From contig NZ_JAVHUY010000007.1 of assembly GCF_031085175.1 (NCBI RefSeq), positions 1-64,000 on the forward strand: DNA of 64,000 nucleotides, read 5' to 3'. The notes under the pieces are model-generated. The model was not told the DNA's origin and ran no database searches. It saw only the letters and a program-made list of their open reading frames with translations. The stretch is from Phytohabitans maris. GTDB lineage: Bacteria; Actinomycetota; Actinomycetes; Mycobacteriales; Micromonosporaceae. Positions 1 to 64,000 of the stretch are shown in pieces. Each line of letters starts with the position of its first letter. Position 1 is the stretch's first letter. Position numbers and translations under genes: made by a program.

Positions 1-1733
1 GGGATCACCGAAGAATAACTAGCGTTTCTGCTTCGTGCGGGTGTCTGATGTGGTATGGCCGTGACGGTGGAGACCGAGTTGGTGTTGGCGGGGAAGTTTC
101 GGGTGCTGTTTCCGCATTTGGATGAGCGGCAGCGTCGGTTGTTGATGGCTGCCGAGGCTCGCGCGTTGGGGTATGGCGGGATCCGGGCGGTGGCGCGGGC
201 TGCCGGGGTGGCCGAGAACACGGTGGCTCGTGGAGTGTCCGATCTAGACGCTGGCGGTCAGCCGTTGGGTCGCACGCGTCGGCCTGGCGGTGGTCGGAAG
301 CGGCTAGTCGAGTTGGATCCTGAGCTGCGCGCGGCGTTGCTGGCGTTGGTCGAGCCGGACGAGCGGGGCGATCCGATGTCGCCGCTGCGGTGGACGACGA
401 AATCCACCCGCCGACTGGCCGAGGAGTTGACCCGGCAGGGCCACCGCATCGGCGCGGACACTGTCGCTGACCTGCTGCGGGCGGAGGGATTCAGCCTGCA
501 GGCCCCGACCAAGACCATCGAGGGCAAGCGGCACCCGGACCGGGACGCCCAGTTCCGCTACATCAACGACCAGGTCAAGAACTATCAGGACGCTGGAGAT
601 CCGGTCATCAGCGTGGACACCAAGAAGAAGGAACTCGTCGGGCAGTTCAGCAACCCGGGCCGGCAGTGGCGGCCCAAGGGCGAACCGGTCGCCACGCGCA
701 CGCACGACTTTCCCAGCGACAGCCTGGGCAAGGTCGTGCCCTACGGCGTCTACGATCTGGCCGCTGACGCCGGTTGGGTCAACGTCGGCACCGATCACGA
801 CACCGCCGCGTTCGCGGTCGAGTCGATCCGCCGCTGGTGGAACGCGATCGGTCGCGCCGACTACCCGACCGCCGGGCGGCTGCTGATCACCGCGGACGCG
901 GGCGGGTCCAACGGCTACCGCACCCGGGCCTGGAAGACCGAGTTGGCCGCGTTCGCCGCACAGACCGGGCTGCGGGTCACCGTCTGCCACTTCCCACCCG
1001 GCACCTCGAAGTGGAACAAGGTCGAGCACCGGCTCTTCAGCCACATCACAATGAACTGGCGCGGCCGGCCCCTGGAAAGCCACGAGGTCGTCGTGCAATC
1101 CATCGCCGCCACGACCACCCGCACCGGGCTACGCGTGCACGCCGAACTGGACACCGGCCAGTACCCGACCGGCGTCGAGGTCAGCGACGCCGACATGGCC
1201 GCCGTGCCGATCGCCAGACACGCCTTCCACGGCGACTGGAACTACACCCTGCACCCGCAACCAACGATCGGGGACGCCGCCCACCAGCCCGACCGTCCGG
1301 CGCCCGACCCAGCCCTGCTATCAGATCCGCTGCTGACCGGACTGTCCACACAGGACCTCCAACAGCTGACCACCGACCTCGACGAGCTGCGCCAAACCCA
1401 CCGCGACGCCCGACACGAGCAGGCCGCCCGCCTCGCCCAACAGCAAGGCAAACGCACCCACGCGCCAAGGTCCGGCCGGCCACCCCGATTCACCTTGCCC
1501 GACCAGGTCTTGGCCACGATCCTGCACCTACGCCTGCAACTGCCTGAGCCGACCCTGGCGGCGATGTTCACCACCAGCCGCCACACCATCCGCCGAGCCA
1601 TCAACGAAATCCAGCCCTTGCTGAAACTGCACGGAACCACGATCGCACCCATGCCGGAACCGACCACCCTGACCCACCTGTTGCAAACCATTACAGAACA
1701 GACAGAGCCTGCGAGTTGATTATCTGCGATCCC
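1..1733 (+). mobile_element. ISAzo13-family insertion sequence, complete
   Basis: One transposase gene fills the element. The first bases of the window (GGGATCACCGAAGAATAACT) match the reverse complement of bases 1714-1733 (GGGATCGCAGATAATCAACT) at about two thirds of positions, so these are the imperfect terminal inverted repeats. The left end falls on base 1, so the target duplication cannot be checked here. The transposase frame is uninterrupted and the element may be active. Confidence 0.8.
55..1719 (+). CDS. ISAzo13-family transposase
   Basis: The 554-residue product catalyses movement of the surrounding element. Residues 1-80 hold a helix-turn-helix region (YGGIRAVARAAGVAENTVAR) that would bind the element ends. 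A DDE-type core follows: Asp in VISVDTKKKELVG (about residue 184), Asp in LLITADAGGSNG (about 281), and Glu in KWNKVEHRLFSHI (about 328). These motif contexts are typical of ISAzo13 transposases and the length is normal. The C-terminal 100 residues carry a second HTH-like stretch (PEPTLAAMFTTSRHTIRRAI). No frameshift or stop is seen. The ATG start follows a short leader just inside the left repeat. Confidence 0.9.
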   Translation: MAVTVETELVLAGKFRVLFPHLDERQRRLLMAAEARALGYGGIRAVARAAGVAENTVARGVSDLDAGGQPLGRTRRPGGGRKRLVELDPELRAALLALVEPDERGDPMSPLRWTTKSTRRLAEELTRQGHRIGADTVADLLRAEGFSLQAPTKTIEGKRHPDRDAQFRYINDQVKNYQDAGDPVISVDTKKKELVGQFSNPGRQWRPKGEPVATRTHDFPSDSLGKVVPYGVYDLAADAGWVNVGTDHDTAAFAVESIRRWWNAIGRADYPTAGRLLITADAGGSNGYRTRAWKTELAAFAAQTGLRVTVCHFPPGTSKWNKVEHRLFSHITMNWRGRPLESHEVVVQSIAATTTRTGLRVHAELDTGQYPTGVEVSDADMAAVPIARHAFHGDWNYTLHPQPTIGDAAHQPDRPAPDPALLSDPLLTGLSTQDLQQLTTDLDELRQTHRDARHEQAARLAQQQGKRTHAPRSGRPPRFTLPDQVLATILHLRLQLPEPTLAAMFTTSRHTIRRAINEIQPLLKLHGTTIAPMPEPTTLTHLLQTITEQTEPAS

Positions 1734-1795
1734 TTGGGCGCTGGCCGCGGTGACGAGACGTCTCCTTCTCGTTCTCTCTCACCTCGGAGTTCTCG

Positions 1796-1985
1796 ATGCC
1801 TCTGCCGCTCTACCTGCTTGCCACGGCGGTCTTCGCCATGGGCACTTCGGAGTTCATGCTTGCCGGCCTGGTGCCGGACATCGCCACAAGCCTCGACGTG
1901 TCGGTCGGGGCCGCCGGGCTTCTGACCTCGGCGTTCGCTGTCGGGATGATCGTCGGCGCGCCGCTGATGGCGGCGCTTGCGCGGC
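1796..1985 (+). pseudogene. MFS efflux transporter, N-terminal fragment
   Basis: From the ATG at 1796 the frame reads MPLPLYLLATAVFAMGTSEF and continues through LAGLVPDIATSLDVSVGAAG to MAALARR. This is the first two transmembrane segments of a drug-efflux MFS protein of the CmlR/arabinose-efflux type. Homology stops after about 62 residues, where a different frame encoding an IS481 transposase begins. The other ten or so membrane segments are absent, so the gene is dead. It abuts the right end of the ISAzo13 element. Confidence 0.75.
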
Positions 1986-2105
1986 GTCAGCATCCATCGC
2001 CGCACGGTCACCAGACATCTGGCTCGACTCGGCCTTGGGCAGCGCAGGTTCATCGATCCGAACGGCGAGAACAACCGCAAGCCGGGTAAGATCATCGCGA
2101 GGTGC
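1983..2105 (+). pseudogene. IS481-family transposase, internal fragment
   Basis: In the third forward frame the DNA reads GVSIHRRTVTRHLARLGLGQ, then RRFIDPNGENNRKPGKIIAR, before leaving homology at about 2105. This is the helix-turn-helix and linker region just before the catalytic core of actinobacterial IS481 transposases. No start codon or DDE core remains. It is joined directly to the MFS fragment, which marks a recombination or deletion junction. The stop at 2127-2129 overlaps the end of the opposing MFS gene. Confidence 0.7.
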
Positions 2106-2125
2106 AACGTCCAGCCCTCCTACAC

Positions 2126-3298
2126 CTAGCCACCGGGACGTCCCATGGGTGCGCGCATGAGGGCGGCCGAGGCGGTGGAAAGGATGAGCGCGGCACCCCA
2201 GAAGACGCCGTTCGCGCCGGATCCGGCCGACACCGCGGCGATCGCGGCGGGCAGGGTCGCCTGGGCAACGCGGTTGGCGGTGACCCGCAGACCGAGCGCG
2301 GCCCCGCGGGTGCCCGGGGCGGAGACCGCGACGATCCACGACATCGTGAGCGGTTGGGCCAGGCCGAGGCCGGCACCGAGGACGATCATGACCAGCAGGG
2401 CGCCGAGGAGGCCGACGAACGTCAGGGTGAGTAGCCCGGCAGCAGCCGCCACCAGCGACCCGGCGAGCAGCACGCGCCGGCCGACCGCGCGCAGCAGCCG
2501 TTCGGAGCCGATCCGGGACAGCAGGGTGAAAGCGCCGCGGACGGTCAACAGCAGCCCGACCACCCCGATCGAGATGCCGCGGTCCCGCGCCCAGAGCGGC
2601 AGGAACGCGGCGAGCAGGTCGATGGCCGCCAGGACGGTGCCCCCGGCCAGCAGGGCCTGCCACATCCCGCCGGTGCGGAAGATCTGCGCGACCAGCCGGT
2701 GGGTCGGCTCCGCCGCGGTCAGCTGGCGGCCCGGGAACGGGTGGCGGCGGACGGCCCACGCCACGACGAAGGCGACGACGGAGAGGATCAGGCCGACAAG
2801 CAGGCCGACCACGGCCTCGGACAGGCCCAGCGCCTCGGAGTGGTCGGCGGTGACGGTCGCCAGTGGAGGGCCGGCCATCAGCCCGACCGCGGTCGCGGAC
2901 GAGAACCGGCCGAACGCGCGGTCCCGCTCGTCCGCTGGCGCGGCGGCGACGACCGACTGCTGGGCGAGCATGCTCAGCAGCTGGCCGAGGCCGAGCGCCG
3001 CGGTGGCGGCGTACAGGACCAGGAGCCGGGGCGCGGCGATGGCCAGCGTGCTTCCACCGACCGATACGGCGCTGCCGGCAAGCAGGAACCGCATCGGCCC
3101 GCGCCGGTCGATCCCCCTTCCGATCGCGAACGCGAACAACACCGGCAGCAAGGCGAAGGTCGTCGCGAGCAGTCCGATCTCCAGACCGCTCGCGCCGAGG
3201 TCGACCGCGCGGTAGGTGAGCATCGGCCGCACCGAGCTGCCGGCGGAGGTCACGAACGCGACCTGGGCGAGCAACGCCCCTCGGGTCACGCGTGCCAC
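2126..3298 (-). CDS. MFS transporter
   Basis: The 390-residue product is a multi-pass inner membrane protein of the major facilitator superfamily. It has about 12 hydrophobic segments and an MFS loop motif (IGRGIDRRGPMRFLLAGSAV) after the second. Substrate is not evident. It is the last gene of the minus-strand catabolic/transport block, starting 5 bases after the ATPase stop, so it is probably co-transcribed and may import or export a pathway compound. The start is taken as the GTG at 3298; a second GTG at 3289 is possible. The stop lies directly against the IS481 fragment, so the downstream neighbourhood has been rearranged. Confidence 0.75.
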   Translation of the reverse strand: MARVTRGALLAQVAFVTSAGSSVRPMLTYRAVDLGASGLEIGLLATTFALLPVLFAFAIGRGIDRRGPMRFLLAGSAVSVGGSTLAIAAPRLLVLYAATAALGLGQLLSMLAQQSVVAAAPADERDRAFGRFSSATAVGLMAGPPLATVTADHSEALGLSEAVVGLLVGLILSVVAFVVAWAVRRHPFPGRQLTAAEPTHRLVAQIFRTGGMWQALLAGGTVLAAIDLLAAFLPLWARDRGISIGVVGLLLTVRGAFTLLSRIGSERLLRAVGRRVLLAGSLVAAAAGLLTLTFVGLLGALLVMIVLGAGLGLAQPLTMSWIVAVSAPGTRGAALGLRVTANRVAQATLPAAIAAVSAGSGANGVFWGAALILSTASAALMRAPMGRPGG

Positions 3299-3303
3299 AG
3301 CCG

Positions 3304-4470
3304 TCAGCTGGCCTGGCCGAAACAGGTGGCGGTCTGCGGGTCGTACCAGAACATGACCTCGTCGCCCTTGGTCAGGCCGAAGTCGGCGTGGCTCAGCGCC
3401 TTGAGTACCGGCCCGCCGGGATCGCCGGCCTCGATCACGTACTCGAACTCCGGGCCGGTGGGGTACCAGTCCCGGATCCTGCCCCGGTTGGCCTCGACCG
3501 GCGCTCCCTCGCCGGGCACGCCCAGGCGCAGGGCGGTCGGCCGGATGCTGACCACCGCGGCGGCGCCGGTGGGGAGTGTCCCGGCGGCCCGGCCGGTGAA
3601 ACGCGCCCCAGCGGCGACGACCGTCACGAGGCCGTCGGCCGCGTCGGCCACCTCGCCGCGGACCAGGTTGGCCGAGCCGAGCAGGGAGGCGACGAACGGC
3701 GAGGCCGGCCGGGCCAGCAGTTCGGCGGGGGTGCCGGCCTGCACGAACCGGCCCTCGGCCATGACGATCAGCCGGTCGGACAGGGCCATCGCCTCGGTGC
3801 GGTCGTGGGTGACGTACAGGGCTGTGATGCCGAGCTCCCGCTGGGTACGGCGGATGTCCTGCCGTACGGTCTCGCGCAGTTCGGCGTCGAGGTTGCTCAG
3901 CGGCTCGTCGAAGAGCAGCAGCTTCGGGTGGTACACCATGGCCCGGGCGAGCGCGACCCGCTGCTGCTGGCCGCCGCTGAGCCGGTCCGGTGAACGGTCG
4001 GCCATCGCGCCGAGCCCGACGAGTTCGAGCATCTTCCGCGCCCGTTCGCGTGCCTCCTTGCCGGTGATTTTGCGGGCCCGCAGCGGAAACATGACGTTCT
4101 CCAGCGCGGTCATGTGCGGCCAGAGCGCGTACGACTGGAAGACCATGCCGATGTTGCGCCGCTCCGGCGGCAGGTTGATCCCGGCCGTGGCCGACCACAC
4201 CGCCTGCCCGCCGATCCAGATCTCCCCGCCGGTGGGGGTGTCGATGCCGGCAAGGCAGCGCAGCGTGGTGGTCTTGCCGCAGCCGGAGGCGCCGAGGAGG
4301 CTGATCATCTCGCCTTTGGCCACGGTGAGGTCGATGCCGGCCACGCCGGCGCCGCCCGGGTACTGGCGGACCAGGCCCCGCACGACCAGGTCACCTTCCT
4401 GGCCGGGCGAGGTCGCCGCGCGCCGGCTGTCCGGGACGGCCTTCGTGCCGGCCGCAACCGCCTGTGTCAT
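3304..4470 (-). CDS. ABC transporter ATP-binding protein (Fe3+/spermidine/2-AEP type)
   Basis: This 388-residue cytoplasmic ATPase would drive the importer whose permease and binding protein lie upstream (6313-9237). Motifs are intact: Walker A (LLGASGCGKTT), Q-loop (MVFQSYALWPH), signature (LSGGQQQR), Walker B (LLLFDEP) and H-loop (VTHDRTEA). The C-terminal third (from about residue 245) is a TOBE-like regulatory domain, as in PotA/FbpC/PhnT relatives. The ATG at 4470 is preferred over one at 4488 because a GGAAGG-like site precedes it. The gene is separated from its permease by two enzyme-like genes, which supports all being one operon. Confidence 0.85.
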   Translation of the reverse strand: MTQAVAAGTKAVPDSRRAATSPGQEGDLVVRGLVRQYPGGAGVAGIDLTVAKGEMISLLGASGCGKTTTLRCLAGIDTPTGGEIWIGGQAVWSATAGINLPPERRNIGMVFQSYALWPHMTALENVMFPLRARKITGKEARERARKMLELVGLGAMADRSPDRLSGGQQQRVALARAMVYHPKLLLFDEPLSNLDAELRETVRQDIRRTQRELGITALYVTHDRTEAMALSDRLIVMAEGRFVQAGTPAELLARPASPFVASLLGSANLVRGEVADAADGLVTVVAAGARFTGRAAGTLPTGAAAVVSIRPTALRLGVPGEGAPVEANRGRIRDWYPTGPEFEYVIEAGDPGGPVLKALSHADFGLTKGDEVMFWYDPQTATCFGQAS

Positions 4471-4535
4471 CGTCCTGCGCCTTCCCATGAGGAGATCCAA
4501 TTCGTATCCGCACAACCCGCCGCCGTCGCGGAGGA

Positions 4536-5438
4536 TCACCGTTTGGCCAGCCGAGCGGCCGGCGCCACGAAGGAGTCGTCGACGAGCGCGGTCAGGTCCA
4601 CGCCGAGCGGTCGGCCCAGTGCCGCCTCCAGGTCGGTCGCCACGCCGCGCAGCGGCGGCAGTGACGGGGTGAGCGTGCGCAGCGCGATGGCGAACAGGCC
4701 GTGCACCTCGCGCAGCACGCCCTCGTCGTCGAGCTTGCTGCACGCGGCCAGGTGTGGCAGCGCGGCTTCGATGTCTTCCTGGAAGAGCTTGGCGCCCTTC
4801 ATCGACCCCGCCAGGAAGCGGACGAGGGTCTCGGGGTTCTCGTCGGCGTAGCGGCGGCTGGTCACGACGGCGCCGCACTGGTACGGCTCCGGGTGGTCGC
4901 GGAAGTCGAGCAGGATCGGCAGCCCCATCCGGCGGGCCATCAGCGGCGTCGGGACGGTGAAGCAGATCGCGCTGACCTCGCCGGCGTCGACCGCAGCGAG
5001 CAGGGCGGCGCGGTCCGGGTAGTCGGTCTTGAACTCCACATCGGACTTCGGGTCGAGGCCGAGCTTGGTGAGCGCGCGGCTGATCACGACCTGGTTCTGG
5101 TCGCCGAGGCCGAACGTGCCGATCGTGGTGCCCTTGAGGTCGGCCGGCGTCTTGATGTGCCGGGCGCCGATCATGCCGAAGACGTTCTCGTCCTCCATGT
5201 TCATCACGTTGACCGGGTCGTGGCCGGCCATGGCCTCGTTGAGGATGCAGACGCCGGGGCAGGTGGCGGCGTCGACCTCGCGGCGCAGCGCGCCCTTGAG
5301 CGCGTCGCTGGTGCGCGGGTACTCCACCAGCTCGACCTCGACGCCCACCTCGTCGTAGAAGCCGTACTCCTTGGCCAGGGTGAAGACCGCGTTGACGGCG
5401 CCGGAGTTGCTGTACGAATGACGGAAGACCGGGGACAC
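4536..5438 (-). CDS. NMT1/THI5-like substrate-binding-fold protein, leaderless
   Basis: The 300-residue protein has the periplasmic-binding-protein fold of the NMT1/TauA/4,5-dihydroxyphthalate decarboxylase family. Examples are the stretches LKGTTIGTFGLGDQNQVV and AAVDAGEVSAICFTVPTPLM. It has no signal peptide or lipobox, so it should be cytoplasmic and may be an enzyme or sensor rather than an ABC receptor. The GTG start at 5438 has an AAAGGAG site six bases upstream, which fixes a start without a leader. It follows the racemase-like gene by 26 bases within the operon. Two more proteins of this fold occur at 10161 and 15424. Confidence 0.7.
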   Translation of the reverse strand: MSPVFRHSYSNSGAVNAVFTLAKEYGFYDEVGVEVELVEYPRTSDALKGALRREVDAATCPGVCILNEAMAGHDPVNVMNMEDENVFGMIGARHIKTPADLKGTTIGTFGLGDQNQVVISRALTKLGLDPKSDVEFKTDYPDRAALLAAVDAGEVSAICFTVPTPLMARRMGLPILLDFRDHPEPYQCGAVVTSRRYADENPETLVRFLAGSMKGAKLFQEDIEAALPHLAACSKLDDEGVLREVHGLFAIALRTLTPSLPPLRGVATDLEAALGRPLGVDLTALVDDSFVAPAARLAKR

Positions 5439-5464
5439 TGTCGCTCCTTTGTGGATGGTGGGTT

Positions 5465-6316
5465 TCAGAAGGTCCGCTTGCGGCGCCACCGCCGGGGGTG
5501 GTCGCCGGGAAACACCAGGCCGCTGGCGTCGACGCCGAGGTCGATCAGCGCCTTGGCGAGGGTGATGGAGGTGGAGAGCCCGTCGAGCACGGGTACCTCC
5601 CAGCCGATCTCGGCGAGGCGCTTCTGGACGAACGGGCGCAGCCAGAAGGTGCCGGAGCAGCTGAACAGGATGGTGTCGGCGCCGTCTTCCTCGATGGCCT
5701 CGACGGCCGCGGCGACCGCTTCCTCGACCGCGGCGGAGGGCTCGCCGCGCAGGGCCTTGCGCTTCTCCTCGTGCAGGTCGCGGCCGGCGGCGTCGTACCT
5801 GGGCCGGGAGTGGGGGAAGTTGATGCTGCGGATGGAGGCGCACCGGTCCGCGAACCCGTGCTGCAGCACCAGGTCGTAGATGTGCATGCTGTGGCTCTCG
5901 GCCAGGTCGACGAAGCTGAACCGCCGGCCCACCATTGAGGCCACGTGCATCTGGCTGAACGCGGACGAGGTGACCGGGATGCCGTACCGGCGGGCGATCT
6001 CGCGGGCCGCCGGGGCGCCGGGTTCGCCGCCGCCCAGCAGTACGATCGCGTTGTACTTCCCGCTTTCGCAGGCCTGCTTGACGATCGCGAGCCGGGCGGC
6101 GCCGACGAGCGCGAACTCCTCGCGGTTTTCCACGGCCCAGTCGCCGTACGGCGCGACCGGGCCGGCGAGCAGCTCCCAGTCCACATCGGACAGCAGGTGC
6201 GCGACGTCGGCGTGGTTGGGCAGGCTCTCCTGTTTGGTGCGGCCGCCCGCGGCGGCGGGGTGGCCGGAGGCCGCGGAGAGCGTGAACGAGCGGATCAGCG
6301 CGAAGCGGTACCTCAT
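5465..6316 (-). CDS. Asp/Glu/hydantoin racemase-fold enzyme
   Basis: The 283-residue product belongs to the Asp/Glu racemase superfamily (racemases, maleate isomerase, arylmalonate decarboxylase). The second catalytic-loop cysteine is visible in ADTILFSCSGTFWLRPF. The position normally holding the first cysteine reads PVTSSAFSQMH with no Cys. A single cysteine in the C-terminal half is the arrangement known from arylmalonate decarboxylase, so a decarboxylase or isomerase role is as likely as racemization. The start codon overlaps the permease stop by four bases (ATGA), so translation is coupled. Acting on an imported acid is an inference from context. Confidence 0.65.
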   Translation of the reverse strand: MRYRFALIRSFTLSAASGHPAAAGGRTKQESLPNHADVAHLLSDVDWELLAGPVAPYGDWAVENREEFALVGAARLAIVKQACESGKYNAIVLLGGGEPGAPAAREIARRYGIPVTSSAFSQMHVASMVGRRFSFVDLAESHSMHIYDLVLQHGFADRCASIRSINFPHSRPRYDAAGRDLHEEKRKALRGEPSAAVEEAVAAAVEAIEEDGADTILFSCSGTFWLRPFVQKRLAEIGWEVPVLDGLSTSITLAKALIDLGVDASGLVFPGDHPRRWRRKRTF

Positions 6317-8073
6317 ACTTGCAGGGCCTCCCGTCGGGCGCCGCCGGAGAGCATGGCGAGCGCGGCGACTACCAGGAACAGCACGATCTGCAGCAGGGTG
6401 AACGCGGCGACGACGCCGGTCGGCTGCAGCGCGGAGATGCTCAGCAGCGCGACGGAGAGCGTGCGGTTGCCGCCGGCGTAGAGGAGGTTGGACATCGCGA
6501 CGTCCCGCATGAGCAGGACGAACAGCAGCAGCCAGCCGCCGACCATCGCCGGGCGCAGCAGCGGCATCACCACCCGGCGCAGGGTCTGGCCGAGGCCGTA
6601 CCCGGAGACGCGGGAGGCTTCCTCGAGCTCGGGGTGGATGGCGCCGACGGCGGCGTCGACGGTGCGCAGTCCGTACGGGAAGTAGCGGATCGCGAAGCCG
6701 ATCGCGATGATCCAGATGGTGGCGTAGAGCGGGGTCTGCACGAGCAGGTTGAGCAGGCCGACCGCGATCGTCGAGCCGGGGATGGCAAGCGGCACGGACA
6801 GCACCACCTCGACCCAGCGCCCGCCGCGCATCCGCAGCCGGTTGACCGCGTACGTCGCGACGGCCGCGATGATCACCACGAACGTGGCCACGACGACCGC
6901 GAGCACCAGGCTGTTCCAGAAGGCGGAGAGCACCGGCAGCGAGTACGAGTTGCCCTCGAAGACGGTCTTGAAGTTGTCGAGCGTGAGCAGGTCGAGGTCG
7001 AGCGTGCCGCTCCACCGGCGCTGGAAGGCGGTGAGCGCCAGCGCGGTCATCGGCAGGATGACGGCGATGAAGACCCAGCCGAGGCAGAACGCGAACGCCG
7101 GCCACTTGGCCCAGCCGAGCGTCATCCGCTGCGGCGCGGACGCCTTGCCGGACAGCGTGTACCGCGCCCGGGAGCCGGTGATCCGGGACTGTAGCCAGAA
7201 GGCCAGCACCGGCACGGTGAGCAGCAGGACGCTGGCCGCGGCGGCGAAGTTGTAGTCGGCCGGGAACTCGCGCTGGATCACCTCCCAGATCCGCATCGGC
7301 AGCGGTTCGATCCCGGCCGGGTTGCCAAGCACCAGTGGCACGCCGAGGTCCTCGAAGCCGAGCACGAAGTTGATGATGAAAGCGGAGATGACGCCGCGGC
7401 TGACCAGCCGGAGCGTGACCAGCCAACTGGTGCGCAGCCGCCCGGCGCCGCATACCCGTGCGGCCTGCTCCAGCGCCGGGTCCATCTGGCGCAGCGCTCC
7501 GGCGACCATGAGGAACGCCAGCGGCGTGTGCGCGATGCCGACGACCAGGATGATGCCGTACTCGGAGTAGATGTTGAGGAACGCGCTGTCGGCAAGTCCC
7601 CAGTCGATGGCGAGGCGGTTGACCAGGCCGGTGTTGGGCGAGCCGACGTACTGCCAGCAGACCGCGAGTAGGAACGAGGAGAGGAAGAACGGCACGTAGG
7701 AGGCGAGCTCGATGAACCGCCGGCCGGGCACGTCGGTCCGGACGATCAGGAAGGCGAGCACCGTACCGACTACCGTGGCGAAGATCGCGCTGCCCAGGCC
7801 GAACTTGAACGACAGGAACGCCGCCTCGTAGATCCGTGGGGTGAACAGGGCGCGGTAGCTGTCCAGGGACCACACGCTGGTCAGCAGGCCGGTCCGCTTG
7901 CGGAGGCTTTCGTAGAGGACGGCCAGGAGCGGCACGACGACGGCGGCGGCCATGGCCCAGGTCAAGCCGATGACGATCCACCGGCCGGGCCCTGACTGCC
8001 GGAGGCTCCGGCGGCCGCCCCGCGCGGGCTTCGAGGGACCCGCGCTGGGCTTGGGGAGTGCTTCGACACTCAT
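6313..8073 (-). CDS. ABC transporter permease, two fused BPD domains
   Basis: At 586 residues this is a tandem permease of the Fe3+/thiamine/phosphonate importer class, with two binding-protein-dependent transport domains (about residues 30-300 and 310-580) and roughly 12 membrane spans. Each half has an EAA-like coupling loop: MDPALEQAARVCGAGRLRTS in the first, HPELEEASRVSGYGLGQTL in the second. One polypeptide therefore supplies both halves of the channel. It starts 3 bases after the binding-protein stop and overlaps the racemase-like start. It should pair with the lipoprotein at 8077 and the ATPase at 3304. Confidence 0.88.
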   Translation of the reverse strand: MSVEALPKPSAGPSKPARGGRRSLRQSGPGRWIVIGLTWAMAAAVVVPLLAVLYESLRKRTGLLTSVWSLDSYRALFTPRIYEAAFLSFKFGLGSAIFATVVGTVLAFLIVRTDVPGRRFIELASYVPFFLSSFLLAVCWQYVGSPNTGLVNRLAIDWGLADSAFLNIYSEYGIILVVGIAHTPLAFLMVAGALRQMDPALEQAARVCGAGRLRTSWLVTLRLVSRGVISAFIINFVLGFEDLGVPLVLGNPAGIEPLPMRIWEVIQREFPADYNFAAAASVLLLTVPVLAFWLQSRITGSRARYTLSGKASAPQRMTLGWAKWPAFAFCLGWVFIAVILPMTALALTAFQRRWSGTLDLDLLTLDNFKTVFEGNSYSLPVLSAFWNSLVLAVVVATFVVIIAAVATYAVNRLRMRGGRWVEVVLSVPLAIPGSTIAVGLLNLLVQTPLYATIWIIAIGFAIRYFPYGLRTVDAAVGAIHPELEEASRVSGYGLGQTLRRVVMPLLRPAMVGGWLLLFVLLMRDVAMSNLLYAGGNRTLSVALLSISALQPTGVVAAFTLLQIVLFLVVAALAMLSGGARREALQV

Positions 8074-8076
8074 GAT

Positions 8077-9237
8077 TCAGCCGCCGAACATCCCGACGAA
8101 CTCTTCCCGGGACTTCTCCAGCGTGCCGCGGTCCACAAGGGAGTCTACGGCGATCGCGTGTGCGGCGCTGAGGCTTGCCGGGGCGAACTCGTGCAGTTCG
8201 GTCGGCATCCGCACGTCGTCGCGGACCGGTGTGGCGGCCTGGTTTTCCACCATGATCTGGACGGCCTTCTGGCTCAGCACGAAGTCCATGAAGAGCTTGG
8301 CGGCCGACGGGTGCGGACTGCCCTGCAGCAGGCCGACACCCCAGCCGTCGAGGACCGCGCCCTCCTTGGGGAACGCGACCGCAAGTGGCACGCCCAGTTC
8401 CTTGGAGGTGTTGTGCGCGCTGTGGCTCTGGGTCACGGCGATGGTGAGCTCGCCCTCGGCGACCATCTGGGTGGCCACTGTGGAGTTTCCGACGCCGACG
8501 CGCGGCGTGTTCTTGGCCAGGTCCTGGAAGTAGGAGACCGGCAGCACGGACCGCAGGCCGTAGTACATGAACAGCGCCGACTCGCTGGAGGGCACGCCGG
8601 GCCAGCTCATCTTGCCCTTGAGTCGGGGGTCGAGCAGGTCGTACCAGCTGTCCACGCCGGCCGGCCAGGTCTTGGGGTTGTACACCGGCAGGTACTGGAC
8701 CGCGATCGGGGCCGCCCAGTAGCCGGGGTCGATGCTGACGAACTGCTCCTTGCCCTTGTAGGCGGCCAGCTCCGGCGACTCGTACTGGACGAGCATGCCG
8801 GCGTCCTTGAGTGTCTTGAAGAACGACGGCGAGCCGTTGAGTCCGACGAAGTCGGTCTTGACCTGCCGGGACTGCACTTCGGACTGGATCCGGGAGGTGA
8901 CCTGGCCGGTCTGCAGGTTTTCGAAGTTGACCTTCAGGTCGGGCAGCCCGTACAGCGTCTTGAACTCGTTGACCAGCGGGTCCTTCGACTCGGTGATGAT
9001 CGGGGTGATCCAGTTCAGCTCGCCCTCGGCGCGGGCCTGGGCGATGAGCGTGGCGACGCGGGTGCGCTCGTCGCCATCGAGGGTCTGCAGGATCGGCGCC
9101 TGCACGTTCGAGATGTCGACGTCGCCGCCGGCGCCACCGCCGTTGCCGCCGCAGGCGGTGGCGAAGGCCAGGGTCACGGTGCTCAACGTGGCGAGGACGG
9201 CGCGGCCCGGCCGTCTCGTTATCGCGGGGGGTGTCAT
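8077..9237 (-). CDS. Extracellular solute-binding lipoprotein (Fe3+/2-AEP type)
   Basis: The 386-residue protein begins with a basic N-terminus and hydrophobic core ending in a lipobox-like LAFATACGG, so it is probably an exported lipoprotein anchored by Cys. The mature part resembles SBP_bac_6/8 proteins of ferric-iron, phosphonate and related importers. Visible blocks include TDFVGLNGSPSFFKTLKDAG and LTIAVTQSHSAHNTSKELGV. The canonical paired tyrosines of iron-binding members cannot be confirmed by eye, so a small organic acid is as likely as iron. It is the first gene of the transport part, 67 bases downstream of the amidohydrolase. Confidence 0.82.
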   Translation of the reverse strand: MTPPAITRRPGRAVLATLSTVTLAFATACGGNGGGAGGDVDISNVQAPILQTLDGDERTRVATLIAQARAEGELNWITPIITESKDPLVNEFKTLYGLPDLKVNFENLQTGQVTSRIQSEVQSRQVKTDFVGLNGSPSFFKTLKDAGMLVQYESPELAAYKGKEQFVSIDPGYWAAPIAVQYLPVYNPKTWPAGVDSWYDLLDPRLKGKMSWPGVPSSESALFMYYGLRSVLPVSYFQDLAKNTPRVGVGNSTVATQMVAEGELTIAVTQSHSAHNTSKELGVPLAVAFPKEGAVLDGWGVGLLQGSPHPSAAKLFMDFVLSQKAVQIMVENQAATPVRDDVRMPTELHEFAPASLSAAHAIAVDSLVDRGTLEKSREEFVGMFGG

Positions 9238-9263
9238 GGCGTGGATGTCCTCCTCTGGACGGT

Positions 9264-9282
9264 CGGCACCGCACCGGTGCCG
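9264..9282 (-). terminator. Hairpin between amidohydrolase and transporter genes
   Basis: CGGCACCG and CGGTGCCG form a perfect 8-bp stem with a 3-base loop in the 67-base gap. It has no T-tract, so it may be an actinobacterial terminator, an attenuator or an mRNA stability element that sets a different level for the transporter genes. Confidence 0.4.
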
Positions 9283-9304
9283 GTTGTGAGGTGGGGACGC
9301 GCGG

Positions 9305-10147
9305 TCAGCGAAGCGCCGGGTAGAGCCGCTGCGCTGTCGCGCAAAGGATGTTTCGCCTGGCGTCGGCGGGTACGCCGGCCAGTGCGGTGGTCGCGAGCTC
9401 CAGCAGCGTGGGCAGGGACTGGGTGGCGGCGGGGAAGTTGGAACCCCAGGCGATCCGCTCCGATCCGAAGGCGGCCAGGAGCGGGTCGAGGAACCGGCGC
9501 GCGTCGCTGGCCACGAGCGGTTCGGTGTTGCGCATCGTCATCTTCAGGAACAGGCGCGGGTACTTGGCGAGCCCGGCCAGCTCGTCGAACGCGGCTCGCT
9601 CGGTGCCGGGCGCGATCGACGGGTAGGCCATGTGGTCCAGCACGATCGTCGCGTCCGGGAAGCGTTCCAGGACGTCGACCAGCTGGTCCACTGCGGACAG
9701 TCGCATCTGGACGCAGACCGGCGTGCCGGTACGGGATGCGGCCGCCCAGAACGGGTACGTGGTCTCGTGGTTGAGCCAGGCGGCCTGGCCCGGCAGCGTG
9801 CTGCCGGTGGTGAACAGGCGCACGCCGGCGACGGCGGGGTGCCGCGCCCATTCCGCGATCCGCTTCTCCGCGCCGGCGGAGAGGGGGTCGACGCAGCAGA
9901 TGGCGGTGAAGCGGTCCGGGTACCGCTCGGCGCTGTCGATCACGTATCTGTTGTCGTACCCGTAGGCGGTCGAGGCCTGGACGAGGGCGGCCTTGGCGAC
10001 GCCGGCGGTGTCCATCTCGGACAGTAGTTGCTCGGCGGTGACCGGTCGGGTGCTCGCCCAGCCGGAGACTGTACCGCCGACCGGCGCGAGCGGGTACGCC
10101 TCCCGGTCGGCGGAGAGGATGTGCGGGTGGATGTCGATGACGTTCAC
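9305..10147 (-). CDS. Amidohydrolase_2 family metal-dependent hydrolase
   Basis: The 280-residue TIM-barrel protein belongs to the family of ACMS decarboxylase, LigI lactonase and related hydrolases. The N-terminal metal site is DIHPHI (HxH). Others are VLDHMAYPS (His after strand 5-6) and WGSNFP, where the last motif has Asn in place of the usual Asp of GSDFP. That replacement could change or weaken metal-dependent hydrolysis. The GTG at 10147 follows a GGAGG site. It lies 13 bases after the DHP-decarboxylase-like gene, so both probably share the promoter at 11163-11192. A lactonase or decarboxylase step in the same catabolic route is likely. Confidence 0.75.
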   Translation of the reverse strand: MNVIDIHPHILSADREAYPLAPVGGTVSGWASTRPVTAEQLLSEMDTAGVAKAALVQASTAYGYDNRYVIDSAERYPDRFTAICCVDPLSAGAEKRIAEWARHPAVAGVRLFTTGSTLPGQAAWLNHETTYPFWAAASRTGTPVCVQMRLSAVDQLVDVLERFPDATIVLDHMAYPSIAPGTERAAFDELAGLAKYPRLFLKMTMRNTEPLVASDARRFLDPLLAAFGSERIAWGSNFPAATQSLPTLLELATTALAGVPADARRNILCATAQRLYPALR

Positions 10148-10160
10148 ACCAGGCCTCCGA

Positions 10161-11126
10161 TCACGCCGTCGGGTAGTCGCCGGGCGCGAAGATCGAGTCG
10201 AGCGAGGGTGGGACGTCGAGCAGCCGCTGCTCGGTGGCGTAGCGGACGAGCGCGGTGAGCGAGGCGGCGTTCGGCTCGATGCCGTACGGGATGGGGTCCT
10301 CCCGCTCCGGGATGGCGGCCGCAGCGGTCTTCTGCCCGATCAGCGTGGCCCGGTCGGCGCCGCCCTCGCGCTTGGCCGCGGCGAACGCCTGGTACAGCTC
10401 GGTGGGCAGGTCGGGATGCTCCTTGGTCAGATCCTCGCGCAGGGTGATGACGGCGTGGATGGGGTAGACGCCGGTCCGGCGGTACCAGTCCCGTTCGAGG
10501 GGCTCCGGCGTGCCGAACAGCGAGTAGGACGGCTCGTCGGCCGCGGCCGCCGCCTTCCAGCCCTCCCGGGGCGCGCCGGTGCGCCCGACACCCGCGTTGC
10601 CGGTGAGTGCGGCGTCGATCTGCCCGGCACGGAGCATGCCCTGCAGGCTCTCGCCGGCCGGCGCGGGCCGCACGTTCGGCGGTGCCGCGTACCCGGGCAC
10701 GTGCTCCTCGTCGTCGGTGATCCACTCGATGCGGTCCGGCTGGACGTCGAAGTCGTCGGAGAGCAGGCCGCGGACCCAGACGCCGGTGGTCACCGAGTAC
10801 GCCCGGACCCCCACCTTGCGGCCGAGCAGGTCCTGCGGCACCCGGATCCCCGACGACGGGTGGCACAGGATCGCGCCGTGGTGGAACTGGCGCTTGGTGA
10901 AGACCGGGATCGCCACGATCGGGATGCCGGCGGCGCGGGCCATCAGGTACGTGGTCGGTGCGAGCTCGGCGATGTCGAACGCGAGGTGGCGGACCATCTC
11001 CCGGTACGCCTTGATGATCGGCTCGGTGCGGACGAACTCGAGCCGACCGCTGGCCAGGCCGACGACACCGTCGGCGAGCGCTCGGGTGTGCGGGTAGGGC
11101 GTGAAGGTGGCCCGGAACGATCGCAC
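10161..11126 (-). CDS. 4,5-dihydroxyphthalate decarboxylase-like protein
   Basis: The 321-residue protein resembles 4,5-dihydroxyphthalate decarboxylases of the binding-protein fold: N-terminal TPYPHTRALADG, then ELAPTTYLMARAAGIPIVAI, and LLGRKVGVRAYSVTTGVWVR. No signal peptide is present, supporting a cytoplasmic enzyme. Known members convert 4,5-dihydroxyphthalate to protocatechuate; the actual substrate here is not proven. It is the first gene of the minus-strand operon, with a plausible promoter directly upstream. Its closest partner in the window is the protein at 15424, which shares the TTGVWVRG block. Confidence 0.72.
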   Translation of the reverse strand: MRSFRATFTPYPHTRALADGVVGLASGRLEFVRTEPIIKAYREMVRHLAFDIAELAPTTYLMARAAGIPIVAIPVFTKRQFHHGAILCHPSSGIRVPQDLLGRKVGVRAYSVTTGVWVRGLLSDDFDVQPDRIEWITDDEEHVPGYAAPPNVRPAPAGESLQGMLRAGQIDAALTGNAGVGRTGAPREGWKAAAAADEPSYSLFGTPEPLERDWYRRTGVYPIHAVITLREDLTKEHPDLPTELYQAFAAAKREGGADRATLIGQKTAAAAIPEREDPIPYGIEPNAASLTALVRYATEQRLLDVPPSLDSIFAPGDYPTA

Positions 11127-11162
11127 CGATTCCTCCCCTGGGCTTGAGCAACGAGTAAACGA

Positions 11163-11192
11163 TTGTTAGACACTGGTTGCCCTGATTGTCAA
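11163..11192 (-). promoter_or_regulatory. Promoter of the minus-strand catabolic operon
   Basis: On the minus strand TTGACA (11192-11187) is followed by an 18-base spacer and TAACAA (11168-11163), a fair sigma-70-type match. It lies 37 bases before the ATG at 11126. Confidence 0.6.
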
Positions 11193-11319
11193 GCGATCTG
11201 CGAAACCTCTTTGACACAAGCCAGCAATTCGCAGCACGACATCGCTGCTCATTGCGACTAACGGTGTTCGACCTGTGAGCGATCTGGATCACACCTGGGC
11301 GCAGAAGTGCTTGACAATC
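11184..11319. promoter_or_regulatory. Inverted 11-base repeats in divergent promoter region
   Basis: GATTGTCAAGC at 11184-11194 recurs as its exact reverse complement at 11309-11319. Each copy contains a TTGACA -35 box for one of the divergent directions; the plus-direction copy is TTGACA at 11311-11316, ahead of the gene at 11375, with only a weak -10 (TGACGA at 11334). A regulator binding both copies could co-control the two operons; the GntR protein at 18003 is the obvious candidate. Another related half, GATTGTTAG, lies at 11161. Confidence 0.5.
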
Positions 11320-11374
11320 TCACGCCTGCTGTCTGACGATCGCCAACATCCGCTGAACGTGTCAGGAGGTTCGT

Positions 11375-12550
11375 ATGCCCCACGACAGCTCGATCGTCCG
11401 TTCTGCGACGACGTTCGGACCGATGCAGACCGACTGGGAGCCACGGGTCGACATGGACCGGCTGCGGACCGAGCGCCTCTCCCGCACCCGGGCGGCCATG
11501 GCCGACGCCGGGGTCGACTTCCTGATCGAGCTGCGGGCCGAAAACGCGCGGTATAGCACCGGCATCAAGCGGCTCTACTGGCCGACCATCCAGCTCGGCG
11601 GCGGCCCGCTCGTCGTCCTGGCCGCCGAGGGCGACGCCGCGGTCTGGATCATCGACCCGGACTACGCCGCGCGTAACATCCCGTGGATCCCGGACGACCG
11701 CTTCCACACCCCGTACCAGATGGACATCGAGAAGGACGTCAACTCCTTCGTCGACGACCTGCTCCACTACTTCGGCTCGGCGATCGAAACCGCCCGGATC
11801 GGCGTCGACATCTGGTCCCCGGCGATGCACGATGTGCTCTGCGCCCGGCTGCCGAAGGCCCGGTGGGTCAACGGGCAGGAACTGATGATCAACGCGCGGC
11901 GGATCAAGACCGCCGACGAGATCAAATGCCTCAAGATGGCGTACGCGATCTCCGAGGCCGGCATGCAGGCGGCGGTCGACATCCTGCGCCCCGGCGTCCG
12001 CGAGTGCGAGCTCGTCGGCGAGTGCTTCCGCGCGATGTGGGCGCTCGGCACCGAGACCACGCAGTGCTCCGAGGTGGTCAACTCCGGTCCCGGCGCGCAC
12101 CCGTACCGGCGCTTCCACACCGACCGCATCGTCCAGCACGGCGACCTGGTCAACATGGACTTCGGCGGCTGCTTCTCCGGCTACTTCGGCGACTTCTGCC
12201 GTGCCTTCGTCTGCGGCGGCAAGCCCACCCAGGCACAGGTCGACCTGCTCAAGCGGGCGTACGACCTGCAGATGGAGCAGCTGGGCGCGCTCGGCCCGGG
12301 CGTCTCCCCCGCCGAGATCTGCGCCAAGCTGGGCCGCCGCACGCTCGGCCACGGCATCGGCATCTCCGCCTTCGAGGGCCCGCACCTGCGCGCGATCGAC
12401 GACTACGAGCTGCTGCCCGGCATGACCTTCTCGGTGACCAGCCCGCCGCTCGGCGAGGACGGCGTGGGCGGGGTACACCTGGAGGACGAGATCGTGATCA
12501 CCGAGACCGGCATCGACCTCTACTCCACCTACCCGTACACGCTGAGCTGA
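11375..12550 (+). CDS. M24 (pita-bread fold) peptidase-like hydrolase
   Basis: The 391-residue protein has the creatinase-like N-terminal domain and the C-terminal pita-bread domain of M24 enzymes (Xaa-Pro peptidases, creatinase, DddP). Metal-ligand positions visible are Asp in NMDFGG, Asp in YFGDFCRAF, His in LGHGIGI and Glu in HLEDEIVIT. The Glu expected in the (T/V)xEPG motif is Thr (MTFSVTSPPLGE, Thr355). It may therefore be a nonpeptidase C-N, C-O or C-S cleaving member. An AGGAGG site precedes the ATG. It is the first gene of the plus-strand operon. Confidence 0.75.
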   Translation: MPHDSSIVRSATTFGPMQTDWEPRVDMDRLRTERLSRTRAAMADAGVDFLIELRAENARYSTGIKRLYWPTIQLGGGPLVVLAAEGDAAVWIIDPDYAARNIPWIPDDRFHTPYQMDIEKDVNSFVDDLLHYFGSAIETARIGVDIWSPAMHDVLCARLPKARWVNGQELMINARRIKTADEIKCLKMAYAISEAGMQAAVDILRPGVRECELVGECFRAMWALGTETTQCSEVVNSGPGAHPYRRFHTDRIVQHGDLVNMDFGGCFSGYFGDFCRAFVCGGKPTQAQVDLLKRAYDLQMEQLGALGPGVSPAEICAKLGRRTLGHGIGISAFEGPHLRAIDDYELLPGMTFSVTSPPLGEDGVGGVHLEDEIVITETGIDLYSTYPYTLS

Positions 12551-12552
12551 CC

Positions 12553-13542
12553 ATGCCGCCATCCACCTCCACGCCCGCTGGCTGGCTCGTCGTCGGCCTC
12601 GGCCGGCACGCCGACCGGTACGGCCTGCCGGCGCTGGCCCGGGCCCGCCTCGGCGGCGCCGTCGCGGTCTGCGGCTCGGACCCGGCCCGGGCCGCCGACG
12701 TCGCCGCCCGGCACGCGGTACCGGCGTGGGGCACCTCGCTGGAAGACCTGCTCGCCGACCCGGCGGTCACCCACGTCTATGTCTGCTCCGGCAACGACCG
12801 GCACGAGCGGCAGACCACGCAGGCGGCCTCCGCCGGTAAGCACGTGCTCTGCGAGAAGCCTCTCGCGCCCGCGGTGGAACCGGCCCACCGCATGGTGGAG
12901 GCCTGCCGGCGGCTCGGCGTGGCCCTCGGCACCGGCTTCCACCTGCGGCACAACCCCGCACACCAGCGGGCGCGGCGGATGATCGTCGACGGCGAGCTCG
13001 GCAGTCTACTGTGGATCCGGATCGAGTACGTGCACGCACTCGCGCCCGGCGACACCACCACCCGCCTTGGCGCCTCCCGGGACATCGGCACCCCGAGCCG
13101 GGGCGCGATGAGCGGCACTGGGGCGCACGCCGTCGACCTGGCTCGCTGGCTGCTCGACGACGAGATCCTCGACGTCACCGCGACGATGGCCGAGAGCGCG
13201 GACGGGCCGCAGCGGTTCGTCCACGTCACCGGTACCACCGCCCGCGGCGTGCTCGTCACCCTCACCGCCGGCCGCTCCCGCCACCCCGCCAACGGCGTCA
13301 CCGTCGTCGGCACCCGCGGGCGGCTGGAGATCACCGGCTCGATCGGCGGGCCCGGGGCTGGCACCGTACGGGTCGTCTCCGGCGCCGGCGAGCAAGCCGT
13401 CGAGCTTCCACCGCACGATCCCTACACCGCTCAGTTCGACGCGTTCGTCGGCGGGACCGGCGCGTGCGCCACCGGCGCCGACGGCCTCGTTTCGCTCCAG
13501 GTCGTGGAAGCGGTCGAGCGCCATCTCGGAGGTGTTTCGTGA
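12553..13542 (+). CDS. Gfo/Idh/MocA family oxidoreductase
   Basis: The 329-residue NAD(P)-dependent dehydrogenase has an N-terminal Rossmann region (LVVGLGRHADRYGLPALARA; the usual GxGxxG is GLGRHA) and the family hallmark CEKPLA (HVLCEKPLAPAVEPAHR, about residue 99). The C-terminal alpha/beta domain carries the substrate pocket, including GTGAHAVDLARWLL with the conserved histidine. Members usually oxidise sugar or cyclitol hydroxyls. It follows the M24 gene after 2 bases and overlaps the next start, so it belongs to the operon. Confidence 0.8.
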   Translation: MPPSTSTPAGWLVVGLGRHADRYGLPALARARLGGAVAVCGSDPARAADVAARHAVPAWGTSLEDLLADPAVTHVYVCSGNDRHERQTTQAASAGKHVLCEKPLAPAVEPAHRMVEACRRLGVALGTGFHLRHNPAHQRARRMIVDGELGSLLWIRIEYVHALAPGDTTTRLGASRDIGTPSRGAMSGTGAHAVDLARWLLDDEILDVTATMAESADGPQRFVHVTGTTARGVLVTLTAGRSRHPANGVTVVGTRGRLEITGSIGGPGAGTVRVVSGAGEQAVELPPHDPYTAQFDAFVGGTGACATGADGLVSLQVVEAVERHLGGVS

Positions 13543-14564
13543 CCACCGTCATCACCAAGCGGCTCGGCTACCTCGCCGCCGCCGAACGCCTGCTCAGGGC
13601 GCTCGGACCGGTCGAGTACTGCCCGGACCAGCGCCCGGAGACGGTCCGCCGCCACCTCGCCGGCGCCCGGATCGTGCTGGCCACCAAGGGCGTCACGATC
13701 GACGGCGACGCCCTCGACGCCGCGCCCGGCCTGCGCGTGGTCGCCGCGCCCACCGCCGGGTTCGACTGGATCGATATCACGGCCGCGACCGCGCGCGGCA
13801 TCCCGGTCATCGCCAACACCGGCGCGGCGGCCGACGCGGTCGCCGAGTTCACCCTCGGCACCGTGCTCGCGCTGACCCGACGGATCGTCGCGGCCGACCG
13901 CGAGCTGCGCGGCGGCGCCGACTGGGCGGCCGTGCGCGACCGCTACTCCCGGGCCGACCTGCGCATCGGCGGCGACCTCACCACCAGCACCGTCGCGATC
14001 GTCGGCCTGGGACACATCGGGCGCAAGGTCGCGCAGAAGCTCGCCGTCCTCCGCCCGGCCACGCTGATCGGGTACGACCCGTTCCTGCCCGCCGCGCACG
14101 CCGCCGAGCTGGGCGTTGAGCTCTGCGCCGATCTGCTCGACTGCGTGCGCCGCGCGGACGTGCTGCTGCTGCACGTGCCGCTGACCGCCCGGACCGCCGG
14201 GCTGGTCGGCGCCGAGGTCCTCGCCGCGCTGCCGCCGCGGGCCTTGCTGGTCAACTGCTCACGCGGCGAGGTCGTCGACGAGCCCGCACTTGTCGAGGCG
14301 CTGGAAAGCGGCCGGATCGCCGGCGCCGCGCTCGACGTCTTCGCCGAGGAGCCGCTGCCGGTCGACTCGCCGCTGCGGCGGCTCGACAACGTCATCCTCA
14401 CCCCGCACATCGCCGGCGTGACCGCGCAGTCGGACGAGACCCGGGCCCGCGAGATCGGCGAGCGGGTGCTCGCCGCCGCGGCCGGCACCCGCCCGGTCGG
14501 GCTGGTCAACCCCGAGGTCTGGGACAACCGGCGCCCCTTCGACGGACCCTTGGAGCCGAAATGA
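13539..14564 (+). CDS. D-isomer-specific 2-hydroxyacid dehydrogenase
   Basis: The 341-residue protein has the two-domain architecture of D-2-hydroxyacid dehydrogenases, interconverting 2-keto and D-2-hydroxy acids with NAD(P)H. The cofactor fold shows VAIVGLGHIGRKVAQ. The catalytic triad is present: Arg in LLVNCSRGEVVDE, Glu in DVFAEEPLP and His in LTPHIAG. The GTG start at 13539 overlaps the preceding TGA, and the stop overlaps the next ATG, so translation is coupled on both sides. It could reduce or oxidise a 2-oxo acid intermediate of the island. Confidence 0.85.
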   Translation: MTTVITKRLGYLAAAERLLRALGPVEYCPDQRPETVRRHLAGARIVLATKGVTIDGDALDAAPGLRVVAAPTAGFDWIDITAATARGIPVIANTGAAADAVAEFTLGTVLALTRRIVAADRELRGGADWAAVRDRYSRADLRIGGDLTTSTVAIVGLGHIGRKVAQKLAVLRPATLIGYDPFLPAAHAAELGVELCADLLDCVRRADVLLLHVPLTARTAGLVGAEVLAALPPRALLVNCSRGEVVDEPALVEALESGRIAGAALDVFAEEPLPVDSPLRRLDNVILTPHIAGVTAQSDETRAREIGERVLAAAAGTRPVGLVNPEVWDNRRPFDGPLEPK

Positions 14565-15427
14565 TCTTCTGCTTCTTCGACGGCGGACGGCTCGGCACGG
14601 TCGCCGGCGACCGCGTCACCCCGATACCCGAGACGGTGGTCCCCGCGACCACCTCGCCGCAGGAGCGGCTGCTGGCACTCATCGATGGGTACGCCGCCCA
14701 CCGCGACGAGCTGGCCGCGCTCGCCACCGACTCCACATTGGAACACCGGCCGGTGGCCGAGGCGACGTTGGAGGCGCCGGTACCCTCGCCGCGGCAGCTG
14801 CTCTGCGCGGTGAAGAACTACGCCGACGACCGCCAGGGTGTAGCGGCGGACTTCTTCCTCAAGTCACCGCTGTCGATCGTCCCCACTGGAGCCACGGTCT
14901 CGCTGCCACCGGTACCGGCGCGGGTCTTCCATCACGAGCCGGAGCTGGCCGCGGTCATCGGCACCGGTGGCCGGGACATCCCGGCGGCCGAGGCGATGTC
15001 GCACGTCTTCGGGTACACCGGCTTCCTCGACCTCTCCGCCCGCGACGTCGGCACCACCTACTACATGAAGAAGTCGTTCCACACGTTCGGGCCGATGGGA
15101 CCGGTGCTGGTCACCGCCGACGAGATCCCCGACCCGCACGACCTGACCGTCGAGCTCTCCGTCAACGGCAAGGTGCGCCAGCGCTACTCCACCGGCCAGA
15201 TGGCCAACCGGATCGACCGCCTGATCGAGGTCGCCTCGTCGGTCAGCGGGATCGCACCCGGCGACGTGATCGCCACCGGCACGTACCACATCGGCATGGG
15301 GCCGGTGCAGGGCGGCGACCACGTACGGATGAGCGTCGAGCGGATCGGCGAGCTGTCGGTGGACATCGTCGATCCCAGCCACCGGTCGTGGCCGGTGCCG
15401 ACCGGGCAGGCGGTGACCACCGCATGA
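14561..15427 (+). CDS. Fumarylacetoacetate hydrolase family protein
   Basis: The 288-residue protein belongs to the FAH family, which cleaves C-C bonds or decarboxylates/hydrates dioxo acids. Family blocks are FFLKSPLSIVPTG, HHEPELAAVIGTGGRDIPAAEAM (acidic metal ligands EPEL) and the ending motif SGIAPGDVIATGTYHIGMG. The usual ending is GTPAGVG, so the substrate loop differs. It overlaps both neighbours by four bases. With the decarboxylase-like and aldolase genes it suits degradation of a ring-opened dicarboxylate. The exact reaction is unknown. Confidence 0.8.
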   Translation: MIFCFFDGGRLGTVAGDRVTPIPETVVPATTSPQERLLALIDGYAAHRDELAALATDSTLEHRPVAEATLEAPVPSPRQLLCAVKNYADDRQGVAADFFLKSPLSIVPTGATVSLPPVPARVFHHEPELAAVIGTGGRDIPAAEAMSHVFGYTGFLDLSARDVGTTYYMKKSFHTFGPMGPVLVTADEIPDPHDLTVELSVNGKVRQRYSTGQMANRIDRLIEVASSVSGIAPGDVIATGTYHIGMGPVQGGDHVRMSVERIGELSVDIVDPSHRSWPVPTGQAVTTA

Positions 15428-16317
15428 ACGCCTCGGTCGTCTTCGGCTCCGCCACGGTCGCCACCGCCCTGCGCGAGCACCCCTTCGCCACCGGCTTCGA
15501 CTTCGCCGACGTCAAGCCGATCCACAAAGCGTTCCCCGGCGTGGTCAACGACCTCCGGTACGACGTGGCCGAGCTGGCGCTGGTCACGTTCCTGCAGGCG
15601 TACGACGCGGGCCGGCCGCTGTGCCTGCTGCCGGTGACCGTGCTCGGCCGGTTCCAGCACCACACACTGGTCACACTGGACGGTGCGGGCGTGTCCACCG
15701 TGGACGACCTGGCCGGCCGGCGGGTCGGCGTGCGGTCGTGGAGCCAGACCACCGGCGTCTGGGTGCGCGGCATCCTTGCCGACGACCACCGCCTCGACCC
15801 GGCCCGCGTGAAGTGGATGGTCTACGAGAGCGGACACGTCGCCGGCGCCGCCGACCCCGACTTCGTGACCCGCGCCCCGGCCGGCGCCACGCTCCCCCAG
15901 GACTTCCTGACCGGCCAGATCGACGCGGCCATCATGGGCAACGAACTCCCCGGCGACGAGCGGGTGCGCACGATCATCCCCGACCCGGCCCGGGCCGCCG
16001 CCGGCTGGTATGGGCGCGTCGGCGCCGTACCCCTCAACCACATGGCCGTGGTGACCGACGCCTTCGCGGCCGCGAACGGTGACCTGGTCGCGGAGATCTG
16101 CCGGGTCATCGCCGGCGCGGCACCGGCGATGCCGCGGGTCAGCTCCTCCCCCGACCTCTACCCGGCCGGCTTCGACGCGGTCGCCGCCTCGCTCGACCTG
16201 GCCGGCCGCTACGCCTACGAGCAGGGAATCACGTCCCGCCCGGTGACCGCCGACGAGGTTCAGTCCAAACTGGAAGGTCTCACCGGGCACGACTTCGGCC
16301 GGGTCAAATCCGCATGA
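15424..16317 (+). CDS. 4,5-dihydroxyphthalate decarboxylase-like protein, second copy
   Basis: The 297-residue protein shares the binding-protein fold and the diagnostic RRVGVRSWSQTTGVWVRG block with the protein at 10161. Other blocks are YDVAELALVTFLQAYDAGRP and LTGQIDAAIMGNELPGDERV. It lacks any signal peptide. Overlap of both ends with neighbouring genes (ATGA) ties it to the enzymes rather than to the transporter. Decarboxylation of a hydroxy-aromatic or related acid is the best guess from the family; a binding role cannot be excluded. Confidence 0.7.
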   Translation: MNASVVFGSATVATALREHPFATGFDFADVKPIHKAFPGVVNDLRYDVAELALVTFLQAYDAGRPLCLLPVTVLGRFQHHTLVTLDGAGVSTVDDLAGRRVGVRSWSQTTGVWVRGILADDHRLDPARVKWMVYESGHVAGAADPDFVTRAPAGATLPQDFLTGQIDAAIMGNELPGDERVRTIIPDPARAAAGWYGRVGAVPLNHMAVVTDAFAAANGDLVAEICRVIAGAAPAMPRVSSSPDLYPAGFDAVAASLDLAGRYAYEQGITSRPVTADEVQSKLEGLTGHDFGRVKSA

Positions 16318-17312
16318 TCATTGACGTACACGGGCACTATACGACCGCGCCGGCCGCACTGGACGCGTACCGTGGGCGCATGCTCGCCCGGCTCAACAAG
16401 CCACCGCGTACGCGACTGGCGCTCCCGGCCGACGCCGTCGCCGCGTCCCTCGCCGGCTACGTGGCGCGGATGGACGAGCGGGGCATCGACATGGTGCTGC
16501 TGAGCCCGCGCGCGTCCGGGATGGGGCACGAGGTCGGTGACGCGGCGGTCAGTCGAAACTGGACGGAGGCGTGCAACGACGCGGTGGCCGCCGCCGTCGC
16601 CGCGTACCCGGGACGCTTCGCTGGGGTGTGCCAGCTTCCACAGAGCCCCGGCGTCTCCCCGGCCGAGTGCGTCACGGAGCTGGAGCGGTGCGTGGAAGGG
16701 CTCGGCTTCGTCGGCTTTGTCGTCAACCCGGACGTCTCCGCCGGCCTGCCGCCGCTGACGCCCTCGCTCGGCGACCAGTGGTGGGATCCACTGTGGGCGG
16801 CGGCGGTGCGGCTGCGGGTGCCGGGGATGGTGCACGCCAGCGCCACCCGGCATCCGGCCTTCCACCTCAACGGCTCGCACTACATCGCCCAGCACTACGC
16901 CGCGGTGATCGAGCTGTGCAACTCCACTGTGCTCACCGAGCGGTTCCCGGAGCTGTCGCTGATCGTGCCGCACGGCGGCGGAGGCGTACCGATGAACATG
17001 AACCGTCACCGGGCCCTGCACATCGCCGAGCACCGCGGGCCGTTCGACGAGGCGCTGCGGCGGCTCTGGTTCGACACCGCCGTCTACGACAGCGGCACGC
17101 TGCTCGCGATGATCGAGGCGGTCGGCGCCGACCGGTTCCTGTTCGGCTCCGAGATGTACGGCACGGGCGCCGCCGTCGACCCGCACACCGGCTCCACGTT
17201 CGACGACATCCTGCCCACGCTGCTGCCCGCCCTCCCGGCGGACACGGCGGAGGCGATCACCCACGCAAACGCGTTGCGCGCCTTCCCCCGGCTCGCGGGG
17301 GTGTTGGTGTGA
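16314..17312 (+). CDS. ligJ: 4-oxalomesaconate hydratase (LigJ-like amidohydrolase)
   Basis: The 332-residue protein closely follows the LigJ pattern: start MIIDVHGHYTTAP with His6 and His8, His174 (GMVHAS), His220 (VPHGGGGVPMNMNRHR) and Glu280 in FLFGSEMYGTG, where most amidohydrolase_2 proteins have Asp. LigJ hydrates 4-oxalomesaconate to 4-carboxy-4-hydroxy-2-oxoadipate in the protocatechuate 4,5-cleavage and gallate pathways. The next gene encodes the matching aldolase. ATGA overlap with the preceding gene and GTGA overlap with the next indicate one transcript. The assignment rests on family motifs, not on a database search. Confidence 0.82.
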   Translation: MIIDVHGHYTTAPAALDAYRGRMLARLNKPPRTRLALPADAVAASLAGYVARMDERGIDMVLLSPRASGMGHEVGDAAVSRNWTEACNDAVAAAVAAYPGRFAGVCQLPQSPGVSPAECVTELERCVEGLGFVGFVVNPDVSAGLPPLTPSLGDQWWDPLWAAAVRLRVPGMVHASATRHPAFHLNGSHYIAQHYAAVIELCNSTVLTERFPELSLIVPHGGGGVPMNMNRHRALHIAEHRGPFDEALRRLWFDTAVYDSGTLLAMIEAVGADRFLFGSEMYGTGAAVDPHTGSTFDDILPTLLPALPADTAEAITHANALRAFPRLAGVLV

Positions 17313-17968
17313 CCAGGATCCACGCCCGCGCGGCGAGCGCTCCGGCCGAGGTGGTCGCCGACCTCGCCCGGTTCGGGGTGGCCACCGTGCACGAGGCGTA
17401 CGACCGGCGCGGCCTGATGACCGGCCTCACCCCACTCGACCCCGAACTGACCGCCTGCGGGCCAGCGGTAACCGCCCTCTGCCACGCCGGCGACAACCTG
17501 ATGGTCCACGCGGCGATCGACACCTGCACGCCCGGCGACATCCTCGTGGTCGCGACGCTGTCACCCTCGACGCACGGAATGTTCGGCGACCTGCTCGCCA
17601 CGCTCTGCCAGGCCCGCGGCGTCGCGGCGCTGGTGATCGACGCCGGCGTACGCGACACCCGCGACATCCGCCGCGCCGGCTTTCCCGTCTGGTCCCGGGC
17701 GATCTCCGCCGCCGGCACCACCAAGCAGGCCGCCGGCTGGGTCAACACCCCCGTCGTCTGCGGCGGCGTCCAGGTCACCCCGGGCGACCTGGTGCTCGCC
17801 GACGCCGACGGGGTGGTCGTGGTCGCCACCAGCGACGCGGCCGAGGTGGCGGCCGCGGCGGCCCGCCGGGAGGAGCACGAAGGCGCGGTCCGCGCCCGAT
17901 ACGCCGCCGGCCACGGCAAGAACATCGACGACCTGTTACGCCAGGCCGGTGCCGCCGGCCTATCTTGA
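17309..17968 (+). CDS. ligK: 4-carboxy-4-hydroxy-2-oxoadipate aldolase (LigK/RraA family)
   Basis: The 219-residue protein is of the RraA/HMG-aldolase family. It shows FGVATVHEAYDRRGLM at the N-terminus, GDILVVATLSPSTHGMFGDL, and the metal/pyruvate-binding motif ALVIDAGVRDTRDIRR with the conserved Arg-Asp pair. LigK-type enzymes split 4-carboxy-4-hydroxy-2-oxoadipate to pyruvate and oxaloacetate, following LigJ. Its GTG start is embedded in the stop of the ligJ-like gene. It is about the usual length. Pairing with LigJ makes the aldolase call stronger than RraA RNase-inhibitor alternatives. Confidence 0.8.
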   Translation: MTRIHARAASAPAEVVADLARFGVATVHEAYDRRGLMTGLTPLDPELTACGPAVTALCHAGDNLMVHAAIDTCTPGDILVVATLSPSTHGMFGDLLATLCQARGVAALVIDAGVRDTRDIRRAGFPVWSRAISAAGTTKQAAGWVNTPVVCGGVQVTPGDLVLADADGVVVVATSDAAEVAAAAARREEHEGAVRARYAAGHGKNIDDLLRQAGAAGLS

Positions 17969-18002
17969 CTGTTTCGCATTGCCCGTACGGAGTGAGCCCG
18001 AG

Positions 18003-18692
18003 ATGTCGATCAGCACACCAGTGGAACCGTTCGAGGACAGTTCCGAACCCGGCACCGTCCTACGCGCCCGCCGGGAACTGGCCGCCGCGATCCGCCGCGG
18101 CGACTACCAGCCCAACCAACGGCTGATCGAAAGCGAGCTGACCGCCACCCTCGGCATCTCCCGACCAACGCTACGCGCGGTGTTCGTCGCACTGGAGCAG
18201 GAAAACTACATCTCCCTGGAACGCAACCGCGGCGCCCGCGTACGCCAGTTCTCCCCCGCCGAAGCCATCGAAATCCTGGAGACCCGCGAAATCCTCGAGT
18301 CCGCCGCCGCAGGCCTGGCCGCCGCCCGCATCCTCCCCCAGGAATGCGACCGCCTCGACACCATCATCGAACAGATGATCGAAATGGACCGCACCGGCAA
18401 CGGCCGCCAGTACTCCGCCTACAACCGCGAGTTCCACGCCCTGATCATCACAGCCGCGCGCCAGCCCACCCTCTCCCGCTTCATCTCCGCCACGCCCTAC
18501 CCCCTGGTCATGAGCCAATACCGCAACCAAGCCACCCGCCACCCCCGCGACGGCTCACTCCGCGAACACCAAGCCATCCTCGCCGCCCTGCGCACCAACA
18601 ACCGGCTCGCCGCCGAGGCAGCCATGCGCCACCACCTCGCCGCCACCCGCCGTGCACTCACCATCAAAACGGCCCCGCAGGACCGTAGCTGA
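18003..18692 (+). CDS. GntR-family transcriptional regulator (FCD type)
   Basis: The 229-residue protein has an N-terminal winged helix (LRARRELAAAIRRGDYQPNQ, then LIESELTATLGISRPTLRAV) and a C-terminal all-helical ligand domain of the FadR/FCD class (about residues 85-220, with YSAYNREFHALI and REHQAILAAL carrying likely metal-binding His). Such proteins repress catabolic operons until an acid ligand binds. It closes the plus-strand operon, 34 bases after ligK, and probably controls the divergent promoter region at 11163-11340. The first Met of the open frame is further upstream, but the ATG at 18003 fits the fold. Confidence 0.8.
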   Translation: MSISTPVEPFEDSSEPGTVLRARRELAAAIRRGDYQPNQRLIESELTATLGISRPTLRAVFVALEQENYISLERNRGARVRQFSPAEAIEILETREILESAAAGLAAARILPQECDRLDTIIEQMIEMDRTGNGRQYSAYNREFHALIITAARQPTLSRFISATPYPLVMSQYRNQATRHPRDGSLREHQAILAALRTNNRLAAEAAMRHHLAATRRALTIKTAPQDRS

Positions 18693-18728
18693 CCGGCGAG
18701 TTGACGCGGTCGACGGTGTACTTGTTGC

Positions 18729-19046
18729 TCAAGCACCTGGTGGGCGCTGTGGACCCCGATTGATCATGGGTGGGTCCCACGTCAGCGGGCTCTCGTGCCT
18801 TCCGCCGGGTTCGAGCGGCACGACCCTGAGTACGTCGACAAGCCGGTGGAGGCGCTTGGTGAGCAGCGTGAGTCGTTCCGCCGACGGTACGTCCACCGTC
18901 AGCTGGATACACCACAGTCCCGAGCCAGGCGGATGACTGAAGCGCATGCCGATGATGTCGATGTCGGAGGGCAGCGGCAGGCCGATCACGCGGGCCGGCA
19001 CGTCCCGTCCCGGTCCTGCGACGACGGCGAGCAGATGCTCCGGCAT
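18729..19046 (-). CDS. Small ACT-domain protein (IlvN/IlvH-like)
   Basis: The 105-residue protein resembles one ACT domain of an acetolactate synthase small subunit. It begins MPEHLLAVVAGPGRDVPARV (cf. VENxPGVLxRV), then LWCIQLTVDVPSAERLTLLT and KRLHRLVDVLRVVPLE (cf. QLxKLVxVxxV). The glycine pattern is partly altered. A GGAGGTG site six bases before the ATG fixes the start. There is no catalytic-subunit gene nearby, so a binding or regulatory role unrelated to branched-chain synthesis is possible. It stands between the GntR gene and the chimeric hydrolase. Confidence 0.6.
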   Translation of the reverse strand: MPEHLLAVVAGPGRDVPARVIGLPLPSDIDIIGMRFSHPPGSGLWCIQLTVDVPSAERLTLLTKRLHRLVDVLRVVPLEPGGRHESPLTWDPPMINRGPQRPPGA

Positions 19047-19134
19047 CGCGGTCACCTCCAGTGGGTGCGGCATCCGACGGTGCATCGCCGAAGCCACATG
19101 CGACAGGCCAAACGCGGACGGGTGAACAGTTTCC

Positions 19135-20304
19135 TCAGCCGACCTTCGGTATGTACCTGAATCCCGAGTGCGGGCCGGCACGTCGACCGGGTGCGGCCGG
19201 CAACGTGGCGAGCAGGCCCAAGCGGCCGTAGAAGCCGGACAATAGTTCGGGCGTTGCTCCTTCGGGTGCGTACTGTCCTGGCGCCACGCTGGTGTAGGTC
19301 ACCGGCGGCAGGTCGGCGGATCCCGTGTAGCCGAGGAGCATTTCGCGGTGTTCATCGTCGTACAGCTCGAAGCGGGTAGCCACGCGTAGTGCGTCACCGT
19401 CCTTGTCGACGACCATGCGCTTCTGGAACGAGGCGTACTCGCCGGCGAACGACGGGTCAGCCGACCGCGGGTCGATCTCCAACGGCGGCCTGACCTTGCG
19501 TCCACTGATGTCCTCGATGACCGCGCTGTGCAGCAGATCGTTCAGGACCGTCCCTCCTGGGCCCGAGGCGAAACTCACGATCGCGGCGTCGTACTCGGGC
19601 AGAATGCAGAAGCTGGAGGTTGCGCCGGGCGAACCGCCGCCGTGCCATGGCGCCGTCGTACCGGCGATCGGGAACATCCACCAGCCCAGTCCCATCGGCG
19701 GAGCCTGTGGAATGCCCAGGTCGTACGTCGGTTCTTGCATCGTCGCGGTGAGCACCTCCGACAAGACCCGGTTCTTGTTCGGCGCGACGCCACCCGCCAG
19801 GTGCATCTGGCCGAACGTCAACATGTCATCGGCAGTGACGATTGGTGTGGCGCCGGCGCCCGCTCCGGACTCGGGCAGCGTGAAGTACGGCGACGCCCGC
19901 AGTTCGCCGGACTCGGCATCTGCGAACGCGCCGACCGCGGTCCGTCGCAGGAATGCCTGGGTCTGGTGGGCCGTCGAGTCATGCATGCCGCACGGTTCGA
20001 AGAGCTCGCGTTGGATCGCGCGCTCGAAGCTCAGCCCGGTCAGCTCCTCGATGGCGCGGGCCGCGAGCACGAACCCGGGGACGATCCGCGGGTCTTCGAG
20101 CGTGCCGGCCGGCTCGGGTTTGAGCACCTCCGGTCCGAGGCCGAGTCTGTCCATCTCCGCCCGCAGCAGCTCCGCGCACTCAGCCAGATCGCGCCCAGGC
20201 GGGTTCTCCGTCTCGAATGCCACCAACCGGATCAGCAGGTCGGCCATCTCGTCTCCGTGGCGGTCGATCCAGGCCCGTACGTCAGCCGCGGACACGTCTG
20301 CCAT
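19135..20304 (-). pseudogene. M20 peptidase / class C beta-lactamase chimera
   Basis: One open frame of 389 residues joins two unrelated families. Residues 1 to about 70 are the N-terminus of an M20 (ArgE/DapE) peptidase (RHGDEMADLLIRLVAFETEN, PPGRDLAECAELLRAEMDRL), with a perfect AAGGAGG site before the ATG. From about residue 76 the sequence is the C-terminal part of a serine beta-lactamase/esterase (GFVLAARAIEELTG, LFEPCGMHDS, WHGGGSPGATSSF). The beta-lactamase SxxK and YxN motifs and the M20 metal-binding core are absent, so neither activity is expected. An in-frame deletion near 20079 explains it. Confidence 0.75.
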
Positions 20305-20348
20305 GACAGGTCTCCTCCTTGACTACCTCGATTACTCGTGCAACTCGA

Positions 20349-20933
20349 TCACCGTGCTGGTCGCGGATTGCCCATGACGTCATGCAGGACGCGCTGGACG
20401 TTTCCGCCGAGGATCTTGCGGATGTCGTGCTCGGGGAAACCGCGGCGCACCATCTCGGCCGTGACCTTGGGGAGGTCGGCCGGTCGCTCGATCTCGGCGT
20501 GGTGTGGGCTGTTCTCGACGCCGGGCACCGGCACCCAGCCGCCGTACGCGGCCTGGAAGTAGTCCTCGATGAAGTCCGGCCCGATGCCGACACGGTCAAC
20601 GCCGGCGGTGGCCATCACGTGTTCGATGTGGTCCACGGCTCGTTCCACCGACGGGTTCTCGGCGTCGAGGAACTGCGGGACCGCGACGGCGACGCCGACC
20701 ACGCCGCCGCGCTCCGCGATGCCCTCCAACTGCTCGTCGCTGAGATTGCGGTGTACGTCGGTGATCGCGCGACAGCCCGAGTGGCTGGCCAGGAAGGGCC
20801 GGGTGGCGCGTTCGAGGACGTCGTCCACCCCGGCCACGCCGAGCGCGCCTATCCACACGACGCGATGGCAGCGGCACTCACGCAGGACGCGGGGCGACCA
20901 GGTCATCGATAGCGGGATTGCCAGACCGTTTTC
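20349..20933 (-). pseudogene. M19 membrane dipeptidase, truncated at the N-terminus
   Basis: The last 190 or so residues of a renal-dipeptidase-like (M19) enzyme are readable: RPFLASHSGCRAI (metal-binding His after strand 5), NLSDEQLEGIAERGGVVGV, DHIEHVMATAGVDRVGIGPD and KILGGNVQRVLHDVMG. The N-terminal half, which carries the HxD and bridging Glu metal ligands, is missing; upstream sequence in this frame has no homology. It ends 45 bases before the chimeric gene. Peptidase activity is therefore not expected. Confidence 0.7.
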
Positions 20934-21072
20934 GCGTGTCCGCTCGCAGCATGCGAACCGAGAGTGAGCGGAGCCCGAAACACCGGGCCGGGCCGCAGCA
21001 CGACTACGGTCCCGTCCCACCCTCGCATGTTCCTGGACCGACGCCCGCCCAGAGATCATCCGAGGTCGGGGG

Positions 21073-21567
21073 TCAGGACGTGCGCCGTTGTGCCGCGGTG
21101 TGTACTGACCTGACGATGTTGACGTATCCCGTGCAGCGGCAGATGTTTCCACTGATCGCTTGGCGTATGTCGGCTTCGGACGGCTCGGGGTTGCGCTCCA
21201 ACAGGTCGCGCGCGGCGAAGAGCATGCCAGGTAGGCAGAATCCACATTGGAACCCGTCTTCGTCCCAGAACGCCTGCTGGATGTCGTCGAGCTCCTCACC
21301 GCCAGAGAAGCCTTCGATGGTCGTGATATCCCCGCCGTCGGCGCTGGCGGCGAGTATCAGGCACGACTTGATGATCTTGCCATTGAGTGAGATCGTGCAC
21401 ACCCCACAGTCGCCGTTATAGCAGCCGACATGCGTCCCGGTCTGGCGCAGTCGCTTCCGGACGACGTCCACAAGCAGCTCACGGTCTTCGATCGGGGTGG
21501 TGAGCTCGACGCCGTTGACGCGCAAGGCGATCGTGCGAGCCGGCGCAGCAGATCCGATTGGGTCCAT
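21073..21567 (-). CDS. Molybdenum hydroxylase small [2Fe-2S] subunit
   Basis: The 164-residue protein carries two [2Fe-2S] sites typical of CoxS/XdhC-type subunits: a ferredoxin-like N-terminal cluster (HVGCYNGDCGVCTISLNG, later Cys in IIKSCL) and a C-terminal four-helix cluster (FQCGFCLPGM, NICRCTGY). All eight cysteines appear present. It passes electrons between the molybdopterin and FAD subunits, encoded immediately upstream with a 7-base gap. The start is taken at the ATG at 21567; a longer open frame reaches 21627 but overlaps the FAD-subunit gene. Confidence 0.9.
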   Translation of the reverse strand: MDPIGSAAPARTIALRVNGVELTTPIEDRELLVDVVRKRLRQTGTHVGCYNGDCGVCTISLNGKIIKSCLILAASADGGDITTIEGFSGGEELDDIQQAFWDEDGFQCGFCLPGMLFAARDLLERNPEPSEADIRQAISGNICRCTGYVNIVRSVHTAAQRRTS

Positions 21568-21574
21568 GATCGCT

Positions 21575-22393
21575 TCAGCCCTCCCGCAGATCGGCAACGG
21601 CGCGGCGGACAACGGCGCCAGCGACATCCCTGCGGTACCTACCGTCGGCCAGCACGTCGGTCCACGGATTCACCACACCGTCGCGGATAAGCTCGTCCAC
21701 CGTGTCCACTCCGGAGTCCACACAAGAGGTCAGGTCGAAGCGGAGCGGAGTCACACTGGCGGCACCGACGGTCGCGATGGTACGCCCACCGTCCCGGACG
21801 ACGGCCGCGGTGACAATGGGCCCGCTTCCCTCGCACAGCTTGAGCTTGTGGTAGCCCACCTCTACCACGAGCCGCGGCACCTCCATCCACATCAGGAACT
21901 CGCCGCCACCGACCGCGGTCCGGAAGGCATCGACGAAGAACTCAGCAGCCGGTACGCGTCGCTCCCCCGCTGGACCGTGCAGGCACATGGTCGCCCCCAG
22001 CGCCACGAGGACCGCTGGCACGTCAGAGGACGGGTTTCCGTAGCACGCGGCTCCGCCAGCGGTGGCCAGGTTGCGCAGTTGGTTGCCGCCGGTGATGGCG
22101 CCCGCCATACGGCGCAGCAGGGGCGCTTCGCGAGCAACGACGTCCGAATCGAGCAGGTCGCCGTATGTGACCATAGCACCAATCCGGACGTACCTCCCCT
22201 CTTCAGTAACCGTTGCCAGGCCGAGCCCGCGCAGATCGACGATGTGGCCGGCCTCGACCTCGGCCCGGTGCATCATGGGCAGGATCATCGTGCCCCCGCC
22301 CAGGACGACGACGTCGCCGGCGTACTCGACGAGGATCGCGGTGCTCTCCTCCGGCGTGGCCGGCCGGTGGTAGCGCAGGCTGGTGCGGATCAC
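21575..22393 (-). CDS. Molybdenum hydroxylase FAD-binding medium subunit
   Basis: The 272-residue CoxM-type subunit shows the FAD motifs VVVLGGGTMILPMM (usual AGGxS) and NLATAGGAACYGNPSSDVPA (usual TIGGN), then the CO-dehydrogenase flavoprotein C-terminal domain. It accepts electrons from the iron-sulfur subunit. The GTG start at 22393 overlaps the large-subunit TGA, giving coupled translation. Slight deviations in both FAD motifs are noted (Thr for Ser, Ala for Ile) but the fold should hold. Confidence 0.87.
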   Translation of the reverse strand: MIRTSLRYHRPATPEESTAILVEYAGDVVVLGGGTMILPMMHRAEVEAGHIVDLRGLGLATVTEEGRYVRIGAMVTYGDLLDSDVVAREAPLLRRMAGAITGGNQLRNLATAGGAACYGNPSSDVPAVLVALGATMCLHGPAGERRVPAAEFFVDAFRTAVGGGEFLMWMEVPRLVVEVGYHKLKLCEGSGPIVTAAVVRDGGRTIATVGAASVTPLRFDLTSCVDSGVDTVDELIRDGVVNPWTDVLADGRYRRDVAGAVVRRAVADLREG

Positions 22394-24792
22394 GGCTTTC
22401 CGCCTGAGCGTATGGCCCGCAGCACGGTGGGTGGGGACAGCGGCATGGTGGTGATACGGACGCCCAGGGGCGCCAAGGCGTCGTTGACGGCGCTGGCGAG
22501 GCTCGCTGCCGCTCCGCCCACGCCGCTCTGGCCGGCGCCCTTGGTGCCCAGGAGCGTGTACGGCGAAGGGGTGCACTGGTGGTCGAGCCGTATGGCTGGA
22601 AGATCGTTGGCCCGCGGCACCAGGTACTGCGTGAAAGTGCGCGCGAGGGGTTGCCCCGCACTGTCGTAGGGCAGCTCTTCGAACAGCGCGCCCCCGACGC
22701 CCATCGCGATCGCGCCGTAGATCTGGCTAGCGACGAACCTGGGGTTGATCTGAACGCCACAGTCTTCGACGCACGTGTAGTCAAGCAGCCGCACCTGGCC
22801 GGTCTCTGCGTCCACATCGACCACCGCGACGTGCGTCGAGTACGGAAACGTCGGGTACGCCGACATCCTGCCGTGCTCGTCAGGCTGGTGCGTGAGGTTT
22901 CGCGGTCTGTCCACTTTGGTCGCCTCCAGCAGCGGCTGGTCGAGCCCGGGGACGGCGTAGGCTCGGCGATAGACCTGCTCGGCGACCGCGCCGAAGGCTA
23001 TTGAGCGCCCACCGTCTGCGGTGTGCACGTGGCCGCCGGCGAACACCAGGCCCTCGGGTGGGGTGTCGAGCAGCACTCCCGCGGCCAATGCCATCCGCTC
23101 CCGCACCTCGCGCGCGGCGAGCACCGCGGCCCCGCCACCCGTGGCGAGACTGCGGGCGGAGAAGTTGCCGAACCCGTAGGGGCAGGAATCGGTGTCACCC
23201 TGCAGGATCGACACGGCGTCGACGGTCAGGCCTAGCTCACGCGCCACGAGAGCGGCGATGCCCGTGTCGCTTCCGGTACCTAGGCTGGTCACCCCGGTCA
23301 GCACCGTGACCGCGCCGGACGGGCTGACCCGGACGGTCGACGTGTCGAACCCGCGTACATAGCTCCCGGCGAAGTCGCCGCCCTCGGGGGTCAGCTCGAA
23401 CGCGACACCGACACCCCGCGTCCGCCCCTGCTCCCGCGCATCCCGCTGCAGCTCCCGCTGCCGGTGGTAGCCGGCGAGTTCGACGACCTTGTCCAGCGCA
23501 CCCCTGTAGTCGCCGCTGTCCAGGTGCTTGGCGACGGTCCAGTGGGGAAACCGCTCCGGCGGGATCAAGTTGCGACGGCGGACCTCCACAGGGTCCATAC
23601 CGAGCTCCGCGGCGACGAGGTCGACCATGCGCTCGATGGCTACCGTGGCGGACTCTTTGCCGTACCCGCGCGCACCGTTCCAGGGCGCCTTGTTGGTGAC
23701 AACCGCAATGGACTCGATGTCGTAGTCGGACACCAGGTAGGGACCGGGCAAGGTCATCCCGGCCGGATAGGTCATGCTCCAGCCGCCCCACGTGGCCAGG
23801 CAGCCGATGTTGCCGATGATGCGGTCAGTGATGGCGAGGATGCGGCCGTCGTCGTCGAAACCGACCGAGAACCGGTGGATGTACTCCCGGGCGCCTACCA
23901 GGAGCGAGTCGGCCCGGGTCTCCACCCATTTCACCGGGGCGCCGGTCATCCGCGACAGCAGGCAGACCAGCGGCTCCTCGGGGTAGCCGTTGAACTTGTG
24001 GCCGAATGCCCCGCCGAGCCTGGTCGCGACGACCCGGATCCGGTCTTCGGAGAGGCCGAAGATGGTGGAGAGGTTGGTGCGCAGCGGATGCGGGATCTGG
24101 GTGGAGGCGTAGAGGGTCAGCTTCCCCGTCGGTTCCCAGTGTGCCAGGTAGCCGCGCGGCTCCATCGGCGCGGTCTGGTAGCGCTGGATGCGTATCTCGT
24201 CGGCAATCACGTGTGGGGCCATCGCGAGGGCCCTCGCCGGGTCGCCTTCGGCGAACGGGAACCGGATGAGCACGTTGTCGCCCCACTCGTCGAACACCGT
24301 CGGCGCGCCCTCGGCCAGGGCGTCCTCGGCGTCGACGACCGCGGGAAGGATCTCGTAGTCCACGTCGATGGCGTCCAGCGCGGCTTCGGCATCGGCGAGG
24401 GAGTCGGCGACCACTGCCGCGACCGGATCGCCCACGTACCGCACCTTGTCGACGGCCAGCACCCGCACCGTCGTGGTGCGACCGCCCACCAAGGACGGGT
24501 CGAAGAAGTGCGGGAGCGGCTCGGCCAGTGACAGCGCCTCAGCGCCGGTCACCACGGCCCGTACAGACCGGCACCTCCGGGCCGCGCTCGCATCGACGGA
24601 ACGGATGCGGGCGTGGGGGTGCGGGCTGCGTAGGATCGCCGCGTGGAGGGTGCCTGGCGGCTCGTGGTCGTCGAGGTAGCCGCCGCGGCCGACCAGGAGT
24701 TGATCACCATGCTTGCGGCGGGTCTGTTCCACTGCGCCCAGGGCCGGCTCACGCCGCGACGATCCGGCGCTCGCCGGCACCATTGCCGTCAC
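22390..24792 (-). CDS. Molybdenum hydroxylase large (molybdopterin) subunit
   Basis: The roughly 800-residue CoxL/XdhA-type subunit binds molybdopterin cytosine dinucleotide and hydroxylates the substrate. Family blocks: KVRYVGDPVAAVVADSLADA, RLGGAFGHKFNGYPEEPLV, NKAPWNGARGYGKESA, QGDTDSCPYGFGNFSARS. Near the C-terminus GTKGAGQSGVGG has Gln755 (codon CAG, 22528-22530) where the family's catalytic base is Glu (KGxGExG). A GGAGG site 4 bases upstream supports the GTG at 24792; an ATG lies at 24783. It leads a three-gene operon. Substrate (heterocycle, aldehyde or other) cannot be told. Confidence 0.85.
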   Translation of the reverse strand: MTAMVPASAGSSRREPALGAVEQTRRKHGDQLLVGRGGYLDDHEPPGTLHAAILRSPHPHARIRSVDASAARRCRSVRAVVTGAEALSLAEPLPHFFDPSLVGGRTTTVRVLAVDKVRYVGDPVAAVVADSLADAEAALDAIDVDYEILPAVVDAEDALAEGAPTVFDEWGDNVLIRFPFAEGDPARALAMAPHVIADEIRIQRYQTAPMEPRGYLAHWEPTGKLTLYASTQIPHPLRTNLSTIFGLSEDRIRVVATRLGGAFGHKFNGYPEEPLVCLLSRMTGAPVKWVETRADSLLVGAREYIHRFSVGFDDDGRILAITDRIIGNIGCLATWGGWSMTYPAGMTLPGPYLVSDYDIESIAVVTNKAPWNGARGYGKESATVAIERMVDLVAAELGMDPVEVRRRNLIPPERFPHWTVAKHLDSGDYRGALDKVVELAGYHRQRELQRDAREQGRTRGVGVAFELTPEGGDFAGSYVRGFDTSTVRVSPSGAVTVLTGVTSLGTGSDTGIAALVARELGLTVDAVSILQGDTDSCPYGFGNFSARSLATGGGAAVLAAREVRERMALAAGVLLDTPPEGLVFAGGHVHTADGGRSIAFGAVAEQVYRRAYAVPGLDQPLLEATKVDRPRNLTHQPDEHGRMSAYPTFPYSTHVAVVDVDAETGQVRLLDYTCVEDCGVQINPRFVASQIYGAIAMGVGGALFEELPYDSAGQPLARTFTQYLVPRANDLPAIRLDHQCTPSPYTLLGTKGAGQSGVGGAAASLASAVNDALAPLGVRITTMPLSPPTVLRAIRSGGKP

Positions 24793-25271
24793 CTTGCCTC
24801 CAGCCACTTCCGCACTCGCCGAAGCCGATAAACGCGACCATGTCGCGGAAGGCGGTCTGACTGCGCACTCCCGCCTAAGCTGCCTCCCTGCCGCGAGTGC
24901 GGCAGATCCGCGCAGGCGCCGCGCAGGGCGACGGCGCGGTGGCCGCCGCCGGGCACGCCCGCTTCGGGCACCCACCCTCGGGTGATGGTCACGAGCTCGT
25001 GGTTCCCCTTCTCCTCGCGAGTATGCGGGGCCGGTGAAGAGGGCGACGACACGGGCCCAGATTCCGGGCTCGGGTATGACTACCAGCTGCGAAACCAGGG
25101 CATACCAGCGGCTTGACACCGCAGAATCGACAAGCCGGTCAGAAGGCTCGAGACCGGGCCGACCCGGACCCGGTCTGAGGCCGCCCGGAGCACCGTCAGA
25201 GGTCTGGGCCGAGGCCGACGCCGATCTGAGCGGCCCGAACAACGTCCACGACAGGCGGAAGCGGGTGGCCG
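24793..25271. other. Intergenic region without recognised gene
   Basis: This 479-base gap separates the divergent molybdenum hydroxylase operon and the LtrA gene. Open frames cross it on both strands, but none shows a recognisable family or a convincing ribosome site, and no clear promoter was identified. Confidence 0.5.
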
Positions 25272-26495
25272 ATGGCAGCGAGTAGGGCTGAACTGCTGGT
25301 GCGCAAACCAGGCCAACCGCCCGTTGTCAGCTACCTGGAGCTCTTCTTCGACCTGGTGTTCGTCTTCGCGCTGACTCAGCTTTCCCGATGGGGCCTCGAT
25401 CAGCTTGCGTCTCAGCACCAAGTTGCCGTGGCGGGTCAGGCGGTGCTGTTGCTTCTGGCTCTGATGATGGTCTGGCTGCTGACGGCGTGGATCACCAACG
25501 TGTACGACCCGCAGCGGCCGGAGATTCAACTGGTGGTTGCGACGGCCATGTTCGGCGCGTTGGTGATGGCGGTCGCGCTGCCCGAGGCGTTCGGCCCCAA
25601 GGCGCTTGAGTTCGCCGGCGCGTACGTCACGATACATATCGGTCGTGGCCTGGTCCTCGTGCCACTCCTGCGGGGGCAGGGAGAAGCCCAGCGCCGGGCG
25701 GCGGGGACACTGCTGTGGTTCGCGGTATCCGCCGTGTGGTGGATCGTCGGGGCCACCGCTGATGAGAATTCGACGCGTGTGGCGCTGTGGGCGCTGGCCT
25801 TGGCCATCGAGTACACGGGAGCGATGCTGTTCTTCCCGGCGCCGTGGGTCCGCCACCGGAGGTGGCCCGTCGTGGCCAAGCACATCGCCGAGCGCTACCT
25901 GCAGTTCTTCATCATCACCCTCGGCGAGTTGATCGCGGTCACCGGAGCTACAAACGGCGCGAACTATCTGGAAAGCGGTGGCTCGGTCGCCGCGTTCTTC
26001 ATATCGTTCGTCACGACCTTGCTGCTGTGGCGGACGTACCTGTACCGGGCCGGCGCGTTGCTGCCCGCCGCGATCGCAGCGGCTCCCGCGCCGGCGCGGC
26101 TCACCCGCGAGGCGTTACTCGCTCACCTGATCATGGTGGCCGGCATCGTCGCCGCCGACGCCGGCTTCGAACTGGTCATCGCCCAACCGATGGGGCACAC
26201 TTCTGTGACCTGGATCGGCCTCATCGTCGGCGGACCCGCCGTGTTCCTTGCCGGACGAGTCCTGTTCGGGCACGCGATATTCGCGCGGGTGTCCGAGTCC
26301 CGGGTGATCGGGGCACTACTGCTTGCTCTCACCGCGCCAGCGATGATCTTCCTACCGCCACTGGCCGTCGCCATCATGGTTACTCTCGTTCTCGTCGGCA
26401 TCGTCGTTTCCGACGTCATCCTCGCCAGGGGACGCCCACCCAAACCGCCCTCGCCACCTGATGGCCGACCTACGACAGGACGCGGCCGGACGTAG
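25272..26495 (+). CDS. ltrA: Low temperature requirement protein A family membrane protein
   Basis: The 407-residue protein is a typical LtrA: cytoplasmic N-terminus followed by the signature YLELFFDLVFVFALTQLSRW, about 10-11 hydrophobic spans, and a second conserved block HIAERYLQFFIITLGELIAV with the GE motif. The family sits in the membrane; its biochemical role is unknown. The C-terminal tail is short, Pro/Arg-rich and probably cytoplasmic. It stands alone, with degraded sequence downstream, so context gives no help. Confidence 0.88.
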   Translation: MAASRAELLVRKPGQPPVVSYLELFFDLVFVFALTQLSRWGLDQLASQHQVAVAGQAVLLLLALMMVWLLTAWITNVYDPQRPEIQLVVATAMFGALVMAVALPEAFGPKALEFAGAYVTIHIGRGLVLVPLLRGQGEAQRRAAGTLLWFAVSAVWWIVGATADENSTRVALWALALAIEYTGAMLFFPAPWVRHRRWPVVAKHIAERYLQFFIITLGELIAVTGATNGANYLESGGSVAAFFISFVTTLLLWRTYLYRAGALLPAAIAAAPAPARLTREALLAHLIMVAGIVAADAGFELVIAQPMGHTSVTWIGLIVGGPAVFLAGRVLFGHAIFARVSESRVIGALLLALTAPAMIFLPPLAVAIMVTLVLVGIVVSDVILARGRPPKPPSPPDGRPTTGRGRT

Positions 26496-26539
26496 CGCCC
26501 TGTCCCAGCCGTGCGGTCGGCCCCAGCGGGCTCAGCAGC

Positions 26540-26725
26540 CGGCCCCGCGGTGGCCTGCGCGACGCGCTGCCCGATGAGGTCTGCGAACGCCTGGGCCTGC
26601 GTGCCGGTGGTCACCCGGACACCGGCGTACCGGGAGAGGCCGGCGGGCAGCTCGCTGCCTTCGTCCGGGACTGCCGGCCACCCGGTCTGGGAGTGCGTCT
26701 GGTAGGCGTCCGCGATGCGCAGGCA
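26540..26725 (-). pseudogene. Possible remnant of a small actinobacterial membrane protein
   Basis: On the minus strand about 60 residues (ADAYQTHSQTGWPAVPDEGS, ELPAGLSRYAGVRVTTGTQA, QAFADLIGQRVAQATAGP) resemble the extracytoplasmic part of small conserved membrane proteins found in Micromonosporaceae; this is recalled similarity, not searched. No membrane segments or start codon remain in frame. It is probably a fragment in a decayed 870-base region. Confidence 0.3.
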
Positions 26726-27049
26726 TCCGCCTCGCGCCACGGCGGCGTGGCGATCTGGAGCGACACGGGCAGCGGCGCCGACCCGGGGTGCAGGGGCCGG
26801 AGGAGGAGCCGCCGGAGTTGCGGGCGAGGTCGTACGGGTTGCGGGGCCGGCCGCACGCTGCCTGCCCCCGAGCACCCCGACGGTGGCCACGCCGCCACGC
26901 CGGCGCCACCAGAGCACAACAGCACCAACACCGAGCCGGCCCCGGCGCCGCCCCGGCCGCCCCTGCAGGTAGCCCTCACCCCAGCCGCCGCCGAGTCACG
27001 CACACCCCCAAGCCCAGCTCACAACAGCTGGGCAACTCACCACGCCCCG

Positions 27050-27151
27050 ACTCAGGGTTGGTTTCCGGTCTGGTTCGTCCCGGTGCCCGAGGTGGCCAGC
27101 CTGGCCGAGCTCAACGACCGGTTCTCCGCGCTGTGCTCCTGGACGCGTTGA
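27050..27151 (+). pseudogene. IS21-family IstA transposase, short C-terminal fragment
   Basis: About 30 codons read WFVPVPEVASLAELNDRFSA before a stop. The PVPxVxSLxELN motif is a common feature of the C-terminal region of IS21 IstA transposases. Nothing upstream or downstream continues the match; sequence between 26726 and 27049 shows no gene I can identify. Confidence 0.45.
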
Positions 27152-27307
27152 CGCCAGAGGCGAGTGCCGGACGCTGCTCGCGCCGAAGATCCTGGTCATC
27201 GGGCCAGGAGGCGTCGCGACCGACAGCATACGCATGTCTAATCTTCCGGTAACATGTTTCGCAGGTGGCTGCTGAGCATGGGTTTAGTTCCAATACGCAC
27301 GCCGGAC

Positions 27308-27335
27308 TTGACATGAATACGTATGCAACGATACT
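27308..27335 (+). promoter_or_regulatory. Promoter with LacI-type operator candidate
   Basis: TTGACA (27308-27313), a 16-base spacer and GATACT (27330-27335) form a good promoter for the gene at 27369. The spacer holds a palindromic AATACGTATGC (27316-27326). A near copy (AACACGTATAC, 9 of 11 bases) occurs in the promoter at 34235-34262. The LacI regulator at 29994-31016 lies between the two targets and is the likely binder. Confidence 0.6.
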
Positions 27336-27368
27336 GGTTCTTAGCGCAGGTCTAGCGAAGGATGTGAC

Positions 27369-28238
27369 GTGGAGCAGCTCAGACCCTTCACCCGCAGTCA
27401 GATCATCGACCGCCTTCGGGCGACCATCGCTGCCGGCGAGCCGGTTGTGGCGGCGGGCTGCAGCTCCGGCCTCATCGCCCGGTCAGCCGTAGCGGGTGGC
27501 GCCGATCTGGTCGTCGTATACAACACCGGTCGTACACGGCTCATGGGTCTGCGCACCACCCACCTTCTGAACCACGCGAACCCCACGACAGTGGCGATGT
27601 TCCCAGAGATCCAGAACGTCGTTGACACCGTGCCGATCATCGGCGGTGCCGAGCCGCAGGACCCGGCGTTCATGCGGCTCTCGCGCCTGGTCGACCTTTT
27701 CCAGTCCACCGGGTTCGACGGCATCATCAACTTCCCGACCGTCGGCCCATACAGCGCACCTGACCGTGAACTCGTCCGCCTCGGGCATCGTCGTGACGAG
27801 GAGATGGTCGAGCATGCCAGGGCCGGCGACTACTTCACCATGTGCTACGCGTACACCGCCGAGCAGGCTCGCGGCCAAGCCTCAGCGGGCGCGGACGTCA
27901 TCGTCCCGCACGCCGGCTGGACGACGGGCGGGCAGTCGGGCGCCGGGCAGGCAGCAAGCTCCCTCGCCGCCTGCTGCGAGCTCGTCCAGACGATCCTGGA
28001 ATCAGCGCGGCGGGAGAACCCGGACGTGATCGTCCTAGCCCACGGCGGCAGCATCTCCTCACCGGCGGACACTCGTGTCCTGTACGAGCAGACCGACGCT
28101 CAGGGGTTCGTCGGAGCGTCGAGCGTCGAGCGCGTACCCATCGAGAACGCGATCCTCGCTTCAGTCTCGTCCTTGCGGAACATGACGGTGAAGTCGCGAA
28201 CCTTCTCCCCCGACGTCATGACGGAGGTCAAGGCATGA
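27369..28238 (+). CDS. TIM-barrel PEP-hydrolase-like protein, copy 1
   Basis: The 289-residue protein belongs to the phosphoenolpyruvate hydrolase-like TIM-barrel family (found fused or next to Tm-1-like/UPF0261 proteins). Blocks include EPVVAAGCSSGLIARSAVAG, GADLVVVYNTGRTRLMGL, FDGIINFPTVG and VIVLAHGGSISSPADTR. The true reaction of the family is poorly known. The GTG start at 27369 has a GAAGGA site. It overlaps a paralogue by four bases, and the UPF0261 partner is at 34279-35417 on the other strand, apparently under the same operator. A role in catabolism of the imported sugar is inferred. Confidence 0.78.
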   Translation: MEQLRPFTRSQIIDRLRATIAAGEPVVAAGCSSGLIARSAVAGGADLVVVYNTGRTRLMGLRTTHLLNHANPTTVAMFPEIQNVVDTVPIIGGAEPQDPAFMRLSRLVDLFQSTGFDGIINFPTVGPYSAPDRELVRLGHRRDEEMVEHARAGDYFTMCYAYTAEQARGQASAGADVIVPHAGWTTGGQSGAGQAASSLAACCELVQTILESARRENPDVIVLAHGGSISSPADTRVLYEQTDAQGFVGASSVERVPIENAILASVSSLRNMTVKSRTFSPDVMTEVKA

Positions 28239-29086
28239 TTCCCGAGCGGAACTTCAGTCGAGAGTCGATCCTCGAGCGGCTGCGCCGGCGCCGCGAGTAC
28301 GGACAGCCGATCGTCGGTGTCGCGGCGGGGGTCGGGATCATCGCCAAGTTCGCCGAGCAGGGGGACGCCGACCTGATCTTCGTCCTCTCGACCAGCCTTT
28401 CGCGCAACATGGGTGTCCCGACGACTGTCACGATGGGGAACGCCATCGACACGACGCTCGGGATGTATCCCGAGATCGACAACATCGTCGAGCGTACGCC
28501 CATCGTCGGCGGTCTGGAGGCCTCCGACGGCACCCGGCGGCGGGTGGGGCGCGTCGTCGACCAGTATCGACGGCTGGGCTTCGATGGCGTCGCCAACTTT
28601 CCCACCCTGGCTGCGGCACCGGAGAACCTTGCCGTGCGCGACGACGTCGGCGCGGGAATCGTATTGGAGTATGACCTCGTCCGCGAGGCACGCGCTCGTG
28701 GCATGTTCGCCGCGGCGTTCGTGTACAACCCCCGACACGCCGCGCCGTTCGTCGAGGCCGGCGCCGACCTCGTCGTGGCGCGGTGCGGCGTCACGGTAGG
28801 CGGGCTTTCCGGACCCATTCGTGGCGAACTGTCTACGGAGGAGGAACTCGAACGGATCAGGGCCACGTGTGACCAGGCTCGGGCCGTCGACCCGGACGTC
28901 CTCTGCCTAGCGCAGGGAGGCAGCCTGCGAACCCCTGACGACCTGGAACGGGTCTATGCGAACACCGACGTCGATGGCGTCATGTGCGAATCAAGCATCG
29001 AACGGATCCCGGTCGAACAGGCCATCCAGGCCGAGGTCGAGGCCTTCAAGGCCCTCCGGCTCCGAACCACTGCCCCGATCGTGTAG
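28235..29086 (+). CDS. TIM-barrel PEP-hydrolase-like protein, copy 2
   Basis: The 283-residue protein is a divergent paralogue of the preceding gene product: QPIVGVAAGVGIIAKFAEQG, GDADLIFVLSTSLSRNMGVP, FDGVANFPTLAAAPENLAV, VLCLAQGGSLRTPDDLERVY. Alignment by eye covers the whole length. The glycine/cysteine at the first strand differs (AAGCSSG versus AAGVGIG), suggesting different active sites or a hetero-oligomer. ATGA overlap with copy 1 indicates coupled translation and probably stoichiometric expression. Confidence 0.78.
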   Translation: MIPERNFSRESILERLRRRREYGQPIVGVAAGVGIIAKFAEQGDADLIFVLSTSLSRNMGVPTTVTMGNAIDTTLGMYPEIDNIVERTPIVGGLEASDGTRRRVGRVVDQYRRLGFDGVANFPTLAAAPENLAVRDDVGAGIVLEYDLVREARARGMFAAAFVYNPRHAAPFVEAGADLVVARCGVTVGGLSGPIRGELSTEEELERIRATCDQARAVDPDVLCLAQGGSLRTPDDLERVYANTDVDGVMCESSIERIPVEQAIQAEVEAFKALRLRTTAPIV

Positions 29087-29124
29087 GGGCATCTGATCGC
29101 CACTTGCAAAGGGGCGTGTGTGCT

Positions 29125-29982
29125 ATGAAGACCTACGATGTCGTCTGTGCGGGTGCGGCGTATTTCGACACGATCTCTCTCTCAGTGGCCGTCAGCCCTT
29201 CCGGACGCGCGACCATAGCCACCGACCAGACCAAGGGGTCCTGCGGCCAGGCCCTATCCGCGGCGATCGGTCTGGCTCGCGTGGGCCTCCGCGTCGCGTT
29301 CTGCGGTGTCGTCGGCGACGACGAACGGGGAGTTCTCGTCCGGGAGATCCTACAGGCGGAAGGCGTCGACACCGCCGCGCTCCGCACGCTTCCTGGACTA
29401 GCGACGAGCCGGTACGCAGTCGACCTCGGCCCGGCGGCGAAACGCCGGTCGCACCGTCCGCGGTATCCGGCGCCGAGGACGGAGGACCTCCGGGAAGTCC
29501 GGGGACGCTGGCTCCACGTCGACAGCGTCGGCTATCCGCCGGCGATGGCCGCGCAGACCATCCACACGCCGGCTGAGCGAGCCTGGATGAGTGTCGACGC
29601 GACCGAACCGGTACCCGCGCTGTCGCTCGCCGGGGTCAACCTCTTCGTGGCCACGGCGCCTGTTCTGACGCAGCGGTATGACGCCCGATCGGTCCCGGCC
29701 GCGGTCACCTCGGCTGCCGCGGAGGCAACCGGCACCTGGACGGTCACGACGGATCGTTCGTGCGGATGGGTCACCCAGTCGGGAAAGGCGGCCCGTTGCG
29801 ATCTGGACCGCGAGATCTCTCCGCGGGTGCGGACCATGCTGCCAGCCGCGACGCTGGCCGAGGTGATACAGGGCTGGGACGCTGCCTCCGCGCTACGGAT
29901 CGCCTGCACCACCACCGCCGGGCGGATGCTCGACGCGCTCCAGCTCCCGTCGGCGAGTACGAGGGTCGCGATCCACGTCTGA
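29125..29982 (+). CDS. PfkB/ribokinase-fold protein lacking the GAGD motif
   Basis: The 285-residue protein starts like a PfkB sugar kinase (YDVVCAGAAYFDTISLSVAV; TKGSCGQALSAAIGLARVGL; FCGVVGDDERGVLVREILQA). The C-terminal DTxGAGD loop, which supplies the catalytic Asp and anion hole, is not found; the tail reads TTAGRMLDALQLPSASTR. It is also short for the family. It may be an inactive or binding-only homologue, or a decaying gene. It follows copy 2 after 38 bases and ends 11 bases from the convergent LacI gene. Confidence 0.62.
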   Translation: MKTYDVVCAGAAYFDTISLSVAVSPSGRATIATDQTKGSCGQALSAAIGLARVGLRVAFCGVVGDDERGVLVREILQAEGVDTAALRTLPGLATSRYAVDLGPAAKRRSHRPRYPAPRTEDLREVRGRWLHVDSVGYPPAMAAQTIHTPAERAWMSVDATEPVPALSLAGVNLFVATAPVLTQRYDARSVPAAVTSAAAEATGTWTVTTDRSCGWVTQSGKAARCDLDREISPRVRTMLPAATLAEVIQGWDAASALRIACTTTAGRMLDALQLPSASTRVAIHV

Positions 29983-29993
29983 GCCCGCCGGCA

Positions 29994-31016
29994 CTACCCG
30001 GTGGATGGTGGCCCGTGCGTCGCGCGCTTGACGAGCGTCGTGGGGATCATCAGGCTCTCGTGGGACCGTTTGGGGTCCTCGATGCGGGCCAGGAGCATGC
30101 GCACCGACTCGGCTGCCATGGTAGGGAGCTCGTAGCGGACGGTCGTGAGCTGGAAGACGTCCCAGGACGCCATCGCGATGTCGTCGAAGCCGACAATCGT
30201 CAAGTCTTCGGGCACGCGTAGGCCGAGCGAGCGGGCGGCGTTGTAGGCGCCGATGGCCAGAACATCGTTGGCGCAGAAGACCGATGTCGGCCGCCGAGTG
30301 GACGACAGCAACTGGACGGCGCGCTCGTGTCCGGACTCATAGCTGAACGGACCGTGTAGGGCACGCGATGCCGGTAGGGCGATTCCATGTTCCGCGAGCT
30401 CCTCCCGAAAACCCCGTTCGCGATCGCGTGCGTTGCTGGCGTCACCCGGCCCGAGGACCGCGGCGATCCGTCGATGACCGATCTCCACAATCAGCGATGC
30501 GGCGAGCCGGGCACCCGCGGCGTTGTCAGTGGAGCACATGTCCGCCTCAACAAGGTCGAGGACACGGTTGACGAGCACATACGGGATGCGACGGTCTTTG
30601 AGGACCTGCGGGAGATTCGAACCCATCGGCGACGTGGTCAGCAGGACGCCCGCCAGTGAGCCGTTCAGGAGGTCGCGGACGACGTTGAATCCCGACTCGC
30701 CCGGATCCGCGATCAGCACCGATCGGTAGCCTGCCCCATCGAGCTCGCGGCGAAGAGGCTCGATCAGCTCGGGGTAGAAGGGGTTCGTCAACTCCGGCAC
30801 GACGATGCCCACCAGGTTCGTTCGCCGCGTCGACAAGCTACGCCCCGTCTCGTTGAGAACGTAGCCGAGGGCGTCGGCCGCGCGGCGAACCTTCTCGATC
30901 GTCGCCGCCGCGACCCCCGGTTCTCCTCGGAGGGCGCGCGACACCGTCGGTTGCGATACACCGGCTAGGCGTGCCACATCCGCACTCGTCACTGGCTTCT
31001 GGACCGTCATGGCCAT
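29994..31016 (-). CDS. LacI-family transcriptional regulator
   Basis: The 340-residue regulator has the N-terminal LacI helix-turn-helix (SADVARLAGVSQPTVSRALR) and hinge (LGYVLNETGRSLSTRRTNLV), then a periplasmic-binding-protein-like effector domain (residues 65-335; VFCANDVLAIGAYNAARSLG, IVGFDDIA). It should repress until a sugar or derivative binds. The ATG at 31016 follows an AAAGGGG site. Its gene lies downstream of the sugar ABC transporter genes and between two promoters that share a palindromic motif, which makes it the likely local repressor. Confidence 0.88.
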   Translation of the reverse strand: MAMTVQKPVTSADVARLAGVSQPTVSRALRGEPGVAAATIEKVRRAADALGYVLNETGRSLSTRRTNLVGIVVPELTNPFYPELIEPLRRELDGAGYRSVLIADPGESGFNVVRDLLNGSLAGVLLTTSPMGSNLPQVLKDRRIPYVLVNRVLDLVEADMCSTDNAAGARLAASLIVEIGHRRIAAVLGPGDASNARDRERGFREELAEHGIALPASRALHGPFSYESGHERAVQLLSSTRRPTSVFCANDVLAIGAYNAARSLGLRVPEDLTIVGFDDIAMASWDVFQLTTVRYELPTMAAESVRMLLARIEDPKRSHESLMIPTTLVKRATHGPPSTG

Positions 31017-31061
31017 CCGGAACCCCTTTGCACTGTCTCCTACCAGTGTCGTGACATTTGG

Positions 31062-31094
31062 GGGCCGACGCACGCCTGAAACGTGCGTCGGCCC
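31062..31094 (-). terminator. Strong hairpin terminator of the ABC transporter operon
   Basis: GGGCCGACGCACG (31062-31074) and CGTGCGTCGGCCC (31082-31094) form a perfect 13-bp stem with a 7-base loop, 18 bases beyond the stop of the solute-binding gene. There is no T-run, as is common for high-GC terminators. It separates the transporter genes from the LacI gene on the same strand. Confidence 0.75.
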
Positions 31095-31112
31095 TCCAAT
31101 ATGGAACTGTTA

Positions 31113-32414
31113 CTAGCTCCCGCCCTTGCCGTAGGCCACCTGCATGGCGGCCAGTACGTCGTCCACCGACTTGCGGTGGGCCAGTGCGTCCTGCATGCCC
31201 TCGATCAGCGCCTGCCGGATCTCTGGGTTGGGCCAGATGTTCTCAGGCATCGACACGAAACGGCCGTTCTCGATGTACTTCGTCCATTCCTCCGAGAACT
31301 GGCTCGGCTTCCAGGTGTTCGGGTCCTTGAAGACCGGCATCGCGCCCTTCTCGGGGCCGTCGGTCGCCGAGTTGATGTAGAGCGTGTTCACCTCCGGTGT
31401 GGCGAAGAACCGGACGAAGGACTTCGCCATCTCCACATTGCCCTTTGCGTTCACCGCGAGCCCGAAGTGCTGGAAGATCGTCTGCCAGTCGTTGTCTGGG
31501 TTGTCGTCCGCCGGGTACGCCGCCAGAGTGAAGGTAGCTTTCGGGTTGAACGGCAACGCGTAGAGGATCTCCTGCCCGTGTGTGAACGTGGCGAGCGCGT
31601 CGCCGCGTGCCCATCGCTTCTGAACCTCGACGTTGTCGACGCCGGCGTAGTCGTCGTTGAAGCATCCGGCGTCGGTCATGTCGACGTTGCGCTGGAGCAC
31701 CGTCTTCCAGCCCGAGTCGGCGAACATGGCCTTGCCTCTGGCCATGTCCTCGTCGAAGGCGCGATCTTGGCCGTAAACGAGCTCGGCATACGAGGCGTAC
31801 GCCGGGAAGTACGTGAGGTTCGGCTCGACGATGCCCTGTGCGTAGGCGACTTTGCCGGCCTGCCGCGCCGCCTTGCAGAAGGGAATGACCTCGCTCCATT
31901 TCGTCGGGACCTGCAGGCCGGCCGCCATCATGGCCTCGTTGTTGTAGATCGGCGCGAATCCGGTGATGACGCCCATGAAGCTCACGACCCGGCCTTGGTC
32001 GTCCTCCATATTGGGCAGGAGCGCCTTCGGAACGTCCTTGACCCACGGCTCCTCGGACAGGTCGGCGAGGAAACCGTCCTTGCTGAGCACCTTGATACCG
32101 AGGGGGGTCCCGCCTCCCGGCCATGAGACGACGATGTCGGGGGCGGTGCCCGCCGAGAACTGCGTCCTCAGCGTGGTGAACATGTTCTGACCGGAGAAGT
32201 AGTCGACCTGGACGTTCACGTCCGGGTTCTGGGCCTTGAACCGGGCCACGACGGCTTCCATTGCCGCCTTGTTGCCTGCCTCCCACGCGATGCGCAGAGT
32301 GTTCGGGTCGTCGCCGGATCCGCTACCGGAGCAGCCGGCCAGGGCAGCGACGCTTGTAAGCGAAAGAGCAACCACGGCTCGGGCGAGCCGCGATACTGAC
32401 ATTGTTCTGGTCAA
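31113..32414 (-). CDS. Carbohydrate ABC transporter solute-binding lipoprotein
   Basis: The 433-residue protein starts with a lipoprotein signal ending in VAALAGCSG (Cys about residue 28) and continues as an extracellular family 1 sugar-binding protein (MalE/UgpB type): LRIAWEAGNKAAMEAVVARF, GTAPDIVVSWPGGG, KSFVRFFATPEVNTLYINSA. It captures the substrate for the two permeases encoded just upstream. No ATPase gene is present; such actinobacterial systems usually share a general MsiK-type ATPase encoded elsewhere. It is the last gene of the three-gene operon. Confidence 0.88.
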   Translation of the reverse strand: MTRTMSVSRLARAVVALSLTSVAALAGCSGSGSGDDPNTLRIAWEAGNKAAMEAVVARFKAQNPDVNVQVDYFSGQNMFTTLRTQFSAGTAPDIVVSWPGGGTPLGIKVLSKDGFLADLSEEPWVKDVPKALLPNMEDDQGRVVSFMGVITGFAPIYNNEAMMAAGLQVPTKWSEVIPFCKAARQAGKVAYAQGIVEPNLTYFPAYASYAELVYGQDRAFDEDMARGKAMFADSGWKTVLQRNVDMTDAGCFNDDYAGVDNVEVQKRWARGDALATFTHGQEILYALPFNPKATFTLAAYPADDNPDNDWQTIFQHFGLAVNAKGNVEMAKSFVRFFATPEVNTLYINSATDGPEKGAMPVFKDPNTWKPSQFSEEWTKYIENGRFVSMPENIWPNPEIRQALIEGMQDALAHRKSVDDVLAAMQVAYGKGGS

Positions 32415-32462
32415 GGCTCTACCTTTCTGTGCGATGTGTGGTGGGCGTGCTGGCGCCCACCT

Positions 32463-33284
32463 TCATCCTTTGAGGCCGGAGGAGTAGCCGCGGAACACGG
32501 CCTTCTGCATGGCCAGGAAGGCGATGAGAATGGGAACGGATGTCATGATCAGCGAGGCGAAGATGAGGTGCCACTGCGCGCCGTAAGTGGAGACGAAGGT
32601 GTACACCGCCAACGGCAGGGTCGCGTTTCCGGATCCGGTGAGAAACAGCAGCGGGGTGTAGAAGTCGTTCCAGATGGCCACCGCGTTCAGAATCACCACT
32701 GTGCCGGTGATCGGGCGCACCATAGGCAGGATCACATGCCAGAACGCCTGGAGGCGGTTGGCGCCGTCGAGGGCGGCCGCCTCGTCGTAGTCGCGCGGGA
32801 CGGAGCGCAGGAACTCGGTGTAGAGGAAGATGCACAGCGGCATCTGGACACCGGCGTACAACAGGACGAGAGACCACACGCCGCCGACCAGACCGAGGTT
32901 TCGCATGGTCACGTAGAGCGGGATCAGCGCTAGCTGGAATGGCAGCAGCAGGCCGAAGACGAAGGTCGCGTAGGCGAGCCTGGACCAGCGGGCGGTCACG
33001 CGCGCCAGCGGGTAGGCAGCGAGTGAGGCCGTGACCACCAACAGCCCCACGCTGGCGACGGTGACCACGATGCTCGAGATAGCCGCCCGCCCCAGGTTGG
33101 CAGACGTCCACGCCTCTGTGAAGTTGGCCAGCGTGGGGTGTGTTGTCGGCACGAGTTGAGGGGTTGGGTCGTCCGGACGTTTGAAGGCCGACACGACCAG
33201 CACGTAGACGGGAATCAGATAGACGATCGCGACCGCGTACAGGATGATTTCGAGGGTAAGTGTCCCTTTCCGATAGCGGTTCAT
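32463..33284 (-). CDS. Carbohydrate ABC transporter permease (MalG type)
   Basis: The 273-residue inner membrane protein has six predicted spans and the coupling loop DYDEAAALDGANRLQAFWHV, followed by ILPMVRP, that contacts the ATPase. The ending MQKAVFRGYSSGLKG is typical of MalG/LacG-like permeases. Its ATG overlaps the stop of the MalF-type gene. It forms the channel with that protein. Confidence 0.88.
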   Translation of the reverse strand: MNRYRKGTLTLEIILYAVAIVYLIPVYVLVVSAFKRPDDPTPQLVPTTHPTLANFTEAWTSANLGRAAISSIVVTVASVGLLVVTASLAAYPLARVTARWSRLAYATFVFGLLLPFQLALIPLYVTMRNLGLVGGVWSLVLLYAGVQMPLCIFLYTEFLRSVPRDYDEAAALDGANRLQAFWHVILPMVRPITGTVVILNAVAIWNDFYTPLLFLTGSGNATLPLAVYTFVSTYGAQWHLIFASLIMTSVPILIAFLAMQKAVFRGYSSGLKG

Positions 33285-34228
33285 CGGCGATAGTCCCTCC
33301 GGTTGGCGATGCGTAGCTGCACAACCGCGAACAGAAGTGCGAGAAGAGTCAGGACGACGGCGATCGCGGTGGAATAGCCGAACTTTCCGAACACGAACGC
33401 CTCCTGATAAAGCATGGTCGACAGGGTGTGCGTCGACGTGCCAGGACCACCGCGGGTGATGATCCAAACTTGGTCGAAGATCTTGAGTCCGCTGATGGCC
33501 ACCAGGAGGAAGCCGATGGTCGCCGCCGGACGCAGCATCGGAAGCGTAATGTGACGGAAGACGCGGACCGGACCTGCGCCGTCGAGCCGTGCCGACTCGA
33601 TCAGTTCGTCAGGAACGTTCTGTAGCCCTGCCAGATAGATCACCATCAGGTACCCGGAGAACTGCCACAGGATCACGGCGACGATCGCCCAACGCGCGAG
33701 GTTCGGCTCGGCCAGCCACTCCTGCTGGAGCGACTTGAGACCCACCATGCCGAGGATCGTGTTGATGGGCCCGTCCGGGTAGTACATGTAACGCCACAAC
33801 GCCGCGACCACGACCGGGGTCACCACCACGGGGGAGAAGAACACGACGCGCATCAGACCCCTGGACTTGATCTTGGAGTTCAATGCGACGGCGAGGAGCA
33901 GGCCGGCGGCGTTCTGCAGCAGGACCAGCACGACGGTGACAGCGACCGTGTTGAAGAGGGCCTGCTTGGCCAGGTCGTCCTGCACCATCCGGCGGAAGTT
34001 CTCAAGACCCACCCAGTTGAAGTCTGCACTCAGCCCGTTCCAGTCAGTGAAGGCGTAGACGGCACCTTGGACCGAAGGGATGAGCAGGCTGCCGAACAGG
34101 AAGAACGCGGCGGGCAGCATGAAGGCGACGCCCCACCAGTCATGACGCCGCCGACGGCGCGGCGAGCGCCGTTCGACGGTCTGCTGCCCTCCGGCCGGCC
34201 TGGCGGCCGTCGCTACGGCACTCTCCAT
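33281..34228 (-). CDS. Carbohydrate ABC transporter permease (MalF type)
   Basis: The 315-residue protein has an arginine-rich cytoplasmic N-terminus, about six membrane spans and the coupling loop PDELIESARLDGAGPVRVF, then RHITLPMLRP. It is the first gene of the transporter operon. The likely transcription start of the promoter at 34235-34262 falls almost on the ATG, and no ribosome site is possible upstream of it, so the mRNA is probably leaderless. Confidence 0.87.
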   Translation of the reverse strand: MESAVATAARPAGGQQTVERRSPRRRRRHDWWGVAFMLPAAFFLFGSLLIPSVQGAVYAFTDWNGLSADFNWVGLENFRRMVQDDLAKQALFNTVAVTVVLVLLQNAAGLLLAVALNSKIKSRGLMRVVFFSPVVVTPVVVAALWRYMYYPDGPINTILGMVGLKSLQQEWLAEPNLARWAIVAVILWQFSGYLMVIYLAGLQNVPDELIESARLDGAGPVRVFRHITLPMLRPAATIGFLLVAISGLKIFDQVWIITRGGPGTSTHTLSTMLYQEAFVFGKFGYSTAIAVVLTLLALLFAVVQLRIANRRDYRR

Positions 34229-34234
34229 GACACA

Positions 34235-34262
34235 AATGTATACGTGTTTACGCAGATGTCAA
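34235..34262 (-). promoter_or_regulatory. Promoter and operator of the sugar ABC operon
   Basis: On the minus strand TTGACA (34262-34257), a 16-base spacer and TACATT (34240-34235) lie directly before the ATG at 34228. AACACGTATAC (34248-34238) overlaps the spacer and -10, matching the operator candidate at 27316-27326 in 9 of 11 positions. Blocking polymerase here would fit LacI repression. Confidence 0.65.
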
Positions 34263-34278
34263 GAGATGTATTCACCCA

Positions 34279-35417
34279 TTACCTGTTGGACACAAAGCCG
34301 TGGACCAGGTCGTGGAGCGCATCCGCCGCGAAGATGGCGAACTCCGGGTCATTAATGGGCAGCTCGACCACGACCACCTCAACCGTGGCGGTCCGGATCA
34401 GCCGGTCGATGAAACGAGCGTCGGCCCGCGGGTCGTGGAAGGGCTGGCCGTCGGTCGAAAGCGACGAGAATCCACGGACCGGCACGATGATCTTTGTGCG
34501 GCCGGTAGCGGCGTTCGCCTTCCGCGCGATGTCCACCGCGACCTCTTCGAGTTCATCGCTGGTGGCCCGCATCAGCGGCACGTTGGGCATGTGCCAGTGG
34601 ACGACTCGTCCCCGCTCCTCCATCTGGGCCGCCGACGCGGTGGGGACGTTGACCACCTCGACCGCGCCCGGTACGAGGATCTGAGGTAGCCCGCGGCGGT
34701 CAAGCGCTCGGCACCGGCGCTACAGATGCCCCCGAGGAGCTCGTCGGTTATCTCCGAAAGTGTCCAGTCCAGCACTCCCCGGAACCGGCCCTGGGCGATG
34801 AGGGCCTCCATGTCTCGTCCGCCGCGGCCGTTCGCGTGGAAGACCGCTGGCTCGTAGCCGAGATCCTCCAGCCGACGCCGGGCTATCTCCCCGCCGGTCG
34901 TGGTGACTCCGAACATCGTCTGCGCCAGCGCGGATCTCCCATCCGGTGCGGAGGGGACCGCATTCCGGCGCACCAGGGCGCAGATCGTCTCGGCCCCCCG
35001 GTCCAGGACGTCGCGGAGCATCTCGTTGAGCCCGGCGACGTCTACGATCGTCGGTATTTCGACCACGTCGCCACGAGGCTCCTCGCCGGGAACGGTCGTC
35101 AGTAGGACCTTCGGCATACCCAGCGGTAGCGACGCCAGGATGTGCCGCGCGAGCCAGCTTCCGGTCCCGCCCCCGACCGCGACGACGCCGTCGAGGGCAC
35201 CGGACGCGACCAGGTCCAGCAGGCTCCGCGCGGCCGCTGCCACGGTCGCCCGCATGACCTCCGACTTCGTGCCGTGCTGTTCCGGCGACGACCGCAGGGA
35301 GATGTCGAAACCCTTCACGAGTACGCCTCGCCGGCGCACGGCGGCGCTGAGGAACTCGGCCTCCCGACCTTTCGTGTCCATTGTGGCGACGACAGCGACG
35401 GTGGGCGTGGTGGTCAT
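34279..35417 (-). pseudogene. Tm-1-like ATP-binding (UPF0261) protein, one frameshift
   Basis: The N-terminal part in one frame (TVAVVATMDTKGREAEFLSA, GVVAVGGGTGSWLARHILAS, PKVLLTTVPGEEPRGDVVEI) and the C-terminal part in another (PQILVPGAVEVVNVPTASAA, PVRGFSSLSTDGQPFHDPRA) together give a full-length UPF0261 protein of about 380 residues. The frame changes at a GGG run near 34690; adding one base restores continuity (TAAGLPQILVPG). It may be a real frameshift or a sequence error. This family is the usual partner of the TIM-barrel proteins at 27369 and 28235. Its ATG overlaps the stop of the FAH gene by one base. Confidence 0.75.
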
Positions 35418-36247
35418 CAGCGGAACCTTTGCTCGATCCGGCCGAGCCCGCCGATCTCCGTGACGAGGACGTCGCCGGGGCATAGGTAGCGGGGCGGGTT
35501 CCGTCCCATGCCTACGCCGGCGGGCGTGCCGGTGAAGATCAGGTCGCCGGGGAACAGCTTCACCCGGTGGCTGATCCACTCGATGAGCTGGGGCACCGGA
35601 TGGATCATCTGAGCGGTGTTGCCCTGCTGGACGACCTCGCCGCCGATGGTGCACCGGATTTCCAGCTTCGCGGGGTTGTCGACCTCGTCCGGTGTCACCA
35701 ACGTGGGGCCGGTCGGCCCGAACTTCTCGTGGGACTTCGCCATCGACCACTGTGGTACCGGGCCGCGCGCCTGGTCAACCCGTTCGCTGAGGTCCTGTCC
35801 CACCGTCAGGCCCGCGACGCAGTCCCAGGCGCGCTCCGCGGGTATGCCGCGGCCGCCTACCGCCATCACGACCACGAGCTCCGCTTCCCAGTCGATACTG
35901 CGGCCGGCGACGGTGATGTCGGCGTCCGGGCCGGTGAGGCAGGATGGGAACTTGGCGAAGACGAGGGGCTCGTCCGGCGTCGCGGTGTCGGTCTCCTCGG
36001 CGTGCGCGCGGTAGTTCAGGCCGACGGCGAAGAGCTGGCGTGGCTGCGGGACAGGCGCCTTCAGGTTGACGTCCGCCAGCGGTTTGGTGCCGGACGTGAC
36101 GGTTGCCGCCCACTCACGGAACTCCGTCCACCGTGGAAAGACCGCGTCCGGGTCGGGTGAGAACCGGCCTTTGCTCGCCTGCTTCACGTCGGCGACCCGA
36201 TCGCCGACCACGAGCGCGAGCCGACCGCTGTCGTTGACCAACCTCAT
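35417..36247 (-). CDS. Fumarylacetoacetate hydrolase family protein
   Basis: The 276-residue protein has the canonical FAH core: FAVGLNYRAHAEET, PLVFAKFPSCLTGPDADI, the acidic metal ligands in DWEAELVVVMAVGGRGIP, and the ending SHRVKLFPGDLIFTGTPAGVGMG. It is close to 2,4-diketo-3-deoxy-acid (ureidoglycolate/fuconate type) hydrolases, which release pyruvate from 2,4-dioxo acids. In this operon it would act after IlvD-type dehydration and an oxidation. The call of family is firm; the substrate is inferred. Confidence 0.85.
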   Translation of the reverse strand: MRLVNDSGRLALVVGDRVADVKQASKGRFSPDPDAVFPRWTEFREWAATVTSGTKPLADVNLKAPVPQPRQLFAVGLNYRAHAEETDTATPDEPLVFAKFPSCLTGPDADITVAGRSIDWEAELVVVMAVGGRGIPAERAWDCVAGLTVGQDLSERVDQARGPVPQWSMAKSHEKFGPTGPTLVTPDEVDNPAKLEIRCTIGGEVVQQGNTAQMIHPVPQLIEWISHRVKLFPGDLIFTGTPAGVGMGRNPPRYLCPGDVLVTEIGGLGRIEQRFR

Positions 36248-36286
36248 CGCTGTTTTGGTCCCTTCTTCCGCACAGGGTCGCCTCGG

Positions 36287-37237
36287 CTACGTGCGGATGA
36301 CGATGTTGAGCGGGTGTTCGCCGCCGCGGATGAGCTGCACCTGACGGCGCAGTAGCTCCCGCAGGTAGGGTCTCATCGCGTCGGTGGCGCTTCCCACGTG
36401 CGGGGAGATCAGGACGTTGGGCAGCGCCCACAGTGCGTTGGGCTCGGGCAGTGGTTCGGGCTCCACGACGTCGAGCGCGAAGCGCAGGCGACCTGTCTCA
36501 GCTTCACGAACGATCGCCTCCGTGTCCGCGACGGCACCGCGAGCGACGTTCACGATGAGGGCTCCGTCCTTGACACGTGCCAGGAACGCCGCGTCGACCA
36601 GCCCTCGGGTCGACGCCGACAACGGGACGCAGACGATGACGACGTCCGCGGTCGGCAGCAGGCCCATGAGGTCGTCGGCCGCGTGGACGCGCGGAGCGCC
36701 GCGGGCCCGAAGCGCCACCCTTACGATGTCCACGCCGAACGGCGCCAGCCGTTGTTCGACTCCACGGTTGACACCGCCATACCCCACAAGGAGTACGGTT
36801 TTCCCCCACAGCCCCGGTGATCGCCGCGGCTCCCATCGTCGGTGCCCGGCGTGGCGGACGTAGGCCGGAAGGTCACGCTGGCTGGCCAGGGTCAGGGCCA
36901 CGGCCAGCTCGGCGGTCGCCGGCTCGTGCACCGAGGCGGCGTTTGCAAACAGGTTGCCAGGCGGAAGGTGCTCCCGTACGCCCTCAAAGCCGATCGCCTG
37001 GCTCTGTACGAGCCCGATCGTCAGGCCGCGCAGGACCGGCAGTCTTTCGGCCGGAAACGCTGGCGGCAGGACGAGTAGGTCGACCCGGGACGCCGGTGGG
37101 CTGCCCTCGAAGTCCCAGCGCTGGACCGCCCGCACGCCCGGGTCCGCGGCGAGGCTGTCGGCGACCTCCTCATCAGAGTAAGCCGCTATTGCCGTCACCG
37201 TCGCACGGCGGCTTCGGGATGTCGCGACCGCGCTCAT
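36287..37237 (-). CDS. D-2-hydroxyacid dehydrogenase family protein
   Basis: The 316-residue NAD(P)-dependent enzyme shows the cofactor motif LLVGYGGVNRGVEQRL (GxGxxN, last Gly replaced by Asn), Arg in LIVNVARGAVADTEA, Glu in LDVVEPEPLPE and His in LISPHVGSAT. The changed glycine loop is seen in some members. It would reduce a 2-oxo acid such as a glyoxylate- or hydroxypyruvate-like cleavage product. Its ATG overlaps the cupin stop. Downstream, 39 bases separate it from the FAH gene. Confidence 0.82.
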   Translation of the reverse strand: MSAVATSRSRRATVTAIAAYSDEEVADSLAADPGVRAVQRWDFEGSPPASRVDLLVLPPAFPAERLPVLRGLTIGLVQSQAIGFEGVREHLPPGNLFANAASVHEPATAELAVALTLASQRDLPAYVRHAGHRRWEPRRSPGLWGKTVLLVGYGGVNRGVEQRLAPFGVDIVRVALRARGAPRVHAADDLMGLLPTADVVIVCVPLSASTRGLVDAAFLARVKDGALIVNVARGAVADTEAIVREAETGRLRFALDVVEPEPLPEPNALWALPNVLISPHVGSATDAMRPYLRELLRRQVQLIRGGEHPLNIVIRT

Positions 37238-37809
37238 CGGGACCGCACGTCCCGGTGGAGGTGTCCGAGCCTCTTGAGGCCGTGCGGCTCCGTCTCGATG
37301 GCGACAGCTTCGACGGCCGCCTCCACGGCGGGCATGTGGTGGTCGTCGCCCATGCGCGTCGCGACGAGGTCGCCGGCGTGGACGTCGTACCACTCCCCTT
37401 CGGTCTCTATCGGGCCGGAGCCGTGGACGATCGCCCAGTACTCGTGGAAGTCGTGGAAGTGCCGCTCGACCTCGACGTCGTGCCGTGCCTGGAAGACGTT
37501 CGCGTCCGAAATCGCCGACCAGGTGCCGCGGACGTGAAGGACCTCGACGGCGGGACCGTAGATGTAGGGGACGACGGCGTGCAGGAGCGCGCCCGTGTCG
37601 GGGACGACGAGCCAGTCGCTGCGGTTCAGCGTCACTCGTCCCTTGTCATGGGTGACGGTCAGCTGTCCGCTGACACAGACCAGGAGGGACTTCAGGTCGT
37701 CCGGCTCGATGCGCGCGGCCGTGTCGCGGTCGAGGGTGAGCGGGCGGGTGTCGCTGATCTCGACCCAGTCTGGCCGGCCCGTCGCGTCACCGTTCTTGTA
37801 AACAGGCAT
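37234..37809 (-). CDS. Cupin-domain protein
   Basis: The 191-residue protein contains a cupin metal motif in its second half: ERHFHDFHEYWAIVHGSG followed by HAGDLVATRMGDDHHMPAV. The first half (LLVCVSGQLTVTHDKGRVTL) looks like a second, metal-free cupin, so it may be a small bicupin. Such proteins act as sugar isomerases, epimerases or dioxygenases. Placement between the oxidase and dehydrogenase genes with 16- and 4-base junctions points to one step in the pathway. Confidence 0.72.
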   Translation of the reverse strand: MPVYKNGDATGRPDWVEISDTRPLTLDRDTAARIEPDDLKSLLVCVSGQLTVTHDKGRVTLNRSDWLVVPDTGALLHAVVPYIYGPAVEVLHVRGTWSAISDANVFQARHDVEVERHFHDFHEYWAIVHGSGPIETEGEWYDVHAGDLVATRMGDDHHMPAVEAAVEAVAIETEPHGLKRLGHLHRDVRSR

Positions 37810-37825
37810 CGGTCTTCCCAAAGGT

Positions 37826-39094
37826 TCACTCGTAGAGTCGGGCCGCGCGCGGCACCAACCGCTCCAACTGCGCCACGTGGGCGGGCTCCAGCTCGGCCAG
37901 ATGCGTGACGCCCAACAGGCGCATACAGCGCTCGATCTCGTCGCCGAGGATCTCGATCGCGCGGGTGACACCGCACTCACCACCGGCCATCAGGCCGTAG
38001 GTGTAGGCCCGTCCAACCAGCGCGAGCCGGGCGCCGAGCGCGAGACTGGCGACGATGTCATCACCGCGCAGGATGCCCGTGTCGATGCAGACCTCGAGGT
38101 CCGCGCCCACCTCACGTGCGACGACGGGAAGCAGGTGGAAGGGCACGGGCGCCTTGTCAAGCTGGCGTCCGCCGTGGGCGGAGAGGACGATCGCGTCGAC
38201 GCCGTGGGCGGCGGCTAGGCGGGCGTCATCGAGCGACTGGACTCCTTTCAGCATGATCTTGCCCGGCCAGGCCGCGCGGATCCAGGTCAGGTCCCCGAAC
38301 GTGACCGACGGATCGAACGCCTTGGCCAGCAGGAGGCTGGCGTCCTCGGCCTCCTCAGTCATGGAAGCGAACGTGATCGGAGGGCTCGTGAGGAGGTCGA
38401 CCCACCACCGGATGTGGGGGGCCGCGTCGGCGATCGTCCGCAGACCCACCGAGAACAGTGCCGCCCGCTCTCCCTTCGGCGGCCTCCGGAACCCGTTCCT
38501 GATGTCGCGCAGGCGGCGGCCGCTCACGGGGACGTCCACGGTGACGACCAGAACCGTGAACCCGGCCGTCCACGCACGGTGGAGCAGCGCGGTGGAACGT
38601 TCGCGCTCCGACCAGACGTACAGCTGGAACCAGTTCGATCCCTGTCTGTTGGCTGCCCGCACTGCTTCCGGGCTCGCCGTGCCCATGGTGGACAGACAGA
38701 AGGGGATGCCGGCGCGGCCCGCGGCTCTCGCGCCGGCCAACTCGCCGTCGGCGTGGAGCACGCGTGTGAACCCGGTCGGAGCAATAGCGAAGGGGCGCGC
38801 GAACGTCTCACCCAGGACGGTCACTGTCGTGTCCACCATGGACACATCCCGCAGCACCCGGGGGTTGAACTGGACGTCGACGAACGCCTGGCGCGCCCGC
38901 GCGATGGTCACCTCCTCGTCGGCCGAGCCGTCGGCGAAGTCGAAGACGAAACGCGGCACCGAACGCCGCGCGATACCGCGCAGGTCAGCGATCGTATGCG
39001 CTCGTCGGATGCGCTCCTTCCGCGTGCGTGCCACGGGGCGCTCGAACAGCACATAGGCTCGGAGTTCGGACGGCCGCGGGATTCGCCTCGGCAT
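37826..39094 (-). CDS. FMN-dependent alpha-hydroxyacid oxidase/dehydrogenase (LldD family)
   Basis: The 422-residue enzyme has the (S)-2-hydroxyacid oxidase fold: RSVPRFVFDFADGSADEEVT, PFAIAPTGFTRVLHADGELA, FQLYVWSERERSTAL, GKIMLKGVQSLDDARLA (FMN Lys), and the catalytic HGGRQLD. The motif reads LSAHGGRQLD where SNHGGRQLD is usual, so the residue before the catalytic His is Ala instead of Asn. It would oxidise a hydroxy acid to the keto acid, passing electrons to oxygen or quinone. It sits 12 bases after the IlvD-type gene. Confidence 0.85.
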   Translation of the reverse strand: MPRRIPRPSELRAYVLFERPVARTRKERIRRAHTIADLRGIARRSVPRFVFDFADGSADEEVTIARARQAFVDVQFNPRVLRDVSMVDTTVTVLGETFARPFAIAPTGFTRVLHADGELAGARAAGRAGIPFCLSTMGTASPEAVRAANRQGSNWFQLYVWSERERSTALLHRAWTAGFTVLVVTVDVPVSGRRLRDIRNGFRRPPKGERAALFSVGLRTIADAAPHIRWWVDLLTSPPITFASMTEEAEDASLLLAKAFDPSVTFGDLTWIRAAWPGKIMLKGVQSLDDARLAAAHGVDAIVLSAHGGRQLDKAPVPFHLLPVVAREVGADLEVCIDTGILRGDDIVASLALGARLALVGRAYTYGLMAGGECGVTRAIEILGDEIERCMRLLGVTHLAELEPAHVAQLERLVPRAARLYE

Positions 39095-39106
39095 GGTTGC
39101 CTCCGG

Positions 39107-40852
39107 TCAGAAATGCTCGGTACGCCCAGGGCTCGAGCCACTCGAGCCCCGCAGGAAGTCCATGTCGACACCTTCGTCGGCCTGCAACACATGGTCCGTG
39201 TACAGCCGGGCCCACCCTCGCAACGGTGGTCGCGGCGGCTTGGTGTGCTGCCGCCGTCGTTCGGCGAGTTCGGCCTCGTCCACATCGAGGGCCAGCACGC
39301 GCGCATCGGCGTCGAGGACGACGTAGTCACCCGATCTCACGAGAGCCAGCGGGCCGCCAGCGGCTGCCTCCGGGGAGACGTGCAGGACCACCGTCCCGTA
39401 CGCCGTCCCGCTCATCCGCGCGTCGCTGATCCGCACCATGTCGCGGACGCCCCGTTCGAGCAGCTTTCGGGGAAGCGGCAGGTTGCCCACTTCGGGCATG
39501 CCGGGAAATCCGACCGGGCCGCAACCGCGCAGCACCAGTACCGAGTTCTCGTCGACCTGCAGGTCGGGATCGTCCATGCTCGCGATGGCGTCCTCGATCC
39601 CGTCGAAAACGACAGCCGGCCCCCGGTGCCGTAGCAGGTGTGGAGACGCGGCGGCGGGCTTGATGACCGCGCCCTTCGGCGCGAGGTTGCCGCGGAGCAC
39701 CGCGATGCCGCCGTTCTCCAGCAGCGGTGTTTCCGTCGTACGGACCACGTCCTTGTCGTAGATCGTCGCATCGGCGAAGCCGTCGCCGAGCCGCTGCCCC
39801 GTCACCGTCATTGCGTCCTGGTCGAGGTGGGCGCCGACCTCGCGCATCACTGCGCGGAGCCCGCCCGCGCGGTGAAAGTCGTCCATCAGGTAGCGCCCAG
39901 CCGGCTCGAGGTTCGCGATCAGGGGGACCTCGCGTCCTGCCCGGTCGAAGTCGTCCAGCACGAAGTCGATGCCCAGCCGACCGGCCACCGCGAGGAGGTG
40001 GACGATGGCATTCGTCGACCCGCCGATCGCGGCCAGCACGACGACTGCGTTGAGGAACGCGGACCGCGTCATGATCTGGCTCGGGCGTCGATCCGCGCGG
40101 ACCGCCGCGACGGCGGCTGTGCCCGTCCGATGGGCAACTCGCAGGAGTTCGACGTGCGTCGCAGGCACGCCAGCCGCGCCGGGAAGGCTCATTCCCAACG
40201 CCTCGGCCAGGCAGGCCATCGTCGAGGCGGTGCCCATGGTGTTACAGTGACCACGTGAGCTGATCATGGCACTCATCGCGCCTTCGAGGTATGCCTGGCT
40301 GACCGTGCCGGCCCTCGCCTCCTCACCGATCCGCCAGATGTCAGTGCCACAGCCGACCCGTGCGCCCGCGTGGAACCCGGTCAGGGCCGGCCCGCCGGAC
40401 ATCACGACGGCGGGGAGGTCGACCGACGCGGCAGCCATCAGCAGCGCGGGGATCGTCTTGTCGCACCCGCCGAGCAGGACTACCCCGTCAAGGGGATTGG
40501 CTCTGATCATTTCTTCGACGGACATCGCGGCCAGGTTCCGGTACATCATTGCCGTCGGCCGCATCGCCGGTTCGCCCAACGACATGACCGGCATGTGCAT
40601 CGGGACTCCCCCGGCCGACCAGATGCCGTCGTGCACGCTGCGCGCGACCTCGTTGAGGTGCGCGTTGCACGGCGACAGGTCGGACGCGGTATTGACGATC
40701 CCGATGTGAGGCCGTCCGTCGAATGCCTCGTCTGGGAGCCCGCGTTGCAGGAAGGCCCGGGTCGCCAGAACCTCGGCGCTGTCCCCCCGGTACCAGATGT
40801 CGGCGCGCCGCCGGGTCTCGAAGGACCGTCCAGGGTCCTCGTCGCTGGCCAT
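39107..40852 (-). CDS. IlvD/Edd family sugar-acid dehydratase
   Basis: The 581-residue protein is an IlvD/Edd dehydratase. Iron-sulfur ligands are visible: Cys in NTASDLSPCNAHL, Cys in VVLLGGCDKTIPALLMAAAS and Cys in SSRGHCNTMGTASTM. The end includes DMVRISDARMSGTAYGTVVL. The length and insert pattern (AAASVDLPAVVMSGGP) are closer to arabonate/xylonate/gluconate dehydratases than to biosynthetic IlvD. It dehydrates a sugar acid to a 2-keto-3-deoxy acid, likely the central step of this operon. The start at 40852 is chosen from the family N-terminus. Confidence 0.87.
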   Translation of the reverse strand: MASDEDPGRSFETRRRADIWYRGDSAEVLATRAFLQRGLPDEAFDGRPHIGIVNTASDLSPCNAHLNEVARSVHDGIWSAGGVPMHMPVMSLGEPAMRPTAMMYRNLAAMSVEEMIRANPLDGVVLLGGCDKTIPALLMAAASVDLPAVVMSGGPALTGFHAGARVGCGTDIWRIGEEARAGTVSQAYLEGAMSAMISSRGHCNTMGTASTMACLAEALGMSLPGAAGVPATHVELLRVAHRTGTAAVAAVRADRRPSQIMTRSAFLNAVVVLAAIGGSTNAIVHLLAVAGRLGIDFVLDDFDRAGREVPLIANLEPAGRYLMDDFHRAGGLRAVMREVGAHLDQDAMTVTGQRLGDGFADATIYDKDVVRTTETPLLENGGIAVLRGNLAPKGAVIKPAAASPHLLRHRGPAVVFDGIEDAIASMDDPDLQVDENSVLVLRGCGPVGFPGMPEVGNLPLPRKLLERGVRDMVRISDARMSGTAYGTVVLHVSPEAAAGGPLALVRSGDYVVLDADARVLALDVDEAELAERRRQHTKPPRPPLRGWARLYTDHVLQADEGVDMDFLRGSSGSSPGRTEHF

Positions 40853-40865
40853 ATACCTGCCTTCC

Positions 40866-42242
40866 TTACGCGGCGGAGAATGCTTCGGCTGCCTCGGCGC
40901 GCGGCCGCGACGCGAACAGCGGCCGCAGGTCCACCGCTGGAGCCGCACCGATGGTCTTGAGGTACCGCAGCGCCTCAGTGGTGTCCCAGGGCACTGCGGT
41001 CCCCCGTGCGCAGTCATGGAACTTGGCGTCGAGCGCGTTCACATCGGTGGCCGGCAGGAAGGGGAACGCGTCCGTGCGGTGGCGAACCACCTCACCGTCG
41101 ACCTCGACCTCCACCATCGCGAACTCGGGCGACGCGGCGGTGCCAGGCTGCTCGGCGAGCTCAACGAGCGGAAGGAGATCGACGATCTCCGGTCGGGTCA
41201 CCGCCGAGTCGGCGAAGGACGCCATCGAGAGCGCGCCGTCCAGCAGTGCGGCGGCCACCACATACTCGGCACTGAACTTGCCCTGCAGCCCGGTCGTCGG
41301 CCGATGGTGGATGAGCTGTAGGAAGCCACCTGGCTGTTGCACCACCCGCACGCGCTGGACCCGGTCCAGCCGGTGACGCACGGACGGCGCGAGGGCGAGC
41401 GCCGAGGCGGCGGGGCGGTGGGTCGCTCCGCAGCACGGCCATCGCTTCATCTGGGTACCCCGGTCGGACACGACCGTCCACCCGTCAGGGAAGAGCTCGG
41501 CCGGCGGTCTCGGGCGCGGCCGTTCCCCGTAGAGAGCCAGAAACCCGGCGTCCGCTTCGATCTGGTCGGGGGCGCTAGTGAAGCCACGACGGGCGAGCAA
41601 GGCCGACAGCACCGCGTTCTTGCTCGCGACTCCGGCGTGCAGGGCCTTGGTGTGCGTGCCGAAGTTCCGGCGGCTGCCCGAGGCGGTGGACGCGGCGATG
41701 CCGAGCGCACTCTGCGTCTCGTCAACGGACGAACCGAGCAAACGGGAGCAGCCGGCCGCGGCGGCAACGACGCCCACGACGGAGGTCGTGTGCCACCCCT
41801 GCTCGAAGTTGGCCCGGGCAGGAAGCAGGCGCGCGATCGCGCTGGCCACCTCGAAGCCCACGACGTAGGCGTCGACAAGCTCTCTTCCCGACCTGGCGAA
41901 GGCTTCGGCGACCGCGACAAGCGCCGGGACCAGAACGACGCTGGGGTGACCGTTGATCGCGTCGGCGATGTCGTCGAGGTCGTGAACGTGCCCGTCGTAC
42001 GCGTTAAGGAGGGCGGCGACGGTAGGCGACGTCGTGGCCCCCGTCGAGACGACCGTGCTCTGTCCATCGGGCAGGGGCTCGTACGTGGCGTGCAGCATCC
42101 GTGAACCTGGGCTCGATCCACCGGCCACGCAGCACGCGACCGTGTCGATGACGGCGGCTGTCACCGCGGCATGAAGCTCCGGACCATGGAGGCTCGCGTG
42201 GTCGTCGGTGGCGAACTCGGCGAGGGCGCGCGTGATATGCAC
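40866..42242 (-). CDS. MmgE/PrpD family protein
   Basis: The 458-residue protein is a MmgE/PrpD (2-methylcitrate dehydratase, cis-aconitate decarboxylase) family member: AAVIDTVACCVAGGSSPGSR, LNAYDGHVHDLDDIADAING, GWHTTSVVGVVAAAAGCSRL, GTQMKRWPCCGATHR. Known members dehydrate, epimerise or decarboxylate tricarboxylates; the subtype is not clear. The GTG start at 42242 has a GGGAG site. It lies 13 bases from the IlvD-type gene and 14 from the Gfo/Idh gene. Confidence 0.83.
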   Translation of the reverse strand: MHITRALAEFATDDHASLHGPELHAAVTAAVIDTVACCVAGGSSPGSRMLHATYEPLPDGQSTVVSTGATTSPTVAALLNAYDGHVHDLDDIADAINGHPSVVLVPALVAVAEAFARSGRELVDAYVVGFEVASAIARLLPARANFEQGWHTTSVVGVVAAAAGCSRLLGSSVDETQSALGIAASTASGSRRNFGTHTKALHAGVASKNAVLSALLARRGFTSAPDQIEADAGFLALYGERPRPRPPAELFPDGWTVVSDRGTQMKRWPCCGATHRPAASALALAPSVRHRLDRVQRVRVVQQPGGFLQLIHHRPTTGLQGKFSAEYVVAAALLDGALSMASFADSAVTRPEIVDLLPLVELAEQPGTAASPEFAMVEVEVDGEVVRHRTDAFPFLPATDVNALDAKFHDCARGTAVPWDTTEALRYLKTIGAAPAVDLRPLFASRPRAEAAEAFSAA

Positions 42243-42256
42243 TGTGGATCTCCCGC

Positions 42257-43318
42257 CTAGCTCACATAGTCGGCGATGTACGCAGTCGCCCCAGAGCGAC
42301 AGGCGTCGATTGCCGCGAACATCATGGCGACGCTCTGCAGGTTTTCCCGAGCGCCGCTCTCGGGCTCGCGCCCTTCGTCGGTCGCCGCGAGGAACTCGGC
42401 GAACGCAAGGGCCTGGCCATCGTGTGGGTGTCCGACGCTGGCCAGTTCCTGTGCCGGTGCTCGGAAGTCTTCGCTGCGTACTCCCTGGTGCGCTCCCCGG
42501 GTCGCAAGGTAGAGGGACGGGGCGACCATCGTGACGGCACCCCGGTCGCACTCGGCGCGGATGTCGCCATACCAGGAGGTGAGATCACCGGAGGATCTGA
42601 TGTACGCGGTGTAGACGACCGGAACGTCACCTTCCATCTGGAAGACCAGGGATGCGGCGACGTCGCCCTCGAAGCCGCTGCCGGGCGGGTTCCACGAGGC
42701 GCCGGACACGGATACCGCGTTGACGCCGAGCAGCGCGCGGATGAGGTCGAAGTGATGGATCGACATCTCGGTCAACAGGGGATCTGCCATGCGATGGCGG
42801 AAGTTCGAGCCGATGCCCCAGAAGAACTCCGCAGCCCGGAAAGTCACGGTGAGGTGGCCCAACGGCCCTACCTCGCTGTGCTCCAGCGCCGACCGGAACC
42901 GCTTGACCCAGGGGTGGAACCGGCCCTTCTGCGCGACCATCAGGGCTCCCGGTGAGGCGTCCGCCAGCTCCGCCAAGCGTCGGCTCGCGGCCATCGTGTC
43001 GGCGAGAGGTTTCTCGGTCAGGACATGCAAGCCGGCCTTGAGCGCAGCGGAAACGACAGTCTCGTGGAACGCAGGAGGCACGACACAGACGAGGGAGTCG
43101 GCGTCGACCTGCGCAAGAGCTTCCGCAAGGTCGGTGAACTGTCGTGACGAGTCGACGCCGAGGCGGGCGCCGGCCGCGCCTAGGGCGTCGACATTGGTAT
43201 CCACGAGCCCGACCACGTCGACGCGATCGCGCGCCTTCCCCAACGTCTCGAGCCACAGTTCCCCATAGCCGCCCACGCCGCACTGGATGACTCTGCGCAC
43301 TTCACGACCCTTCGACAT
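42257..43318 (-). CDS. Gfo/Idh/MocA family oxidoreductase
   Basis: The 353-residue protein shows the Rossmann start VIQCGVGGYGELWLETLG, the hallmark HVLTEKPLADTMAASRR, and the catalytic region MADPLLTEMSIHHFDLIRAL. It would oxidise a sugar or polyol hydroxyl with NAD(P). It is the first gene of an eight-gene minus-strand operon and is divergent from a GntR gene. The start at 43318 is preferred; an earlier GTG/ATG would read through the repeat region. Confidence 0.83.
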   Translation of the reverse strand: MSKGREVRRVIQCGVGGYGELWLETLGKARDRVDVVGLVDTNVDALGAAGARLGVDSSRQFTDLAEALAQVDADSLVCVVPPAFHETVVSAALKAGLHVLTEKPLADTMAASRRLAELADASPGALMVAQKGRFHPWVKRFRSALEHSEVGPLGHLTVTFRAAEFFWGIGSNFRHRMADPLLTEMSIHHFDLIRALLGVNAVSVSGASWNPPGSGFEGDVAASLVFQMEGDVPVVYTAYIRSSGDLTSWYGDIRAECDRGAVTMVAPSLYLATRGAHQGVRSEDFRAPAQELASVGHPHDGQALAFAEFLAATDEGREPESGARENLQSVAMMFAAIDACRSGATAYIADYVS

Positions 43319-43342
43319 GGGAGGTCTTTCAACCGCGTCTAG

Positions 43343-43424
43343 TGTACACGGACAGCGACAGATGTACACAGCTGCACTAGCATAACCAAGAAATAAGGAC
43401 AGATGTACACAGACGCGCTAGCAT
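43343..43424. promoter_or_regulatory. GntR operator candidates: two 27-bp direct repeats plus a half site
   Basis: GACAGATGTACACAG... begins at 43357 and again at 43398; each 27-base copy ends CTAGCAT and they agree at 24 of 27 positions. Their starts are 41 bases apart, about four helical turns. A third TGTACAC lies at 43343-43349 next to CTAG. The region lies between the Gfo/Idh operon and the divergent GntR gene, so the repeats are probably that regulator's operators. Confidence 0.7.
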
Positions 43425-43460
43425 GGGGAGAGGCGCCTACACACGGAGCAGGATTCATTC

Positions 43461-44195
43461 ATGGCGAACGCTAGGCAGACGAGCACGTCTGGCACGACGT
43501 CCGCGCCAGACGCACGGCAGCAGTCGTTCTACCAGTTCCTGAAGGGCGAAATCCTCGCCGGCGCCTACGCGCCCGGACAGAGTCTCGTGGAAGGCAACCT
43601 GGTCGAACTCTACGGCATTAGCCGCACTCCCGTCCGAGAGGCGCTGCAACGCCTTGAGCAGGACGGGATCGTGGAGCGTGGCTTCCGGTCCGCCTACCAG
43701 ATCAAGGCTCGCAGCGACCAGGAGCTCCTCGACCTCTACGACGTGTGGGTTGCACTCGAAGAACTGGCCGGCCACACCGCCGCCTCCGCCGCCAGCAGGA
43801 TCAACATCGCCCAGCTCAAAGGCATCCACGCCGCGATGGAGCAGTGCGACAGGTCCGACACCGAGTCCCTGGAGGCACTCGACTTCTCGTTTCACATCGC
43901 GTTCGCCGAGGCGACCCACAACGACGCGCTCATCGAGGCGCTGGACCGCATCTACAACCAGATCCGGGCGACGGGTGACGAGCGCGGGGCGACGACGACG
44001 CCTCAACGCTGGGCGGACATCCTGACCGAACACGGCGAGTTGCTCACCGCGATCGAGGCCGGAGACCCCGAAGCCAGCGCCCGGATAAGCCGCGAACACA
44101 TGGACAGGGCCCGGTCACTGCGGATCGCCCTCTCGTCCCGCGGGCGCCCGGAGGTCCGGGGACCACGTCGGCTCGCGGCGCAGCGCCCGCGCTGA
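43461..44195 (+). CDS. GntR-family transcriptional regulator (FCD type)
   Basis: The 244-residue protein has the GntR winged helix (FLKGEILAGAYAPGQSLVEG, LYGISRTPVREALQRLEQDG) and an FCD ligand-binding domain (DVWVALEELAGHTAASAASR; DFSFHIAFAEATHNDALIEA; EHGELLTAIEAGD) with conserved acidic/His metal-site residues. The Arg/Pro-rich tail is unusual but short. It faces the Gfo/Idh operon across two 27-bp direct repeats and probably represses both directions. It ends 4 bases from the convergent carbonic-anhydrase-like gene. Confidence 0.86.
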   Translation: MANARQTSTSGTTSAPDARQQSFYQFLKGEILAGAYAPGQSLVEGNLVELYGISRTPVREALQRLEQDGIVERGFRSAYQIKARSDQELLDLYDVWVALEELAGHTAASAASRINIAQLKGIHAAMEQCDRSDTESLEALDFSFHIAFAEATHNDALIEALDRIYNQIRATGDERGATTTPQRWADILTEHGELLTAIEAGDPEASARISREHMDRARSLRIALSSRGRPEVRGPRRLAAQRPR

Positions 44196-44199
44196 ATAA

Positions 44200-44688
44200 C
44201 TACCCCTCTACGGCTCGCTGGCCGCGCGCGCGAGCCACATACTCGATTGCGTTCTCGACGATGCGGGTCCGCTCCGGCCCGGTCGTCTCCCGCCGAACCC
44301 TCGCAGGCACGCCAGCGACCAGCGAGTTCGGCGGGATTGTCGTCCCCTCCAGCACTACTGCTCCGGCCGCGATCAACGACCCGGTCCCGATCCGGGCCCC
44401 GTTGAGTACCACAGCACCGATGCCAACGAGGACACCGTCCTCGACGGTGCAGCCGTGGAGAACGGCCCGATGGCCGACGGACACCCGCTCGCCCACCGTG
44501 ACCGGAAAACCGGGATCGGTGTGCAGCACACATCCGTCCTGGACGTTGCTGTCTCGCCCGATCCGGATCTCGTCGCCATCGCCACGGAGCACAGCGGCAT
44601 ACCAGACGCTCGATCCGGCGGACAATGTGACGCGTCCGACGACAACGGCGCCGGGCGCCACCCATGCGGTCTCAGAACGCGACCGCAT
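44200..44688 (-). CDS. Gamma-carbonic-anhydrase-like hexapeptide protein
   Basis: The 162-residue protein is a left-handed beta-helix with hexapeptide repeats (WVAPGAVVVGRVTLSAGSSV, VLVGIGAVVLNGARIGTGSL). The three metal His of gamma-class enzymes are in place: CVLHTDPG, VGHRAVLHGC (two His). Homologues (YrdA/PaaY/CaiE) are zinc proteins; PaaY is a thioesterase in aromatic catabolism. It overlaps the BKACE gene by 17 bases, so a CoA-thioester clean-up role is possible. Confidence 0.82.
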   Translation of the reverse strand: MRSRSETAWVAPGAVVVGRVTLSAGSSVWYAAVLRGDGDEIRIGRDSNVQDGCVLHTDPGFPVTVGERVSVGHRAVLHGCTVEDGVLVGIGAVVLNGARIGTGSLIAAGAVVLEGTTIPPNSLVAGVPARVRRETTGPERTRIVENAIEYVARARGQRAVEG

Positions 44689-45595
44689 CGGCGCCCTTAA
44701 GGCACAATCTTTGACGAGCCTCTTGCGGGGTCGCCGGTTCGCGGTCGAACATGGCGGCGAGCGAGACGGCCTTCTCGACTAGGTCGACATTGGACTGCGC
44801 CGGCTCTCGGCGCCGCACTCGAAGGTTGTCCTCGAGGCCGACGCGGACGTTGCCGCCGAGCATCAACGACAGGGCCACCATATTGAACTCGGCAGGATAG
44901 CCGACCCCGGCCGCGGACCAGGTGAACGCGTCGCCGAAGAGCCGCTGCGCGGTCCGCAGCATGTGGACGAGCTGGTCCGGCTCGGCGGCGTTGGCGCCGA
45001 GAACGCCCAACACGAACTGGATGTTGAACGGGGGCTCCAGGATTGCCTCCTTGACAAGCTGCTGGAGGTTGTAGAGGTGGCCGACGTCATACACCTCGAT
45101 CTCGGGCCGTGTCTCGGATTCCTCCATCAGGCCTGCCATATAGGTCATGTCCGCGAACGTGTTCTTGAAGATGTAGTCGCGGGTTCCCTCGAGGTAGTCG
45201 CGCTCCCAGTCCCGAAACGGCAGGTCCCGCGCGGCGACCGGAAACAGGCCGAAGTTGAAGCTGCCGGCGTTGAAGGTGGCCATCTCCGGGCGAAACCTCA
45301 AGACGGCGCCACGGTCTTGCACCGTCATGCCCCTCCCGCCACCCGTCGTCGGTTGCAGGACCGCTTCGGTGTTCGCCTTCAGATCACGCAGCACGCGGTC
45401 GAACAGCTCCAAATCGGCCACCGGCCGGCCGGTATCCTCCTCGCGGACGTGCACGTGGAGGACGGACGCGCCAGCCTCGACCGCGCGCACGCCCTCCTCG
45501 ACAATCTGTTCGACCGTGATCGGGATAGCCTTGCTCTGCGCCGGGACGGTCATGCCTCCGGTCACTGCGCAGGTGATGATGACCTTGTCATCCAT
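44672..45595 (-). CDS. Beta-keto acid cleavage enzyme (BKACE, DUF849)
   Basis: The 307-residue TIM-barrel protein is a BKACE: VIITCAVTGGMTVPAQSKAI, AGASVLHVHVREEDTGRPV with the two zinc His, LQPTTGGGRGMTVQDRG, and LSLMLGGNVRVGLEDNLRVR with the zinc Glu. These enzymes condense a beta-keto acid with acetyl-CoA and split it into acetoacetate and a new CoA ester. It implies that a 3-keto acid arises in the pathway. It follows the ketopantoate-reductase-like gene after 38 bases. Confidence 0.9.
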   Translation of the reverse strand: MDDKVIITCAVTGGMTVPAQSKAIPITVEQIVEEGVRAVEAGASVLHVHVREEDTGRPVADLELFDRVLRDLKANTEAVLQPTTGGGRGMTVQDRGAVLRFRPEMATFNAGSFNFGLFPVAARDLPFRDWERDYLEGTRDYIFKNTFADMTYMAGLMEESETRPEIEVYDVGHLYNLQQLVKEAILEPPFNIQFVLGVLGANAAEPDQLVHMLRTAQRLFGDAFTWSAAGVGYPAEFNMVALSLMLGGNVRVGLEDNLRVRRREPAQSNVDLVEKAVSLAAMFDREPATPQEARQRLCLKGADAVAF

Positions 45596-45633
45596 CTGAG
45601 TCTCCTCTGTCGTGCTGAGCGAGTACGCGGACG

Positions 45634-46647
45634 TCAGGCCAGTGCGGCAAGCCGCTCGAACGCGCCCGGACCGGGACTCCCCTGCCCCTGTTCGTACTCA
45701 TGCACTATCGCGACGATCTCGCTGTTCAACGGCGTTGCCAGCCCCAGCCGCCGCGCCGTGGCGACGATTCCACCGTTGATCACGTCAACCTCGGTCGGCG
45801 CGCCTCGTTCGAGATCCTGCAGCATCGATGCCTTCGTCGCCCCAACCTGTGCCATGACGGCATTGAGAGCAGCCGTGGCGGCCGGGACGTCGGCGGGTTC
45901 GCGGAGGACCAACTCGGCGGGACGGGTGCCGAAGATCTCGTCGAGACTCACACCTAGCCCTGCCGCGACGCCATATCCCTCTGTCCAGAGCCGGAGTGCG
46001 ACGTCGCGTGCGGTCCGGTCACGCGCCACGTCGCCGTACAGCACGCCGCCGACCGTGCCCAGCCCGGAGAAGGTGCTGTTGACGAGAAGCTTGCTCCACA
46101 CCTGGCCCAAGATCGACGGCGATACACGCGTCCCAGGAGCGGCGTCCTGGAGGATCTCAGCCAGACGCGTCACACGTGTGGATCGCGCCCCGTCCCTCTC
46201 GCCGAGCGTGAACGGAGCCGCCGTCGTCTGCCGCAAATGGCCGGGCGCGACATTCGTCGCTCCCCACCCGACGATGCCGACGACAAGCCTCTCGGGGCCG
46301 ACGATCTCCTCGACCACGTCCTGCACAAGACCGTTTCCGAGCGACACGTAGGTGTCGGAGACGTTCCGAGTGACCAGCGGTGTGAGGGCGGCGTCAAGGT
46401 GGAGCGACTTGAGCGTCACGAGGACGTAGCCGAACTGACCGTCGAGCCGCTCGGGTCTATCGACCGCGGGGATCTGGACCCGGCACCGCGTCCCTAACAG
46501 GTCGAGGACAAGGCCGGGGCCGTTCATGATGTCGACGTGGAAGCCGTTCGCGTCAAGGACGGTGACGTCGTGTCCGGCACGGACAAGGCGGCCGGCCGTC
46601 ACTCCGCCAATGGCACCACCGCCCACGACCAGGATGCGCTCGTTCAT
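45634..46647 (-). CDS. Ketopantoate reductase (ApbA/PanE) family protein
   Basis: The 337-residue protein has the PanE nucleotide fold (ILVVGGGAIGGVTAGRLVRA), the YVLVTLKSLHLDAALTPL block with the conserved Lys, and the C-terminal helical domain (WSKLLVNSTFSGLGTVGGVL with Lys and Asn). It probably reduces or oxidises a 2-oxo/3-hydroxy acid rather than serving pantothenate synthesis, judged by its place between a LacI regulator (ATGA overlap) and the BKACE gene; a 3-dehydrogenase product would feed BKACE. Confidence 0.82.
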   Translation of the reverse strand: MNERILVVGGGAIGGVTAGRLVRAGHDVTVLDANGFHVDIMNGPGLVLDLLGTRCRVQIPAVDRPERLDGQFGYVLVTLKSLHLDAALTPLVTRNVSDTYVSLGNGLVQDVVEEIVGPERLVVGIVGWGATNVAPGHLRQTTAAPFTLGERDGARSTRVTRLAEILQDAAPGTRVSPSILGQVWSKLLVNSTFSGLGTVGGVLYGDVARDRTARDVALRLWTEGYGVAAGLGVSLDEIFGTRPAELVLREPADVPAATAALNAVMAQVGATKASMLQDLERGAPTEVDVINGGIVATARRLGLATPLNSEIVAIVHEYEQGQGSPGPGAFERLAALA

Positions 46648-47723
46648 GCCGCGAGGTACACATTCGCGTTCGTCTTCAGCGGTGGGCAGCCGCAGCTCGT
46701 GCCAATTCGCAACTGGTGCGGTCGGATACTCGTCTGGACCGCTCTGCGCCCGCCGTTGATCCGGTGGATGAGCATCTCCACCGCCACCTCCGCCATCTCC
46801 CGTCGTGGCTGACTGACGGTGGTGAGCTCGGCGAGGGGCGAGGTGCGCGGGAAGAGTCCGTCGAAGCCAGTGACCGCGACGTCGTCGGGCACCCGTGATC
46901 CGGAGGCCCGCAGGGCGCTGATAGCACCGGCGGCAATCGCGTCGCTCCCGCAGACGAGGGCGCGGGGGCGGGGACCTTTCGCGAGGAGGTGCGTGACCGC
47001 GCGATGCCCCCCATCTTCAGTGAGGTAGGTGTTGATCCGCCGCGCACCGACAAGCCGGATCCCACGCCGCTGCGCAGCCTGCAAGAAGCTGTCGGCGCGC
47101 GCCGCGGAGGCACTTGAGTTGCGAGGTCCGGCGATCACCGCTACATCGCGATAGCCATGGTCGGCGGCATGCTCCATGATCGCCGCGGCGGCCGCCGTAT
47201 CGTCGATGCCGACGAAGTCAGCCTCCAGGTGCGGGATCCGGCGCGACAGCTGTACGAACGGTATGCGTGCGCTCCGCAGCCAGCGGACCACATCGCCGTC
47301 GTCCGAGTGCAGCACCGTGACGACCACGCCGTCGACCTCGCGGGCCACCATGGCCTTCAGGACGTCGCTGAGGGCGTCCGGCCGCTCCTGTGTGTGGGCG
47401 AGAAACACCTCGTATCCGTTAGCCCGGGCCGCGTCGATAACGCCGGCCGCCACCTCGGTGTAGAACGGGTTCGCGATGTCCGTGAGCACTAAGCCTATAA
47501 CTGCCCTACGCCGGCATCTGAGTTGATCAGCACGCCTACGCGTGGTATGTCCTAGTTGCTCCGCAATAGACAGGATCCGCTCGCGCATCGCCTCGGAGAC
47601 GCCGGCACGGCCGTTCATAACATAGGAAACAGTTGCGGGCGAGACTCCAGCAGCACGCGCGACGTCAGCGGCGGAGACCCGCAAGGACCGGATTCCGTAC
47701 CGCTTCGTCGGCATCTGCGCCAT
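46644..47723 (-). CDS. LacI-family transcriptional regulator
   Basis: The 359-residue regulator carries the HTH SAADVARAAGVSPATVSYVM and hinge LGHTTRRRADQLRCRRRAVI, then a sugar-binding-like effector domain (LVLTDIANPFYTEVAAGVID; ALVCGSDAIAAGAISALRAS; VTGFDGLFPRTSPL). A GGGAGGTG site places the start at 47723. It is translationally coupled to the PanE-like gene, so it probably autoregulates this four-gene operon. The C-terminal tail GTSCGCPPL has two close cysteines, as in some LacI proteins. Confidence 0.87.
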   Translation of the reverse strand: MAQMPTKRYGIRSLRVSAADVARAAGVSPATVSYVMNGRAGVSEAMRERILSIAEQLGHTTRRRADQLRCRRRAVIGLVLTDIANPFYTEVAAGVIDAARANGYEVFLAHTQERPDALSDVLKAMVAREVDGVVVTVLHSDDGDVVRWLRSARIPFVQLSRRIPHLEADFVGIDDTAAAAAIMEHAADHGYRDVAVIAGPRNSSASAARADSFLQAAQRRGIRLVGARRINTYLTEDGGHRAVTHLLAKGPRPRALVCGSDAIAAGAISALRASGSRVPDDVAVTGFDGLFPRTSPLAELTTVSQPRREMAEVAVEMLIHRINGGRRAVQTSIRPHQLRIGTSCGCPPLKTNANVYLAA

Positions 47724-48172
47724 GTCACCTCCCGGGGCCCTAACCGCGTGGAAGACACGAACGTATGGCGGAACACGTGGATTAAGCAACGTTAAGTTGA
47801 GGGGCATCGCCGGGCAAGCAACGAGGGCTACCCAGGGTCTCCTGTGCTGCCCGCAGAGCACCTACGCACCGAGCCGCTGACCACCCGCCGATGGCGGACG
47901 CCTCGGTTTGTGTCGCGCCGGGGCACGTCGAGCGGGCCACCCTGCCGCAGTAGACACCTCCCTGTTTCTCCTGGCCAACCGGCGTGCCCGAAGTCATGCA
48001 GTGACTCAAGGTTCGCGGACGCGACGCCAACGGTCGCGCAATCGCATCTGACCAAAGAGGCGAGCGTGTCCCGATCTTCGTAGAAGTTGAGTGGGCGGTC
48101 CCCCCACCTGAGTCCTGCCTGGTGGTAGGTCTCGGGTGATCCGCCAAGAACACCTGAAGGAAGGGGACCGCT
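47724..48172. other. Intergenic region before broken IS256-type gene
   Basis: This stretch holds the upstream region of the LacI operon (a palindromic AACGTT lies near 47789) and, next to 48173, presumably the left end of the IS256 element. I see no gene here and could not pair a terminal repeat with the downstream side. Confidence 0.4.
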
Positions 48173-49538
48173 GTGAAGACCGTACCGACTCTGCGTGTGG
48201 TATGGAGCACCGACGCCCCGGCCGAGTTGGCTGGGCTGGGCGTGGTTGATCTGCCGGCCGAGGTGCAGCTCGCGCTGGCCGATATCGGCGCGGTGGCGCG
48301 GGAAGGGCTGCTGGCGATGTGTTGCCGCTGGGATGGCGGTGATGCAGGCGATGTTCGACGCTGAGGTCGCCGCGGCGTGTGGGCCGAAGGGCAAGCATGA
48401 TGCGGACCGGGCCGCGTCACGGCATGGTCGGGAGAAGGGTTCGGTGGTGCTGGGCGGGCGTCGGGTGCCGGTGGTACGGCCGCGGGCCCGCACGACGGAT
48501 GGGCATGAGGTGCCGCTGGCCGCCTATCGGTTGTTCGCCGGTGAAGATCAGCTCACGCAGGTGGTGATGGAGCGGATGCTGGCCGGGCTGGCCACCCGCC
48601 GGCATGTCGCGGCGGCCGAGCCGGTCGGTGCCGGAGTTGAGGAAGTGGCATCGGCGACGAGCCGGTCGGCGATCTCGCGCCGGTTCGTCGCCCAGACCAA
48701 GACCGCCCTGGCGGGAGCTGATGGCCCGGGATCTGGGGCCGCTGGACGTCAAAGTGTTGATGATCGACGGAGAGCACATCGCCGACCACTGCTGCATTGT
48801 CGCCTTGGCGATCACCGCCGACGGCAGCAAGGTTCCGCTCGGGTTGTGGGAGGGCTCCACGGAGAACAAGACCGTCGCCCGGCACCTGCTCGCGGACCTG
48901 GTCGACCGTGGCCCGGACGCCGACGACGGGCTGCTGTTCGTCATCGACGGCGCGAAGGCGTTGTCGGCGGCGGTGAACGCGGTGTTCGGCGCCAAAGCGG
49001 CGATCCAACGTTGCACCGTCCACAACCGACGGAACGTCGCCGAGCATCTGCCCGAGACCGAGCGGGCCTTCATCGACGCCAAGCTCGTGCGTGCGCTACA
49101 CAACCCGGACGCGGCCGCCGGGCTGCGTGACGCCGAGGCCCTGGCCACCTTGTTGGAGCGCAAGCATCCCGGCGCGGCCGCCTCGCTACGCGAGGGACTG
49201 CCCGAGCTGTTCACCGTGGCCCGGCTCGGCATCACCGGCACCCTCGCTAAGACCTGACCAGCTCGAACCCGATCGAGTCGATGATCTCCACCGCCCGCGC
49301 CACGAACCGCGACGTCACCCGCAGGCGGGACGGGCAGATGGTGCTGTGCTGGACGGCCGCCGGCATGGCCAACGTCCAACGCTCGTTCCGCCGCGTCAAG
49401 GACTACAAGCAGATGCCACAGCTTGTCGCCGCGCTGCACCGACACGCCCACCCCCCGCACCGCCCGAACCACAGAAACTGTCGCCGCTGCAGCACAACAT
49501 CAGACCGGATCGCCGCTCAAATTCCACGACCCCCGTGA
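48173..49538 (+). pseudogene. IS256 (Mutator)-family transposase, several frameshifts
   Basis: The transposase is spread over four forward-frame pieces: 48173-48360 (TLRVVWSTDAPAELAGLGVV), about 48330-48720 (MAVMQAMFDAEVAAACGPKG; RHGREKGSVVLGGRRVPVVR), about 48715-49257 with DDE residues (DVKVLMIDGEHIADHCCIVA; LLFVIDGAKALSAAVNAVFG) and about 49255-49538 (SSNPIESMISTARATNRDVT; AAGMANVQRSFRRVKDYKQM). Each piece is well conserved, so the breaks are recent or are sequence errors. A GGAAGGGG site precedes the GTG start. Normal length would be about 430 residues. 49539-49761 shows nothing identifiable. Confidence 0.8.
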
Positions 49539-49761
49539 CACCCTCCGCCAGAGAGATCAATCAGCTGTCCCGTCTCAGTCCGGTTGGCTTCCGACCCGGC
49601 GTCTACCTGGCGTGGGACAACGTGGATGAGACGAAGATGGGGCACGTCCCACTGGAGTTGGCTCGTCGCTGCTGAAAGCCCAAGTTGTCTCAACGAATGT
49701 GGCGTGGAACGGGGTCTCGGCGACCGGCGCAGCGTGCCACGTCGGCCCGCCGCCAAGAGAA

Positions 49762-50650
49762 CTAGGGCCTGTCCTGCGGATCATGGTCGGGTACGTACCG
49801 TAGCCAGTCGAGAGTTTCGGCGAGGTCGAGGACGGCCTGGTAGTGGGCGCCGAGTTTCTCGAACCGGGTAGCGACGCCTCGCCAGTGCTTGCGGCGGCCG
49901 AATCCCCGCTCGACGTGGTCTCGGTCCTTGTACGCGGTCGCGTCGAACGTCGGGGGCCGACCACCGCGGTGGCCTTTGCGATGCCGGTTGGCGACCTGGT
50001 CGATCTTCTCCGGGATTACCGCCTTGATCTTCCTGGCCCGCAGGGCCGCCCGATTGGCCTTGGACGAGTACGCCTTGTCCGCAGCCAGCGAGTCGGGACG
50101 CTTGCGGGGTCGCCCGACCCCGCCGGGCGTGGCACAGACACCTTGTCCAGCAACGGGATCAACTGCTTGGTGTCGGCAGCCTGGCCAGCAGTTATCAGCG
50201 TGGCGAGCGACCGGCCGCACCCGTCGGCCATAGTGTGGACCTTGGTGGTAAGACCACCCCGGGAACGGCCAATCCCTTGGCGTGCCTGCGATTGCTGCGC
50301 AGTGAGCCCCCCTTACCGGCACCAGCGGCATGTTGATGGGCGCGGACCACCGTGGAGTCCGTCTGCACGTTCCAATCGATGTCATCGTCGGCCTCTGCCA
50401 GAGCCAGCACCCGCTGCTTCATCGCCTCCCACGTGCCGTCCTTGGCCCAGCGACGCAGCCGCTCATGCGCGGTCTTCCACGGCCCGTACCGCTCCGGCAT
50501 GTCACGCCACGGTGAGCCGGTCCGTTTCACCCAGCAAATACCGTTGATCACCTGTCGGTGATCACGCCACTGCCCACCACGGACAGCCTGCCCAGGCAAC
50601 AACGGTTCCAACACCTCGTACTCGGCATCAGTCAGATCGAAACGAGCCAC
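49762..50650 (-). pseudogene. IS5-family transposase in three reading frames
   Basis: OrfA-like part (50650 to about 50290): FDLTDAEYEVLEPLLPGQAV, WVKRTGSPWRDMPERYGPWK, then VQTDSTVVRAHQHAAGA with the first Asp. A second frame (about 50290-50100) reads GRSRGGLTTKVHTMADGCGR and TLITAGQAADTKQLIPLLDK. A third frame (about 50130-49762) reads LAADKAYSSKANRAALRARK, VIPEKIDQVANRHRKGHRGG and DHVERGFGRRKHWRGVATRF with the final Asp and Glu. One shift can be the programmed orfA/orfB slip; the second suggests inactivation. The final TAG stop lies in flanking DNA, outside the element. Confidence 0.82.
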
Positions 50651-50697
50651 GCCGTATACAACGACCCACCCACCTCCAAGATCCGCAGGACAGGCCC
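49765..50697 (-). mobile_element. IS5-family (IS427-like) insertion sequence, 933 bp
   Basis: GGGCCTGTCCTGCGGATC begins the left end (49765) and its exact reverse complement closes the right end (50697), giving 18-bp perfect terminal inverted repeats. Both sides are flanked by TA (or CTAG, counting the ambiguous bases), the target typical of this group. The transposase is encoded on the minus strand in overlapping frames. Confidence 0.88.
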
Positions 50698-50758
50698 TAG
50701 TCCACCACGCCGGGGATACACCCCTACCGATCAACAACCCGCCCGGACTGCCGCACCC

Positions 50759-51091
50759 TCAGACGGGACGCGTGGCCTCTGGCGTCAACAGTGTCTCGTA
50801 GTGGGCGGACCGCTCGTCGAACCGTGCCAGGACGGCCCTTGCCTCGGCCGGGACATGCGCAACCTCATAGTCCGGGCCGACGAAATCCCGGACGACGTCG
50901 ACCGAGTCGAACAGCATGATAGTGGAGAACTCGACCTCGCCCCCGGCGAGCGGACGCCGAAGCAGATAGGCGCCGTGGTAGCCGGCGAGCTTGCGCTCAG
51001 CGATGGCGGGCAGGACGCGCGTGCTGACGATCGACTCGTATACGTCGGCATTCTCGGGTGTCGTCCACCCCCGCCAAATTCGAACGATCAT
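50759..51091 (-). CDS. Small ABM/EthD-like (dimeric alpha/beta barrel) protein
   Basis: The 110-residue protein MIVRIWRGWTTPENADVYES, AIAERKLAGYHGAYLLRRPL, VEFSTIMLFDSVDVVRDFVG resembles stress-response or antibiotic-biosynthesis monooxygenase-type dimeric alpha-beta barrel proteins. A His (AHVPAEARAVLARFD) follows the fourth strand. Function is unknown. It lies next to the IS5 element with no partner gene; the 270 bases upstream hold no gene I recognise. Confidence 0.68.
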   Translation of the reverse strand: MIVRIWRGWTTPENADVYESIVSTRVLPAIAERKLAGYHGAYLLRRPLAGGEVEFSTIMLFDSVDVVRDFVGPDYEVAHVPAEARAVLARFDERSAHYETLLTPEATRPV

Positions 51092-51363
51092 GCGCTCACA
51101 ATACAGGCGCAGACAGGCAATCCACGTGGTGATCATCAAGCCGCTGAAGCGGGGGGTCGAACGGCTTGTCGGAGCACCGGCCGGAGCGCTCGTGCCAGAT
51201 TCATTGAGACGCGACCCCGAACCGGGTCAGCTACATCGAGACAGATGCCAGTTCACGTGGGACAGGACACGTGTCGCGGTGCGGCGACAAAGCGATCCGC
51301 GACGCAACGGCGGCGCCGCCAGCGCTTCGCGCGGCTACCTCACCAACTCACGATTCAGTGTGT

Positions 51364-53619
51364 CTAGGTCAGGGTGTAGACGTCGATTCCGCGGGCGCCT
51401 TGTGGTACTAGCATGACGGTGCCGTCGTTGCTGACGCCTGCTGCGGCGACTCCTACGCCTTGGCGGGTTTTCTCGTGCGGGGTGAGCGTGCCCAGTAGTT
51501 TCCAGTCGCTGGTGCGCCAGAGGTGGACCTGTTGGAGGTCGTGGCTGACCGCGAGTAGGTACTGGCCGTTTCCGGACCAGCGTACGTCGGTGATGGAGCC
51601 GTTCGGTCCGGTCAGCGCGGTGACCCGGCGCAGGGTGACGGGGTCCCACACCTCGACGCCGAACTCGTTGATCCCGACGGCTACCAGCGTGCCGTCCGGG
51701 TTGTAGGTGACCATTTCGGCGTCGCCGCTGTCTGACCGCATGCCCATGCTGCTTACTGGGGTCGCGTCGGTGTAGCGGCGGATCTCGAACAGCGGGCCGT
51801 CGTCGTGGGCGAGGTCGAACCAGCTGATGGCGAACGTGTCGCCGTGCGGTGAGAGGCTGACCGAGCCGACGCTGTACTTGTTGCTCAGCGGCGCGGACGG
51901 GAGCAGGTTGCGGACCACGCTGCCGTCGTTACGGATCAGGACCGCGTTCAGCCGGGATTTGACGGCCACGGCTGAGCCGGTCGAGTCCCAGGCCGGAGTG
52001 TCCCAGACCACGCCCGGGCCGGGCTGGGCCACGGTGTGCTCGCCGGTGTCGGCGTTGAACAAGTGCAGCCGGTCGCTGCCGATCTTGTTGCCGCCCACGA
52101 CGGCGACCGTGGTGCCGCCGGGGTCCCAGTACACGCCTGGTTGGTTCAGGTAGCACCCCTTTTCGCCGGCGAGCGCGACCTCGAACCGGCGCACCAGCAC
52201 CCCGTCCTGGTTGAAGATCTCCAGGCCGGTGTCGTCGCTGGTGACGGCGTACCGCGTCCCGGCCGGGTTCCAGACCGCCGCGCAGATCGGCCGCCCGGAC
52301 AGTAACGTGCTCTGGTACGCATACACCGGCTCACGTGCTGGCAGGCTCGACGGTGTGGACGCCGGCCCCCGCGCCCAGCCCGGCAGGCCCGCGAGGTCCC
52401 AGCCCTGGATACCCGCGAAAGCGCCGGCCGCGGCCAGCAGTGTGACCACGACGAGGCCGGCGACCGCGGCGGGCCGGGCCGGCCACCGGTTCCGCCGCCG
52501 ACCGGCGAGGGGTATCGCGCCGGTCGGCGGGGGCGGGGTAGCCGGAGACGCCGGGCGGTCTGTGGTGTGCAGGCCGCCCTCGGCCACGACCAGTTCCGGC
52601 TGCTCCAGCATCGTCGGTGGCCGCTGGAACTCGCGGCTCAGGAGCGTGGCGACCAGCGGCAGCCGGGTGGAGCCACCCACCGGGAAGATGGTGTACGGGT
52701 CGGCGGCGTCGAGCCCGGCCCGATCGACCAGCGCCCGCGTGACACGCACCGTGCGCTCCAGCAGCGGGCGGGTGAGCTGGTCGAGCTGCTCGCGTCCCAG
52801 CGGCGCACCCTCGTCCACGCCCGGTATCCGGACCAGGACGGCCGGCGCCGTGGCGAGCAGCTCTTTGGCGGTACGCACGTCATCGAGCAGCTGCCAGCGG
52901 GCCTGCCGCTGCTGTGCGGTGGCCGGCCGCAACAGCCCCCGCAGGTGCTCGCCGGCCCGCTGGGAGTAGCTGGCGGCCAGGTGCCCGACGATCCGGTCGT
53001 CGATGTCGACGCCGCCGAGGTCCGCGAGCCCGCCGGCAGCGCAGACGACGAAACCGCCGGCCTCCCGCCGGACCACAGCGGCGTCGAACGTGCTGGCGCC
53101 CAGGTCGTAGACCACGGCGTACGCGCCCTGGGCCACGTGGGCCTGGTGGACGGCGACGAACGCGGCCGCGGCGGCCACCGGCTCGGCGACCAGCCGGACC
53201 CTGCCCCAACCGACCCGGCCGGCGGCGTCGAGAAGCGTCTGCCGCCGGGACGCGCCCCAGGTCGCCGGGTAGGTCAGCACCACCTCACCGATCGCGGCCC
53301 CGCCGGTGACCCGCGCGGCCTCGACAGCCACCTGCCTGTACGCGGCCGCGACCGCGTCGACGACCGGCACGACCCTGCCGCCCAGCAGCAGCACGCCCTC
53401 GTCGATACGGCGTTTCGGGTACGGCTCGAACGCGTCCGGATGGAACCGCGCCGCGTACAGCGCCGCCCGCCCGACCACCAGCGTCCCAGCCGGCGTCAGG
53501 CACACCGCGGACGGAAGCTGCGGGTAGCCGTCGACCAGCAGCAATCTGGCGCGCCCACCCGGCTCAGCGAGCATCGCCACAGTGTTCGAGGTGCCATAGT
53601 CCACGCTGAGCCGAAACAC
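51364..53619 (-). CDS. Membrane-anchored Hsp70-like ATPase with C-terminal beta-propeller
   Basis: The 751-residue protein begins with an Hsp70/actin-fold ATPase (residues 1 to about 360): phosphate-1 LSVDYGTSNTVAMLAE, phosphate-2 AVVYDLGASTFDAAVV, adenosine motif FPVGGSTRLPLVATLL. A Pro-rich linker and one membrane span (AVAGLVVVTLLAAAGAFAGI) follow, then about 300 residues of WD40-like repeats (VWNPAGTRYAVTSDDTGLEI; GSITDVRWSGNGQYLLAVSH; VHLWRTSDWKLLGTLTPHEK). No DnaK substrate-binding domain is present. It is probably a cell-surface sensor or scaffold; the family is known in actinomycetes but without defined function. Confidence 0.82.
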   Translation of the reverse strand: MFRLSVDYGTSNTVAMLAEPGGRARLLLVDGYPQLPSAVCLTPAGTLVVGRAALYAARFHPDAFEPYPKRRIDEGVLLLGGRVVPVVDAVAAAYRQVAVEAARVTGGAAIGEVVLTYPATWGASRRQTLLDAAGRVGWGRVRLVAEPVAAAAAFVAVHQAHVAQGAYAVVYDLGASTFDAAVVRREAGGFVVCAAGGLADLGGVDIDDRIVGHLAASYSQRAGEHLRGLLRPATAQQRQARWQLLDDVRTAKELLATAPAVLVRIPGVDEGAPLGREQLDQLTRPLLERTVRVTRALVDRAGLDAADPYTIFPVGGSTRLPLVATLLSREFQRPPTMLEQPELVVAEGGLHTTDRPASPATPPPPTGAIPLAGRRRNRWPARPAAVAGLVVVTLLAAAGAFAGIQGWDLAGLPGWARGPASTPSSLPAREPVYAYQSTLLSGRPICAAVWNPAGTRYAVTSDDTGLEIFNQDGVLVRRFEVALAGEKGCYLNQPGVYWDPGGTTVAVVGGNKIGSDRLHLFNADTGEHTVAQPGPGVVWDTPAWDSTGSAVAVKSRLNAVLIRNDGSVVRNLLPSAPLSNKYSVGSVSLSPHGDTFAISWFDLAHDDGPLFEIRRYTDATPVSSMGMRSDSGDAEMVTYNPDGTLVAVGINEFGVEVWDPVTLRRVTALTGPNGSITDVRWSGNGQYLLAVSHDLQQVHLWRTSDWKLLGTLTPHEKTRQGVGVAAAGVSNDGTVMLVPQGARGIDVYTLT

Positions 53620-53760
53620 TCGCCCGCGTCCCTTTAACGTCCGCACGTCGCCTGACGTCGCCTTTGTCGGCGCCGGCACCTAGTTTATCCCCGCTGTCGA
53701 TACCGTCGGCGAACCATAGCGCCGCCGTGCGCAGTGGACAGACGGCGCTACCGTGTGCGC

Positions 53761-54147
53761 GTGGCGTCACACGAGGTGGACATCGTCGCCCGGCACGTGC
53801 CGGCCGGCGAGGAGGTCCTTTTGGCGTTCTCCGCGTACACCAGGATGGGGCTGGGTCGGCGGGTCGTCGGGGTGACCACCCGCCAGCTCGTCGTCGTCAA
53901 GAGTGGGTACATGTCGCTGAGCGACAAGGGACTGCTCTGGGCGGCGCCGCTGACCGAGATCGCGCTCAACGACACCTACACGCGCTGGCACACCAACGGT
54001 GTGTACACCGGCAACGCCTACGTGACCATCCAGCGGTCCGACGGCAGCACCACCACACTCAACCCGCGAAGTAGCTTCTGGGGTGGGCGGGGCTCCGCCG
54101 ACGACAACATCGCCGCGCTGTACTCGGCGATCCCCAGCCGATACTGA
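53761..54147 (+). CDS. Small PH-like domain protein
   Basis: About 128 residues with an alternating beta pattern typical of bacterial PH (bPH) domains: EEVLLAFSAYTRMGLGRRVV, GVTTRQLVVVKSGYMSLSDK, LTEIALNDTYTRWHTNGVYT, AYVTIQRSDGSTTTLNP, and a C-terminal helix DDNIAALYSAIPSRY. No membrane segment. The start is uncertain: GTG at 53761 is used, and GTG at 53734 is also in frame; neither has a clear ribosome site. It is divergent from the Hsp70-like gene. Confidence 0.6.
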   Translation: MASHEVDIVARHVPAGEEVLLAFSAYTRMGLGRRVVGVTTRQLVVVKSGYMSLSDKGLLWAAPLTEIALNDTYTRWHTNGVYTGNAYVTIQRSDGSTTTLNPRSSFWGGRGSADDNIAALYSAIPSRY

Positions 54148-54199
54148 CAGCCTGCCCGCACCCCTTGGCGGCCACCGCGTCAGGTCCTCGGCCACGACG

Positions 54200-54772
54200 G
54201 CGGGCCAAAGGCTGCCCAGGATAGCCAGACCCACACACCACCGGACGCGCCGGACTTCGGCGGTCTGCGCCGCGTTGAGGTCTCCGGTATCGATTGCGTG
54301 GTGCTCGAGATCTCCGAGCCCCTGCGAATGCGCTGTGCAGGCCGGTGATCGCGCCGACATCCTCGAGCTCGTGACCCATACGCTGCTTCGTGCGCGACAA
54401 CGTGGTGTCGAGGTCGGGGCGGAGGACTACGTAGGACACCGGCAGATGGTCTCGTTCCGCGAGCGCGCGAAACGGCGGCAGGAACCACGGCCCGACCATC
54501 CCATCGACCACGACGTTATAGCCGCCGCGGGCGAACGTCGCGACGGTGCCGACGATCGCTTCATGACCACCTCGTTCTGCCGCTGCGCTCCAGGCAGGAA
54601 CGGAAGGACGAATCCCGTACCGGATCGAGCGGTAGAACAGGTCGGTCGTCAGGTGAACCGTTGGGACGCTCGCGTTGGCGGCGAGAAGTTCAGCCACGGT
54701 CGTCTTTCCCGCGGCGGGCGGTTCGGTCGAAATGATCACTTCGTTGTTCACGAAGCCAGAAGGTAGTCGCAT
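54200..54772 (-). pseudogene. P-loop kinase (CPT/zeta-toxin-like), frameshifted
   Basis: From the ATG at 54772 the frame reads a nucleotide-binding P-loop (VIISTEPPAAGKTTVAELLA), VHLTTDLFYRSIRYGIRPSV, GGYNVVVDGMVGPWFLPPFR and SYVVLRPDLDTTLSRTKQRM, GHELEDVGAITGLHSAFA. Near 54320 homology moves to another frame (LGDLEHHAIDTGDLNAAQTA). A one-base shift therefore breaks the C-terminus. The family includes chloramphenicol phosphotransferase-like and other small kinases; loss of the last helices may abolish activity or be a sequence error. Confidence 0.65.
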
Positions 54773-55133
54773 GACCTCGTGAGAAACAGTCTTGTCTTTC
54801 GGCCCGGGTTCAGCCGCCCCACTCAACTACCGCTCGATGCCGGTGGAGGATCCCTGCCCCTTCGGCGTCCGCTTTGTCGCATCCAGTGCGCTCGGATTCC
54901 GGCCACGAGCCGCCGCGACCAAGCTTGTGACTCACAGCTTCGGCGGCCCAGGACGCCAGCCTCTGGGCAAGGGCAGGTCATGGCCATCTGGCCGAGCTGG
55001 GTGCCTCCCTGACGCCCGTTGATGCACCGGACACGGGCCTGGATCACAGTCGGCCCCAGCCCGCGCTGGTCAGCCGGCCGGCTGTTGGCAACCCTCATCT
55101 GGATCGGACAGCGGGGCTACGCCCGGTGCCGTC
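54773..55133. other. Intergenic region, nothing recognised
   Basis: These 361 bases between the frameshifted kinase and the methyltransferase show no convincing gene. No clear promoter pair or repeat was found by eye. Confidence 0.4.
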
Positions 55134-55955
55134 CTATGCCTTACGCGCGACCGCCCCGTACATGGCGATGTCTTTGTCCGCGATCCCTGGGGGCTCGGAG
55201 CCGTCTGGGCGCCACTTGTGCACCTGGACCAGCCCCGGCTCGACCAGTTCCACGCCGTCGAAGAATGACAGTGTGGTGGCACGGTCGCGGAAGATGAGGG
55301 TCTCACCGAGCCTGTTGTACTCCTGTTGGACCTCGGCCAGCGGGATCGGGTCGAACTCGTCGGTCGCGATGGACATCGCCAGGTAGCTGCCGGTCGGTAG
55401 CACGTCGAGGATCTGTCGTACGACCCGTAATGCCTCCGCGTCGTCCTCAATGAAATGCACGACGGCGATCAGCAGCAGCCCGACCGGCTGATTCAGGTCG
55501 ATGGTCTCTAGGAACTCCGGCGCGGAGATGATCGCCTGCGGGTCACGCATGTCCGCATCGACGTAGGCCGTGCGTCCCATGGCTGTCCCCACCAGCAGCG
55601 CACGAGCGTGGACGAGTACCAGCGGATCGTTGTCGGTGTAGACCACATGTGCGGTCGGGTCAACCGACTGCACAACCTCGTGCAGGTTCGGTGAGGTCGG
55701 CAGTCCGGTGCCGATGTCCAAGAACTGCCGGATCCCGCACTCGGCCGCCAGGAACCGCGCCACCCGGTGCATGAAGAACCGGTTGGCCTGCATGTGAACC
55801 CGCAACGCCGGCCATATCCGCAACGAGTTCTCGCCGGCCTCACGGTCGACGGCGTAGTTGTCCTTACCACCCAGGATGTAGTCGTAGATCCGCGCGCCGT
55901 GCGCCACATCGGTTCGCAGCTTGACCCTGGGGCCGTCCTCGTCACGAGCTTCCAC
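55134..55955 (-). CDS. DUF574-type SAM-dependent methyltransferase
   Basis: The 273-residue protein matches the actinomycete-specific S-adenosylmethionine methyltransferase family (Methyltransf_19/DUF574): ARIYDYILGGKDNYAVDREA, RVARFLAAECGIRQFLDIGT (SAM motif I), HVVYTDNDPLVLVHARALLV, LLLIAVVHFIEDDAEALRVV, and the ending GVELVEPGLVQVHKWRPDG. Length is normal and all motifs are intact. Genomes carry many copies; substrates are unknown. It stands alone. Confidence 0.9.
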   Translation of the reverse strand: MEARDEDGPRVKLRTDVAHGARIYDYILGGKDNYAVDREAGENSLRIWPALRVHMQANRFFMHRVARFLAAECGIRQFLDIGTGLPTSPNLHEVVQSVDPTAHVVYTDNDPLVLVHARALLVGTAMGRTAYVDADMRDPQAIISAPEFLETIDLNQPVGLLLIAVVHFIEDDAEALRVVRQILDVLPTGSYLAMSIATDEFDPIPLAEVQQEYNRLGETLIFRDRATTLSFFDGVELVEPGLVQVHKWRPDGSEPPGIADKDIAMYGAVARKA

Positions 55956-56136
55956 CGAGAGGGCCTCCGTCAGACGATGTCGACACTCGCGCAGGCGAGC
56001 CTACACGTGCCACACGAGATCCACCGATTCCGCCTGGCACGTGTAGCGACTATCCGGTTAGGAAGATCGGTCTCACCATGCGAGGCACAGGTCAGCCAGC
56101 CGATACGCGCAGCCGTCGATCGAATCGGACACCGGT

Positions 56137-56603
56137 TCAGCCGTCGCCGGTGCCGGGCTCGTCTGGCGGCAACACGCTGCCGATGGTCAACGCCAACCAG
56201 TTAACGATGTCGCTGGCTGGCTGTCCGGCGGCCTCGCTCAACCAGCGCATCAGCAGCGAGGTCACCAGGGCGTGAGCGCCGTACTCGCGGCTACGCACCC
56301 GGTTCACGTCCTCCATCGCCGCAACGAGACGATGCAGATCCTCGACGGTCGGCGGGTACGAGATGGTGAGGTGAGCTGGTGCGTGCGGACGTCGTCCACC
56401 TCAACGATCAACGCCAACCGCTCCGGAAACGGCCGATCGCCGGGCTCGGGGAGCACGGTCAACGCCCGTAGCCACTGGTTGAACAACTCCCGCGTCGGCA
56501 GATCGCTAAGACCGGCCACCGCACCCCCACCTCCCGCCGGGACGTTACCAGCGCACCAGACGGCCCCGCGGGCGTCGCAGAAGGCGCGGAACGTTCCGGG
56601 CAT
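56137..56603 (-). pseudogene. Hypothetical gene with one frameshift
   Basis: The 5' part (from about 56603) reads MPGTFRAFCDARGAVWCAGN, SDLPTRELFNQWLRALTVLP and FPERLALIVEVDDVRTHQLT; near 56370 the frame shifts by one base to TISYPPTVEDLHRLVAAMED, EYGAHALVTSLLMRWLSEAA and ASDIVNWLALTIGSVLPPDE, ending at 56137. Both parts look coding, so a single gene of about 155 residues has one indel. I do not recognise the family. It could also be a sequence error. Confidence 0.5.
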
Positions 56604-57344
56604 CCCGTGCGGCCGCTCCAGAACAGCGTGCGAACGTTGTTCCGACCGGACAGCCGAAACGGCGAAGCGGCCGGCCTTCCGCTTCCTCGTTCCGCTTCCT
56701 TCCGCCGGACCCGGCCGGGGCGGAAGCGGAAGCAAACCGGAAGCGGCGCGCGCCGCGCCGCTCCGGGGGTGTGGTAACGCTCATCGACCGCTACCAACCA
56801 GCGCTACCACGCCGCTACCAGTGTTCTCGCCAGCTTCTTTCCGCCCCACCACTCCAGCTTGTTCTGGCTCCACCGCGCTGACTCCAGAACCTCTTGGCCC
56901 CACACCGATGTCGATGTCGAGCGGCGTCATCGTGGCCCCACCGCATCGCGCGGATCGGGGGCCGAACATCTGCCGCGCCGACCTCCGGCCGACTTGCCAC
57001 CGAGTCCTGGTGCCCAGCGCCGCTCGGCAGCGCCGTACGGCGGCCGGTTCGGCCATGGTCGAGTTGGGCCCGCAACCGCCCTGGTGACCATCCCGAATCA
57101 CGGGATGGGGTGGGGCCGAGTAGAGCTGGAGTTTCCATCGACGCATTGACATGCGGCATGCTCGGTGGATCCAAGACTTCCTGGAGTAGTGGGGCCAGAT
57201 CTACCTGGTGAGAACACCGCTACCAGCCACAGTGTTACCCGAAGCGATGCCGTCAACCCCGTAACGCTGGCGCTAACCCCGTAGCCGTCGGCTACGGCGG
57301 CCCGTGCCGCCCGCAAGACTCCGGCCCCCGGACAGGCCGGATAG
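56604..57344. other. Noncoding, repeat-rich region
   Basis: No gene is recognised. Around 56670-56745 TTCCGCTTCC and GGAAGCGGAA stretches can fold into an imperfect hairpin. CGCTACCA occurs three times between 56788 and 56820 and once more near 57221. At 57279-57297 CCGTAGCC and GGCTACGG form an 8-bp stem with a 3-base loop. Their meaning is unknown. Confidence 0.45.
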
Positions 57345-57533
57345 GGTGGACCGCGCAGCGAGGTGCCAGCCTGGGGCTGGTCCTTTTCCGCGCGGCCTCC
57401 CTCCGAACCGGGCGGACGCGTTTCCGAGTACCCGGCTCTCCGGTGATTACGACGTGAGCGGTGTTGGCGTTGCGTGGATGAGGTCGTGGCAGGCGTTGCA
57501 GACCACGAGGGTCTTGCGGCGCTTGTTTGCCAT
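57345..57533 (-). ncRNA. Group II intron, 3' fragment (maturase tail, domains V and VI)
   Basis: The minus strand first encodes the last 28 residues of an HNH-type intron maturase (ANKRRKTLVVCNACHDLIHA, stop 57447-57449). Nine bases later comes a 34-base hairpin (57438-57405) with the domain V hallmarks: AGCCGGG at the 5' side, a GAAA tetraloop, and CCCGGTTC at the 3' side. The following 60 bases can hold domain VI, and the 3' splice end is probably near 57345. The rest of the maturase and the 5' intron are missing; the break abuts the glycosylase stop. Confidence 0.75.
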
Positions 57534-57537
57534 GGTC

Positions 57538-58293
57538 TCAGCTGAGGTGGGTGCGGGTGAGCATGCGCCAACAGTTGGCGAAAGCGCGCTCGTCGGTGGG
57601 CCAGGGGTAGTCCGGTGCGGCGCGGCGGGCCCAGGTACGCAGGGTCAGGTCGCCGGCGGGGTAGAGCGCCCAGTCGTTGCTCCAGTCCGCCACCGCGGCG
57701 TGCGCGGTCCATTGGCCGACCCGGGGAATGCGGCCCAGCTGCTCGGCCAGCCGCGGCGGCGGCAGGGTCTGCCAGTGGCGGCCGTCGCGCAGGTAGCTGT
57801 TGGCGGCGTCCCGCAGCAGGCCGCGTTTGGCGGCCAGGCCCACGGCTGTGAACTGGTCGGGTGTCAGGTCCAGGACGGCTTCGGGGGTCGGGAACAGCCA
57901 GTAGTTGCCGCCGGGTAGCCGCAGCCGCTCGCCGTGCGCGTAGCAGAACTGGCGGTACAGCCTGGCGGCGTGGGGCGGGCGGTGCATCTGCGCGATGGCT
58001 GCCGCACCGAGGGCGTCCCACAGGTTGCCGGTCCGAAACCGGGCCACCGCGCCGAGGCCGGCCAGGCTGGCGGCCAGCTGCGGCAACTCGTTGAGCACGT
58101 GCGGTGGCAGCCGGAACACGGTATAGGCGGGTTCGAAGGCGGCCGGGGCCAGCTCACGCAGTGTGAACCCGGTCGGGCCGGTTCGTAGAAGCCAGCGGCC
58201 CTCGAACGTGACCAGCACCCGCACCTTGCCCCGGCCGTCGCGGGCCGGGATCCAGGCTGGGTGGTCGGTCATCACGAAGTCGATGTCGCTCAT
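57538..58293 (-). CDS. AlkA-like HhH-GPD DNA glycosylase
   Basis: The 251-residue protein resembles DNA-3-methyladenine glycosylase II: LWDALGAAAIAQMHRPPHAA, LAAKRGLLRDAANSYLRDGR, the helix-hairpin-helix LGRIPRVGQWTAHAAVADWS and the catalytic-loop Asp in LYPAGDLTLRTWARRA. It would excise alkylated or damaged bases. The start is uncertain; the ATG at 58293 is used, but a Lys/Ala-rich upstream extension to a TTG at 58359 is in frame. It borders the intron fragment. Confidence 0.8.
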   Translation of the reverse strand: MSDIDFVMTDHPAWIPARDGRGKVRVLVTFEGRWLLRTGPTGFTLRELAPAAFEPAYTVFRLPPHVLNELPQLAASLAGLGAVARFRTGNLWDALGAAAIAQMHRPPHAARLYRQFCYAHGERLRLPGGNYWLFPTPEAVLDLTPDQFTAVGLAAKRGLLRDAANSYLRDGRHWQTLPPPRLAEQLGRIPRVGQWTAHAAVADWSNDWALYPAGDLTLRTWARRAAPDYPWPTDERAFANCWRMLTRTHLS

Positions 58294-58633
58294 CGCTGCT
58301 GCGGTGCCTTTCTGGACGGCGGCGATCGCCGGTTTCTTGGCGGTGACGGTCTTGGCCAACCACCTGGTTCCGGTTCCGGTCGGTGGCCCGCCTCAGCACC
58401 ACGACGAGCCAGTCGTGCCGCAGCTGCGACAGCAGCTCGTCGCCAGGTGGTGGCGGCGGTCCGCTACCGGTGGTGTCGGCTGCTGCCACGGCCTGCTGCT
58501 TGAGCGTCCTCAGGACCGGTGGGGTGGTCCAGATTTCGGGTTCTGGCTCCGGGTGGCGTGCGCCGCCCGGCTTCCCCCCTTTTTTGCGCCGGAGCCAGAA
58601 ACCGGTATCGGTGGTGTTACACGTTCGGCGTTG
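58294..58633. other. Gap with a possible short coding remnant
   Basis: On the minus strand, residues such as GDELLSQLRHDWLVVVLRRA (about 58380-58440) look coding but run into another frame before the glycosylase start. It could be the end of a small broken gene; I do not recognise it. Confidence 0.3.
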
Positions 58634-59619
58634 TCAGCAGGCGGTCCCGCAGCCCGCCCAGCGCCAGGCCGGCCGCTTGGCTGGCGGCGTGGACGTCGTC
58701 GGCTTCGGCTTCGGCGCCTGGTAGGTACCGTTGATGGCCTGGTTGATCCAGTCGCGGTAGTACAGCACCGAGGTGTAGACCACCGGCCCGGCACAGGCGA
58801 CCGCTGTCTGGCGGGAGGCGGTCCCGACCAGGTACCAGAAGGAGCGTGTGCGTGGCGCCCGGACAATGACCGGCCCGCCGGAGTCGCCGAAACAGGCCAC
58901 GGTGTTCGGATTGTTCAGGTCGGCCACGCAGACTTCACCGGCGTCGATGGCCGCCGCCGTACAGTGCGACAGGTCCACAATCGCGGTGTCCAGTTCGGAC
59001 AGATGCTGGGGTGCGTCTGGTTGGTTCCACGGGTAGGTGGTCCAGCCCCAGCCGGCGATCCGCGCCGGGCCTACCGGTATCCGGTTGAGCCCGGCCATCG
59101 GTGTCAGAATGTTCGGCATGGTGTAGACCGGCGCGGTGAGCCAGAGCACGGCGCTGTCCCCTTGCACCGTTCCCGGCGGGTTCGCACCCCAGGCCCAGCT
59201 CGGGTACACCGCCGTCTTCCACACCTGACGCACGACGCCGCCGGCCAGCCGGTCGTTGCTGTTGAACCGGATGTGGAAGCTGCCCGGGTCCTCCAGTACC
59301 GCGGTCGGGTATTCGGTGACGCAGTGGGCGTTGCTCACCGCGTGCCACGCATCCCACAGCAGCACGCCGCACTCGTGGAAGTTCGGGTTGTCCCCCCCCG
59401 CTGGTACTGCAGCGAGCCGAGCCCGCGATACACCTGGCTGGCCGGCCGGCCACCCACGATCATCGGGGACACCGTCCGGTCCGGCTCGCTCTACTCACCG
59501 GCCGCCGGCATGACTGCCGGCGGCGGATCGGCGGCGGTCGGTGCAGCCGCGGCGCCCGCGGGCAGCATCGCCACCGCCACAGCGACGATGCTCAACGTGC
59601 TGAGGCAGTTCCTGTTCAC
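58634..59619 (-). pseudogene. Secreted trypsin-like protease with amber stop and poly-G frameshift
   Basis: From the GTG at 59619 (AAGGA site) a signal peptide is read (NRNCLSTLSIVAVAVAMLPA) up to PAAGE, then TAG at 59491-59493. The same frame continues SEPDRTVSPMIVGGRPASQV, the usual mature start of trypsins. A run of eight G (8 C at 59392-59399) then shifts the frame; nine would restore it to DNPNFHECGVLLWDAWHAVS. The rest has the triad: VSNAHCV, GDSAVLWL, CFGDSGGPV. As read, no active protease is made without readthrough and slippage. Confidence 0.75.
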
Positions 59620-59656
59620 GGTCTTCCTTCAGGTTGAGGGACAAGGGAAATGTCGA

Positions 59657-59680
59657 CCCGCCGCCGGTCGCGGCGGCGGG
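59657..59680. terminator. Hairpin terminator between two minus-strand genes
   Basis: CCCGCCGCC and GGCGGCGGG form a perfect 9-bp stem with a 6-base loop, about 100 bases beyond the stop at 59779. No T-tract is seen. Confidence 0.6.
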
Positions 59681-59778
59681 CTCTTACCGCCATCACGCGT
59701 CAAGTCCAAACAGGACACCCATTTGTCGGCCGCGGCGGCCGGGGTTAAGCCCAGATCCTGCGCGCACACCGCACTGGT

Positions 59779-60930
59779 TCATCCCGCGCCCGCCGGTGGG
59801 GTCGGACCGGCGCCGGCGTTGTCGGGCCGATCGCCGGCCGCGGCGACCGTGTCGGCCTGCCCGGCCAGATCAAGCAGCGCGCGTGCGAGCGTGGCGCCTT
59901 GCCCGGCATCGATGTAGAAGGTCTGCTCGCTGTCGAGGTCAGCAACGATCAGGCCGACGAACGTACGCTGCGGCTGCGGGTCCCCCACGAACTGGACCAG
60001 CTGCGCGGCGACCCAGGTGCGTCGACCGCGTCCGCCCGGGTCCGCGTGGTAGCGGCGACCCACGTGCATGGGCAGCGGCGCGTCGGGGTGGAAGTCGTCC
60101 TGGACCGCCAGACACTGCTGCCGGTCACACCACCGCGGGTGGGCTACGGCCGGGACGGGGTCGTCAGATGGCACCGCGGTCGCGGCGGGCCCGGCGTTCT
60201 CACCACCCGGACGGGGGGCCGTGTGGAACAGACGCAACGGCCGCCAGACCTCCGTGCTCGCGGCCGCGTCTTGGCGGTCTGCCGCCTCGCTCCGGTCGGG
60301 AAACAGGGTGATGCGTCCGAGGGTGGCGTGGTTGACCAGGTCACTAACCACGCGCAGGTCGACGTCGCTGTCGCGGGCCAGGACGTCGAAATAGCCGACC
60401 GGGCCGCGCGCGGTGAACGGTCCCCACCCATGCGCCTCCACCCGAAGTTCCACCACGTCCGGGCCGAACCCGGCCGGGTGGCAGCAGACACGGACAGCGC
60501 GGACAGCCGCCCACGGTGCGCTCCACCTGCCGCCCTCGTGCCCGTACTCGACGTACTGACTGGTCATCCGCAGATACAACCCATCAAGGCCCCGATCACG
60601 GCTGAGCCAGACCAGGCAGCTGACGGTAGCCGCGCCCGGCAGACACGAGGTCACCGCGAACAGCAGCCCACCCAAAACAGCCACAACGTCAACGCCCCAC
60701 CAGATCATCACCAGCGACACCAACAGGCCAGCACTGGTGATCCCGCCGAACAGCAGCGCCCTGATGCGTGCCAGCGACCGCCGCCGTGCCCGCAAATCCG
60801 GTGCGCCGACCAGATCGAGCACGGTCGCCGCGGGCGTGGACATCCAGATCGGTGGCGGCGGCACAGCCGCTGCGGGTGTGGACACGGTATCGAGCTCCAA
60901 CCTTGAGGCAAAACGGGCGACATCCCGCAC
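59779..60930 (-). CDS. Membrane protein with C-terminal DUF6907-like domain
   Basis: The 383-residue product has two membrane spans near the N-terminus (ALLFGGITSAGLLVSLVMIW and VVAVLGGLLFAVTSCLPGAA), a soluble middle region resembling a PH-like domain (MTSQYVEYGHEGGRWSAPWA), and a C-terminal part (AHPRWCDRQQCLAVQDDFHP; FVGLIVADLDSEQTFYIDAG) like DUF6907 proteins of actinomycetes. Function unknown. The ATG at 60930 is the longest start; an ATG at 60842 (MSTPAATVLDLVG) may be the real one. Confidence 0.6.
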   Translation of the reverse strand: MRDVARFASRLELDTVSTPAAAVPPPPIWMSTPAATVLDLVGAPDLRARRRSLARIRALLFGGITSAGLLVSLVMIWWGVDVVAVLGGLLFAVTSCLPGAATVSCLVWLSRDRGLDGLYLRMTSQYVEYGHEGGRWSAPWAAVRAVRVCCHPAGFGPDVVELRVEAHGWGPFTARGPVGYFDVLARDSDVDLRVVSDLVNHATLGRITLFPDRSEAADRQDAAASTEVWRPLRLFHTAPRPGGENAGPAATAVPSDDPVPAVAHPRWCDRQQCLAVQDDFHPDAPLPMHVGRRYHADPGGRGRRTWVAAQLVQFVGDPQPQRTFVGLIVADLDSEQTFYIDAGQGATLARALLDLAGQADTVAAAGDRPDNAGAGPTPPAGAG

Positions 60931-60953
60931 CGCGCTCGTCGCGCCACTGCGGC

Positions 60954-61061
60954 AGCAGGGGCGGGGCTAGCAGCAGGGGCGGGGCTAGCAGCAGGGGCGG
61001 GGCTAGCAGCAGGGGCGGGGCTAGCAGCAGGGGCGGGGCTAGCAGCAGGGGCGGGGCTAGC
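60954..61061. repeat. Six perfect 18-bp tandem repeats
   Basis: The unit AGCAGGGGCGGGGCTAGC is repeated six times without change. On the minus strand it encodes SPAPAA repeats in a frame that starts after a good membrane segment (ALIQLTVTTIVCGLLLIVAR), so a small membrane protein with a Pro/Ala-rich stalk may be encoded from about 61250 downwards. I cannot identify its start codon, and this frame overlaps the N-terminus of the gene at 59779-60930. The perfect copies suggest recent expansion. Confidence 0.8.
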
Positions 61062-61341
61062 AGGGGTGGGGTGGGTGCGGGGCAAGTCCGGGTATCTGGC
61101 CACGATCAGGAGCAAGCCGCAGACGATGGTCGTCACCGTGAGCTGGATGAGTGCAGTGACAGCGCCGTTCTGACCGGCGGTTACGGTGGTCGATACCTGC
61201 TCGGGGTTGGTCCAGAACGCGACCGTCGCGGATGTGGCAGTCCGCGTCGTGACACGCCAGGCCAGCCCTCTGCCGGCGCACCGCGGCGAGCCGCACCGCG
61301 ATGGTGACCGCCCGCCGAGGGCCGGCGTGGTCCGGCCGCGC

Positions 61342-62370
61342 TCATCGCCGCGCCCGAGGGTGCAGGTGGCACCCACGGTTCGGCGGTGTCGGCCGCACGC
61401 CCGCGCATGGCAGCGTGCGGGCGCTCGGCCCCCTGGTCCAGGCCGCAGGTGGGCCCCAGCAACAGCGGTCATACCGGTACCCCCTCCCGTGCTCCTCGGT
61501 TCGGTTTTGGGTCATGGCTGGGGTGCCGGCTGTGCGTCGCTGGCCCGGTGACGGGCCAGCAGAAGCAGCACATCGTGCTCGGGCAGCACGGCCAGGCCGG
61601 CCAGGACGGCGGCCACCAGGCGGCGGTCGTCGTCCTTGTCCGCCTCGGCCAGGTCGGCGTAGGGGACCATCTGTTCTTCCGCGGTAGGGTGCCGGGACCG
61701 CATCGAGGTCTGGCCAACCGCCTGCCATGCGGCCATCCGCGCCGCGTGCACCCAGTCGGCCAGCTCCTCGGTCAGCTGACGCTGCTGTTGTTCCACTCGT
61801 CCCCTCCACGCTGGCGGGCACGGCCCACCCCTCTTGGTCTTCAAGGCCGCCAGACGCAAGGCGACAACGGAAATCCGGCACGCCAACAGCCGTCGCGATG
61901 TGAGCGACCAACTGGCCGGCGAGACGACGCGCGACGATTTCCCAGACCTGCTCAGCCGTCCGGTGCCCACCGGCCCCGCGAGATCGCCGCCGCTGCGTCC
62001 CGGTCATATCGAGCACCGCCCGCACGACCGGCCGAGATGCCCCCGTTTCGGCGGCCACCGTCCGCTCACTGGCACCCTCGGCGTACCGGCGGGCGATATC
62101 GGCGATCTCGTCCGGCGACAGCCCACCCGGCAACCGCGGCTGCCCCGCGCCGGGCGGATGCACACCGAGCTGATCGAACTGATGCTGCAGGGTCGCCGAC
62201 GGGGTCCCGGTCTCGGTGGCGAGCTGGCCTATCGAAGCGCCGGCCCTGCGGCGAGCAACAAGATCGGCCAGCAGCTCATCGGGCCACTCACGGCGGTACC
62301 CGCGACCGCCCGTGCGCGTCTGGGGCAATGGTCGGCCGTCTGCATCACGCGGTAAGGGTGGCCCGGTCAT
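61342..62370 (-). CDS. Multi-HTH protein, C-terminal end uncertain
   Basis: From the ATG at 62370 the frame encodes three helix-turn-helix-like units: LADLVARRRAGASIGQLATE, IADIARRYAEGASERTVAAE and IVARRLAGQLVAHIATAVGV. These resemble Hin/homeodomain-like DNA-binding repeats. After about 61860 the frame (SVEGTSGTTAASADRGAGRL) no longer looks coding and overlaps the RyR-like gene, so the true end is probably near there or an indel is present. The ATG overlaps the stop of the upstream membrane-protein frame. Confidence 0.4.
   Translation of the reverse strand: MTGPPLPRDADGRPLPQTRTGGRGYRREWPDELLADLVARRRAGASIGQLATETGTPSATLQHQFDQLGVHPPGAGQPRLPGGLSPDEIADIARRYAEGASERTVAAETGASRPVVRAVLDMTGTQRRRSRGAGGHRTAEQVWEIVARRLAGQLVAHIATAVGVPDFRCRLASGGLEDQEGWAVPASVEGTSGTTAASADRGAGRLGARGADGRMAGGWPDLDAVPAPYRGRTDGPLRRPGRGGQGRRPPPGGRRPGRPGRAARARCAASAGPSPGQRRTAGTPAMTQNRTEEHGRGYRYDRCCWGPPAAWTRGPSARTLPCAGVRPTPPNRGCHLHPRARR
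61512..61796 (-). CDS. Small RyR-domain-like protein
   Basis: The 94-residue protein (start GTG 61796 with GGAGGGG five bases upstream) contains EEQMVPYADLAEADKDDDRR, close to the core of RyR domains (P-Y-x-x-L-x-E-x-x-K-D-x-D-R). A helical stretch (QRQLTEELADWVHAARMAAW) precedes it. RyR domains in bacteria often occur in nucleotide-signalling or phage-defence settings, but nothing here fixes the role. The upstream HTH frame overlaps it. Confidence 0.6.
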   Translation of the reverse strand: MEQQQRQLTEELADWVHAARMAAWQAVGQTSMRSRHPTAEEQMVPYADLAEADKDDDRRLVAAVLAGLAVLPEHDVLLLLARHRASDAQPAPQP

Positions 62371-62742
62371 CGCACTGGCCTCGACAATGGCCGCGAGCAG
62401 CTGGCCGGGGCGGGCGCTGCCGGCGGCCGCACGGCTTGTTGCGCGGTCAAGCCACCCGCCGCCACCAGGCAGCCGACCCCAACCGCTTGCCCTACCAGCG
62501 ACCCGGTCGCTGCCCTGGCCGCCGCAGGGACCGCAACCACACCCACCCAGCCCAACGGGCTAACAGCCACCGGGACGGACCCCGCGGCCACCAGCAGCCA
62601 CACCACTACCCGCCCGGCTCCACCACCGATCATCGGCCACCGCCCCGAACAGCAGGTACCCCGACCCGACCGCCAGCGGCGTGCGCCAGCGGCCCGGCCA
62701 GCAGGCGCACGGCTGGTCCAGCCAGGACGCCGTGACCGCCAC
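62367..62742 (-). pseudogene. Possible small membrane protein, frame disturbed
   Basis: Near 62742 one frame reads MAVTASWLDQPCACWPGRWR and GSGYLLFGAVADD, then a different frame gives hydrophobic VVVWLLVAAGSVPVAVSPLG and SLVGQAVGVGCLVAAGGLTA to a stop at 62367. A one-base shift near 62640 would join them into a small membrane protein. I do not recognise it. Confidence 0.35.
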
Positions 62743-62869
62743 CGCCGACGGTGGCGGTCACGGCGGACCGCCGATCCGGGCGCGGATGTCCCCACCGGCT
62801 CCGGGAACCGGCACACCCCGTCGCATGCTGGCCGGCGGCGTCGGTGTTCGCGATGTTCGCGGGCCCGGC

Positions 62870-63790
62870 TCACTCGAATCCCCCGTCCGGGCTCGACTGC
62901 CGGCCGGCTGGTGGTCGGCACGGGTCGGGGTCGGCTGGTGTGGGGGCGCAGGCGATTCGGATGATCCAGGCCCGGTAGTGCGGGTTGGTCAGGTCGGTGG
63001 CCGCTACGGCGGGGACGGCTCGTTCGCAGCGCGGGACCAACCCGTAGGCGTGGCTCATCACACCGACCAGCTGCCACCGCCCGTCGATCTTCTGCAACAC
63101 CGGCGAACCCGAGTCACCACCACACGTCGCCTGCCTGTCGAACTGGACACACAACTCACCGTCGGTGATCCAGACCGCCGCGCACCGCTGCGCGGGGGCG
63201 GTCACGCCATCGAGCTCGTGCAGCACCTGCGCTGGTGGCTCGGCCCCGTCCGGCAGCACCGCACACCGGTCGTCGACCTGGACACCCCAGCCGACCACCC
63301 GGGTAGAGACCGCCATACCCGCGTGTGAGGCCAGCGGGAACGGCGTCACATCCGCCACCGCGGTGGCCAGCCGCAGCAGGGCCAGGTCCGCGTGCGGCTG
63401 CGGCGGACGCAGCGCGTCGCCGTCCCAGCCGGGGAACACCTCCACCCCCGCCACCGCGCTGACCTGCCCACCGCTACGCCAGCTCGCGGAGCCGATCCGC
63501 ACCCGCATCCGGGTGTGGTCCTCCAGGCTGCCGTCCGGGTTGGTGACACAGTGCGCCACCGTGACCACATACGTTGGTGAGACCAGGTTGGCGCCGCAGG
63601 CATGCCGGTCGCCGTCCGGTTTGGCCTTGATCAAGCTCGCCACCGCCGGGCAGCTTTGCGTCGCCGTCCTCGACGGCATCCGCGTCACCAACGCCGAGGC
63701 CGGCGGGTCCGGCACCCCCTCCGGCATGGGCGGGGAGCCGCACGCCGTCATCGCCAGCACGAGCACGACAACGGCGATCACCGGCAGCAT
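62870..63790 (-). CDS. Trypsin-like serine protease, lipoprotein
   Basis: From the ATG at 63790 the product (306 residues) starts with a signal and lipobox (VVLVLAMTACGSPP), then a chymotrypsin-fold domain with the full triad: His in VVTVAHCVTN, Asp in PHADLALLRLA, Ser in CGGDSGSPVLQ. Cysteine pairs around His and Ser fit disulfides. The open frame continues upstream to 63973 with a further hydrophobic stretch, so the true start may be earlier. It is probably exported and anchored; substrate unknown. Unlike the gene at 58634 it is intact. Confidence 0.72.
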   Translation of the reverse strand: MLPVIAVVVLVLAMTACGSPPMPEGVPDPPASALVTRMPSRTATQSCPAVASLIKAKPDGDRHACGANLVSPTYVVTVAHCVTNPDGSLEDHTRMRVRIGSASWRSGGQVSAVAGVEVFPGWDGDALRPPQPHADLALLRLATAVADVTPFPLASHAGMAVSTRVVGWGVQVDDRCAVLPDGAEPPAQVLHELDGVTAPAQRCAAVWITDGELCVQFDRQATCGGDSGSPVLQKIDGRWQLVGVMSHAYGLVPRCERAVPAVAATDLTNPHYRAWIIRIACAPTPADPDPCRPPAGRQSSPDGGFE

Positions 63791-64000
63791 CCGGCCGGCC
63801 CGACCCAGCCACCGCGGCAGTGTCCGCCTCCCCCACACGGCAACCGCCGCGAAGAGCCACCCGACCACACTCAAGCAGAGCCCGGCGTGACCGTGACCCG
63901 GGGCCGGCGGGGACTCTGCCGCCTCACCGACCGGCCGGGTGCCGTCGCCGGCCGGTCGCCTGCGCCGCCACACGCCACCACGCCCCGGACCGTCGGTGAA

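Follow-up and report, generated by a model that had tools for sequence, protein, structure and literature searches.

The best described relative of the locus studied here is the protocatechuate 4,5-cleavage operon (pcm genes) of Arthrobacter keyseri pRE1, whose genes are assigned as equivalents of LigJ, LigK, LigI, LigAB and LigC from PMC8431788. It is also actinobacterial, and it shares with our cluster a LigJ-family enzyme, a LigK aldolase, an amidohydrolase and a Gfo/Idh enzyme. The two differ as follows: our cluster has no LigAB, its amidohydrolase carries Asn, its LigJ-like protein appears to come from a third lineage, and it adds an M24 protein, a fumarylacetoacetate hydrolase (FAH) family protein, a D-2-hydroxyacid dehydrogenase and two enzymes related to 4,5-dihydroxyphthalate (DHP) decarboxylase. 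A second relative is a cassette with DHP-like, Asn-amidohydrolase, LigJ, HpcH and TPP genes in Rhodococcus, Streptomyces, Amycolatopsis and Arthrobacter, for which our searches returned no function. It also has the DHP-like gene beside the Asn-type amidohydrolase, an ABC importer and a hydratase with a pyruvate aldolase, and no LigB in the loci read. However, it has HpcH where our cluster has LigK, it also encodes a TPP enzyme and a CoxG-like protein, Gly or Ile replaces Arg in the SPRA motif, and the M24, Gfo/Idh and D-2-hydroxyacid dehydrogenase genes were not seen.

Two single enzymes should also be compared. LigY, the hydrolase of the OH-DDVA meta-cleavage compound, resembles our LigJ-like protein in metal-site residues, fold family and a link to RraA-type aldolases, but our protein lies outside the LigY clade and no dioxygenase is found among the cluster genes scanned. 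The DHP decarboxylase of Comamonas testosteroni (PDB 9jp7) resembles our DHP-like proteins in fold, as predicted for one of the two, and in several aligned residues, W113, R115, R198, G200 and H206 (window numbering). The identity is 21–23%, and Arg104, Gln108 and Thr110 of the window protein, invariant in a seven-sequence alignment, are absent from 9jp7. The context also differs from that of phthalate decarboxylation: there is no Rieske phthalate oxygenase among the cluster genes scanned. The Gfo/Idh enzyme may be a dihydrodiol dehydrogenase. We found no published description of the cluster or its relatives in titles and the openings of abstracts, a coverage in which subscription journals are mostly left out.

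The window, by which we mean the whole stretch of 64,000 nt analysed, comes from a genome of 9.87 Mb that is 97% complete. Its features are given in Table 1. The seven plus-strand genes in positions 11375–17968 are all present as intact reading frames; five of their junctions are 4-base overlaps and one is a 2-base gap. A divergent minus-strand operon (3304–11126), missing from the original prediction, holds a second DHP-like gene, the LigI-family amidohydrolase and an ABC importer. Pfam and NCBIfam agree with the family names predicted for the plus-operon proteins, with two exceptions: the DHP-like proteins match no specific model and the LigJ-like protein matches only PF04909. Tandem repeats were not found in positions 1–25000. 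No word longer than 10 bases, as a common regulator site, is shared by the intergenic regions compared in the window and in HOG111, a metagenome-assembled genome of Micromonosporaceae.

Table 1. Features of the two divergent operons and their surroundings in the window
Feature	Position	Strand	Basis or remark
ABC transporter ATPase with TOBE domain	3304..4470	-	
NMT1/THI5-like protein, without obvious signal peptide	4536..5438	-	
Asp/Glu/hydantoin racemase family protein	5465..6316	-	
Double ABC permease	6313..8073	-	
Extracellular solute-binding protein; by eye, its N-terminus resembles that of a lipoprotein	8077..9237	-	
LigI-family (PF04909) amidohydrolase, Asn (WGSNFP) at the LigI Asp position	9305..10147	-	Pfam, alignment
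DHP-decarboxylase-like protein no. 1	10161..11126	-	Divergent operon
Intergenic region with the divergent promoters	11127..11374		
M24 (pita-bread) family hydrolase	11375..12550	+	Pfam/NCBIfam
Gfo/Idh/MocA oxidoreductase	12553..13542	+	Pfam/NCBIfam
D-isomer-specific 2-hydroxyacid dehydrogenase	13539..14564	+	Pfam/NCBIfam
Fumarylacetoacetate hydrolase (FAH) family protein	14561..15427	+	Pfam/NCBIfam
DHP-decarboxylase-like enzyme no. 2	15424..16317	+	PDB profile search, predicted fold
LigJ/LigY-family amidohydrolase	16314..17312	+	PF04909, PDB matches, tree
RraA/LigK-type (HMG/CHA) pyruvate aldolase	17309..17968	+	NF006731, PDB match, active-site residues
GntR/FCD-family regulator	18003..18692	+	Also adjoins the cluster in HOG111

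The cluster is probably catabolic and devoted to one imported, acid-rich compound, with two divergent operons and a GntR regulator and no LigAB-type dioxygenase. Most likely the operon degrades a polycarboxylate, once imported, as far as pyruvate, and ring cleavage of the LigAB type plays no part in this. Uptake would be due to the ABC importer. Opening and re-oxidation of the compound would fall to the M24-derived hydrolase together with the Gfo/Idh and D-2-hydroxyacid dehydrogenases, and the DHP-like enzymes with the Asn-type amidohydrolase would remove a carboxyl group. The FAH protein and the LigJ/LigY-type metal enzyme would come next and convert an oxo-enoic polycarboxylate, by hydrolysis or hydration, into a 4-hydroxy-2-oxo acid, which the LigK-type aldolase would split into pyruvate and a second oxo acid, either oxaloacetate or pyruvate. 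We infer co-expression, the order of steps, the reaction of each enzyme and the class of substrate. A more specific proposal is tentative, with chances a little under even: an undescribed pathway in which a natural polycarboxylate is broken down, with no oxygenase ring cleavage on the way, by a LigJ/LigY enzyme of a third type and a LigK-type aldolase, opening being due to an M24 protein with an altered metal site and decarboxylation to the DHP-like and Asn-amidohydrolase unit, a recurring module in Actinobacteria and Proteobacteria.

Within the proposed pathway, most confidence attaches to the aldolase step at its end. The aldolase scores 248.8 with NF006731 (curated cut-off 179) and 214.4 with the LigK model TIGR02798, below its cut-off of 304.5; its best PDB match is 3noj (5.6e-58). 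The nine active-site residues checked are kept: R123, D124, N71, H75, G144, T145, K147, R195 and E199 in P. putida F1 numbering, with their counterparts read by eye from the 3noj alignment. Their roles in the P. putida F1 aldolase are given in PMC5065237. In the tree the window aldolase is sister to the CHA-aldolase clade (86/87), within a wider clade (97/91) which holds two LigY-linked aldolases; the LigK-profile match of locus L105 is a distant protein on a very long branch. The prediction of a LigK-like aldolase at the end of the operon is supported, and with the nine residues kept the RraA protein has the look of a functional aldolase of the CHA/HMG type.

The case is different for the LigJ-like protein, which had been taken as a 4-oxalomesaconate (OMA) hydratase. 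If it were a true one, it would give pyruvate and oxaloacetate together with LigK, and only the upstream substrate would be unusual. Its best PDB matches are indeed the OMA hydratases 2gwg (1.1e-70) and 6dxq (9e-67). The residues H6, H8, H174, H220, R231 and E280 (window numbering), which we take to be the metal and catalytic residues of LigJ/LigY-type enzymes, are identical in the window protein, in its HOG111 partner and in all rows of the LigJ (48/48) and LigY (11/11) clades. The SPRA Arg is also present; it is kept in the six OMA-hydratase rows compared, in the LigY rows as well, and lost in many cassette LigJ copies. Nevertheless we consider this reading unlikely. In a tree with 2gwg, 6dxq, A. 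keyseri PcmD (39% identical to the window protein) and FldW as OMA hydratases, the window protein and its HOG111 partner form a separate branch (100/99), outside both the LigJ clade and the LigY clade (each also 100/99), and the branches are long. At 19 positions which discriminate LigJ from LigY it is LigJ-like in 6, LigY-like in 5 and neither in 8, so that 13 are not LigJ-like; one of them holds His where the LigJ rows have Asp and the LigY rows Glu. Since the protein lies outside the OMA hydratases and outside LigY, the conversion of 4-oxalomesaconate to pyruvate and oxaloacetate by LigJ and LigK remains a guess.

A LigY-type C–C hydrolase has a smaller chance still. It would release an acid like 4-carboxy-2-hydroxypentadienoate, which would lead to HMG and, through the aldolase, to two pyruvates. 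Besides the five positions just mentioned, the C-terminal stretch is LigY-like by eye, and of three LigY-linked proteins with the name CHA or HMG aldolase, two are placed by the tree immediately outside the window pair (the other, from L146, is among the CHA aldolases). But the score is lower with LigY (165 bits) than with the OMA hydratases (227–242 bits), and neither the dioxygenase that two loci carry, by annotation, next to their LigY-type genes nor the extra RraA-family genes of 4/5 LigY-type loci have a counterpart among the cluster genes scanned. To judge from tree and alignment, the window protein and its HOG111 partner are best described as a third lineage, distinct from LigJ and from LigY. 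Such a branch would serve well to test what adapts the same metal site to hydration or to C–C hydrolysis.

The DHP-like proteins are publicly annotated as ABC substrate-binding proteins and have weak Pfam matches to the NMT1 and phosphonate-binding families. If they worked in transport or sensing, the cluster would have no decarboxylation step, but this is very improbable. A profile search of the PDB matched only 9jp7 (8.3e-40). The predicted model of DHP-like no. 2 (pLDDT 96.6) has 9jp7 as its best fold match, with Z 31.0 over 285/297 residues and rmsd 2.4, against Z 18.9 for the next best, which is the best transport protein. No signal peptide is seen by eye in no. 2, and a separate lipoprotein-like solute-binding protein is encoded beside the DHP-like proteins. 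The predicted kinship with DHP decarboxylase is therefore upheld by profile and fold, whereas the label of substrate-binding proteins, also used in the original prediction, is not: sequence and fold place the protein tested with the decarboxylase, and a transport role was rejected.

The genes of 4,5-cleavage that had not been seen in the locus are not found in the rest of the genome either. A PF02900 search for the LigAB dioxygenase gave 0 matches (the same search was positive in 4/14 control genomes) and a LigB/GalA profile none (positive in 20/32 other records). The A. keyseri LigC query gave only 17 Gfo/Idh-type matches, the best with 65.9 bits and 29% identity, and its LigI query one weak match of 34.5 bits. 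The reported absence of LigAB, LigC and LigI thus extends to the whole assembly; at 97% completeness, a gene may still lie in a part that is missing. Support also goes to the idea that the compound entering the pathway here is not protocatechuate. The Gfo/Idh enzyme of the cluster was rejected as LigC: it has 31% identity with A. keyseri LigC over 110 aa only and is not among the 17 matches. A protocatechuate 4,5-cleavage operon that decayed and lost LigAB would fit these absences, but it is the least credible explanation of all, given the intact reading frames, the gene order kept between two genomes and the M24, FAH and DHP-like genes, which are not among the listed A. keyseri operon genes.

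The LigI-family amidohydrolase has Asn (WGSNFP) where LigI has Asp248 (WGTDWPHPN), presumably a catalytic residue. It does not match PcmC at E 0.01 and is 23–25% identical to two other LigI-type proteins. The Asn in place of Asp, together with its separate clade, rules it out as LigI. In an alignment of 80 rows, which are 76 cluster members (HOG111 twice) and four references, Asn is found in 73/76 members; the exceptions, L033 and L111 (Asp) and L066 (Glu), lie on a far branch of the tree. The references have Asp in three cases and Asn in one, a protein from a gallate-dioxygenase locus which fails to align at the HxH motif. The window protein groups with those of the Rhodococcus/Streptomyces/Amycolatopsis/Arthrobacter cassette (SH-aLRT 91). 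Asn is not unique to the module, as it is found in 6/39 PF04909 proteins of two genomes: 4/4 LigI-type copies of DHP loci and 2/35 others.

The whole seven-gene order recurs in HOG111, with 45–80% identity per protein, so that the exact operon is seen in two genomes; this conservation of order is beyond chance. The M24 protein is the best conserved of the cluster (80%); the FAH protein has 70%, the D-2-hydroxyacid dehydrogenase 66% and the GntR regulator 60% over 110 aa. HOG111 was located through a search with the DHP-like protein, not through M24. Compared with an M24 metallo-aminopeptidase, both copies have Thr instead of Glu at one of the five metal-ligand positions, and in the HE.P stretch Phe replaces the His that precedes the Glu. 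These substitutions suggest that the hydrolase has probably been repurposed. As a marker at E 1e-60 it was found in 1/397 order-level and 1/396 phylum-level genomes, in both cases the window's own copy. It also matches 22 plasmid records, all below 60% identity, with 20 listed at 29–31%.

The pairing of LigJ/LigK with decarboxylase-like proteins is not confined to this genome; comparison of gene neighbourhoods shows that it is part of a widespread cassette family. Among 80 loci drawn by the DHP-like protein, 45 have a hydratase-family gene, and 44 of these 45 have an aldolase and 2 LigB. These counts leave out four loci in which the LigJ profile caught only distant amidohydrolases (L060, L071, L077 and L113, 22–27% identity), which lowers the loci with a LigJ-profile match from 41 to 37. 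L024 and L038 come from one HOG111 contig, and L032 belongs to the window itself. With many loci cut off by a contig end or by the 10 kb limit, a gene absent from a locus is not necessarily absent from the genome. In the reciprocal draw by LigJ we took 17/21 matches other than our own, leaving out L135–L138, on the LigY side of the tree; L205, also on that side and with a weak LigB match (62 bits), was excluded from the count. Of the 16 actinobacterial LigJ-clade loci that remain, 8 have the DHP-like gene, 2 have LigB, none has both and 6 have neither. Of 31 cassette host genomes (32 records chosen among the loci), 9 have a strong and 11 a weaker LigB-profile match elsewhere.

On the more specific proposal above, the unit of DHP-like and Asn-amidohydrolase genes would be a two-gene module that recurs across many pathways, as yet uncharacterised, of Actinobacteria and Proteobacteria. 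Genes named amidohydrolase, ABC substrate-binding protein, RraA and aldolase/citrate lyase co-occur in many bacteria from soil or associated with plants, where the usual reading of them is transport or the degradation of aromatic acids. They include a repeated module of DHP-decarboxylase-like protein, Asn-type amidohydrolase, hydratase and pyruvate aldolase, mostly without LigB in the locus, whose substrate would account for a whole section of carbon metabolism that is still unassigned. Ring cleavage may be the route in some relatives, since three Burkholderiaceae cassettes have a VOC protein like extradiol dioxygenases, L033 by Pfam/NCBIfam and L066 and L111 by clustering. The source genome of the window and its family also have another type of LigJ and DHP locus which holds a Rieske oxygenase (with a LigXa-type domain on the C29 copy, the others assigned by clustering), and this points to aromatic substrates there.

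The cluster is best read as a variant, with a third LigJ/LigY lineage, of a familiar type of catabolic cluster, inside a large cassette family. Its plus operon has seven genes, in the order M24, Gfo/Idh, D-2-hydroxyacid dehydrogenase, FAH, DHP-decarboxylase-like (DHP: 4,5-dihydroxyphthalate), LigJ-like and RraA/LigK-like, with five overlaps of 4 bases and one gap of 2 bases. This operon agrees with the original prediction, which left the divergent half unmentioned: a second DHP-decarboxylase-like protein, a PF04909 amidohydrolase, a solute-binding protein, a double permease, an Asp/Glu-racemase-family protein, an NMT1-like protein and an ABC ATPase.

Features of the cluster and its neighbours in the window
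Feature	Position	Strand	Remark
Transposase-like ORF	55-1719	+	by eye; very start of the contig
NMT1/THI5-like protein	4536-5438	-	divergent operon; no obvious signal peptide
Asp/Glu-racemase-family protein	5465-6316	-	divergent operon
PF04909 amidohydrolase	9305-10147	-	divergent operon
DHP-like no. 1	10161-11126	-	divergent operon
Divergent operon	starts 11126	-
Plus operon	11375-17968	+
DHP-like no. 2	15424-16317	+	plus operon
GntR/FCD regulator	18003-18692		after the plus operon
Xanthine-dehydrogenase-like medium and large subunits	21575-24792	-	by eye; a few kb downstream of the cluster
Two adjacent phosphoenolpyruvate-hydrolase-like proteins	27369-29086	+	PF09370 on the first
Second catabolic-looking block	34279-47861

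All seven genes are found in identical order in HOG111, a MAG of the same family (Micromonosporaceae), whose contig underlies both L024 and L038. The identities are 80% for M24, the highest value in the cluster, 45% for Gfo/Idh, 66% for D-2-hydroxyacid dehydrogenase, 70% for FAH, 56% for both DHP-like no. 2 and the LigJ-like protein, and 67% for the RraA/LigK-like one; in the divergent operon they are 60% (amidohydrolase) and 59% (DHP-like no. 1). The ABC genes are partly relocated. Since the set has been kept while transport genes were rearranged, we infer that it is under selection.

The host genome (9.87 Mb, 97% complete), whose contig C67 begins with the window, has no match to PF02900 (LigB). 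A profile built from six LigB/GalA proteins also has no match there; it matches 20 of 32 other records. The LigC and LigI of Arthrobacter keyseri, used as queries, give weak relatives only. The lack of LigAB, LigC and LigI, first noticed in the window, thus extends to the whole assembly, and a complete 4,5-cleavage set elsewhere in it, named beforehand as a refutation, was looked for and not found, with the reservation that the genome is 97% complete. As far as this assembly goes, the dioxygenase is truly missing.

The RraA-family aldolase scores above the curated threshold of the model for 4-carboxy-4-hydroxy-2-oxoadipate (CHA) aldolase, NF006731 (248.8 vs 179), and below that of TIGR02798 (214.4 vs 304.5). 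It retains the counterparts of R123, D124, N71, H75, G144, T145, K147, R195 and E199, residues that have been examined in the P. putida F1 aldolase (PMC5065237). The tree places it as the sister group of the CHA aldolases (86/87), inside a wider clade (97/91) which includes two aldolases from LigY loci; a third LigY-linked aldolase is found among the CHA aldolases. Of the activities proposed for the cluster, a pyruvate-releasing aldolase acting on a 4-hydroxy-2-oxo acid has the best support.

The LigJ-like protein has as nearest solved structures the 4-oxalomesaconate (OMA) hydratases 2gwg (1.1e-70) and 6dxq (9e-67), then the C-C hydrolase LigY (2e-47). In a tree of 59 members there is a LigY clade of 11 rows, a LigJ clade of 46 and a pair formed by the window and HOG111, each branch with 100/99; with a midpoint root and long branches, the tree does not fix whether the pair is nearer to LigJ or to LigY. 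When 2gwg and 6dxq are added in a quick tree, both fall inside the LigJ clade. H6, H8, H174, H220, R231 and E280 are common to 61 of 61 rows. Nineteen positions discriminate between LigJ and LigY; the window protein is LigJ-like in 6 of them, LigY-like in 5 and neither in 8. The pair is a third lineage that shares the metal site of LigJ and LigY, and it should not inherit the LigJ label. Of the predicted LigJ and LigK lower pathway, the aldolase step stands, through NF006731 and the retained residues; the LigJ step does not.

The SPRA-motif arginine (residue 66 of the window protein, 69 of 6dxq) is kept in each of the six OMA-hydratase rows compared, in all 11 rows of the LigY clade, in the window and in HOG111. 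Copies linked to HpcH have Gly or Ile at this position in 33 of 38 cases (Arg in 4, Lys in the contig C16 copy), and of the 7 copies from Rieske loci, 6 carry Lys or Gln. The sub-families probably differ in the acid they act on. Residue 66 is a likely specificity switch.

With a seven-member DHP-like profile, the sole PDB match at E 0.01 is 4,5-dihydroxyphthalate decarboxylase, 9jp7 (8.3e-40). The predicted model of DHP-like no. 2 (pLDDT 96.6) superimposes on 9jp7 over 285 residues with Z 31.0, and the sulfonate-binding SsuA follows at Z 18.9; Foldseek also places 9jp7 on top and transport proteins below. No signal peptide was seen by eye in either window protein. Alignment and model place these proteins in the 4,5-dihydroxyphthalate decarboxylase lineage: the decarboxylase kinship originally proposed is upheld, their description as solute-binding proteins is not. 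Arg104, Gln108 and Thr110 are invariant in the seven sequences and absent from 9jp7, so that the substrate need not be 4,5-dihydroxyphthalate; in a 42-sequence alignment Arg104 and Thr110 are present at 90% or more.

The M24 protein keeps 4 of 5 metal-ligand positions of three solved M24 enzymes. In the window and HOG111 the fourth is Thr instead of Glu, and Phe replaces the His in the HE.P stretch. Aminopeptidase activity is unlikely. M24 proteins with other functions include ectoine hydrolase and the DMSP lyase DddP (NCBIfam, far below cut-off) and creatinase (PDB 1chm). As it is the best conserved protein, M24 may make the first, substrate-specific cut.

The divergent amidohydrolase is of the LigI family; its nearest PDB structures are PDC hydrolases, with weak matches. 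It has WGSNFP where LigI has WGTDWPHPN, with Asn in place of Asp. Within its protein cluster, 73 of 76 members (with two entries for HOG111) have this Asn; the two LigI proteins that align have Asp. Among 39 PF04909 proteins of two genomes, six have Asn: every one of the four LigI-type copies that lie in DHP loci, and 2 of the 35 others. The window protein groups with actinobacterial cassette copies (SH-aLRT 91).

Searching 84,980 species, each represented by one genome, with the DHP-like alignment gave at least 596 stretches and at least 581 relatives. We kept the best 80 loci, which were drawn by their DHP-like protein and are related by descent: their counts are not independent events. Among these 80, profile searches find an amidohydrolase in 58 (63 of 69 such genes directly adjoin a DHP-like gene on the same strand), the LigJ family in 37 (41 before four with distant matches were dropped), coxG in 21 and LigB in 2. 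A protein of the PIG-L family, to which the alternative OMA hydratase GalB belongs, is found in 8 (L068, L069, L080, L087, L096, L098, L101 and L103), never together with LigJ; it adjoins LigK, in the place LigJ has elsewhere, and PF02585 was confirmed on one representative. An aldolase of HpcH or LigK type is present in 44 of the 45 loci with LigJ or PIG-L. Many Actinobacteria have the order coxG-HpcH-LigJ-TPP-DHP-DHP-amidohydrolase, and some also a divergent DHP-amidohydrolase-SBP-permease-ATPase operon, as in the left half of the window. In L052 and further actinobacterial loci, among them ones from Rhodococcus, Streptomyces, Amycolatopsis, Nonomuraea and Arthrobacter, the conserved cassette is coxG-HpcH-LigJ-TPP-DHP-(DUF3500)-DHP-DHP-amidohydrolase. 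Literature searches found no description of the function of this cassette family.

A reverse search with LigJ as the query gives matches in 16 of 296 genomes from the class, among them the host; 16 LigJ-clade loci read with their flanks have a DHP-like gene (8), LigB (2), both (0) or neither (6). Among 32 chosen records with the cassette (31 host genomes and a plasmid), 9 genomes have a strong LigB-type match (E < 1e-70), four of them with internal stop codons, and 22 do not: 11 have weaker matches only (8.1e-13 to 2.7e-37), perhaps other superfamily members, and 11, with the plasmid, have none at E 1e-10. In all three Chelativorans genomes (hosts of L091, L114 and L117), a single in-frame TAG interrupts the LigB-type genes. 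A VOC protein resembling extradiol dioxygenases occurs in Burkholderiaceae cassettes, and another type of LigJ and DHP locus, present in the host (contigs C16 and C29) and in genomes of its family, has a Rieske oxygenase. Because of these VOC and Rieske genes, absence of LigB does not mean absence of oxygen throughout the family. The two host loci of this type (L021-L023) have the Rieske oxygenase and a ferredoxin, with a LigXa-type C-terminal domain on the C29 copy; the C29 locus also holds a PanB-like protein and LigK.

A relative of the phosphoenolpyruvate-hydrolase-like proteins is found on contig C16, near another LigJ locus. The second catabolic-looking block contains UPF0261-like, FAH, IlvD-like, MmgE/PrpD-like, Gfo/Idh, FMN-dependent dehydrogenase and BKACE-like genes and a LacI-type regulator, all named by eye except FAH (Pfam).
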